NCBI RefSeq assembly: GCF_001419695.1
Contig: NZ_LIRG01000035.1
Span: 1 to 35,562, forward strand
DNA from: Streptomyces prasinopilosus
GTDB lineage: Bacteria > Actinomycetota > Actinomycetes > Streptomycetales > Streptomycetaceae
DNA length: 35,562 nucleotides
Reading direction: 5' to 3'
A model generated the notes under the pieces. The model saw only the letters and a list, made by a program, of their open reading frames with translations. It made no database searches and had not been told where the DNA came from. Position 1 is the stretch's first letter. Every line of letters starts with the position of its first letter. Positions 1 to 35,562 of this stretch are shown in pieces. A program made the translations under genes and the position numbers.

Positions 1-324
1 GGCGGGGGCGGCGGGCCGCGCCCGGAGGCGCGGCGGAGGCCCGTGCCGACGCGGCGCCGCTCGGGGCGAGGTCCCCGGCGGCGGGAGGGATACGGGCACG
101 CGCGGGCACCGGATCCCGAGCAGGTCGTCCCTTTTGCGTAGGACACGCGCATGATGAACCGGAGCTGGACAGCGGAGCCCGGGCACTGCGGGCACCCCGG
201 GCGGGCACGGTCACGGCGGGCGCCGGCGCGCCGGAGGGTGGATCCGGGCGGTGGCGGTCCGGGTGGACCACGGGGGACCGGGCGTGGTGAACCGCTGTCG
301 CGACCGCCCCGACGTGCGCCTGAA
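1..324. other. Non-coding left flank, very GC-rich
   Basis: No convincing gene was found here. The longest open frames are rich in Arg, Gly and Pro, as expected from random reading of GC-rich DNA, and none shows a recognisable domain. A 67-codon frame at 151-354 has no clear ribosome site and runs into the operator region of the following operon, so I do not call it. The left part could be the upstream region of a gene outside the window. Confidence 0.5.
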
Positions 325-361
325 GGAACCGGTGTGATCTTGGAACCGCCATGATCGGTTC
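325..361. promoter_or_regulatory. Candidate operator: direct repeat plus inverted repeat
   Basis: GGAACCG occurs at 325-331 and again at 342-348. Each copy is followed by a TGATC three bases later, giving two 15-nt units with 12 matches, spaced 17 nt start to start. The second copy is also the left arm of a perfect inverted repeat, GAACCG (343-348) and CGGTTC (356-361), around a 7-nt spacer. It lies just upstream of the predicted -35 of the biosynthetic operon, a normal place for an activator or repressor site. The binding protein is unknown and no regulator gene is present in the operon. Confidence 0.45.
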
Positions 362-374
362 ACGAATTAGTTGC

Positions 375-402
375 TTGCGGGATCGTTCGGTCTCGGTATA
401 CG
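375..402 (+). promoter_or_regulatory. Putative sigma70-type promoter of the biosynthetic operon
   Basis: TTGCGG (375-380) and TATACG (397-402) are separated by 16 nt in a locally AT-richer stretch. Transcription would then begin near 408-410. That leaves almost no leader before the GTG at 415 but a normal leader before the ATG at 439, which supports the later start for the first gene. This is a prediction from sequence only. Confidence 0.45.
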
Positions 403-438
403 TTTCGCGGCGCAGTGACGATCAATGCGGGGGGCTTC

Positions 439-1704
439 ATGGATCGAAGAGCTGAAGGATGCGCGACGTCCGCGTCGCACGAATGTCATGTGCTGGTCAT
501 TCATCGGTGGCGGGCGGAGTACGTCGACTACGCGGCCGTGCTCGACCACACCGTCCACCGCGTCAGCTACGTCACGACCGAGGTCGGTCTCACCCGGGTG
601 CCCGAACAGGCCGCCGGTGTCGAGGTCGTCCCGAAGACCGACGACCTCGCGGCGGTGCGCCGGGCGGTCTCGGCGCTCGCGGAGCGGCACGGGCCGCCCC
701 GGCGGATCATCGCGCTGAAGGAGGACGACCTGCTGACGGCGGCGACGCTCCGGGCCGAGTGGGGATGCGAGGGAACACAGCCCGACCAGGCGTTACGGTT
801 CCTCGACAAGTCGGTGATGGCCGAGACGGTCGCCGCCCGCGGGCTCGCGGTCCCGCCCTTCGCGGCGGTCGACAGCGCCGACGACGTCCGCGCCTTCGCG
901 GCGGAGCACGGCTGGCCCGTCATCGTCAAGCCGCGGATCGGCAGCTCCAGCGACGGCGTCGCGCGACTGGACGGGCCGGCCGACGCGGAGCGGATCGACT
1001 TCGCCGGGCGGCCGATGCTTGCCCAGGTCTACAACCCGCACCCGATCTACCACGTGGACGGCGTGTATCTGGACAAGCGCCTCGTCGCCTTCCGCGCCTC
1101 CCGGTACGTCAACACCTGCCTCGACTTCCGAACCGGCGACTACCTGGGATCGGTCGAGGAGGACGACCCGGTGACCGTGTCGGCGATCGGCGCCGCCGCG
1201 GAGCGCTTCGTCGGCGCCTTCGACACCGACCCGCTGGTGTTCCACCTCGAGCTGTTCGTCGCGCCGGCGGCCGCCACGGGCGAGCCGGAGTGCACCTTCC
1301 TCGAGGTCGGAGCCCGGGTGGGGGGAAGTGAGATCCCGTTCCTGTGGCGGGAGGTCCACGGGTACGACCTGATGGCGGCGGCGCTCAAGCTGCAGCTGGG
1401 CGAGCCCCTGGACCCGCCGGTGCTGAAGAACGACGACATCGCCGGCTGGCTGCTGGTGCCGTCGCCGGCGCGGCGGCCCTGCCGCATCACCGAGGTCACC
1501 CCGCTGAGCGGGCGGGTCCCCGGCCTGTACGCCGAGGCACTGCTGGGCCGGGGCGAAGTGCTGCCGCCGGCCGACGCCTACTACGAGCACGTGGGCGGCC
1601 GGTTCCGGTTCCGGGGCGCCACGAGCCGGACGGTCGAGGAAGCCATCCAGGCCGCCGCCGCCGACTTCCGTATCAGCGCCGAGCCGGTGGGAGACAGCGC
1701 ATGA
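439..1704 (+). CDS. ATP-grasp carboxylate-amine ligase A
   Basis: A 421-residue ATP-grasp enzyme. The family activates a carboxylate as an acyl phosphate using ATP and Mg2+ and joins it to an amine. The nucleotide-binding segment VIVKPRIGSSSDG has its lysine near residue 164. The metal-binding acidic segment FHLELF then EVGARVGG starts near residue 289. I chose ATG 439 because it has a GGGG-rich ribosome site 7-12 nt upstream and a fitting promoter; a GTG at 415 would add eight residues. The gene stops in an ATGA overlap with a second, divergent ATP-grasp gene. Codon 119 (793-795) is TTA, rare in Streptomyces and suggesting bldA dependence. Substrates are unknown. The likely role is amide bond formation in a pathway without an NRPS, but a biotin-carboxylase or purine-type reaction cannot be excluded from sequence alone. 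Confidence 0.85.
   Translation: MDRRAEGCATSASHECHVLVIHRWRAEYVDYAAVLDHTVHRVSYVTTEVGLTRVPEQAAGVEVVPKTDDLAAVRRAVSALAERHGPPRRIIALKEDDLLTAATLRAEWGCEGTQPDQALRFLDKSVMAETVAARGLAVPPFAAVDSADDVRAFAAEHGWPVIVKPRIGSSSDGVARLDGPADAERIDFAGRPMLAQVYNPHPIYHVDGVYLDKRLVAFRASRYVNTCLDFRTGDYLGSVEEDDPVTVSAIGAAAERFVGAFDTDPLVFHLELFVAPAAATGEPECTFLEVGARVGGSEIPFLWREVHGYDLMAAALKLQLGEPLDPPVLKNDDIAGWLLVPSPARRPCRITEVTPLSGRVPGLYAEALLGRGEVLPPADAYYEHVGGRFRFRGATSRTVEEAIQAAAADFRISAEPVGDSA
793..795 (+). promoter_or_regulatory. In-frame TTA leucine codon (bldA checkpoint)
   Basis: The frame from 439 reads CAG GCG TTA CGG TTC here (Q-A-L-R-F). TTA is decoded by the bldA tRNA in Streptomyces, which becomes abundant late in growth. Being in the first gene of a translationally coupled operon, it could gate the whole pathway. 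Confidence 0.8.
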
Positions 1705-2957
1705 AGCACGTCGTACTGGTCGATCCGTACGCGCCGGCCCGGGGACTGCCGCCCGCGTTCCTGGAGGCGGGCTACCCCTGCGTCCGCCTGCAGAGCACCG
1801 CGGAGGTCCCGGAGGTGTACCGGGGTCCGCTGGACCTCGGCGGCTACGTCACGAACGTGGTCCACCGGGGCGACGTCGAGGACACCATCCGGCAACTGGC
1901 CGCGTACCAGCCGGTGGCCGTCATCACCGGCAGCGAACTGGGCGTCGAACTGGCCGACGAGATCAGCGAGTCGATGGGCCTGGACACCAACGGCGCCAAG
2001 CTGAGCGCCACCAGGCGGGACAAGTTCCAGATGATCGAGCAGGTGGCGGCGGCCGGGCTGCGGACGCCGCGTCAGGTGCACGTGACCGACGAGGCGGAAC
2101 TGCGCGCGTGGCACCGCGAGATCGGTGGCCGGATCGTGGTCAAGCCGCTGCGCAGCGCCGCCGGCGACGGCGTCGCCTTCTGCGACGATCCCGACCGGTC
2201 CGCGGCGGCCCTCGCGGAGATCATGGGGCGGGAGAACATCTTCTCGCTGCCGAACCTCGGCGTGGTGGCCCAGGAGTACCTCCTGGGCGCGGAATACATC
2301 GTCAACACGGTGAGCCGCGCCGGGCGCCACCATGTCACCGACATCTGGGGATCCGGCCGGCTGTCCGCGAACGGGATCGCGGACCTGCTGGTGGAAAGCG
2401 TCCTGCTGGAGCCGGAGGCACCCGGTCTCGACGCGTTGACCGTCTACGCGTTCGCCGTTCTGGACGCCCTCGGCATTCGATTCGGCCCGGCCCACCTGGA
2501 GATCAAAATGACTCCGGACGGACCCTGCCTCGTCGAGGTCGGCGCGCGCATCTCGGGCGGCGAACTGCCCTACTTCGCGGCCGAGGCGATCGGCGCGTCA
2601 CAGCTCGACTGGACCGTCGACTGCTACGTCCGGCCGGAACGCTTCGATGCGCGCTGCGGCACGCCGTACCGGCCCAAGCACCACTTCGCCTGGTCGGCGC
2701 TGGTCTCGCCGTACCACGGGACGCTCGTCTCCTACCGGGGGCTCGAACAGATCGAGGCCCTGCCGAGCTTCCGCGCGGCCCGGATCCTCGTCGCGCCGGG
2801 GAAGGCGATACGGCCCACCGTGAACGATCTGACCTACCCGCTCACCGTCACGCTGCACCACGAGTCCGATGGCGTTCTGCAGCGGGATCTGAACACGATC
2901 AGATATCTCGACGGTGCCGGCTTCTACGACGTGGACCACTACCAGCAGAACGGCTGA
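1701..2957 (+). CDS. ATP-grasp carboxylate-amine ligase B
   Basis: A 418-residue second ATP-grasp enzyme. It starts at the ATG inside the ATGA that ends ligase A, so the two are translationally coupled. The N-terminal pre-ATP-grasp domain begins MKHVVLVDPYAPARG. The ATP-binding segment VVKPLRSAAGDGVAF has its lysine near residue 148. The segment AHLEIKMT followed by EVGARISGGE (Glu near 279) provides the metal ligands. It shares the fold and the EVGAR motif with ligase A but little other sequence, so this is not a recent duplication. Tandem ATP-grasps usually catalyse successive couplings or form one complex. With no adenylation or condensation domains nearby, they are the best candidates for the amide-forming steps. 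The substrate cannot be read from the sequence. Confidence 0.85.
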   Translation: MKHVVLVDPYAPARGLPPAFLEAGYPCVRLQSTAEVPEVYRGPLDLGGYVTNVVHRGDVEDTIRQLAAYQPVAVITGSELGVELADEISESMGLDTNGAKLSATRRDKFQMIEQVAAAGLRTPRQVHVTDEAELRAWHREIGGRIVVKPLRSAAGDGVAFCDDPDRSAAALAEIMGRENIFSLPNLGVVAQEYLLGAEYIVNTVSRAGRHHVTDIWGSGRLSANGIADLLVESVLLEPEAPGLDALTVYAFAVLDALGIRFGPAHLEIKMTPDGPCLVEVGARISGGELPYFAAEAIGASQLDWTVDCYVRPERFDARCGTPYRPKHHFAWSALVSPYHGTLVSYRGLEQIEALPSFRAARILVAPGKAIRPTVNDLTYPLTVTLHHESDGVLQRDLNTIRYLDGAGFYDVDHYQQNG

Positions 2958-2960
2958 CAC

Positions 2961-3653
2961 ATGCGCATTGTCGACCTGACCCACGGGTTCTCCGAGGGCA
3001 TGCCTTCGTATCCGGCGGACTGGTTCCCGCCCTTCTCGTTCGACCGGGCGATGACGCCGCAGACGGATCCGTACGGCACGAACCGCACGTTCTCCACGCT
3101 GCACATCTTTCCGCACAACGGCACCCACATCGAATACAAGCTGCACTTCTATCCCGGGACCGAGGGCATCGGGGAAGTGCCGCTCGAGACCCTGATCGGC
3201 CGTACGTGCGTGGCGGACCTGTCCCACAAGGGCGACCTGGAGCCGGTGACGGCCGAGGACCTGGACAAGGCCGTGGGCGACCTGTGGACGCCCGGGGACC
3301 GCCTCCTCGTCCGCACCGACTACCTGCGCGACAACTGGGGCGCCGCGGACTACTGGGACCGCCCGCCGTACATGACGCCGTCGGCCGCGCAGTGGGCCAT
3401 CGACAACGGCGCCGTCCTCGTCGGATTCGACTGCCTGACCGAGCGTCCCGGTGATGCCGAATCGCCGGTGCACCACGCGCTCCTGGCGGCCGGCATCCCG
3501 ATCCTGGAGTACGTGGCCAACCTGCACGAGCTGCGGCAGCCGGTGGTCCAGCTGTTCGCCCTGCCGATCAAGGTGGCCGACGTGGAGGCCGCGCCAGCCC
3601 GGGTGGTGGCCCTGGAGCACGCCGACGCGGCCGCCGCCACGGGGGGTCGCTGA
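2961..3653 (+). CDS. Cyclase-family metal-dependent hydrolase (kynurenine-formamidase type)
   Basis: A 230-residue member of the cyclase family, which includes bacterial kynurenine formamidase and polyketide or isatin hydrolases. The family metal-site signature HxGTHxDxPxH appears as HNGTHIEYKLH at residues 52-62: His52, His56 and His62 are kept, but the Asp is Glu58 and the Pro is Lys60. The length matches the family. The gene follows ligase B by 3 nt and precedes the TrpE gene by 1 nt, so it belongs to the operon. The family hydrolyses amides or cyclic amides, often next to an aniline nitrogen, which suits an anthranilate-derived substrate. That substrate assignment is inference; a ring-closing role is also possible. 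Confidence 0.8.
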   Translation: MRIVDLTHGFSEGMPSYPADWFPPFSFDRAMTPQTDPYGTNRTFSTLHIFPHNGTHIEYKLHFYPGTEGIGEVPLETLIGRTCVADLSHKGDLEPVTAEDLDKAVGDLWTPGDRLLVRTDYLRDNWGAADYWDRPPYMTPSAAQWAIDNGAVLVGFDCLTERPGDAESPVHHALLAAGIPILEYVANLHELRQPVVQLFALPIKVADVEAAPARVVALEHADAAAATGGR

Positions 3654-3654
3654 C

Positions 3655-5046
3655 ATGACCACCACCGTGGAGTCGCCCGCATTCCTGCGCAGCGGGTTAC
3701 GCCCCGGCGACGTCGTGCACCGGCACGAGTCGCGCGGACCCGACGTCGACGCGGTCGTCGCGGCGGCCGCACTGCGCGGCTCGGACCGGATCATGCTCAG
3801 CTGCCGGGCCGCGGAGACCGGACCGGTCGTGCTGATCGCGGTCGGCGAGCTGGCCGTCGCCCGCCGGGTGGGGCACCGGCGCGACCCGTCCGCGCCCGCA
3901 CCGGTCACGGCGGCGATCGACTTCCTGGACGGCCTGGAGTTCGCGTCCGGCGCGGGACCCGACGAACGCAGCTGGTACGGATGCATCGGGTACGACGCCG
4001 TCACCGACTTCGAGCGGCTGTCGCTGCAGTCGACGGGCCTGCCCACCTACGACCTGTTCCTGCCGGAGGTGCTGGTCCGGTTCGACCGGACCGGGACCAC
4101 GGTGGTCGGCCGGGGCGCCACGGCGCCGGCGGCCCGCGGCGCCGCCGAGCGCGTCGAGCGGGTGCTCCGGGGAGCCGGGGAGTTCGCGCAGACGCCGACC
4201 CGGGCCGGCGCGGGCACCTTCGGACACGGGGTGGACGAGTACCTGGAGGCCGTGCGCAGGGCCAAGGAGTACATCCTGGCCGGCGACATCTTCCAGGTCG
4301 TGCTGTCCACCCGGTACTCGGCACCCGCCGAGGCGGACGGCCTGACGGTGTACCGGCGGTTGGCGGAGTTCAACCGCTCGCCCTACCACTTCTACTACCG
4401 CAGCACGGACTTCGAGGTCGTCGGTGCGTCGCCGGAACCGTGCGTCACCCTCACCGACCGTGACGTTCTCATCCGGCCGCTGGCCGGCACGCGCCCCCGG
4501 GGCGCCGACCGCGCCGCGGACCTCATGGCCGAGCAGGACCTCCTCTCGTCGGAGAAGGAGCTGGCCGAGCACCGGATGCTCGTCGACCTGGCCCGCAACG
4601 ACCTCGGGCGGGTCTGCGCGCCGAGCACCGTCCGGGTGCCCCGCCTGATGGAGGTCGAGCGGTACTCCCATGTCATGCATATGACATCGGATGTGCGCGG
4701 GCGGCTCCGCCCCGGCTGCCGCACCGACGACCTCGTCCGCGCCAGTTTCCCGGCCGGCACCATGACCGGTGCTCCGAAGGTCCGCGCGATCGAGATCATC
4801 GACGAACTCGAGCCGGTCGGACGCGGCCTGTACTCGGGCGCGGTCGGCTCGTTCGGCGTGGGCCACGCCGACCTGTACCTGACCATCCGTGCGCTCGTCG
4901 TGCACGACGGCGGGATACACCTGCAGGCGGGCGGCGGGATCGTCTACGACTCCGATCCCCTCGCCGAACGCGAGGAGTGCCTGGCGAAGCTCCGGGCCGC
5001 CGCCCGCGCCGCCGCCGTCAGCCTCGGAGCGGGGGACCAAGCGTGA
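3655..5046 (+). CDS. trpE: Anthranilate synthase component I (chorismate-binding)
   Basis: A 463-residue chorismate-utilising enzyme expected to convert chorismate and ammonia to anthranilate. The N-terminal TrpE/PabB regulatory-type domain spans about 1-190 and the catalytic domain about 205-455. Visible motifs are PLAGTRPRG (from 275), LARNDLGRV, AGTMTGAPKVRAIEII (from 367) and AGGGIVYDSDP. An Ala at the PxAGT position is typical of anthranilate synthases, while PabB enzymes usually have Lys there. The ATG is 1 nt after the cyclase stop, and the stop overlaps the glutaminase start as GTGA. Codon 15 (3697-3699) is TTA. The setting, with its own DAHP synthase, indicates a pathway-dedicated copy rather than the primary trp gene. 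Stopping at aminodeoxyisochorismate is possible, but no isochorismatase is present to use it. Confidence 0.92.
   Translation: MTTTVESPAFLRSGLRPGDVVHRHESRGPDVDAVVAAAALRGSDRIMLSCRAAETGPVVLIAVGELAVARRVGHRRDPSAPAPVTAAIDFLDGLEFASGAGPDERSWYGCIGYDAVTDFERLSLQSTGLPTYDLFLPEVLVRFDRTGTTVVGRGATAPAARGAAERVERVLRGAGEFAQTPTRAGAGTFGHGVDEYLEAVRRAKEYILAGDIFQVVLSTRYSAPAEADGLTVYRRLAEFNRSPYHFYYRSTDFEVVGASPEPCVTLTDRDVLIRPLAGTRPRGADRAADLMAEQDLLSSEKELAEHRMLVDLARNDLGRVCAPSTVRVPRLMEVERYSHVMHMTSDVRGRLRPGCRTDDLVRASFPAGTMTGAPKVRAIEIIDELEPVGRGLYSGAVGSFGVGHADLYLTIRALVVHDGGIHLQAGGGIVYDSDPLAEREECLAKLRAAARAAAVSLGAGDQA
3697..3699 (+). promoter_or_regulatory. Second in-frame TTA leucine codon
   Basis: Codon 15 of the anthranilate synthase gene reads TTA (R-S-G-L-R). 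With the TTA at 793 this makes two bldA-dependent codons in the upstream part of the operon. I found no in-frame TTA in any other gene of the window. Confidence 0.8.
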
Positions 5047-5624
5047 TCGTCATCATCGACAACTACGACTCCTTCGTCTACAACCTCGCGCAGTACAGCG
5101 GCCAACTCGGGCACGAGTGCCGCGTCGTGCGGAACAACGCGGCGACCGTGGACGAGATCGCCTCGCTGAACCCCGCCCTGATCCTCATCTCGCCCGGCCC
5201 GGGCGGGCCGCGGGACGCGGGCGTCTCGCTGGAACTCGTCCGCGACCTCGGCCGGCGTGTGCCGATCCTCGGCGTGTGCCTCGGGCACCAGTGCATCGCG
5301 GAGGCGTTCGGCGCGCGCGTGGTCCGGGCGGCGCTGCCGATGCACGGCAAGCTCAGCCCCGTCTTCCACCAGGGAACCGGCGCCTTCACCGGGCTGCCGA
5401 GCCCGCTGGACGTGACGCGGTACCACTCGCTGACCGTCGACCCGGCGTCCCTGCCGGAGGAACTCGTCGTGACGGCCTGGACGGACGCCGGCGAGGTCAT
5501 GGGACTGCGGCACCGCGACCTGCCGATCGAGGGCGTGCAGTTCCACCCGGAATCCCTGTTCACCGAGAAGGGCCTCGACATGGTGGCGAACGCGCTGAAG
5601 GCAGCCGAGCGGGTGACGGCATGA
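5043..5624 (+). CDS. trpG: Anthranilate synthase component II (glutamine amidotransferase)
   Basis: A 193-residue class I glutamine amidotransferase supplying ammonia to the TrpE subunit encoded immediately upstream. The catalytic triad is visible: Cys79 in GVCLGHQ, and His168 and Glu170 in FHPES. The oxyanion-strand motif SPGPGGP is near residue 50. The start is the GTG of a GTGA overlap, and the protein begins MIVIIDNYDSF as is standard for the family, so an upstream ATG at 4977 is rejected. The stop overlaps the next start as ATGA. A PabA role cannot be excluded by sequence, but the TrpE partner makes anthranilate synthase the better call. Confidence 0.92.
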   Translation: MIVIIDNYDSFVYNLAQYSGQLGHECRVVRNNAATVDEIASLNPALILISPGPGGPRDAGVSLELVRDLGRRVPILGVCLGHQCIAEAFGARVVRAALPMHGKLSPVFHQGTGAFTGLPSPLDVTRYHSLTVDPASLPEELVVTAWTDAGEVMGLRHRDLPIEGVQFHPESLFTEKGLDMVANALKAAERVTA

Positions 5625-6676
5625 CGGGCTACGGAGACAAGGACATGGCCACGCACCTCCAGGACATCCTCCGGTGGCACTTCGGCCCCGGGACCGGATC
5701 GCCGTTCTGGCTGAAGCGGAAGGACAGCCTCGGCTTCGACCCCCTACGCGACGTCGTCGAGTTCGCCGATCTGCGGAAGTTCCCCGACCTGAGCGACGAA
5801 CTGCGCACGGTCCCGGTCGACGACCTGAAGCCGGCCGGCTCGGCCGACAGCCCGTTCGAGGTGTACGAGTCGGGCGGCACGCTCGGCGTGCCCAAGCGCG
5901 TCGTCGAGCACCGGTCCCGGCTGGAGGGCGTGGACTGGGTCGAGACCGTGCTGCCCGCGTTCGGCGGCGGCGGCCACTGGCTGCACGTCGGGCCGACGGG
6001 ACCGCACATCGTCGGCCGCTCCGTGCGCCGGCTGGCACACCTGCGCCGCTCCATGTTCTTCACCGTGGACTTCGACCCGCGGTGGGTGAAGCTGCTGATC
6101 CGGACCGATCGGCGGCCCCTGGCCGACGAGTACGTCCAGCACGTCCTCGACCAGGTCGAGACCATCGCCCGGTCGCAGGACATACGGGTCCTGTTCATCA
6201 CGCCGCCCGTGCTGGAGGCGCTGTGCGCGCGCCCGAAGCTCTACGGCATGCTGGCCGACCGCGTCACCGGCATCATCTGGAGCGGCACCAGCATCAGCGG
6301 CACCTCCCTGCGGCTGCTCCAAACCGAGTTCTTCCCGCACGCCGAGGTGCGCGGGATCTACGGCAACAGCCTCATGGGCATCGCGCCGCAGCGGTCTCCC
6401 GAGCCCGGCGACACGCATCCGTGCGTCTTCCGGACCTTCCAGCCCCGGTCGGTCGTCGAGGTGGTGGACCCGGACACGGGCGAGCGGGTGGCGCCCGGCG
6501 AGCGGGGCCGCGTCCTCGTGCACCTGCTGACGAGGGATCTGTTCCTGCCCAACGTGCGGGAGCGCGACACCGCGGTACGGATCGTCCCGGGCGGGCCGGG
6601 CGACGGCGACGACCTCGCCGACGTGCAGCCCTTCCGCCCGGCGTCCGGTGCGAAGGTGATCGAGGGCGTGTACTAG
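5621..6676 (+). CDS. Adenylate-forming enzyme, LuxE-like / short acyl-CoA-ligase-like
   Basis: A 351-residue protein of the ANL-type adenylating superfamily. The phosphate-binding motif is YESGGTLGVPK, beginning at residue 82. A central IYGNSLMG segment resembles the adenine-binding motif, followed by a VVDPDTGERVAPGERGRVLVH stretch typical of phenylacetate-CoA-ligase-like proteins. At 351 residues it lacks most of the mobile C-terminal domain of standard CoA ligases and matches the size of LuxE acyl-protein synthetase. It sits directly before a LuxC-like reductase with no gap, the same gene pair as in fatty-acid reductase complexes. I infer that it activates an aromatic acid, plausibly anthranilate or a derivative, as an acyl adenylate. 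Transfer to CoA or to the ACP of this operon is an alternative. Confidence 0.7.
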   Translation: MTGYGDKDMATHLQDILRWHFGPGTGSPFWLKRKDSLGFDPLRDVVEFADLRKFPDLSDELRTVPVDDLKPAGSADSPFEVYESGGTLGVPKRVVEHRSRLEGVDWVETVLPAFGGGGHWLHVGPTGPHIVGRSVRRLAHLRRSMFFTVDFDPRWVKLLIRTDRRPLADEYVQHVLDQVETIARSQDIRVLFITPPVLEALCARPKLYGMLADRVTGIIWSGTSISGTSLRLLQTEFFPHAEVRGIYGNSLMGIAPQRSPEPGDTHPCVFRTFQPRSVVEVVDPDTGERVAPGERGRVLVHLLTRDLFLPNVRERDTAVRIVPGGPGDGDDLADVQPFRPASGAKVIEGVY

Positions 6677-8011
6677 ATGAGCCCTTCGATCCTGCAGCCG
6701 CTGGTGAGCGGCGAGACGTTCGCCTGCGACGAGACCGCCGACCTGCCCGGCGTCCACGGCGTGCCGGTGGCCCGTGTCGGGGTGTCTCCGGCCCTCCTGC
6801 TCCAGCTGGCTCTGCGCCGGCTGCGGGGCGCGGCCGTCCCGCAGGCGGTGTTCAGCCGGGCCGGTGAGCTCTTCGCCGAGGCCGAGCTGGCCGGCGAGCC
6901 GGCCGACGAGTACCGCCGCCGTGTGGTGGCCGCCACGGGCCTGCCGCACCGGGTCGTGAGCGACGGTCTGCGCAGCGTCCGCGACGGGCTGGCCCGGCTG
7001 GAGGAGAGCAACGCGCGGCAGCTGCCGGCGCCGGCGGCCCGCGTCCGGTGGGTGCCCCGTGGCCGGACCCTCGGGATCGTGACCCCGTCGAACCACGTCG
7101 ACCCGCATCTGACCTGGGCCCGGGCGCTGTCGCTCGGACTCGGCGTCATCGTGCGGCCGGGGACGCGCGACCCGTTCACACCGTTCCGGCTCGCGGCCGC
7201 CCTCCTGGCGGCCGGGCTGCCGCCCCAGTGCCTCTCCGTCCTCCCCGGTGCCCACGAACTGGGCGAGCGGCTCCTCGCCGCGACCGAACTGGGCATCGTG
7301 TACGGCGGGCCGGCCGCCGTGAGCCGATGGGCGGACCACCCCCGCGTGCTGGCCCGGGGGCCCGGCCGCAGCGCCGTGCTGCTGGACCGGCCGTTGTCAC
7401 CGGACGTCGTCGACGCGCTGGCCCGCTCCGTCGCCGCCGACGCGGGCGTCCGCTGCACCAACACGTCCGTGATCCGCACCAGCGGGGACCCGGCGGAGGT
7501 GGCCGATGTCCTGGCGGCCCGCCTGGACGCCGCGCCGAACCTTCCGGCGGACCATCCCGACGCCGTGCTGCCGACGGTCTCCGCGGAACAGGCCGAGCGG
7601 TTGCGTCACGCGGTCGCGGGCCTGGAACAGGCGGGCCTGCGGCGCCACTCGGCCGACGCCGGCCCGGTCCCGTTGCCGGACGGCTCGTACGCCGCGCGCC
7701 CGGTCGTGCTCAGCACGTCCGACCCCCGGCACCCGTCCCTCGGCACCGAGCTGCCGTTCCCCTTCGCCGTCGTCACGCGGTGGTCGGCCGCCGACGGCCT
7801 GGAGCCGTTCGGCCCGACGCTCGCGCTGTCGGTCCTCAGCGACGACCCCGGCCTTCCCCCCGCCGCCCTGGCGGAGCCGCGGATCCGGCGCGTCGTGGTC
7901 GGCGGGGCGGCCCCCTGGACGAGCGGGCCGGAACTCCCGCACGACGGCAGTCTGACCGGCTTTCTGCTGGAACCCAAGGCATTCCTCCCGGACAAGGAGC
8001 CGACCGGATGA
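6677..8011 (+). CDS. LuxC-like acyl reductase (aldehyde dehydrogenase superfamily)
   Basis: A 444-residue ALDH-superfamily protein resembling the LuxC acyl-CoA reductase group. A cofactor-side segment LGIVTPSNHVDPHLTW lies near residue 135, and the probable catalytic cysteine is Cys260 in GVRCTNTSVIR, which corresponds to the ALDH active-site loop. Such enzymes accept an activated acyl group as a thioester on the cysteine and reduce it with NAD(P)H to an aldehyde. It starts directly after the stop of the LuxE-like gene and ends in an ATGA overlap with an SDR gene. Acid activation, reduction to aldehyde and a further redox step is the natural reading of the trio. The overall sequence is divergent, so the substrate and the direction of reaction are inferred. 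Confidence 0.7.
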   Translation: MSPSILQPLVSGETFACDETADLPGVHGVPVARVGVSPALLLQLALRRLRGAAVPQAVFSRAGELFAEAELAGEPADEYRRRVVAATGLPHRVVSDGLRSVRDGLARLEESNARQLPAPAARVRWVPRGRTLGIVTPSNHVDPHLTWARALSLGLGVIVRPGTRDPFTPFRLAAALLAAGLPPQCLSVLPGAHELGERLLAATELGIVYGGPAAVSRWADHPRVLARGPGRSAVLLDRPLSPDVVDALARSVAADAGVRCTNTSVIRTSGDPAEVADVLAARLDAAPNLPADHPDAVLPTVSAEQAERLRHAVAGLEQAGLRRHSADAGPVPLPDGSYAARPVVLSTSDPRHPSLGTELPFPFAVVTRWSAADGLEPFGPTLALSVLSDDPGLPPAALAEPRIRRVVVGGAAPWTSGPELPHDGSLTGFLLEPKAFLPDKEPTG

Positions 8012-8700
8012 AGCACGTGGTGGTCACCGGAGCGTCCGGAGACATCGGCACCGCTGTCGTGGCCCGCGCCCTGGCCTCGGGAGCGGAGGTCCTCGCCCAG
8101 TTCCACACGCGGCCCCCGGCCCTTTCCCACCCGTCGCTGTCGTCGGTCCAGGTGGACCTGACCCGCGACGACGGTCCCGCCGGACTCGTCGCGGCGCTGC
8201 CGTGGACGAGCGTGGACCTGCTGGTCAACTGCATCGGCGGGGCGAGGCCGACGGCATACGCCGACCTGGACACCGCGCAGTGGCGGCACTGCATGCAGCT
8301 GAACGTCGAGGTGCCGTTCGCGGTGACGCGGGAGCTGCTGGGGCCGCTGTCCGCGGCGGCCGGCGCGGTCGTGAACCTGTCGAGCGTCGCGGCGTTCACC
8401 GGCGGGGCGTTCGGTCCGCACTACGCCGCCGCCAAGGCGGCCGTGGTCGGCCTGACCCGGTCGGCCGCCCGTGAACTCGGCGACCGGGGCATCCGGGTCA
8501 ACTGCGTCGCACCGGGGCCGGTCGCGTCGTCCATGACCGACTCGCTCCCCGACGACGTCCTCACCGGCCTCCTGGCCGCCACCGCGTTGCGGCGCGTGGT
8601 GGCGCCGGAGGAGGTGGCCGACACGGTGCTCGGGATCGCCGCCGCCACCGGCGTCACCGGACAGACGCTGGTCGTCGACGGCGGCCGGTTCCTGCACTGA
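8008..8700 (+). CDS. Short-chain dehydrogenase/reductase
   Basis: A 230-residue classical SDR with a Rossmann fold. The cofactor motif GASGDIG is at residues 8-14, NCIGG corresponds to the NNAG motif, the active-site serine lies in NLSSVAAF, and the catalytic pair is YAAAK (Tyr139, Lys143). PGPVASSM follows, as in FabG-like enzymes. It is coupled by ATGA to the LuxC-like gene. It may reduce the aldehyde, a keto-acyl intermediate from the KAS III/ACP branch, or oxidise a cyclohexadiene. There is no sequence basis to choose between these. Confidence 0.88.
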   Translation: MKHVVVTGASGDIGTAVVARALASGAEVLAQFHTRPPALSHPSLSSVQVDLTRDDGPAGLVAALPWTSVDLLVNCIGGARPTAYADLDTAQWRHCMQLNVEVPFAVTRELLGPLSAAAGAVVNLSSVAAFTGGAFGPHYAAAKAAVVGLTRSAARELGDRGIRVNCVAPGPVASSMTDSLPDDVLTGLLAATALRRVVAPEEVADTVLGIAAATGVTGQTLVVDGGRFLH

Positions 8701-8747
8701 GCTTGTTCGCACACACATCAGGTGTCCCACCTCTGGAAGGAGTCCCG

Positions 8748-9794
8748 GTGCTGCTTGTCTGCAGGGCTGTAGATGAGGAAGCGGTGCGCGAGCGCATACA
8801 CGCCCGCGTCCCGGCCGCGCACGGCACGACCATGTGCCGGATCGGCGATCAGCTGCTGGTGTACGTGCCGGGCGACCGGCTCGCGCCGGCCGACGCGCTG
8901 CACGAGTCCGGCCTGGTGCAGCGGGTGGTGACCGACCACTCCGACGCGCCGTTGACCGACCGGGCGGCCGCTCCTCTCGGGTCCATCGTCGGCCTCGGCG
9001 GGTCGGCGACGGTCGGCGGTGTCGACTTCGCGCTGATCGCGGGGCCCTGCGCGGTCGAGAGCCACGAGCAGATGTCCGCCTCGGTGGAGATGGCGAAGGC
9101 CGGCGGCGCCGTCGCGCTGCGCGGTGGCGCCTACAAGCCGCGCAGCTCCCCCTACAGCTTCCAGGGGCTGGGGGACGAGGGCCTGCGGATCATGTCCGAG
9201 GTCAGGGCGGAGTCCGGCCTGCCCGTCGTGACCGAGGTCGTCGACGCGGAGACGGTCGACCTCGTCGCCGAGCACGCCGACGTGCTCCAGATCGGCACCC
9301 GCAACGCACAGAACTTCACCCTCCTCAGGGCCGTCGGCCGGGCCGGGCGGCCGGTACTGCTCAAGCGCGGATTCGGGTGCACCGTGAGCGAGTGGCTGCA
9401 GGCGGCCGAGTACGTGCTCGCCGCCGGAAACCCCGACGTCGTGCTGTGCGAGCGGGGGATCCGGAGCTTCGAGCCGTCGACGCGGTTCACGCTGGACCTG
9501 AGCGCGGTGGCGGTGGTCAAGCACATGAGCCACCTCCCCGTCATCGTCGACCCCAGCCACGGGGTCGGCCACCGCCACCTGGTCAAGCCGCTCGCGCTCG
9601 CCGCCGCGGCGGTCGGAGCCGACGGGCTGCTCCTCGACATCCACCCCGACCCGGCGTCCGCGCTCTGCGACGGCGCTCAGGCGCTCGACCGGGAGCGCTG
9701 GTTCGACCTCGCCGGCGCACTGCGCGACGTCCTCACGAGCCTCGGGCGGGGCCTGACGCTCCGTGAGCCGGAGCCGGCGGGACACGTCGCATGA
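8748..9794 (+). CDS. 3-deoxy-7-phosphoheptulonate (DAHP) synthase, type I beta
   Basis: A 348-residue DAHP synthase, condensing phosphoenolpyruvate and erythrose 4-phosphate as the first step of the shikimate pathway. It has an N-terminal ferredoxin-like regulatory domain (about 1-75, MLLVCRAVDEEAVRERI) and then the barrel. Motifs are IAGPCAVES, GGAYKPRSSPYSFQG, IGTRNAQNF, LLKRGF and IVDPSHGVGHR. Primary-metabolism DAHP synthases in Streptomyces are normally type II, so this type I beta copy is likely pathway-specific and raises chorismate supply. GTG 8748 is chosen because GGAAGGAG lies 5 nt upstream and the N-terminus matches the family; an in-frame TTG at 8703 is less likely. It follows a 47-nt gap, one of the few real gaps in the operon. 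Confidence 0.92.
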   Translation: MLLVCRAVDEEAVRERIHARVPAAHGTTMCRIGDQLLVYVPGDRLAPADALHESGLVQRVVTDHSDAPLTDRAAAPLGSIVGLGGSATVGGVDFALIAGPCAVESHEQMSASVEMAKAGGAVALRGGAYKPRSSPYSFQGLGDEGLRIMSEVRAESGLPVVTEVVDAETVDLVAEHADVLQIGTRNAQNFTLLRAVGRAGRPVLLKRGFGCTVSEWLQAAEYVLAAGNPDVVLCERGIRSFEPSTRFTLDLSAVAVVKHMSHLPVIVDPSHGVGHRHLVKPLALAAAAVGADGLLLDIHPDPASALCDGAQALDRERWFDLAGALRDVLTSLGRGLTLREPEPAGHVA

Positions 9795-10882
9795 CCCGGC
9801 GTCCGGACGTCGCCGTGATCGGCGGCGGAGTCATCGGCCTCGCGGTGGCGTGGCGCTGCGCCCAGCGCGGGCTCGACGTACACGTCTTCCACGACGAGAT
9901 CCCCGGCACGGCCTCCGCGGTCGCGCCCGGCATGCTGGCACCGGTGAGCGAGGCGGACTTCCCCGATCCGGCCCTGCTGGCCTTCGCCCACGAGGCGCGT
10001 CGCGCATGGCCCGCGTTCGCCGCGGAACTCGCCGCCGCGAGCGGGATCGACCTCGGGTACGCGACCGACGGGCTGCTCCTCGTCGCCCACTCCGCCGAGG
10101 ACCGTGCGCGGCTGGCCAGGATGTACGCCTTCCGGGAGGGCTACGACGTCCCGTGCGAGAGCCTGGACGCCGACGGACTGAGGGCCCGGGAGCCGCTGCT
10201 CGCGCCCGAGTGCCGGGGCGGCGGTTTCGCCACCGAGGACCACCACGTCGACGCGCAGCGGGTCCGGACCGCGTTGCGCGCCGCCGGACGGGCGCTCGGG
10301 GTCCGCTACGTCGACCGGCGCGTCCGGTCGCTCGACGAGGTCTGCGCGGGCTCGGTCCTCGTCGCCGCCGGGGCGTGGTCGCCCGAGCTGCACGAGTGGC
10401 CGGTCACGCCGGTCCGCGGCCAGGTGGTGCTGCTGCGGGATCCGTCCAAGGGCCCCGGACTCCGGCACGGCATCCGCGGAGTGGTGCGGGGAGGGCCCGT
10501 CTACCTCGCCGGCCGGGACGGCCACGAGACGGTCGTCGCCGCCACCCTGGACCACGCGGGCTTCGACGTGCGGCCCTCGGCGCGGGCCACCGAGTCGCTG
10601 CTGCGCAAAGCGGTCGCGCTCGTGCCGGCGCTGGCCGGGCACGAGGTGGCGGCGACACGGGTGGGCCTGCGGCCCGACACCCCCGACCACCTGCCCGTCA
10701 TGGGTCCCGTCCCCGGCCGCTCCGGCGCCTACGTCTGCACCGGGCACTACCGGCACGGCTTCCTGCTCGCGCCGGTCGCGGCGGACCTGATGACCGCGCT
10801 GATGCTCGGTGGCACCGACGGGATCCCGGCGGCATTCGCACCTCAACGGTTCCGATCAACGAAGGAAAGCACGTCGCGATGA
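9791..10882 (+). CDS. FAD-dependent amine oxidase, glycine-oxidase (ThiO) like
   Basis: A 363-residue flavoprotein of the DAO/glycine oxidase family, which oxidises a primary or secondary amine to an imine and releases H2O2. The N-terminal dinucleotide-binding motif GGGVIG is at residues 11-16. VAPGMLAP and a C-terminal GLRPDTPDHLPVMGPVPG then YVCTGHYRHGFLLAP are characteristic of ThiO. Thiamine genes (thiS, thiG, thiE) are absent, and it overlaps DAHP synthase and the exporter by ATGA, so a biosynthetic role is more likely than thiamine synthesis. It could oxidise a glycyl unit attached by an ATP-grasp ligase, or supply glyoxylate or an imine. Both options are inference. Confidence 0.82.
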   Translation: MTRRPDVAVIGGGVIGLAVAWRCAQRGLDVHVFHDEIPGTASAVAPGMLAPVSEADFPDPALLAFAHEARRAWPAFAAELAAASGIDLGYATDGLLLVAHSAEDRARLARMYAFREGYDVPCESLDADGLRAREPLLAPECRGGGFATEDHHVDAQRVRTALRAAGRALGVRYVDRRVRSLDEVCAGSVLVAAGAWSPELHEWPVTPVRGQVVLLRDPSKGPGLRHGIRGVVRGGPVYLAGRDGHETVVAATLDHAGFDVRPSARATESLLRKAVALVPALAGHEVAATRVGLRPDTPDHLPVMGPVPGRSGAYVCTGHYRHGFLLAPVAADLMTALMLGGTDGIPAAFAPQRFRSTKESTSR

Positions 10883-12273
10883 CCACACCCACCGTGCGAA
10901 CGAGCCCGCCGACGAAGCGCGGGCCGCTGACCGGATGGCTCGACCCGGCACGTCTGCTGAACGTCGCCTGGCCGGTCTACATCGAGCTCATGTCGGGTGT
11001 CATCGCCAGCATCATCACGGTCGTGTGGATCGCCCGGCTCGGAGGGCCCGCGCTCGCCGCCGTGACCATGGCCGCCACGCTCGAGAACGTGCTCATGAGC
11101 GTCGTCCTGGCCGTCAGCGGGGGCACGACGATCGTGCTGTCGCGCGCCGTCGGCGCGAGCGAGTACGGGCGCCTGCGCCCGGTGCTGCGGGCCGCGTTCC
11201 GCATCACCCTCGTCGTCACCGCGGTGATCTGCGTGGTGCTCTTCGTGCTGAGGGAGCCCCTGGCGAAGGTCATCCTCGGCTCGGACGAGGCGTCGGCGGT
11301 CCGGCTGTCGGTCGACTACCTCACCGTCGCGGTGCCGGGCATAGCGGTGTTCTACGGCCAGCACCTGGTCGACAGCACGTTCAAGGCCAAGGGGGACACG
11401 CGCACGCCGATGCGCATGGCCATCCTGTCGAACCTGATCCTCGTCGTGGCCGACCCCGTCCTCATCTTCGGGTGGCTGGGCGCCCCCCGGCTCGGCGTCA
11501 CCGGGGCGGCCCTGGCCCTGGTCGCGTCGCGGGCCGTCACGCTGGCGGTGACCTGGTGGCTCTACCGGCGGTCCCCGCTGGTGCGGGACATGACCGCCGC
11601 CCCGGAGGCGCCGAAGACCCCGGGACCCGGCCCGGTCCGCGAGATCCTCGCCGCCGGCCTGCCGCTGGGAGTGGACTTCCTGGTGCGGATGGCCGCCGGC
11701 ATGCTGATCGTCGGAGTGGTGGCCCGTTTCGGAACGGACGAGGTCGCCGCGTACGGGACCGTCACGCGGACGCTGCTGTTCCTCACCATGGCGGCGTACG
11801 CGATGCGCCAGGCCGCCACCATCATCGCGGCCCAGGCGAACGGCGCCGACGACGCCGTGCTGCTCGCGGCGAGCCGCTCCTCGTCGGTGCGTCTCGGCAT
11901 CGCCTGGTCCGTGCTCGGCGGACTGGCGGTGCTGCTCCTCGGCGGCCTCGCGGTGGACGCGGTCACGGGCGAGGCGGCCATCCGTTCCGCGGCCTACGGC
12001 CAGATCCCGTGGCTCTCGGTCTACATCGCCCTGCTGCTCTGCAACGTCACCCTGAGCGGCATCTTCCTCGGCGGCGGGAACGGCAAGGCGCTGGCCACCT
12101 CCACCACGGTCGGCGCGGCCCTGCAGCTCTGCCTGGCACCGCTGCTCGTCCTCACCCCCCTGGGCCTGACGGGGGCGTGGATCGCCATGATCATCAACGC
12201 CGGGACGCAGACGACGGTCCTCCTCGTACTGGCGGCCCGGCAGACCAACGAGACCAAGGAAGTTACGGCATGA
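10879..12273 (+). CDS. MATE-family multidrug/natural-product exporter
   Basis: A 464-residue membrane protein of the MATE family, which exports cationic or polar compounds using an ion gradient. About twelve hydrophobic segments are visible in two similar halves. The first starts at LLNVAWPVYIELMSGVIAS (from about residue 32) and the second at ILAAGLPLGVDFLVRM. A KAKGDTRTPM loop lies between them, as is typical. It is coupled by ATGA to the genes on both sides, so it is made with the biosynthetic enzymes and is the most likely exporter and self-resistance determinant for the product. Confidence 0.9.
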   Translation: MTTPTVRTSPPTKRGPLTGWLDPARLLNVAWPVYIELMSGVIASIITVVWIARLGGPALAAVTMAATLENVLMSVVLAVSGGTTIVLSRAVGASEYGRLRPVLRAAFRITLVVTAVICVVLFVLREPLAKVILGSDEASAVRLSVDYLTVAVPGIAVFYGQHLVDSTFKAKGDTRTPMRMAILSNLILVVADPVLIFGWLGAPRLGVTGAALALVASRAVTLAVTWWLYRRSPLVRDMTAAPEAPKTPGPGPVREILAAGLPLGVDFLVRMAAGMLIVGVVARFGTDEVAAYGTVTRTLLFLTMAAYAMRQAATIIAAQANGADDAVLLAASRSSSVRLGIAWSVLGGLAVLLLGGLAVDAVTGEAAIRSAAYGQIPWLSVYIALLLCNVTLSGIFLGGGNGKALATSTTVGAALQLCLAPLLVLTPLGLTGAWIAMIINAGTQTTVLLVLAARQTNETKEVTA

Positions 12274-13283
12274 ACGCGCCCGTGGCACTCGGCATCGCGT
12301 CCCTCGCCCACGTACTGGGTGAGCCCTGCGACGTCGCCGAAACCGCCCCCTCCTACGTCGACGACCCCGACCGGGTGATCCGCTGGGGGTACCGCACCTT
12401 CCACCGGGCCGCACCGGGCGTCGGCCAGACCCGCATGGCTGCGGACGCCGCCCGGCAGGCCCTCGACGCCGCCGGTCTGCGGGCGTCGGACATCGACTAC
12501 CTGGTCGTGGCCGACAGCGGAGTCCCGGAGTACCTCAACTGGGACGCCTCCGCGGCGGTCGCCCGCGAACTCGAACTGGGTACGACACCGACCCTGCTCG
12601 CCACGCAGGGGTGCGCGTCCGCGGTGACCGCACTCCAGCAGATCGCCGGGCTCATGGCGGTCCGGGACGACATCCGGCGCGTCCTGCTGGTCGCGGTCCA
12701 CCGGGTCAGCGAGGCGCACATCAACCGGATGCGCAACAACACCTGCCTCGGCAGCGACGGGGCCGCCGCCGCGGTGGTCCAGCGCGGACACGGCCGGCTG
12801 CGGTGGCTGGCGACCGACCAGATCGTGGACCCGCGCTACGTGGACTTCTTCCGGGTCGAGTACGGCGGCAGCGCCGCTCCGGTCGGCGAGAACCTCGAAG
12901 TGGACCAGATGGCCCTGGTCCACCGGCACTTCCGTCGTGAACCCGAGCAGCTCGCCCAGTTCGTCAAGGACGTCGACCACCAGGTGGCCGCCGTCGTGGA
13001 GCGCGCCTGCGAGCGGGCCGGCGTGCCGTCGTCTCAGATCCGGCGCCTGATCTACCTGAACGACAACCAGCACTCGCTGGCCGGGGTCGCCAAGGCGACC
13101 GGGATCCCGCTGGAGAGGACGAACGCGGAGCTCGCCGCCGAACTGAGCCACGTCGGCTGCGCCGACCAGCTCATCTGCCTGAGCGTCTACGACTCCCGGG
13201 ACGAGCTGGCCCCCGGCGACCTCGTGGCGCTCGCCGGCCTGTCCGGGGGCATGCAGTGGTTCTGCACCCTCGTGCGCGTCTGA
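12270..13283 (+). CDS. Ketoacyl-ACP synthase III-like protein with altered active site
   Basis: A 337-residue thiolase-fold protein of the FabH/KAS III group. The nucleophile is present as Cys115 in TQGCASAVTAL. In FabH the other catalytic residues are His in HQAN and Asn in GNTS. Here the matching stretches read LNDNQHS (263-269) and SHVGCA (293-298), so Leu263 and Gly296 occupy those positions. Nearby His268 and His294 might substitute. Such changes occur in KAS III relatives that transfer acyl groups or use unusual substrates. With the ACP encoded next door it may load or extend an acyl unit, for example joining an aryl thioester to a malonyl unit as PqsD does, or transfer an acyl group to a heteroatom. 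It is coupled by ATGA to the exporter gene. Confidence 0.85.
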   Translation: MNAPVALGIASLAHVLGEPCDVAETAPSYVDDPDRVIRWGYRTFHRAAPGVGQTRMAADAARQALDAAGLRASDIDYLVVADSGVPEYLNWDASAAVARELELGTTPTLLATQGCASAVTALQQIAGLMAVRDDIRRVLLVAVHRVSEAHINRMRNNTCLGSDGAAAAVVQRGHGRLRWLATDQIVDPRYVDFFRVEYGGSAAPVGENLEVDQMALVHRHFRREPEQLAQFVKDVDHQVAAVVERACERAGVPSSQIRRLIYLNDNQHSLAGVAKATGIPLERTNAELAAELSHVGCADQLICLSVYDSRDELAPGDLVALAGLSGGMQWFCTLVRV

Positions 13284-13296
13284 GAAGGGGACGGAC

Positions 13297-14628
13297 ATGA
13301 CGACGAACACTGCCCCCGGCCGCACCGACGACCTGTCGTGGGACGACGGCCGGACCGCGGTACTGCGGCTCCCGAACGAGCTCCCGCCCGGCCGGGGCGT
13401 CCCGGCGGTCGTGCTGCTGCACCCGTTCGGAGCCTGGGACCGGGACGCCTTCCTTCCCGCCGAGGCGTCCGGGAACGGCCCGGTCCGCCTGTTCGACGAC
13501 CTGGGTGCCGCCCTGGTCCGGGCCGGACTCGCCGCGGCCGCGTTCGACACGCGCTTCCTGAGCGAGGACCACCACGGCGGCGCGGGCTCACCCCGGTTCA
13601 CGTTCACCGGCCTCGTCGACGACGCGGTCCGGGTCGCCGAACGGACACGGGCCCACCCCGACGTGGACGGCGACCGCGTCCTGCTCCTGGGCGTCTCGAT
13701 GGGCGCGGAGGTGGCGGTGGCCGCGGCGGAGCGCCTCGGGGGCGAGAGCCACCTGGCGGTCGTCGCCCCCAGCGCCGAGGCGCGTCCCGTGTTCCAGCGG
13801 TGGATGGGCCTGGACCGGCGTCTGGAATGGCTGAGCACGGGCGGATTCACCGGCGCGGACGGCAGCGTCGACCTCGCCGCGGCGAAGGCCGACGAGACGG
13901 GGCGCAGCGGCTGGTGGGAGGACTTCGACCTGGTCGACCGCTTCGGCCCGACTGTCGACCTCGAACTGCTGCGCGCCGAACTCGCGCTGGAGTACGACAC
14001 CTGGGAGCGGCAGGCGCTGGCGCACGGCGACGAGTCGGCGCCCGCCTCGTTCTGGCGCGACTGGTTCGCGCAGCCCGCTCCGCACCGCCGACTGGCCGGG
14101 CTCACCGGCCGGATCACGATCCACGTGGGCGCCGAGGACTGGACGACGCCGCCCCGCCAGGCCCACCTGCTGCACCGCGCGGCGCTCGCGCACGGCCTGC
14201 GGTCCGAGCTGACGGTCCATCCGCGGCTCGGGCACCTGATGTCGCCCCGCTCGGCCGGGGGCCGGCGCACCTACGGACCGTTCGACCCCGACTTCCTGCG
14301 GGCCCTCGTCGCCTCGGCCGACGCGGTGCTCCGCCCCGACCCGTCCCTGCGAACCGACCACCCGACGAAAGGCCGCCCCATGGAGAAGCTCACCCTCGAC
14401 GAGCTGATCGAGCTGCTCAACGAGTGCAACGACTACGAGAATCCGGTCGATCCGACGCCGGAGGTCCTCAACCTCACGTTCGACGCCCTCGGATACGACT
14501 CGCTGACGCTGCTCAACGCGATCTCGAAGCTGGAACGCCGGTACGGGATCGAGCTCCCCGAGTCCGTCACCTCCGACGCGAAGACACCGCGCGAGCTCCT
14601 CGCGGTCGTCGACAGCCGCCTGGCCTAG
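13297..14628 (+). CDS. Alpha/beta-hydrolase fused to acyl carrier protein
   Basis: A 443-residue ORF with two parts. Residues 1 to about 345 form an alpha/beta-hydrolase: VVLLHPFGAWD gives the oxyanion region, Ser134 in GVSMGAE is the nucleophile, and the late acid and base are probably Asp in GAEDWTTP and His in RLGHLMSP. Residues 362-443 form an acyl carrier protein with the phosphopantetheine serine at Ser402 in LGYDSLTLL. The hydrolase start has GAAGGGG upstream. Within the ORF, an ATG at 14380 is preceded by GAAAGG at a proper distance and would give an 82-residue ACP with its serine at position 41, the standard ACP layout. The locus may therefore make a fusion, a free ACP by internal initiation, or both. 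The hydrolase could release or edit the ACP-bound intermediate. Confidence 0.85.
   Translation: MTTNTAPGRTDDLSWDDGRTAVLRLPNELPPGRGVPAVVLLHPFGAWDRDAFLPAEASGNGPVRLFDDLGAALVRAGLAAAAFDTRFLSEDHHGGAGSPRFTFTGLVDDAVRVAERTRAHPDVDGDRVLLLGVSMGAEVAVAAAERLGGESHLAVVAPSAEARPVFQRWMGLDRRLEWLSTGGFTGADGSVDLAAAKADETGRSGWWEDFDLVDRFGPTVDLELLRAELALEYDTWERQALAHGDESAPASFWRDWFAQPAPHRRLAGLTGRITIHVGAEDWTTPPRQAHLLHRAALAHGLRSELTVHPRLGHLMSPRSAGGRRTYGPFDPDFLRALVASADAVLRPDPSLRTDHPTKGRPMEKLTLDELIELLNECNDYENPVDPTPEVLNLTFDALGYDSLTLLNAISKLERRYGIELPESVTSDAKTPRELLAVVDSRLA
14380..14628 (+). other. Possible internally initiated free-standing ACP
   Basis: This is a candidate internal translation start within the hydrolase-ACP ORF. 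ATG 14380 follows a GAAAGG ribosome site. The product would be 82 residues starting MEKLTLDELIELLNE, exactly the span of a discrete acyl carrier protein, with the pantetheine-bearing serine at residue 41. It is recorded separately because the upstream hydrolase reads through without a stop, so the sequence cannot decide between fusion and dual products. Confidence 0.45.
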
Positions 14629-14658
14629 CCCCGATCCGAAGAGCGGAGAACACACGAC

Positions 14659-16512
14659 GTGTGCGGAATCACCGGATGGTTCGACCGCGATCGCGGACCC
14701 GAACGCGATCACGAACTCGTACGCAGGATGACCCGGACCATGGAGTGCCGCGGTCCGGACGAGGAGGGGACGTGGATCTCCGGTCCGATCGCGCTGGGGC
14801 ACCGGCGGCTGTCGATCATCGACCTCGAAGGCGGCAAACAGCCGATGGTCGCCGACCACGACGGCGACCGCACGCTCGCGGCCCTCACCTTCTGCGGCGA
14901 GGTCTACAACTACCGTGAGCTGCGCACGGAGCTGGTCCAGCACGGCCACACGTTCCGGACCAACAGCGACACCGAGGTCGTCCTGCGGGCCTACCTCCAG
15001 TGGGGGGTGGACTTCGCCCGCCGCCTCAACGGCATGTTCGCCATCGGCATCTGGGACGCGGTGCGCCAGGAGCTCGTTCTCGTCCGGGACCGGATGGGCG
15101 TGAAGCCCCTCTACTACCACCCCACCCCCGGCGGACTCCTGTTCGGGTCGGAGCCCAAGGCGATCCTGGCCCACCCGCAGGCGCGCCGGACCGTCGACCG
15201 GGCCGGCCTGTGCGAGGCCCTGGACATGGTGAAGACGCCCGGGGCCGCCGTGTTCAGCGGCATGCACGAGGTCCTCCCGGGCGAGGTGCTCCGGGTCGAC
15301 GCGACGGGCATCAGGAAGGCCCGGTACTGGACGCTCGAAGCGGCGCCGCACACCGACACCCGCGAGCGGACCGTCGCGAACGTCAGGGACCTGCTGGAGG
15401 ACATCGTCGCCCGGCAGCTGATCTCGGACGTGCCGGTGTGCACCCTGCTCTCCGGCGGGCTGGACTCCTCGACCATCACGGCGATCGCCGCCCAGGTCCT
15501 GGAGCGCGAAGGCCGCGGCCGCGTGAACTCGTTCTCCGTGGACTTCAAGGGCTCGACCGACAGCTTCGAACCCGACGCGGTGCGCGGCGCCCCCGACGCA
15601 CCGTTCGTGCGGGACCTGTCCGCGCACGTCGGCACCGATCACCGGGAGATCCTGCTGGACAGCCGCGAGCTGTCCGAGCCGGAGGTGCGGGCGGCCGTGC
15701 TGCGCGCCACCGACGTGCCGCCGGCCTTCTGGGGCGACATGTGGCCGTCGCTCTACCTCCTGTTCCGCGCGGTCCGCCAACACTCGACGGTGGCGCTCTC
15801 GGGCGAGTCCGCCGACGAACTGTTCGGCGGTTACCTCTGGTTCCACCGCCCGGAGGCGGTCGACGCGACCACGTTCCCGTGGCTCACCTCCGGCTCCGCC
15901 CGGTACTTCGGCGGCACGTCGCTGCTCGACGGCGGCCTGCGGGAGAAGCTCGACATCGCCGGGTACCGGGCCGACCGGTACGCCGACGCCGTCGCCGAGG
16001 TGCCCGTGCTGGCCGGGGAGAGCGACGTCGACCGGCGGATGCGCAAGGTGTCGTACCTCAACCTGACGCGGTTCGTGCAGACCCTCCTCGACCGCAAGGA
16101 CCGCATGAGCATGGCGGTCGGGCTGGAGGTCCGCGTGCCGTTCTGCGACCACCGCCTGGTCGAGTACGTGTTCAACACGCCGTGGGAGATGAAGACGTTC
16201 GACGGACAGGAGAAGAGCCTGCTGCGCGCGGCGGCCCGGGACCTGCTGCCGGCGTCGATCCTGGAGCGGAAGAAGACGCCGTACCCGGCGACCCAGGATC
16301 CGGGGTACGAGGCCGCGCTGCGGGCCGAGATGGCCGAGGTGCTCGCCGACCGGAACGCACCGGTGCACCCGCTCCTGGACCGGGCCAGGGTCGACAAGGT
16401 CATGGACCGGTCGCTGAGCGCGACGAGCCTTCCCTACAGCCGCGGCGGGCTGGAGATGGCGCTCTGGCTCAACCGGTGGCTGTCGGCCTACGACGTCACC
16501 CTCGACATCTGA
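14659..16512 (+). CDS. asnB: Glutamine-hydrolysing asparagine-synthetase-type amidotransferase
   Basis: A 617-residue AsnB-family enzyme that activates a carboxylate with ATP and amidates it with ammonia from glutamine. The start is GTG 14659, so Cys2 becomes the N-terminal nucleophile after Met removal (MCGITGWF). The N-terminal Ntn-hydrolase domain includes RGPDEEG, HRRLSIIDLEGG and NGMFAIGIWD. The synthetase domain has the pyrophosphate loop LLSGGLDSS at about 263-271 and the downstream SGESADELFGGY and LEVRVPFCDH motifs. The intact Cys2 argues for true amidation rather than beta-lactam synthetase chemistry. Some relatives in PKS pathways (OxyD type) make malonamyl starters, a possibility given the adjacent ACP and KAS III. 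It sits 30 nt after the ACP stop. Confidence 0.93.
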   Translation: MCGITGWFDRDRGPERDHELVRRMTRTMECRGPDEEGTWISGPIALGHRRLSIIDLEGGKQPMVADHDGDRTLAALTFCGEVYNYRELRTELVQHGHTFRTNSDTEVVLRAYLQWGVDFARRLNGMFAIGIWDAVRQELVLVRDRMGVKPLYYHPTPGGLLFGSEPKAILAHPQARRTVDRAGLCEALDMVKTPGAAVFSGMHEVLPGEVLRVDATGIRKARYWTLEAAPHTDTRERTVANVRDLLEDIVARQLISDVPVCTLLSGGLDSSTITAIAAQVLEREGRGRVNSFSVDFKGSTDSFEPDAVRGAPDAPFVRDLSAHVGTDHREILLDSRELSEPEVRAAVLRATDVPPAFWGDMWPSLYLLFRAVRQHSTVALSGESADELFGGYLWFHRPEAVDATTFPWLTSGSARYFGGTSLLDGGLREKLDIAGYRADRYADAVAEVPVLAGESDVDRRMRKVSYLNLTRFVQTLLDRKDRMSMAVGLEVRVPFCDHRLVEYVFNTPWEMKTFDGQEKSLLRAAARDLLPASILERKKTPYPATQDPGYEAALRAEMAEVLADRNAPVHPLLDRARVDKVMDRSLSATSLPYSRGGLEMALWLNRWLSAYDVTLDI

Positions 16513-16529
16513 CGGAGGACGTCAAGACC

Positions 16530-17591
16530 ATGGATTTCAGTCTGTTCTACTTCGCCAACGAGCAGGAGGCGGAGGCCGACGCGACGGACCGGTACGGTCT
16601 GCTCCTCGAAGGGGCGAAGTTCGCCGACACCCACGGCTTCACCGCGGTGTGGACACCGGAGCGGCACTTCCACGAGTTCGGCGGCATCTATCCGAACCCG
16701 TCCGTGCTGGGGGCGGCCGTCGCGACCGTCACCGAGCGCGTCGGGATCCGCGCGGGGAGCGTGGTGGCACCGCTGCACCATCCGGTCCGCATCGCCGAGG
16801 AGTGGTCGGTGGTCGACAACCTCTCCGGCGGCCGGGTCGGCGTGTCGTTCGCCTCCGGATGGCACCCGCAGGACTTCGCGCTGCGTCCGGAGAACTTCGC
16901 GGACCGCAAGGCGAAGCTGGAGACGACCGTGGAGGAGGTGCGCGAACTGTGGCGCGGCGGCTCGCTGTCCGTCGTCGACGGCGCGGGCGAAACCCAGTCC
17001 GTGCGGTCCTATCCGCGTCCCGTGCAGGCCGAACTCCCGGTCTGGATCACGAGTTCGGGCGGTCCCGAGACGTTCCGGGCGGCGGGCCGCGCCCGGGCCG
17101 GGCTGCTGACCCACCTCGTCGGCCAGAGCCTGGAGGACCTGTCCGACAAGGTCGCGCTCTACCGCGAGGAGTACGCGGTCCGGTCGGGTTCGGACCGGGA
17201 CCGCGGACACGTCGTCCTCATGCTCCACACGTACCTGCACGAGGACGAGGCCGTCGCCAGGGAGACGGTCCGCAAACCGCTGTGCGCCTACCTCCGCAGC
17301 TTCGCCGGGCTGACCATGAGCTCCGGTCCGAAGGGGCGGCGGATCGACCCCGAGGCGCTCAGCCCCCGGCACTTCGACGCCCTGGTCGAGCGCTCCTTCG
17401 AGCGGTACTTCGACGAGGGCGGTCTGCTCGGCACCCTCGACAAGGCCGTCGACGTCGTCGAGCGGGTCCGGAAGGCCGATGTCGACGAGATCGCCTGCCT
17501 GATCGATTTCGGGGTGCCCCGGGACGAGGTCGCGGCCGGTTTCGGTCTCCTCGGCTCACTGCGGGCGGCCACCTCGGAAGACGGCCGGTGA
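16530..17591 (+). CDS. FMN-dependent luciferase-like monooxygenase
   Basis: A 353-residue flavin monooxygenase of the bacterial luciferase superfamily, resembling the natural-product (MupA-type) branch. It begins MDFSLFYFANEQE; WTPERHFHEFGGIYPNPSVL (about 41-60), APLHHPVRIAEEWSVVDNLSGGR, and SFASGWHPQDF are hallmark segments. These enzymes use reduced FMN and oxygen for hydroxylation, N-oxidation or Baeyer-Villiger-type chemistry. The ATG follows GGAGG by about 10 nt. The stop overlaps a flavin reductase start as GTGA, giving a ready two-component system. The site of oxidation is unknown; an amine or an acyl intermediate on the ACP is possible. Confidence 0.9.
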   Translation: MDFSLFYFANEQEAEADATDRYGLLLEGAKFADTHGFTAVWTPERHFHEFGGIYPNPSVLGAAVATVTERVGIRAGSVVAPLHHPVRIAEEWSVVDNLSGGRVGVSFASGWHPQDFALRPENFADRKAKLETTVEEVRELWRGGSLSVVDGAGETQSVRSYPRPVQAELPVWITSSGGPETFRAAGRARAGLLTHLVGQSLEDLSDKVALYREEYAVRSGSDRDRGHVVLMLHTYLHEDEAVARETVRKPLCAYLRSFAGLTMSSGPKGRRIDPEALSPRHFDALVERSFERYFDEGGLLGTLDKAVDVVERVRKADVDEIACLIDFGVPRDEVAAGFGLLGSLRAATSEDGR

Positions 17592-18127
17592 CCCGCACCG
17601 AAAGCGCCGACCGGGTGCGGCTGCCGGAACACCCGTCCAGTGAGTTCCGGCGGTCGGCCGGCCGGTTCCCCACCGGCGTGACCGTGCTGACCTGCGTCCG
17701 GGACGGGGAGGCGCACGGCATGACGGTGAACGCGTTCACCACCGTGTCGCTCGACCCGCTGCTGGTCCTGGCGGTGCTCGGGACCGGCTCCCGGACGGCC
17801 CGCCAGGTGCTGTCCGGCGACGGGTTCGCGGTGACCGTGCTGAGCTCCCTCCAGGAGCCGACGGCCCGGTCGTTCGCGGACCCGGTCCGGACCCGGGGCG
17901 GCGCCGCGTTCTCCACCGTCGCCCACGCGCCCGCCCCCCGCACCGGTTCGCCGGTGCTGCTCGGCGGGATCGCCTACTTCGACTGCCTGGTCGAGTCCAC
18001 CCATCCGGCCGGCGACCACACCATCCTCGTCGGCGCCGTGCAGACGTTCGGCATGCTGTCGGAGGAGCCGGCCCTGCTGTTCAGCCGAAGCCGCCTCGGT
18101 GCGGAACCGGATCCGCGGCTGCCATGA
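17588..18127 (+). CDS. Flavin reductase (FMN-binding split barrel)
   Basis: A 179-residue flavin reductase-like protein. FRRSAGRFPTGVTVLT near the N-terminus, then HGMTVNAFTTVSLDPLLVLAVL, is the family signature for flavin binding, and DHTILVGAVQTFG appears near the C-terminus. It uses NAD(P)H to reduce FMN, which diffuses to the partner monooxygenase. The GTGA overlap with the luciferase-like gene argues that they work as a pair. Starting at GTG 17588 gives the normal family length. Confidence 0.92.
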   Translation: MTRTESADRVRLPEHPSSEFRRSAGRFPTGVTVLTCVRDGEAHGMTVNAFTTVSLDPLLVLAVLGTGSRTARQVLSGDGFAVTVLSSLQEPTARSFADPVRTRGGAAFSTVAHAPAPRTGSPVLLGGIAYFDCLVESTHPAGDHTILVGAVQTFGMLSEEPALLFSRSRLGAEPDPRLP

Positions 18128-18143
18128 GGGGTTCGGAGTAGCT

Positions 18144-18893
18144 GTGGACGGATGGGATTTCGGACTGCTGACGATCGCCGCCACGGGAGCGGGCGCCGTC
18201 AACGCGGTGGTCGGCTCGGGGTCGCTGATCACGTTCCCCGCACTGATCGCGATGGGCTACCCGCCGATCCTGGCCACGGTGTCCAACAACGTCGGGCTCG
18301 TGCCGGGCATGGGCGGCGCGGTGTACGGCTACCGCCGGCAGCTCACCGGACAGGGCCCGCTCCTCCTGCGGCTCGCGGCGGCCGCCGGCGGCGGCGCGCT
18401 GATCGGCAGCCTCCTGCTGCTGTACCTGCCGTCCGCCTGGTTCCAGAAGATCGTGCCGGTGCTCATCGGTACGGCCTGCGCACTGGTGGTCCTGCAGCCC
18501 GTCCTGGCCCGCCGGCCGGCCGCCGGGCAGCGACGCGGCGGTGCGGGGCTCCGGCTCGGCGTGTTCGGCACCGGCATCTACGGCGGCTACTTCGGAGCCG
18601 CGCAGGGGGTCGTCCTCATCGGACTGCTCGGCGCACTGACCACCGAGGACCTGCAGCGCCTGAACGCCGTCAAGAACGCCCTGGCGCTGACGGTGAACCT
18701 GGTGGCGGCGGTCGTCTTCGTCAGCGTCACCACCGTCGACTGGTACGTCGCCGGGATCGTCGCGGCGGGGTCGACGGCCGGGGGTCTGCTCGGATCCCGG
18801 TACGGCCGGTCGCTGTCGCCGGTGGCCCTGCGGAGCGCGATCGCCGCGGTCGGACTGCTCGCCATGGCCGACCTGATCGCCAGGTCCTGGTGA
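18144..18893 (+). CDS. TauE/SafE-family membrane protein
   Basis: A 249-residue membrane protein of the sulfite exporter TauE/SafE family. About seven to eight hydrophobic segments are visible, with the repeated family motif first as GAGAVNAVVGSGSLITFPAL (about 14-33) and again as GIYGGYFGAAQGVVLI. GTG 18144 is preferred because GGAG lies just upstream; an earlier ATG at 18099 would overlap the flavin reductase gene. It is the last gene before the terminator and 16 nt after the flavin reductase, so it is co-transcribed. The family moves sulfur-containing or organic anions. Whether it serves the product, a precursor or by-product sulfite is unknown. Confidence 0.88.
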   Translation: MDGWDFGLLTIAATGAGAVNAVVGSGSLITFPALIAMGYPPILATVSNNVGLVPGMGGAVYGYRRQLTGQGPLLLRLAAAAGGGALIGSLLLLYLPSAWFQKIVPVLIGTACALVVLQPVLARRPAAGQRRGGAGLRLGVFGTGIYGGYFGAAQGVVLIGLLGALTTEDLQRLNAVKNALALTVNLVAAVVFVSVTTVDWYVAGIVAAGSTAGGLLGSRYGRSLSPVALRSAIAAVGLLAMADLIARSW

Positions 18894-18952
18894 ACCGCTC
18901 GGCCCGCGTCCACGCAGCCGGCGGCAGGCGTGTGACAGCGGCGTTCGACGGG

Positions 18953-18983
18953 AAGCCCCGCGGGTGCGGCCCGGCGGGGCTTT
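18953..18983 (+). terminator. Hairpin terminator of the biosynthetic operon
   Basis: AAGCCCCGC (18953-18961) and GCGGGGCTT (18974-18982) form a perfect 9-bp stem with a 12-nt loop and a short T run. It lies 60 nt after the last gene of the operon, so it marks the operon end. A second, weaker hairpin (GGGTGCGG at 18992-18999, CCGCACCC at 19018-19025, then T/C-rich) may back it up. Confidence 0.8.
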
Positions 18984-19265
18984 CACCCGGGGGGTGCGGC
19001 GTCCGGCACGGGCACCACCGCACCCGGTTTCCTTTTCCCGGATCACCCGGGGAAGGGACGCGGGCGCCGCCGTTCCGGCCGGTGACGGCGCCCTCGCCGT
19101 CACCGAGGACCTCGAAGGGCGGCTTCAGTTCCTCCGGGAAGCCTTCTCCGCGTATCGGCCTCACCCCCCGGGGTGCGGGGCGTCCCTCCCCGGTGAGAGG
19201 GACGGGGGAGTGCCCGCCGCCCCGGCGGACTGCCGGTCGCCTGTGCGGACGGCGGGCGTCCTGGA
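18984..19265. other. Intergenic spacer between the operon and the cellulase gene
   Basis: This is a convergent spacer of GC-rich sequence with the secondary hairpin at 18992-19025 and a small GGACG/CGTCC hairpin at 19247-19261 near the cellulase stop. No gene, att site or repeat boundary was recognised. Confidence 0.5.
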
Positions 19266-20231
19266 TCAGTAGCCGTAGATCATCTTGTAGGCGACCTCGG
19301 GGAGGAACTGGCCGGCCGTGGAGCCGGTTCCGACACCGCAGTTGCCGTCGGACTCGCCCGGAGTCTTGATCCACAGGAGCATCTCGGCGCCTCCGCCCGT
19401 CCGGGTGGGCGTGCCGATGCGGCGGCCGGAGGGGTTGCACCACTGGCCGTTGGAGCCGTTGCCGTTGCGGCTGGTGTCCACGACGAACGGCTTGGTGTAG
19501 CCGTAGCGGGCGGCCAGTTCGTTGTTGACGGCGTTGCCGTAGGCGGTGTTCTCGGCGGTGGTGACGTAGTTGGAGACGTTGAGCGAGAAGCCGTGGGCCT
19601 GTCGGAGGCCGGCTTCGTGGAGGCGCCGGGCCATGGTCGCCGCGTCGGCCCAGCGCGGGTTGCCGGCGTCCATGTAGACCCAGGTGTTGGGGGCTTGGCG
19701 GTTGAACTCGGCGAGGGCGCCGGTGAGCATGGCCTCGCGTTCGTCGATCTGGGCCTGGGTCATGCAGCCGTAGTCTCCGAGGGAGTCCGGTTCGAGGATG
19801 ACGAGGGCCGGGCGGGCCGCGATGCCTCCGGCGAACTGAGCGATCCAGCCGGCGTAGGCGGACGGCGAGGCGGCTCCGCCGGCGGAGTGCCCGCCGCAGT
19901 AGTCACGGTGGTAGATGTTGTAGGCGACGAGGACGGGCAGCTTGTCCCGGGAGTCCGCCGCTCCGACGTAGGCACCTGTCGCGGTGCTGATGGTGCCGCT
20001 CCAGGAGCCGAACCAGCGGGCCATCGGTGTGTTGGCGATGGAGGCGTCGATCGCGGCGGCCCGGCCGTCGCCGGGGTTGGCGGCCGCCCACCGCTTCGCG
20101 CTCGAGTCGGGGTCCACGTAGAACCCGTTGGTCATGGTGGTGGGGTCGGCCGCGTGGGCGGAGGGTGCGGCGGCGAACGCCAGCGGCAGAGCACAGAGCG
20201 CTGCCATCAGGGTGCGGAGTCTGCGGCTCAA
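19266..20231 (-). CDS. Secreted GH6 cellulase (endoglucanase/cellobiohydrolase)
   Basis: A 321-residue glycoside hydrolase family 6 enzyme, hydrolysing beta-1,4-glucan with inversion. A Sec signal peptide is visible: MSRRLRTLMAALCALPLAFAAAPSAHA, cleaved near residue 28. The catalytic-domain motifs are LVAYNIYHRDYCGG, LVILEPDSLGDYG (which holds the general acid Asp), FSLNVSNY, VVDTSRNGNG and LLWIKTPGESDG. The start is TTG with GAGG 7 nt upstream. No carbohydrate-binding module is present, unlike many Streptomyces GH6 cellulases. A perfect CebR-type operator lies 33 nt upstream of the start codon, so repression lifted by cellobiose is expected. Confidence 0.93.
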   Translation of the reverse strand: MSRRLRTLMAALCALPLAFAAAPSAHAADPTTMTNGFYVDPDSSAKRWAAANPGDGRAAAIDASIANTPMARWFGSWSGTISTATGAYVGAADSRDKLPVLVAYNIYHRDYCGGHSAGGAASPSAYAGWIAQFAGGIAARPALVILEPDSLGDYGCMTQAQIDEREAMLTGALAEFNRQAPNTWVYMDAGNPRWADAATMARRLHEAGLRQAHGFSLNVSNYVTTAENTAYGNAVNNELAARYGYTKPFVVDTSRNGNGSNGQWCNPSGRRIGTPTRTGGGAEMLLWIKTPGESDGNCGVGTGSTAGQFLPEVAYKMIYGY

Positions 20232-20263
20232 GACAGGACCTCGGTTTCGGAGGAGGTGCGCTT

Positions 20264-20277
20264 TGGGAGCGCTCCCA
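20264..20277. promoter_or_regulatory. CebR-type operator
   Basis: TGGGAGCGCTCCCA is a perfect 14-bp palindrome identical to the established CebR (cellobiose-responsive LacI-family repressor) box of Streptomyces. Degenerate copies follow at 20279-20292 (10 of 14 matches) and 20379-20392 (11 of 14). The perfect copy is placed to repress the GH6 gene. The others may affect the divergent LacI-family remnant. Confidence 0.9.
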
Positions 20278-20439
20278 CTAGAAGCGGTCCCCATCGTGTG
20301 GGTGGGTGGTTGAGCTGTCAATGGACGGCGCGGCATGCGACTTTCACAGGGGGACGTAGGTCCTGTGGGCCACTGCACTGGAAGCGATCCCCTCTCATGC
20401 GTCCCTGAGCGTTCCGCGCCTGAGGAAGACTCAGGAGCC

Positions 20440-20877
20440 ATGGCAGAAGCAGCGCCGCGTCGGTGTCCGACGCTCGACGAGGTGGCCGAACGCGCCGGTG
20501 TTTCCCGCTCCGTGGCCTCCCGCGCCCTCGACAACGCCCCGCACGTCGGCCGCGCCGAGCGCGAGGCCGTCGAACGGACCGTGCGGCACCTCGGTTACGT
20601 ACCCGACGACCGCCCGCGCGCCGGCCGCCCGTCAGTCCGATGGCTCGGGTACTGGTTGCGGCCTGCCCCTTTCTCGCTGATGCCGGTCGCGGTGCCGGGT
20701 TCGTCAGGACGGTCGCGGCCGGCACGCTCAGGACGGATGCCCGGCGAAGACCGGGCTGTTTCGGCGGGCTCATGGTCCTCCTGGCCGGGGCGGGGGTCGG
20801 GCGGCGCGGTCGATGGCTCGGTTCAGGGTGTGGACACCTCGAACCGCGTGACGCGGACCGCGCCGCCGAGGGCCTGA
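20440..20877 (+). pseudogene. Truncated LacI-family regulator (DNA-binding domain only)
   Basis: A 145-codon frame whose first 60 or so residues are a complete LacI-type helix-turn-helix and hinge start: TLDEVAERAGVSRSVASRAL, then REAVERTVRHLGYVPDD. After about residue 62 the family resemblance ends, and the rest is low-complexity Arg/Gly/Ser sequence that overlaps the 3' end of the convergent GH43 gene. The roughly 270-residue sugar-binding domain is missing and I could not find it in the other frames. The start is ATG with CAGGAG upstream. It is divergent from the GH6 cellulase, so it was probably a local sugar-responsive repressor that decayed by deletion. A functional DNA-binding-only protein cannot be excluded. 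Confidence 0.65.
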
Positions 20878-22433
20878 GTGGCGTGGTTGAAGAGGGCGAA
20901 CCGGTAGCCCATGAAGAACCGCCAGTCGTTGCCCATGGAGAAGGCGGGTCCGAGACGGGTGAACGTGATGCCGTCGGTGCTGTAGGAGAAGGTCCCGGGG
21001 CGCGGTGCGCCAGGGCGGATGTCCGCGTTCGCGCGCAGCCAGACGCGGCCGCCGGAGACGGGCGCGCTCGCGATCTCGGTGCCGGTGCCGGTGGTGTTCC
21101 AGTTGCTGTCCATGGTCAGCCCGGTGACCATCACCACCCGTGTCGCGCCGCCGTCGCGCTTGAGGCCGATCCAGGCGGAGGAGTCACGCAGCAGCGCGAG
21201 CCCGGCCCGGTCGCCGTCCCGCATCGCGGAGTGGTCGAGCTGGACCGTGGCGGTGGAGGTGGGGCCCTGGATGCGGTGCGTGAGGGTGTTGCGGGCCCAG
21301 TAGAGGTCGTGGGTGACGGTCGCGGTCCGCAGCGTCAGGCCGTTGCCGGCCGACCACTTGGTGGGGTCGGGGTTGTGGTTCCACTCCCATCCCGGTTTCA
21401 GGGTCGTACCGTCGAAGGTGTCGACGCCGGTCATCGGGGTGACCTGGCGGGGCGGAGGGGGTACGGCCGGACTGGGATACGTGGTGCCCCACGCGCCGTT
21501 GACGAGCTGTACGACGGGCCAGCCGTCCGCGGTCCAGGTGACCGGTGCCAGGGCGGGCATGCGGCCGCCGGGGTAGGCGTCGACGAAGGCCATGTAGTAC
21601 CAGGCGCCGCTCTGCGTCTGCACCAGTCCGCCCTGGTGGGGGACGCCGCCGCCGGGGATCGGTCCGCGCAGGTCGAGGAGGACCTGCCGCATCGTGTACG
21701 GGCCGAAGGGGCCGCTCGAGGACTTGAGGATGTACTGGCCGTTCGCGGGGCGGGTCAGGAAGATGTAGTACTGCCCGTTGATCTTGTAGAACCGGGCGCC
21801 CTCCAAGGTGCCGACGCCGGACGGTGTCCTGAACACCTCCTGCGTACGGACCTGGTTGCGGCCGTCGGGCGAGAGCTGGGCCACGCTGATGGTGGTGTTG
21901 CCGTACGCCACGTAGAGGGTGTCGTCGGTGTCGACGAGCAGGCCGGCGTCGTAGTAGGGGGTGCTGATCGTCGTCAGCCTGTTCCACGGCCCCTCCACCG
22001 CGGTGGCGGTGTAGAGGTACGTCCGGGCGAAGTCGATCTGGCCGAGCCAGTAGAAGGTCCTGTTACCGGGCCGATAGGCCAGTGACGATGCCCAGATTCC
22101 CCTGACGTAGCCGCGGGCGCCGTTCAGGTCGTACTTGGCGCCGAAGTCGAGGACGGGTACCGAATGGCCGGCGATCTCCCAGTTCACCAGGTCGTACGAC
22201 CGCAGAACGGGCGCGCCCGGCGAGTAGTGCATCGTCGAGGCCGAGGCGTAGTAGGTGTCGCCGACGCGAATGATGTCGATGTCCGCGAAGTCCTGCCAGA
22301 TCACCGGGTTCGTGTACTGCGCCGCGGTCGCGAGGGCGGGCCCAGAGGGGAGGAGGGCGCCGGCGGCCAGGCCGGTGGCGGCCGCGAGCGTGCGGCGACG
22401 GGTAAGAGGTTGATGTAGCCATGACATATCCAT
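20823..22433 (-). CDS. Tat-exported GH43-family glycosidase (beta-xylosidase/arabinofuranosidase type)
   Basis: A 536-residue secreted enzyme. The N-terminus carries a twin-arginine signal (LTRRRTLAAATGLAAGALL), with cleavage after GPALA near residue 35. The five-bladed propeller domain follows to about 325. FADIDIIRVGDTYY contains the probable base Asp, YYDAGLLVDTD the pKa-modulating Asp, and GTLEGARFYKINGQYY the acid Glu. The C-terminal part (about 345-536) looks like the concanavalin-like beta-sandwich common in GH43 xylosidases. The start is ATG 22433; a second ATG at 22427 would shorten it by two residues. Substrate is most likely xylan or arabinoxylan fragments. It is divergent from the GH27 gene across a spacer with shared palindromes. 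Confidence 0.88.
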   Translation of the reverse strand: MDMSWLHQPLTRRRTLAAATGLAAGALLPSGPALATAAQYTNPVIWQDFADIDIIRVGDTYYASASTMHYSPGAPVLRSYDLVNWEIAGHSVPVLDFGAKYDLNGARGYVRGIWASSLAYRPGNRTFYWLGQIDFARTYLYTATAVEGPWNRLTTISTPYYDAGLLVDTDDTLYVAYGNTTISVAQLSPDGRNQVRTQEVFRTPSGVGTLEGARFYKINGQYYIFLTRPANGQYILKSSSGPFGPYTMRQVLLDLRGPIPGGGVPHQGGLVQTQSGAWYYMAFVDAYPGGRMPALAPVTWTADGWPVVQLVNGAWGTTYPSPAVPPPPRQVTPMTGVDTFDGTTLKPGWEWNHNPDPTKWSAGNGLTLRTATVTHDLYWARNTLTHRIQGPTSTATVQLDHSAMRDGDRAGLALLRDSSAWIGLKRDGGATRVVMVTGLTMDSNWNTTGTGTEIASAPVSGGRVWLRANADIRPGAPRPGTFSYSTDGITFTRLGPAFSMGNDWRFFMGYRFALFNHATQALGGAVRVTRFEVSTP

Positions 22434-22775
22434 GGAGGTGTCCACCTCGAGTTCATCGGTCGGAGCGACTCTGTCGCATTCGAAATATCGAACATGGTGC
22501 GACTTGTCGAGCATTCCGGATGATAGGAGGGCGGCGTACCCCGTCAACCCTTCTCGCACAAGTCGTGCGCCGCTTCGAAACGTTCGAAGCGACTGGCGCG
22601 GATTCGGTGCGCCTCGGCCTTGCTCCCTTGCTGATCACGCGACAGATCCCGTTCCTCGGGGAGGTGTTGACAGGGCCGGTCGCCTCTCTAATATCCGTGG
22701 GGCGTCCGAGGTTTCCGAACGCCAATCGAAATTTCGAACCCCCTCTCCTCTCTCTTTCCTGCCGAAGGAGTCCCG
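22434..22775. promoter_or_regulatory. Divergent promoter region of GH43 and GH27 genes with repeated palindromes
   Basis: A 342-nt AT-richer spacer. Three TTCGAA-type inverted repeats are visible. Site A (22479-22492) is TTCGA/TCGAA around AATA. Site B (22571-22591) is CGCTTCGAA/TTCGAAGCG around ACG. Site C (22726-22737) is the perfect palindrome TCGAAATTTCGA. A further palindrome, GAGGTG-TC-CACCTC at 22435-22448, overlaps the GH43 leader. The spacing and symmetry suggest a LacI-type repressor acting on both genes. They resemble the CGAA...TTCG operators described upstream of xylan-use genes in Streptomyces. Confidence 0.6.
22667..22694 (+). promoter_or_regulatory. Near-consensus promoter of the GH27 gene
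   Basis: TTGACA (22667-22672) and TAATAT (22689-22694) are separated by 16 nt. The predicted start site is near 22701, so palindrome site C at 22726-22737 lies just downstream of it, in a classical roadblock or repressor position. Confidence 0.75.
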
Positions 22776-24422
22776 GTGCCCAGACGACCAGGCGGACGAC
22801 TGTTCCGCCTCCTCACGGCCGCCGTGCTGACGGTGACCGCGTCCGTGACGGCCTCAGCGCAGTCCACCGCCACGGCCGCGCCGGGCAGTCCGGCGCTCAC
22901 CCCACCGCTGGGGTGGAACAGCTGGAACAGCTTCGGGTGCGGAATCACCGAGGCCCAGGTCCGCCAAGCCGCCGACGCGATGGTGTCCTCGGGCATGCGG
23001 GACGCCGGCTACCGGTACGTGGTGGTCGACGACTGCTGGTTCGACCCGCAGCGTGACGCGCAGGGCAACCTGCGGGCCAACCCGACGAAGTTCCCGAGCG
23101 GGATGAAGGCCCTCGGGGACTACATCCACGGCAAGGGCCTGAAGTTCGGCATCTACCAGGTGCCGGGGGAGCGCACCTGCGCGCAGACCGTGGGCACTTA
23201 CCCGGGCTCCACGGGCAGCAGGGGCCACGAGGTCCAGGACGCCGCCACGTTCGCCGCGTGGGGAGTCGACTACCTCAAGTACGACTGGTGTTCCTCGAGC
23301 GGCACGCGTGACGAGCAGGTCGCGCGGTTCAAGCTGATGCGTGATGCCCTGCGCGCCACCGGTCGGCCGATCGTCTACAGCATCAACCCCAACAGCTTCC
23401 ACGCCATCACGGGGTCCACGTACGACTGGGGCGAGGTCGCCGACCTGTGGCGGACGACCGAGGACCTGCTCGACATCTGGCAGAACGGCAACACCAACAG
23501 CTACCCGATGGGCGTCGGCAACGTCCTGGACGTCAATGCGCCGCTGGCCGCGCAGTCCGGCCCGGGGCACTGGAACGACCCCGACATGCTGGTCGTCGGC
23601 CGCCCCGGCCTGTCGCTGACCGAGTCCCGCTCCCACTTCGCCCTGTGGGCGCTGATGAGTGCCCCGCTGATGGCCGGCAACGACATCCGCACGATGTCCG
23701 CCGACGTCAGCGCGATCCTGCGCAACCCGCGCCTGCTGGCGGTGAACCAGGACTCCCGGGGCGCGGGCGGACGCAGGGTGCGCGACGACGGCGACATCGA
23801 GGTGTTCGCCAAGCCCCTGGCGGACGGTTCGGTCGCGGTGGGGCTGTTCAACCGGGGCGAGAGCGCGGCGACGGTCACCACGACGGCCGCCCAGATCGGC
23901 CTGGGCGGAGGACCGTTCACCCTCACCGACCTGTGGACCGGCGGCACGTCGAGCACGTCCGGGCAGATCTCGGCGAGCGTCCCCGCGCACGGCGTCGCCG
24001 CGTACCGGGTGAGCGGCGGCAGCCCGCTGGCCGCCACCACCTCACGCCTGCGGGGCGACGCCTCCGGGCGCTGCGTGGACGTGGACAACGCCTCCACGGC
24101 CGCCGGCGCCGCGACTCTGCTGTGGGACTGCCACACGGCCGCCAACCAGCTGTGGACCACATGGGCGGGCGGCGAGATCCGCGTCTACGGCGACAAGTGC
24201 CTGGACGCCCACAACCAGGGCACCACCAACGGCACCCGTGTCATCACCTGGCCCTGCAACGGCCAGAACAACCAGAAGTGGACCATCGGCTCCGACGGCT
24301 CGATCCGCAACGTCCGTTCCGGACTGTGCCTCGACGCCAACGGGGCCGGCACCGCCAACGGGACCCCGCTGGTGCTGTGGACCTGCAACGGCCAGGCCAA
24401 CCAGAAGTGGACCCGCGCGTGA
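22776..24422 (+). CDS. Secreted GH27 alpha-galactosidase with C-terminal ricin-type lectin domain
   Basis: A 548-residue secreted enzyme removing terminal alpha-galactose. The signal peptide (about 1-35) ends near TATAAPG. The catalytic barrel starts with TPPLGWNSWNSFGC. The nucleophile is Asp170 in YLKYDWCS, and the acid/base is probably the Asp in WRTTEDLLD; GHWNDPDMLVVG is another family hallmark. A beta-sandwich follows. From about 415 a ricin B/CBM13 trefoil begins, with repeats ending QLW, QKW and QKW. The start is GTG with GAAGGAG 5-6 nt upstream. It is divergent from the GH43 gene, and common palindromes suggest joint control during hemicellulose use. Confidence 0.95.
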   Translation: MPRRPGGRLFRLLTAAVLTVTASVTASAQSTATAAPGSPALTPPLGWNSWNSFGCGITEAQVRQAADAMVSSGMRDAGYRYVVVDDCWFDPQRDAQGNLRANPTKFPSGMKALGDYIHGKGLKFGIYQVPGERTCAQTVGTYPGSTGSRGHEVQDAATFAAWGVDYLKYDWCSSSGTRDEQVARFKLMRDALRATGRPIVYSINPNSFHAITGSTYDWGEVADLWRTTEDLLDIWQNGNTNSYPMGVGNVLDVNAPLAAQSGPGHWNDPDMLVVGRPGLSLTESRSHFALWALMSAPLMAGNDIRTMSADVSAILRNPRLLAVNQDSRGAGGRRVRDDGDIEVFAKPLADGSVAVGLFNRGESAATVTTTAAQIGLGGGPFTLTDLWTGGTSSTSGQISASVPAHGVAAYRVSGGSPLAATTSRLRGDASGRCVDVDNASTAAGAATLLWDCHTAANQLWTTWAGGEIRVYGDKCLDAHNQGTTNGTRVITWPCNGQNNQKWTIGSDGSIRNVRSGLCLDANGAGTANGTPLVLWTCNGQANQKWTRA

Positions 24423-24631
24423 GCGACACGGCCCCGGGCCACGGCCAGAGCGACACCACCCCGGCCCCGGCCTCCCGCACGGCTGCCGCGTCCGCCGGCC
24501 CGGCCGCCCCCGGCTCCGGCTGCGGCGGGGCCCCGGGCGTCGGTACCTCGGCTTCCCGGCCGGCCGGCCACACCGGCAGCACCCTCCCGCCGAGCGCCTG
24601 CACCCCGCACGGCACCGCCCGCGGCTGAGCG

Positions 24632-24667
24632 CCGTGTCCGCCCGGGGGATCTCCCGGGCGGACACGG
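24632..24667. terminator. Long perfect hairpin, bidirectional terminator
   Basis: Arms at 24632-24646 and 24653-24667 pair over 15 bp without mismatch, with a 6-nt loop GGATCT. The left arm reads CCGTGTCCGCCCGGG. No T run follows, as is common in Streptomyces. It is 210 nt downstream of the GH27 stop and 8 nt from the stop of a minus-strand open frame, so it probably served two convergent genes. Confidence 0.75.
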
Positions 24668-24674
24668 TCCCGGC

Positions 24675-24755
24675 TCAGGGCGTCGTGCCCGTCACCGTGG
24701 TCCCCGACGCGGTGAGGCAGTGCGCCGTCGAGCGGCCCGCGACCGTCGGCATGGC
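24675..24755 (-). pseudogene. Possible 3' remnant of a lost minus-strand gene
   Basis: The minus strand reads MPTVAGRSTAHCLTASGTTV and ends GTTP-stop at 24675, just beyond the long hairpin. The composition (Thr, Val, Ser, Gly, Ala and a Cys) resembles the C-terminal end of a secreted or binding-domain protein more than noise. Upstream the frame becomes Arg/Pro-rich and gene-like character is lost. It may be what is left after deletion of a convergent gene. This is weak evidence from a short stretch, and it could be chance. Confidence 0.2.
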
Positions 24756-24991
24756 GCTCCGACCGCACTCTTGATGCGAGGTGTCGGAAGGGCGGTCGCA
24801 GCGGTCGAGGGAGGGGGAAGGCGACCGCGCCGGCCGGCCGATCGGGAAGACCTTCGGCGGGCGGCCGATGCGGCGGCAGCGACTTGGTCGACCGGGGCCC
24901 GGGCAGGCGGTCCCCGGGAGGGGAGCAGGAATTCCGCCCGAGCAGCCGACCCGCCGCACGGCGGTGCGCCCCGGTGCGAAATACTCCCCCG
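24756..24991. other. Intergenic region before the acetyltransferase gene
   Basis: GC-rich sequence with no gene, strong promoter or repeat that I can recognise. Open frames through it are Arg/Gly/Pro-rich shadows. Confidence 0.4.
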
Positions 24992-25480
24992 ATGGGTTCA
25001 CGCACTTCCCCGATCAGCCGGCCGATCACGATACGGAGGGCTGTCGCGCGGGATGCCAAACGGCTCACGCGGCTCGTGCGTGGCTCGGGCGCCTACGCGG
25101 GTAAGTACGCAGCCGCGGTCGCGGGCTACCGGGTCGGGCCGGATTACCTCGAGGCCCACCGCGCCTTTGTGGCCGTCGGCGCCGACGAGCACGGAGGCCG
25201 GGTCCTCGGGTTCTACTCGCTCGTCCTCGCTCCCCCGGAGCTCGACCTGCTGTTCGTCGCCGACGAAGCGCAAGGACGGGGTATCGGACGGCTGCTCGTT
25301 GCGCACATGCAGTCCGAGGCCCGTGCCGCCGGGCTCGACCGTGTCAAGGTCGTGTCGCACCTTCCCGCCGAGGGCTTCTACCACCGCGCCGGTGCGGTGC
25401 GGATCGGGACCGCGCTCGCGAACCCACCCGCCGTGCCGTGGGACCGTCCCGAATTCGAGTTCCGCGTTTCTTCGGAGTGA
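24992..25480 (+). CDS. GNAT-family N-acetyltransferase
   Basis: A 162-residue GNAT acyltransferase, transferring acetyl from acetyl-CoA to an amine of unknown identity. The N-terminal strand ITIRRAVARDAKRLTRLV is typical. Motif A, which binds the CoA pyrophosphate, is EAQGRGIGRLLVAHMQSEA near residues 92-110, and VKVVSHLPAEGFYHRAGAV matches motif B. ATG 24992 is chosen because it immediately precedes the family fold; its ribosome site is weak. It stands alone, with no operon partner. Confidence 0.88.
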   Translation: MGSRTSPISRPITIRRAVARDAKRLTRLVRGSGAYAGKYAAAVAGYRVGPDYLEAHRAFVAVGADEHGGRVLGFYSLVLAPPELDLLFVADEAQGRGIGRLLVAHMQSEARAAGLDRVKVVSHLPAEGFYHRAGAVRIGTALANPPAVPWDRPEFEFRVSSE

Positions 25481-25945
25481 CGCGGTGTGCCGGTTCGCAG
25501 GGCACCGGCTTCGCCTGCAGGGTGGCCGGCATACAGGAGCCGCTGGACGCCGCGCGCTCCGTGTGTGCCGTCGTCCCTGCCCTGGCGGGGGATCGCCTGC
25601 GCCGGCGGCCTCTCCCGGCGACTCCCTCACCTCCGGCACTCCCAGAGCCGTTGGGATAGCGCACACCTCAGCTCGCTCCACACACGATCGAGGTCGGCCG
25701 CTGTGAATGCGTAGTTTCACATGTCACGCCCGCATCAGGAGCGAGGCGAGGCTGCTGCTGGACGCCTTTCGAGGACGTCTTACGGACAGCCGCGTACGTC
25801 GTTGCCCCCTGGCGGTCAGGGTTGCACTTTGTGAGACCGCTCTTCCTGAGACGTAGCACTCCAAGTGGATCAATATCTGTGCTCGCGAAGTGAGGCTTTG
25901 ACAGACCGCGTAGTGAGAGTTTTTGCCGCAATGAGCAGAGCGGAA
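25481..25945. other. Intergenic region upstream of the cold-shock gene
   Basis: No gene is recognised. The first half is GC-rich. From about 25700 the base composition becomes markedly more AT-rich, consistent with regulatory DNA. A TTGACA at 25898-25903 has no good -10 at the right distance. Short frames on both strands lack ribosome sites and domains. Confidence 0.4.
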
Positions 25946-25977
25946 TTGCGTAATGCGCACGGGCCGTTCCGGTGTGC

Positions 25978-25983
25978 TACTGT
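25978..25983 (+). promoter_or_regulatory. Candidate -10 element of the cold-shock gene
   Basis: TACTGT preceded by TGTGC may be the -10 of the cold-shock promoter, with TGCGCA (25954-25959) as a weak -35 at 18 nt. It would give a leader of about 160 nt, in keeping with the long leaders of cold-shock genes. The assignment is tentative. Confidence 0.35.
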
Positions 25984-26017
25984 CGATCTCAGTTGCAGTT
26001 GTGGTTCCCAAAACTTC

Positions 26018-26057
26018 AAGTGCCCCGACCCGGCTTCTGTCGGTCGGGAGCACTTTT
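26018..26057 (+). promoter_or_regulatory. Structured 5' leader hairpin of the cold-shock mRNA
   Basis: AAGTGC plus CCCGACC (26018-26030) pairs with GGTCGGG (26042-26048) and GCACTT (26050-26055), giving 13 bp with one bulged A and an 11-nt loop, followed by a short T run. It is about 100 nt upstream of the cold-shock start, inside the predicted leader. It could act as an attenuator, a stability element or a temperature-responsive structure. It might instead be a terminator of an upstream transcript. Confidence 0.6.
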
Positions 26058-26152
26058 GTAAATCCGGTCATTTTCCGGGCGGGGTGATCATCGCGGCGAC
26101 ACGGTGTCCGTACGGTGCGGATTCCGATGTACTGCCCCAAAGGAGATATGAC

Positions 26153-26356
26153 ATGGCTGCTGGTACCGTGAAGTGGTTCAACGCGGAAAAGGGCTTCGGC
26201 TTCATCGAGCAGGACGGTGGCGGCGCCGACGTGTTCGCCCACTACTCGAACATCGCCGCGCAGGGCTTCCGTGAGCTGCTCGAAGGTCAGAAGGTCAACT
26301 TCGACATCGCGCAGGGCCAGAAGGGCCCGACGGCCGAGAACATCGTTCCCGCCTGA
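26153..26356 (+). CDS. Cold-shock protein (CspA family)
   Basis: A 67-residue single cold-shock domain that binds single-stranded RNA and DNA and acts as an RNA chaperone. RNP1 is KGFGFI (residues 14-19) and RNP2 is DVFAHYS (about 27-33). The surface-aromatic pattern [13 protein letters not shown] is fully conserved. The start has AAAGGAG at good spacing; a nearer ATG at 26148 is in a different frame. It is followed by its own hairpin terminator, then a DEAD-box helicase gene, a partnership typical of cold adaptation. Confidence 0.97.
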
Positions 26357-26374
26357 CGCTCACGCACCATCTGT

Positions 26375-26412
26375 AGCTGGGGCCCGCATCCTTCGGGGTG
26401 CGGGCCCCAGCT
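26375..26412 (+). terminator. Terminator of the cold-shock gene
   Basis: AGCTGGGGCCCGCA (26375-26388) pairs perfectly with TGCGGGCCCCAGCT (26399-26412), a 14-bp stem with a 10-nt loop containing TTCG. It starts 18 nt after the stop codon. Transcripts passing it could continue into the helicase gene. Confidence 0.85.
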
Positions 26413-26701
26413 GCACGCATTTCCCGCAGCGGTTTCACTCGCGGGACGACTCGGAGGAATCCGCAGTCCCACCACGCGCGGCTCCTCCTTCAGTGATGCA
26501 CGAGCGTCCTGAAGAGCTGCGTCACAGCCGACGCTCGGATCTTACGTCCCCATCGCGTCACCCATTTCAGCACCTGTGCCCCCGGATATTTCCGCCGGCC
26601 TAAAGCTGTTTTTCTTTGCCGCCGGTCCATACTTGTAATTCTCCATGTCGCTCATTGCTGCGGGAATTCCTTGATATGTGCCACATCGAGGAAGGTTCCG
26701 C
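26413..26701. other. Leader region of the DEAD-box helicase gene
   Basis: No gene is seen. The last 110 nt are AT-rich and contain a ribosome site GAGGAAGG before ATG 26702. A clear promoter with proper spacing could not be assigned. The AT-rich stretch may carry a cold-responsive leader as in the preceding gene. Confidence 0.4.
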
Positions 26702-28195
26702 ATGAACCGCACACGTACGAACGATCGCTCCGCCCGCGCCCGTAGTGGCAGTGCCGACGCAGGAAGGGGCGGCAGCCGCTTCGGCTCGCAGGCACAGCCC
26801 CGTTCGGGCGGGCCTGCCCGGTCCGGTGGTTACGGCCGCCGGCCCGCCGCAGTGCAGGGTGAGTTCGCACTGCCCAGGACGATCACCCCCGCGTTGCCCG
26901 CCGTGGAGGCGTTCGCCGATCTCGACATGCCCGAGCAGTTGCTGGCCGAACTCGGCATGCAGGGGGTGACCGCGCCGTTCCCGATCCAGGGCGCGACGCT
27001 GCCCAACTCCCTGGCGGGCCGTGACGTTCTGGGCCGCGGGCGCACCGGTTCCGGCAAGACCCTCGCCTTCGGCCTCGCCCTACTCGCCCGTACCGCTGGA
27101 CAGCGTGCTGAGCCCCGCCAGCCGCTGGGGCTGATCCTCGTACCGACGCGTGAGCTGGCGCAGCAGGTCACCGACGCGCTCACCCCGTACGCCCGCTCCG
27201 TCCGGCTGCGGCTGGCCACGGTGGTGGGCGGGATGCCGATCGGCCGGCAGGCCGGCGCGCTGCGCGGCGGGGCCGAGGTCGTCGTCGCGACGCCCGGACG
27301 GCTCAAGGACCTCATCGACCGTGGCGACTGCCGGCTGGACCAGGTCGCCGTCACCGTCCTCGACGAGGCGGACCAGATGGCCGACATGGGCTTCATGCCG
27401 CAGGTCACCGCGCTGCTCGACCAGGTGCGTCCGGAGGGGCAGCGGATGCTGTTCTCCGCCACCTTGGACCGCAACGTCGACCTGCTGGTGCGCCGCTACC
27501 TGAGCGACCCCGTCGTGCACTCCGTCGACCCGTCGGCCGGTGCGGTCACGACGATGGAGCACCACGTGCTCCACGTCCACGGCGCCGACAAGCACGCCGC
27601 CACGACGGAGATCGCCGCCCGCGACGGCCGTGTGATCATGTTCCTGGACACCAAGCACGCCGTCGACCGGCTGACCCAGGACCTGCTCAGCAGCGGGGTA
27701 CGCGCCGCTGCGCTGCACGGCGGCAAGTCGCAGCCGCAGCGCACCCGCACGCTGGCGCAGTTCAAGACGGGGCACGTCACCGTGCTGGTGGCGACCAACG
27801 TCGCGGCGCGCGGCATCCACGTCGACAGCCTCGACCTCGTCGTCAACGTCGACCCTCCGACCGACCACAAGGACTACCTCCACCGCGGCGGCCGCACGGC
27901 CCGCGCCGGCGAGTCCGGCAGCGTCGTCACGCTGGTCACACCGAACCAGCGCCGCGGCATGGTCCGCCTCATGTCGGACGCCGGAATCCGGCCGCAGACC
28001 ACCCAGATCCGCTCGGGAGACGAGGCCCTGAGCCGGATCACCGGAGCCCAGGCCCCCTCCGGCATCCCGGTCGTCATCACCGCACCGGTGGTCGACCGCC
28101 CCAAGCGCAGCGCCTCCTCCCGCGGTCGGCGCCGCCCCTCCTCGACGGCCCGGCGGGCTCTCGTACGCCGGCCCGTCCTCGGCGTGGTGGCCTAG
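26702..28195 (+). CDS. DEAD-box ATP-dependent RNA helicase
   Basis: A 497-residue RNA helicase that unwinds short RNA duplexes and remodels RNPs. Residues 1-60 are a basic Arg/Gly/Ser-rich tail. The Q motif runs from about 71, Walker A is GRTGSGKT (113-120), Ia is PTRELAQQ, Ib is TPGRLKDLI, II is DEAD (221-224), III is SAT, IV is VIMFLDTK, V is NVAARGIHV and VI is HRGGRTARAG (from 394). The C-terminal 40 residues are again basic. Motif VI differs slightly from the usual HRIGRTGRAG, but all arginines are kept. It lies downstream of a cold-shock gene and upstream of a CBS-domain gene, suggesting a cold-induced unit. Confidence 0.95.
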   Translation: MNRTRTNDRSARARSGSADAGRGGSRFGSQAQPRSGGPARSGGYGRRPAAVQGEFALPRTITPALPAVEAFADLDMPEQLLAELGMQGVTAPFPIQGATLPNSLAGRDVLGRGRTGSGKTLAFGLALLARTAGQRAEPRQPLGLILVPTRELAQQVTDALTPYARSVRLRLATVVGGMPIGRQAGALRGGAEVVVATPGRLKDLIDRGDCRLDQVAVTVLDEADQMADMGFMPQVTALLDQVRPEGQRMLFSATLDRNVDLLVRRYLSDPVVHSVDPSAGAVTTMEHHVLHVHGADKHAATTEIAARDGRVIMFLDTKHAVDRLTQDLLSSGVRAAALHGGKSQPQRTRTLAQFKTGHVTVLVATNVAARGIHVDSLDLVVNVDPPTDHKDYLHRGGRTARAGESGSVVTLVTPNQRRGMVRLMSDAGIRPQTTQIRSGDEALSRITGAQAPSGIPVVITAPVVDRPKRSASSRGRRRPSSTARRALVRRPVLGVVA

Positions 28196-28241
28196 AACCT
28201 TCGTGATCAGGAAGCTGACCCATTTCTGCAGGAGGCACCTT

Positions 28242-28646
28242 TTGACGCCGGTTCAGACGCAGCCCCGCTCGGCGGACGCCAACCCCTTGCACAGGACGGT
28301 GGTCGAGTTCATCGACGTGGCCGGACCGCAGGTCTGTGACGACATGAGCGTCGAGGTGGCGCCGGCCGTCATAGCCGCCGCACGCACGGGCCGACTGGTC
28401 GTCTGCGACCAGGACGACCAGCGCATCGGCCCGGTGACCCGAACCGACCTCACCGCCGTCCGCGACAGCGGCGCTCACACGGACCGCGTCCGCCTGCGCG
28501 ACATCCTCGGCGACCACGGATCGTTCACCTCACCCGTGACCACGAGGGGCGAAGCCGAGCACGCGATGCGCTCCCTTCGGCTCGGTGCTCTGCGGGTCGT
28601 CGACGAGCAAGGCAGCGCCCCGGGCAGCCTCGCCCTCTCCCGCTGA
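28242..28646 (+). CDS. CBS-domain protein
   Basis: A 134-residue small protein resembling a CBS-domain pair (nucleotide-sensing modules). The first segment is VCDDMSVEVAPAVIAAARTGRLVVCDQDDQRIGPVTRTDLTAV; the second is VTTRGEAEHAMRSLRLGALRVVDEQG. The start is TTG with GGAGG 6 nt upstream; a GTG at 28203 lacks a comparable site. It follows the helicase by 46 nt and is probably co-transcribed. The ligand and partner are unknown. The fit to the CBS consensus is partial. Confidence 0.7.
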   Translation: MTPVQTQPRSADANPLHRTVVEFIDVAGPQVCDDMSVEVAPAVIAAARTGRLVVCDQDDQRIGPVTRTDLTAVRDSGAHTDRVRLRDILGDHGSFTSPVTTRGEAEHAMRSLRLGALRVVDEQGSAPGSLALSR

Positions 28647-28696
28647 AATGCCTCGCCCCTGGTCGGACCGTTCTTCCCTTCTCTCTGTGAGGCCCC

Positions 28697-29035
28697 ATGC
28701 GCTGCGTCATCGCCCGCTTCCCCTTCGAGCTCACCAAGGGCGGAGTGCTGGAATCGATGAAGGGCATCAAGCCCGAACCGGTCGCCGGAGAATCGGTGAT
28801 CATCGGCCGCCGCCACTACCCCGTCAAGCAAGTCGGCCAGGTCATCACCCGCCAGGACCGCCGTGACTTCAGTGCCGCCGAAGTCCTCCGGGCCATGACT
28901 CAGCTCGGCTTCACCTGCCGCGCCCTCCCCGAGGCCGCGCCTCTGGGCATCCCCGGCTCGCTGCAGCACGCCTCCGCGATGCTCGGCACCCCCGGGACGG
29001 TCCGACCGGGTAAACAGGCACGAGCCGACATCTGA
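28697..29035 (+). CDS. Conserved small protein of unknown function in the cold-shock group
   Basis: A 112-residue protein beginning MRCVIARFPFELTKGGVLESM, with no membrane segment or signal and no domain I can name. It is basic with high third-position GC, starts at ATG with GAGG upstream, and ends 8 nt before a strong terminator. Its place after the helicase and CBS genes suggests a role in the same response. Parts (RRHYPVKQVGQVITRQDRRDFSAAEV) look like a small globular fold. Confidence 0.75.
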   Translation: MRCVIARFPFELTKGGVLESMKGIKPEPVAGESVIIGRRHYPVKQVGQVITRQDRRDFSAAEVLRAMTQLGFTCRALPEAAPLGIPGSLQHASAMLGTPGTVRPGKQARADI

Positions 29036-29043
29036 CCAGAAGC

Positions 29044-29075
29044 GTGGGCCCGACCGGTACGCCGGTCGGGCCCAC
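29044..29075 (+). terminator. Terminator of the helicase-CBS-unknown unit
   Basis: GTGGGCCCGACCGG (29044-29057) and CCGGTCGGGCCCAC (29062-29075) form a perfect 14-bp stem with the 4-nt loop TACG. It lies 8 nt after the stop codon. Confidence 0.88.
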
Positions 29076-29499
29076 ACTGCGTGCAGCATGGTCCCGTCGC
29101 TGTCGCTGCACCCGTTCCCTCTCCGTGGCTGCTTGCTGGATCCGGTCGATGAGGTGGTGTTGTGACGCCGTCGGCGAACATGGTCGCCTCGGTCGTGCCC
29201 GGTGGTCTTGTCGTGAGTGACGGCGGCGTACAGGCGGGCGAGGTCCTGCACGACCTCGGCTGGCGTGACCGTGACCCCCGTGTGACGCTCCGGGCACTCC
29301 AGAGACCGCCCCCAAGGTGCTAAAACTCCCGTTGAACTGCGGGTTTTCGCGCCTCCATTCCCTGGGACGTGTTCCCGACGACTCATCATGCGGAGTGCGT
29401 TGCCGTTCCGGCCTCCTGGGGTGGCTGCTGACTCCCGTGCCCGACCTCGATGCCGGCGAGCCCCCGACCGGAACCGGGGGCGTGCTGCCGGGCTGTGAC
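29076..29499. other. Convergent intergenic region with a possible relic and a small hairpin
   Basis: No intact gene. On the minus strand, about 29180-29280 reads VTPAEVVQDLARLYAAVTHD, which looks protein-like but has no start or continuation, so it may be a relic. At 29322-29347, AAAACTCCCG and CGGGTTTT form an imperfect stem that, read from the minus strand, ends in a T run after CGGG. It could terminate the RNase J transcript 150 nt after its stop. Confidence 0.35.
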
Positions 29500-31185
29500 T
29501 CAGGCGTCGATGATGACGGGGATGATGAGGGGCTTGCGGCGATGGGTGCGGAAGGCCCAGTTCGCCACGGCGCGGGCGACGAGCTGTTCGAGTTGGTGCG
29601 CGTCCCCGACGCCTTCTTCGGCCGCGGTGGCCAGGGTCTTCTCGATGACCGGGACGACCGACTCGAAGGTGGTGTCGTCGTGGACGAAGCCGCGGGCCAG
29701 GAAGTCGGGTGCCTCGGCGAGGGCGCCGGTGTCCGCGTCGACGATCGCCACCACCGTGACCACGCCTTCGGCGGCGAGGGTGAGGCGGTCCTTGAGGGAC
29801 GCTTCGGTGGCGCCGCCGACTTCCATGCCGTCCACGTAGACGTTGCCGGCGGGGACCTTACCGGTGATGGACGCGCGCCCGTCGACCAGGTCGACGACGA
29901 CGCCGTCCTCGGCGATGACGACCCGCTCGGGGTCGACACCGGTACGGATGGCGAGGTCGCCGTTGGCCCGCAGGTGGCGCCATTCGCCGTGCACGGGCAT
30001 GACGTTGCGCGGTTTGACGATGTTGTAGCAGTAGACGAGTTCGCCGGCGCTGGCATGCCCGGAGACGTGCACCTTGGCGTTGCCCTTGTGGACCACGTGG
30101 GCGCCCCACCGGGTGAGTCCGTTGATCACCCGGTAGATGGCGTTCTCGTTGCCGGGGATGAGGGAGCTGGCGAGCAGGACGGTGTCGCCCTTGCCGATGC
30201 GGATCATGTGGTCGCGGTTGGCCATCCGTGACAGCGCGGCCATCGGTTCGCCCTGGGAACCGGTGCACACCAGGGTGATCTTGTGGTCCGGGAGCTTCTC
30301 CAGCTCCTTCGTGCTCACGACCAGACCGGAGGGGACCTTCAGATAGCCCAGGTCACGGGCGATGCCCATGTTGCGGACCATCGACCGGCCGACGAAGGCG
30401 ACCTTGCGGCCGTGCTGGTGGGCGGCGTCCAGGACCTGCTGGATGCGGTGCACGTGGCTGGCGAAGCTGGAGACGATGACCCGGCGTGGCGCGGTGCGCA
30501 TCACCTGCTCGATCGCCGGGTTCAGCTCCCGCTCGGAGGTGGTGAAGCCGGGTACTTCGGCGTTGGTGGAGTCGGTGAGGAACAGGTCCACACCCTCCTC
30601 GCCGAGGCGGGCGAAGGCGCGCAGATCGGTGATGCGGTCGTCGAGAGGGAACTGGTCCATCTTGAAGTCGCCGGTGTGCAGCACCATCCCGGCCCGGGTG
30701 CGGATCGCGACCGCGAGGCTGTCGGGGATGGAGTGGTTGACCGCCACGAACTCGCAGTCGAAGGGCCCGAAGCCGCGGCGGTCGCCCTCCCGCACCCGCA
30801 CCGTGCGCGGCCGGATGCCGTGTTCCTTGAGCTTGGCCTCCAGGAACGCCAGCGTCAGCTTGGAGCCGACGACGGGAATGTCGGACCGCTCGCGCAGCAG
30901 GTACGGCACGCCGCCGATGTGGTCCTCGTGGCCGTGGGTGAGGATCACGGCCACGATGTCGTCCAGCCGGTCCCGGATCGAGGTGAAGTCCGGCAGGATC
31001 ACGTCCACGCCGGGCTGGGTCTCCTCGGGGAACAGCACGCCGCAGTCGACGATGAGCAGCTTGCCCGCGTGCTCGAAGACGGTCATGTTGCGGCCGATCT
31101 CACCTAGGCCGCCCAGGGCGATGACCCGCAGCCCTCCTTCGGGAAGGGGCGGGGCGGCTTTCAGTTCGGGGTGCGGATGACTCAT
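29500..31185 (-). CDS. rnj: Ribonuclease J
   Basis: A 561-residue RNase J, a metallo-beta-lactamase/beta-CASP enzyme with endo- and 5'-3' exonuclease activity in mRNA decay and rRNA maturation. The N-terminus reads LRVIALGGLGEIGRNM. The zinc motif HGHEDHIGG is at 84-92, TGDFKMDQ, FLTDSTNAEVPGFT and SSFASHVHR follow, and the beta-CASP motif GSQGEPMAALSRMA, the HVSGHAS segment and MPVHGEWRHL are all present. The length equals that known for Streptomyces RNase J. ATG 31185 gives the conserved N-terminus; upstream in-frame sequence is not family-like. In studied Streptomyces rnj adjoins dapA. Here it does not, so this may be a relocated gene or a second copy. Confidence 0.95.
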   Translation of the reverse strand: MSHPHPELKAAPPLPEGGLRVIALGGLGEIGRNMTVFEHAGKLLIVDCGVLFPEETQPGVDVILPDFTSIRDRLDDIVAVILTHGHEDHIGGVPYLLRERSDIPVVGSKLTLAFLEAKLKEHGIRPRTVRVREGDRRGFGPFDCEFVAVNHSIPDSLAVAIRTRAGMVLHTGDFKMDQFPLDDRITDLRAFARLGEEGVDLFLTDSTNAEVPGFTTSERELNPAIEQVMRTAPRRVIVSSFASHVHRIQQVLDAAHQHGRKVAFVGRSMVRNMGIARDLGYLKVPSGLVVSTKELEKLPDHKITLVCTGSQGEPMAALSRMANRDHMIRIGKGDTVLLASSLIPGNENAIYRVINGLTRWGAHVVHKGNAKVHVSGHASAGELVYCYNIVKPRNVMPVHGEWRHLRANGDLAIRTGVDPERVVIAEDGVVVDLVDGRASITGKVPAGNVYVDGMEVGGATEASLKDRLTLAAEGVVTVVAIVDADTGALAEAPDFLARGFVHDDTTFESVVPVIEKTLATAAEEGVGDAHQLEQLVARAVANWAFRTHRRKPLIIPVIIDA

Positions 31186-31675
31186 ACCCTGACGGTACCC
31201 GGAGAGCGGGACAGGGCGATCCATTGCCTGTGGGATCTCCCTTTCCCGACGGAGCGGGACACGCAGTGGCTGTCTCAGCACGATCGGATCACGCCGGCGG
31301 CCGGAACGGGGAGTGGTGAAAGCGGTACCGCCTTCCGTGGCCGGACCGTTCGCCCGGTGCTGGAGAAGATCTCGTACGCCCTGTCGTGTTTTCCGGCGTT
31401 GTCCGCCTCCCGGTGAGACTCGGCACTGGTCCACTCGGAGGAGTCGAGACGCGGGTGCCGTCGGCGCTCAGGAGCAAGCTCTGCGGCGCAGGGACTGGGA
31501 GAGCGTGCGAGCCCGGAGGACACACTGTCCGGGCGGCCACGCGTGCACGCCGGAGAACTCGTACCTTGATTCCCGAGGATCCCGGCGGTGCCGGCGGTGC
31601 CGCGCCGCGAGGGGCGGGAGTCGCCGGGTTCCCGCGGCCGTGTGCGATACCGCGAGACGTGAGAAGGTCTGGGGC
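31186..31675. other. Divergent intergenic region, RNase J / PcaL
   Basis: About 490 nt between divergent starts. It must hold both promoters, but I could not assign elements with good spacing. Open frames are Arg/Pro-rich shadows; the upstream extension of the PcaL frame to 31313 is not family-like and is rejected. Confidence 0.4.
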
Positions 31676-32974
31676 GTGAGTGAGACACCACCGAACACCC
31701 TGCAATACCGCTTCGACGGACCGGAAGACGCCCCTGTCCTGATCCTGGGTCCCTCGCTCGGCACGACATGGCACATGTGGGACCGGCAGATCCCCGAACT
31801 GACGAAACAATGGCGCGTGTTCCGGTTCGACCTGCCCGGACACGGAGGCGCCCCCGCCTACCCGGGGGGATCGGTCGGCGACCTCACCGCACGACTGCTC
31901 GCCACCCTCGAAGGGCTCGGCGTGCAGCGCTTCGGCTACGCGGGCTGCGCGCTCGGCGGCGCGATCGGCCTCGAACTGGCCCTGCACCACCCCGAACGCC
32001 TCGCCTCCCTCGCGCTGATCGCCGCCTCGCCCCGGTTCGGCACCGCCGACGAGTTCCGCCAGCGCGGGGTGATCGTCCGCACGAACGGGCTCGAGCCGAT
32101 CGCCCGCAGCGCGCCCGACCGCTGGTTCACCAGTGGCTTCGCGGCCGCGCAGCCCGCGATCACCGAGTGGGCCGTGCAGATGGTGCGCACCACCGACCCG
32201 GGCTGCTACATCGCCGCCTGCGAGGCCCTCGCCGCGTTCGACGTACGGGCCGGCCTCGGCAGCGTCGGCGTGCCGACGCTGGTGCTGGTCGGCTCGGACG
32301 ACCAGGTCACCGGCCCCGCCGAGGCCCGCACGCTGGTCGCCGGGGTGCCGGACGCCCGGCTGGCCGTCGTGCCCGGCGCCTCCCACCTCGTACCGGTGGA
32401 GCAGCCCGCCGCCGTCACCGATCTCCTGGTCCGGCACTTCTCCACCGCCTGGCAGCCCGGCTTCGAGGCCGCCACCGGACACGTCGCCCTGCCCGCCGTC
32501 CAGGTCCAGGCGGGGCAGGTGGTCGTGCCGCAGCAGGCCGGGCCCGTCGGCGAGATCGCCGCCGCCGTCCCGCCGGACCCCCGGGAGGGCGGCCCCGACC
32601 CGTACGAGGCCGGGATCAAGGTCCGCCGCGAGGTGCTGGGCGACGCGCACGTCGACCAGGCGCTGGCCCAGGCCGACGACTTCTCGGGCGACTTCCAGGA
32701 GTACGTCACCCGCTCCGTCTGGGGCGGTGTCTGGGACCGGCCCGGCCTGGACCGGCGCACCCGCAGCTGCGTCACCCTCACGGCCCTGGTCGCCGGCGGC
32801 CACCTGGAGGACCTCGCCGTCCACACCCGGGCCGCCCTGCGCAACGGCCTCACTCCCGCGGAGATCAAGGAGGTCCTGCTGCAGGCGGCCGTCTACTGCG
32901 GCGTCCCCGCGGCGAACAGCGCGTTCCGGGTGGCCCAGCAGGTCGTCCGCGAGGAGACCACGCCCCAGGTGTGA
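31676..32974 (+). CDS. pcaL: Fused 3-oxoadipate enol-lactonase / 4-carboxymuconolactone decarboxylase
   Basis: A 432-residue fusion for two consecutive steps of the protocatechuate branch of the beta-ketoadipate pathway. Residues 1 to about 260 are the alpha/beta-hydrolase lactonase: LGPSLGTTWHMWDRQIPEL, FDLPGHGGAP, the elbow YAGCALGGAIG (88-98), Asp in GSDDQV and His in GASHLVP. Residues about 300-425 are the decarboxylase: YEAGIKVRREVLGDAHVDQA, then RSCVTLTALVAGGHLEDLAVHTRAAL and GVPAANSAFRVA. In the nucleophile elbow G-x-Ser-x-G the central residue is Ala92, with Cys91 before it. The start is GTG with GAGAAGG upstream. The other pca genes are not in the window. Confidence 0.92.
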   Translation: MSETPPNTLQYRFDGPEDAPVLILGPSLGTTWHMWDRQIPELTKQWRVFRFDLPGHGGAPAYPGGSVGDLTARLLATLEGLGVQRFGYAGCALGGAIGLELALHHPERLASLALIAASPRFGTADEFRQRGVIVRTNGLEPIARSAPDRWFTSGFAAAQPAITEWAVQMVRTTDPGCYIAACEALAAFDVRAGLGSVGVPTLVLVGSDDQVTGPAEARTLVAGVPDARLAVVPGASHLVPVEQPAAVTDLLVRHFSTAWQPGFEAATGHVALPAVQVQAGQVVVPQQAGPVGEIAAAVPPDPREGGPDPYEAGIKVRREVLGDAHVDQALAQADDFSGDFQEYVTRSVWGGVWDRPGLDRRTRSCVTLTALVAGGHLEDLAVHTRAALRNGLTPAEIKEVLLQAAVYCGVPAANSAFRVAQQVVREETTPQV

Positions 32975-33048
32975 GTCCCGGGACCGGCCGGGAGGGCGGG
33001 CCCCGGGGCCTCGCGCCGGGGCGGGCCCGCAGGGGGCAGGATGGACGT

Positions 33049-33684
33049 ATGAGGCTCACGAAGAAGTCGCACTCCTGCGTCCGCCTGGAGAGGGACGGCC
33101 GCGCCCTCGTCATCGACCCCGGAGGGTTCAGCGAGGAGGACGCCGCGCTCGGCGCGGAGGCCGTCCTCGTCACGCACGAGCACCCGGACCACTTCGACGA
33201 GGGCAGGCTCAGGGCCGCGCTGGAGGCCGACCCGGCCACCCGGATCTGGACCCTGAAATCCGTCGCGGACCAGCTCTCGGCCGCCTTCCCGGGCCGGGTG
33301 CACACCGTCGGCCACGGCGACACGTTCACCGCCGCGGGCTTCGAGGTGCAGGTGCACGGCGAGCTGCACGCCGTGATCCACCCGGACATCCCGCGGGTCA
33401 CCAACGTCGGCTACCTCGTCGACGACGGCGCCCTCTTCCACCCCGGCGACGCCCTCACCGTCCCCGGCCACCCGGTCCGGACGCTGATGCTCCCCGTCAT
33501 GGCCCCCTGGAACAAGATCTCGGAGGTCATCGACTACGTCCGCGAGGTCCGGCCCGAACGCGCCTACGACATCCACGACGCCCTGCTCACCGACCTGGCC
33601 CGCCCGATCTACGACCGCCAGATCGGGGCCCTCGGCGGCGCCGAGCACCTGCGCCTGGCCCCGGGGGCGACGGCCGAGCTGTGA
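33049..33684 (+). CDS. Metallo-beta-lactamase-fold hydrolase (UlaG-like)
   Basis: A 211-residue MBL-fold metal-dependent hydrolase. The metal motif is HEHPDH (residues 43-48), followed by ELHAVIHPDIP and LFHPGDAL, which supply further ligands; PVMAPWNKISEVIDYVREV is typical of the UlaG-like group. It is short and cytosolic. The ATG has a purine-rich upstream stretch. It follows pcaL by 74 nt and precedes exonuclease III by 60 nt on the same strand, but no functional link is evident. The substrate is unknown. Confidence 0.88.
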   Translation: MRLTKKSHSCVRLERDGRALVIDPGGFSEEDAALGAEAVLVTHEHPDHFDEGRLRAALEADPATRIWTLKSVADQLSAAFPGRVHTVGHGDTFTAAGFEVQVHGELHAVIHPDIPRVTNVGYLVDDGALFHPGDALTVPGHPVRTLMLPVMAPWNKISEVIDYVREVRPERAYDIHDALLTDLARPIYDRQIGALGGAEHLRLAPGATAEL

Positions 33685-33744
33685 GACGCCCCCGCGGCCC
33701 CCGGTGAGCGGGCGGTGTCACGGGTGCCGGGTAGGTTGGAGGAC

Positions 33745-34524
33745 ATGCGCATCGCGACCTGGAACGTGAACTCGATCACCGCCCGCCTGCCGAGGCTCCT
33801 GGCCTGGCTGGAGAGCAGCGGCACGGACGTGCTGTGCCTCCAGGAGGCCAAGGTCGCCGAGGAGAACTTCCCGGTGGAGCAACTGCGCGAGCTGGGCTAC
33901 GAGTCGGCGGTGCACGCCACCGGCCGGTGGAACGGCGTGGCGGTGCTCTCCCGGGTGGGCCTGGAGGACGTCGTCAAGGGCCTGCCCGGCGATCCGGGCT
34001 ACGACGGCGCGCTGGAGCCCCGGGCCGTCTCCGCGACCTGCGGCCCGGTCCGCGTCTGGTCGGTGTACGTGCCCAACGGACGCGAGGTGGACCACCCGCA
34101 CTACGCGTACAAGCTCCGGTGGTTCGAGGCGCTGAAGGCCGCCGTGGCCGGCGACGCGGCGGGCAGCCGCCCCTTCGCGGTCCTCGGCGACTACAACGTG
34201 GCGCCGACCGACGACGACGTGTACGACATCGCGGCCTTCGAGGGCCTCACCCACGTCACCGGGCCCGAGCGCGCCGCCCTCGCCGCCCTGCGCGGGACCG
34301 GCCTGAGCGACGTCGTCCCGCGCCCGCTGAAGTACGACCACCCGTTCACGTACTGGGACTACCGCCAGCTCGGCTTCCCCAAGAACCGCGGCATGCGCAT
34401 CGACCTGGTGTACGGCAACGAGCCGTTCGCCGAGGCCGTTTCCGACGCCTACGTGGACCGCGAGGAGCGCAAGGGCAAGGGCGCCTCGGACCACGCACCG
34501 GTCGTCGTCGACCTGGACGTGTGA
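33745..34524 (+). CDS. xth: Exodeoxyribonuclease III (AP endonuclease family)
   Basis: A 259-residue Mg2+-dependent nuclease of the ExoIII/APE1 family, removing 3' blocking groups and cleaving at abasic sites in base excision repair. All family motifs are visible: MRIATWNVNSI, LCLQEAK (the catalytic Glu), WNGVAVLSR, VYVPNGR, LGDYNVAPTDDD (catalytic Asp and Asn), MRIDLVYGN and GASDHAPVVVDL (the C-terminal Asp-His). The ATG is preceded by GGAGG. Length is normal and the domain is complete. Confidence 0.96.
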   Translation: MRIATWNVNSITARLPRLLAWLESSGTDVLCLQEAKVAEENFPVEQLRELGYESAVHATGRWNGVAVLSRVGLEDVVKGLPGDPGYDGALEPRAVSATCGPVRVWSVYVPNGREVDHPHYAYKLRWFEALKAAVAGDAAGSRPFAVLGDYNVAPTDDDVYDIAAFEGLTHVTGPERAALAALRGTGLSDVVPRPLKYDHPFTYWDYRQLGFPKNRGMRIDLVYGNEPFAEAVSDAYVDREERKGKGASDHAPVVVDLDV

Positions 34525-34617
34525 CCACCGGCCACGGATGATCGGTAACCGGCCACCCGGCGGCGCCGTCCGCGCGCCCCGTGGTGCGGACGGCGGCGCG
34601 AATGTCACGCTGGAAGG

Positions 34618-35028
34618 ATGAACATCCCCTTCCTGGGCGACCGGCGCCGCAAGCCCGGAGCGCGTGATCCCGAAGGCCTCGCGGAACTCCTCGCCGAGTG
34701 CGAGCTGCTGCGCTCCCAGGTGTCCCGGGCCGGCGTCCGACTGGACGACTCCCCGGCCTCGTTGGAGGCACTGGACCAGCTGGTCCCGGGAAGCTGGCGG
34801 GACGACGAGGACACCCTGACCTGGCTGGGCAACGACGCCGGGCTGTACCTGGGCACGGTCATCGTGCGCACCGTGCCGGGAGCCGCCTGGGAGATCCGCT
34901 CCGACGGGCAGCCCGTCGTACGGCTCGCCTCCGGGCGGGAGTTCGACGTCGTGGACTCCGGACACGCCTGGGCCGCCGGCGGCGTGCCCGAACTGTCCCA
35001 GCTGTACGCCGAGGTCGCCGAGGCGTGA
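34618..35028 (+). CDS. Small conserved actinobacterial protein (DUF6278-like)
   Basis: A 136-residue protein starting MNIPFLGDRRRKPGARDPEGL. It has a central predicted beta-rich stretch, DTLTWLGNDAGLYLGTVIVRTVPGAAWEI, and a C-terminal FDVVDSGHAWAAGGVPELSQLYAEVAEA. There is no signal peptide or membrane segment. It resembles the DUF6278 group of Streptomyces proteins as I recall it; the function is unknown. The ATG follows GGAAGG closely. It is 93 nt after the exonuclease III gene. Confidence 0.75.
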   Translation: MNIPFLGDRRRKPGARDPEGLAELLAECELLRSQVSRAGVRLDDSPASLEALDQLVPGSWRDDEDTLTWLGNDAGLYLGTVIVRTVPGAAWEIRSDGQPVVRLASGREFDVVDSGHAWAAGGVPELSQLYAEVAEA

Positions 35029-35471
35029 GACGCCCGGCGGACCCCGGCCGGTCCGCGCCCGCCGGGCCCCGGCCGCGTCCCGCCGCACACCGGTCCGCCG
35101 CGAGCGGGGGAGGAGTGATCGTCGTCACGTGCGGGACGGACCCCGTCCGCTCCGGCGGCGGCCTCCCGCGCCGACGGGCGACGGCTCCCCGGTCAACGGC
35201 CTTGCCACCGGGGGCCGTACACCCGGGAAGGCCTTCACGCGCCCGGGCGGGAACCGGGCAGGTGAGCCGCTTTCCGGGATCTCCGGACGAGGGAGTGGGG
35301 GCAGGGGGAGGTGCGCCCGGCCCGGCCTCGACTACGATGTTTTCTCCGTCCCGGTGGGGAGGGGGACTTCGCGGACGGAGCGGGGGACGCCGCCGCCGGG
35401 AGGGGCCCACCGGCCCGCATCCGCGGGGCGGCGGTTCACATCGGCCAGTCCCGTCCGGCGGCAGTCGGAGA
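35029..35471. other. Intergenic region, no gene recognised
   Basis: Very GC-rich sequence. Frames on both strands are Arg/Gly/Pro-rich with no domain or ribosome site. A TACGATGTTTT around 35332-35342 is the only AT-richer spot and could belong to a promoter, but no matched elements are seen. Confidence 0.45.
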
Positions 35472-35562
35472 TCACTGTCCGCGTCGTGAAGACGGCCCGC
35501 GCCACGGGTTGTTCGCCGGCGGGCAGAAGGTCAGCTGCGCGTCGGGCGGGTGGTGCCCGGTC
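35472..35562 (-). CDS. Possible C-terminal end of a minus-strand gene running off the window
   Basis: The minus strand from the right edge is open for 29 codons with strong GC third-position bias and plausible composition (HHPPDAQLTFCPPANNPW), then stops with TGA at 35472-35474. The fragment is too short to identify. It could equally be a chance frame. Confidence 0.3.
   Translation of the reverse strand, partial: TGHHPPDAQLTFCPPANNPWRGPSSRRGQ

Follow-up and report, generated by a model that had tools for sequence, protein, structure and literature searches.

Two adjacent genes of Streptomyces prasinopilosus probably encode a two-protein aryl carboxylic acid reductase of the GriC/GriD (EhpF/EhpG) type. 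Homology and gene context suggest that this pair reduces an aminobenzoate, most likely anthranilate (or 3-hydroxyanthranilate). By analogy with EhpF and GriC, the 351-amino-acid short AMP-binding protein would activate the acid with ATP. The acyl group would then pass to Cys260 of the ALDH-fold subunit, where reduction by NAD(P)H would release the aldehyde. The adjacent TrpE/TrpG pair and the DAHP synthase would supply the acid, and the SDR might reduce the aldehyde further or act at an earlier step.

A sequence-only reading had described the genes as a LuxE/LuxC-like fatty-acid reductase pair that was repurposed for an aromatic acid and formed a distinct route. Homology and context support the core of this: two proteins that activate an acid and reduce its acyl group, with an aromatic acid as the substrate. 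The kinship with LuxE and LuxC, as named, and the distinctness of the route are not supported. Once the label is corrected, the pair can be linked to an aryl acid reductase that is already published. The two-protein unit is a common part that is found behind various enzymes supplying aromatic acids. With anthranilate as its substrate, the pair would be a biocatalyst for 2-aminobenzaldehydes.

The gene pair and its cluster

We analysed a stretch of 35,562 nucleotides (the window), in which the pair lies inside an antibiotic-type gene cluster (Table 1). As had been claimed, there are two open reading frames, of 351 and 444 codons, between anthranilate-synthase-like genes (upstream) and an SDR gene (downstream). 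Reading the junctions directly confirmed the zero gap: the second ATG abuts the stop codon of the first gene. The ATG of the first gene overlaps the stop codon of the TrpG-like gene (ATGA at 5621), and the ATG of the SDR gene overlaps the stop codon of the second. Both are real genes, because their orthologues keep the gene order and nucleotide differences concentrate at third codon positions. In Streptomyces sp. cf386, the orthologues of the 351-aa and 444-aa proteins are 91% and 88% identical (82% and 74% in Kitasatospora phosalacinea). Differences from cf386 at codon positions 1/2/3 number 18/14/52 for the first gene and 32/25/76 for the second.

Table 1. Features of the cluster (coordinates in the window; L numbers are loci of relatives)
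Feature	Coordinates	Strand	Evidence
ATP-grasp protein A (cluster gene)	415..1704	+	PF02786 26 bits; conserved in L042/L043
ATP-grasp ligase B, dapdiamide-synthase-like	1701..2957	+	PF13535; NF005543 above cut-off; DdaF model 206 bits, below cut-off
PF04199 "cyclase" (kynurenine formamidase / isatin hydrolase superfamily), motif HNGTHIE	2961..3653	+	profile match, motif search
TrpE-like chorismate enzyme, Gln at nucleophile position	3655..5046	+	PF00425 289 bits; alignment with E. coli TrpE, EntC, cut PabB
TrpG-like glutamine amidotransferase	5043..5624	+	PF00117 198 bits; TIGR00566 above cut-off
EhpF/GriC-type adenylating subunit, 351 aa	5621..6676	+	EhpF structure E 1.5e-70; 52% identity to L061 (GriC) protein
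EhpG/GriD-type ALDH-fold acyl reductase subunit, 444 aa, Cys260	6677..8011	+	PF00171 46.7 bits; model pLDDT 95.7; 46% identity to L061 (GriD) protein
SDR oxidoreductase	8008..8700	+	PF13561/PF00106
Type I DAHP synthase, start may be 8703	8748..9794	+	PF00793
ThiO-like FAD amino acid oxidase	9791..10882	+	PF01266; TIGR02352 above cut-off
MATE-type exporter	10879..12273	+	43% identity to annotated MATE transporter in L022
KAS III-like enzyme; of the solved structures, ChlB3 is nearest and CerJ ranks lower	12270..13283	+	matches to solved structures
Alpha/beta hydrolase with C-terminal carrier-protein domain	13297..14628	+	PF00550; PF12146 under cut-off
Asparagine-synthase-like amidotransferase	14659..16512	+	PF00733 329 bits
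Luciferase-like flavin monooxygenase	16509..17591	+	PF00296; 92% and 85% in L125/L126
Flavin reductase, probable partner of flavin monooxygenase	17588..18127	+	PF01613 117 bits
TauE/SafE-type exporter, conserved with cluster	18099..18893	+	PF01925; 92% and 73% in L125/L126

The whole cluster recurs in cf386 and K. phosalacinea, and its conservation predicts a product family. The DAHP synthase is the only homologue found in its own genome (89% complete). In the literature that we searched, with subscription papers mostly outside its reach, we found no description of such a product family and recognised no similar cluster, no formation of 2-aminobenzaldehyde by such a pair, and no mention of the pair by name. 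A possible link to stravidin and amiclenomycin was dropped: the accessible part of the stravidin paper (PMC13336041) mentions neither LuxE nor LuxC and lends it no support.

Kinship of the two subunits

A locus from Streptomyces griseus (L061) holds a pair with the same Pfam pattern, along with MelC1-, tyrosinase-, MFS-, DHQ synthase II-, and DeoC-family genes, which is the pattern of the grixazone cluster. We identified the L061 pair as GriC/GriD from this content, not from gene names in the record. The window's proteins are homologous to GriC and GriD over nearly their full lengths, and the AMP-binding subunit precedes the ALDH subunit in both. According to PMC10179220, GriC makes the acyl-AMP and GriD mediates the reduction of 3-amino-4-hydroxybenzoate, which is also an aminobenzoate. 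GriC/GriD is cited as a published carboxylic acid reductase in PMC10179220 and PMC11429834, so the claim of a distinct route is not supported. The source of the acid differs: in the grixazone pathway, an aldolase and a DHQ-synthase-II-like enzyme provide 3-amino-4-hydroxybenzoate, and we found no homologues of TrpE, TrpG, the cyclase, or the ATP-grasp proteins within 10 kb of the L061 pair.

EhpF and EhpG, from the D-alanylgriseoluteic acid system of Pantoea (Enterobacter) agglomerans, carry out a carboxyl reduction. Both are homologous to the window's proteins (39% and about 26% identity), and the homology to EhpF, whose structure has been solved (PDB 3hgu/3l2k), spans residues 9–351 of our adenylating subunit. 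The Pantoea operon includes a KAS III gene as well. However, it is a phenazine operon, with PhzA/B-, isochorismatase-, PhzE-type, and PhzF-family genes, and we did not find the PF04199 cyclase in it. Another known type of carboxylic acid reductase (CAR, of the Nocardia/Mycobacterium type) combines an adenylation, a carrier, and a reductase domain in a single protein and uses ATP and NADPH to convert acids to aldehydes. In contrast, the window has two proteins, an ALDH fold, and no carrier domain in the pair.

In the LuxE/LuxC system, one protein activates the acid and the reduction takes place on a cysteine of an ALDH-like partner. This two-step logic is shared, so we considered that the pair might be a true LuxE/LuxC fatty-acid reductase that still acts on aliphatic acyl substrates. 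The LuxE profile (PF04443) matches none of 22 members of the adenylating family at E up to 1. The transfer cysteine of LuxE sits within the last 20 residues, and just 1 of 80 EhpF homologues has a cysteine there. For LuxC, the profile (PF05893) gives 15.1 bits for the window's protein, below the cut-off of 21; Aldedh (PF00171) gives 46.7 bits. With a limit of E = 1, 16 of 20 members of the reductase family do match the LuxC model, and the score of the S. griseus protein (21 bits) lies at the cut-off. A distant kinship with LuxC remains, because other family members reach E = 2.3e-06, the best value. No LuxC structure is among the 50 fold matches listed for the 444-aa model, which does not count against LuxC. 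We saw no fatty-acid context in the window, and wherever the supplier is known, the neighbours and the tree (see below) indicate aromatic acids. We therefore find a true fatty-acid reductase hardly credible.

The 444-aa protein belongs to the aldehyde dehydrogenase superfamily by profile, by predicted fold (pTM 0.93), and by its catalytic cysteine. The best fold match has Z = 37.3, with 432 residues aligned at 3.2 Å. Cys260, which had been placed in the active-site loop, aligns with the catalytic cysteine of an ALDH (in the 3b4w alignment) and is conserved in 59 of 59 aligned homologues. Glu358 is conserved in all 59 and Asn139 in 56. At the position of ALDH Glu268, by contrast, none of the 59 has glutamate. 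The general base of ALDH has thus been replaced, which should disfavour hydrolysis of the thioester. (This alignment comprises the window's protein and those from 58 of 80 loci, picked by eye; it omits L067, which is partial, L074 and L109, which are overlong predictions, and 19 others.)

Alternatively, the first subunit might simply load the aryl acid onto the carrier protein encoded at 13297–14628, with the ALDH-like protein as an ordinary dehydrogenase. An EhpF-like gene without an ALDH partner occurs in 2 of 21 other loci (L023 and L039), and the one in L023 adjoins a type I PKS. But the pair is back to back in 68 of 80 relatives (the best 80 of 552), the general base of ALDH is lost, and GriC/GriD provides a precedent for reduction (PMC10179220). 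We consider loading of a carrier very unlikely. The record for L023 contains the name "arylcarboxylate reductase," which is a lead only; the phrase was absent from the literature searched, in which most subscription papers were out of reach.

Acid suppliers and the likely substrate

We kept the best 80 of 552 confirmed relatives, so counts of linkage and of neighbours describe this sample only. Within it, every one of the 80 loci has an EhpG homologue near the EhpF homologue (one is cut at the locus edge), and in 68 it lies directly downstream. In 47 of these loci, the stretch within reach showed no chorismate enzyme.

A tree of the adenylating subunit largely tracks the acid supplier. Its 90 rows comprise one for the window, 80 for the sampled loci, and 9 from among the 21 other loci. 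The window falls in a clade of 13 rows with support of 100/99, of which 5 are AS-like, 7 are ADC-synthase, and 1 is unassigned. AS-like and ICS-like rows occupy different parts of the tree. Supplier and clade are not one to one, as ADC-synthase rows are split over two clades. Because the tree largely tracks the supplier, and because the neighbours in the window's clade are of the anthranilate-synthase or aminodeoxychorismate-synthase type, the pair probably reduces anthranilate or an acid closely derived from it. Anthranilate itself is a plausible substrate, given the tree.

The residues that match Gln263 and His398 of E. coli TrpE are also Gln and His in the TrpE-like protein (in an alignment where E. 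coli PabB is cut at the end of the fetched stretch). The TrpE-like protein scores 373 against TIGR00564, below the cut-off of 517.7. We rejected His398 as a marker of anthranilate versus ADIC synthases: PhzE and EntC also have His at this position, so the two activities are not distinguishable here.

The PF04199 cyclase

The cyclase is present in 4 of 4 AS-like, 12 of 13 ICS-like, 0 of 11 PhzE, and 1 of 12 ADC-synthase loci. (The single ADC-synthase locus is L039, where a 32% match covers only part of the query; the motif search had no match in L022, L027, L039, L065, L085, or L086.) Conversely, isochorismatase is present in 11 of 11 PhzE loci and in 0 of 17 AS/ICS loci. These counts omit L028, L029, and L033, whose contigs, judged by their equal lengths, are those already represented by L047, L051, and L120; a PhzE gene was seen in L033, and the stretch for L120 does not extend to it. 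Because AS-like and ICS-like rows sit apart in the EhpF tree, the cyclase follows chorismate chemistry and not EhpF descent. Nearly all loci that have the cyclase modify chorismate at C2 and lack isochorismatase, so it may replace isochorismatase.

This pattern fits another route, in which TrpE/TrpG would stop at ADIC, the cyclase would remove pyruvate in place of isochorismatase, the SDR would oxidise the ring in the manner of EntA, and the pair would reduce 3-hydroxyanthranilate (or the dihydro acid). However, we know of no PF04199 member that acts on isochorismate or ADIC. Also, the SDR is only distantly EntA-like (28–29% in the orthologues from L042 and L043), and an SDR of the window's type was not found in the ICS loci L066, L067, L069–L071, L088, and L096. 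We consider the route through ADIC rather unlikely. A broader idea, also unlikely, is that the cyclase is a new enzyme for removal of the enolpyruvyl group and takes the place of isochorismatase; its substrate would be ADIC in the window's cluster, and isochorismate in relatives that belong to Actinomycetota, Bacillota, and Pseudomonadota. Together with an SDR and the GriC/GriD-type pair, it would then form a portable module that converts chorismate to aryl (or dihydroaryl) aldehydes with an ortho-amino or ortho-hydroxy group, destined for dipeptide-like antibiotics.

Family and active site of the pair

Judged by its sequence, the pair in the window is an ordinary but informative member of an already known kind of two-protein reductase. 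As the sequence-only reading described, two open reading frames lie between a TrpG-like gene and an SDR gene, and all the junctions in this run of genes overlap or touch. The window is one complete contig (C338, 35562 bases) of a fragmented 6.4 Mb genome. Gene order is identical in Streptomyces sp. cf386 (L042) and Kitasatospora phosalacinea (L043), whose proteins are 91% and 82% identical to the first subunit and 88% and 74% identical to the second; third codon positions take most of the nucleotide differences.

Features of the window
Feature	Positions	Remark
PF04199 "cyclase"	2961-3653	beside TrpE-like gene
TrpG-like gene	5043-5624	upstream of pair
First subunit	5621-6676	ORF, 351 aa
Second subunit	6677-8011	ORF, 444 aa
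SDR	8008-8700	downstream of pair
GH6, GH43, alpha-galactosidase with ricin-type lectin domain	19266-24422	outside cluster; ordinary glycoside hydrolases

The pair had been called LuxE-LuxC-like, and neither name holds. The first subunit matches the AMP-binding profile of Pfam weakly (20.5 bits vs. a cut-off of 29.9) and does not match the LuxE profile; with an E limit of 1, 19 of 22 family members match AMP-binding and none matches LuxE. It is instead a homolog of EhpF, its match among solved structures (residues 9-351 aligned, E = 1.5e-70). Among the best 80 of 552 homologs, 77 share an SGG(T/A/S)xGxPK loop, all 80 have a C-terminal EGVY, and one has a cysteine within its final 20 residues. 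For the second subunit, the LuxC score (15.1 bits) falls under the cut-off of 21, while Aldedh scores 46.7 bits. Because Aldedh outscores LuxC and, under the E limit of 1, matches all 20 family members compared, as against 16 for LuxC (best E = 2.3e-06), LuxC is by these profiles a distant cousin of the second subunit and not its family.

An AlphaFold2 model of the second subunit (59-row alignment; mean pLDDT 95.7, pTM 0.93) has aldehyde dehydrogenases as its listed solved-fold neighbors (best Z 37.3, 3.2 A, 432 aligned). Cys260 and Glu358 are invariant in all 59 aligned rows. The position of Glu268 of aldehyde dehydrogenases, which we take to be the general base (we assume the usual residue numbering and roles), was assigned via a HMMER alignment to 3b4w; it is alanine in the window's protein and glutamate in none of the 59 rows. 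CoA-acylating methylmalonate-semialdehyde dehydrogenases are among the best matches, and one of these, 4e4g, likewise aligns without glutamate there. These features fit an enzyme that would retain and reduce an acyl thioester rather than hydrolyze it.

Grixazone, phenazine and other relatives

Streptomyces griseus NCTC 13033 (L061) has a homologous pair (52% and 46% identity) with the same Pfam pattern. Downstream of it lie MelC1-, tyrosinase- and MFS-family genes, with DHQ-synthase-II- and DeoC-family genes on the opposite strand. The record carries no gene names; from the gene content we identify this locus as the grixazone cluster, with which the MelC1-like and MFS genes agree. The L061 genes also agree with the aldolase GriI, the cyclizing enzyme GriH and the oxidase GriF in the grixazone account of PMC10179220. 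There, GriC activates 3-amino-4-hydroxybenzoate as its acyl-AMP, and a GriD-mediated step reduces this to the aldehyde (PMC10179220). The proposed chemistry, reduction of an aromatic acid to an aldehyde, looks broadly right, but the route is not distinct: GriC/GriD were already known to reduce an aryl acid. The pair also occurs in phenazine operons of Pantoea (L024), Burkholderia (L025) and an E. coli plasmid (L026), and those of Burkholderia and Pantoea include a KAS III (43% and 30% identity). A table in PMC11278526 names the corresponding Proteus mirabilis genes ehpF and ehpG.

We scanned EhpF loci from one genome per species and took the best 80 of 552. All 80 have an EhpG homolog (incomplete, at 220 aa, in L067). 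In 68 the two genes share a strand and the homolog starts -11 to +98 bases from the EhpF stop; in 9 it lies on the opposite strand, and in 3 it is elsewhere on the same strand. A smaller first set gave an EhpG homolog at 19 of 21 loci, L023 and L039 being the two where none was found. In L023 (9956-19083), an EhpF-like gene with no ALDH partner found is immediately upstream of a type I PKS, and its product may load an aryl starter.

Acid supply and the PF04199 cyclase

Chorismate enzymes near the pair were classed by motif; none was found in the examined stretch for 47 of the best 80 of 552 loci. In a 90-row EhpF tree, the PhzE rows group in a single 32-row clade (support 100/100), and a separate ten-row clade (100/100) holds nine ICS-like Actinomycetota loci. 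ICS-like rows of Bacillota and Pseudomonadota lie outside the latter. The window's 13-row clade (100/99) is made up of 5 AS-like rows, 7 ADC-synthase rows and 1 unassigned row. It joins, with weaker support (95/75), a 16-row clade that holds GriC and three further ADC-synthase rows (L063, L078 and L079). Clade and acid supplier do not correspond one to one. Because the window's clade combines AS-like and ADC-synthase rows, the acid reduced by the pair is likely an aminobenzoate. The window's TrpE-like protein has glutamine at the position of EntC Lys147 and alanine in PLAGT, vs. lysine in the ADC synthases compared, which suits ammonia addition at C2, with anthranilate or the pyruvate-retaining ADIC as the probable product. 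The acid supply looks dedicated, as the genome (89% complete) has three further TrpE homologs and no second match to the window's DAHP synthase. At six loci (L021, L044-L046, L048, L049), the ADC synthase beside a closely related pair (first protein ~60%) is a PabA-PabB fusion, which suggests that 4-aminobenzoate is the acid reduced there; L021 is on a Streptomyces plasmid and has a DAHP synthase too.

The PF04199 cyclase is present at 4/4 AS-like and 12/13 ICS-like loci, 0/11 PhzE loci, 1/12 ADC-synthase loci (a partial 32% match), 0/1 unassigned (L098), and 1/57 loci at which no chorismate enzyme lay within reach (L070, which is cut by a contig end and is sister to L071). It accompanies C2-type chorismate enzymes in the window, L022, L027, L042, L043, L047, L065, L066, L069-L073, L084-L086, L088 and L096. 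Isochorismatase is found at 11/11 PhzE loci and L098, and at 0/17 AS/ICS loci; the two genes were not found together around the EhpF/EhpG pair. Because AS-like and ICS-like rows fall in separate regions of the EhpF tree, cyclase presence tracks chorismate chemistry, not EhpF descent. We suggest, with low confidence, that the cyclase substitutes for isochorismatase. The cyclase motif is HNGTHIE in the window and HNGTHIE or HNGTHVE in relatives matched by a motif search (six rows had no match), while aligned PDB relatives have HTGTHID or HTGTHVD.

The wider cluster

Fifteen genes (415-17591) recur in L042 and L043, where the TauE gene and intervening DNA are likewise conserved. The reduced ring may undergo acylation and peptide-like ligation, to judge from the KAS III (nearest to ChlB3), the carrier-hydrolase, the two ATP-grasp proteins and an asparagine-synthase-like enzyme. 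KAS III and carrier/hydrolase genes lie by the pair in the window (12270-14628), Paenibacillus L084 (1547-3659) and Burkholderia L025 (13857-20031), and may serve to move an acyl group to the reduced product. At 16509-18127 of the window, a luciferase-like monooxygenase is followed by a flavin reductase, which a simple ORF list hides in a longer frame.
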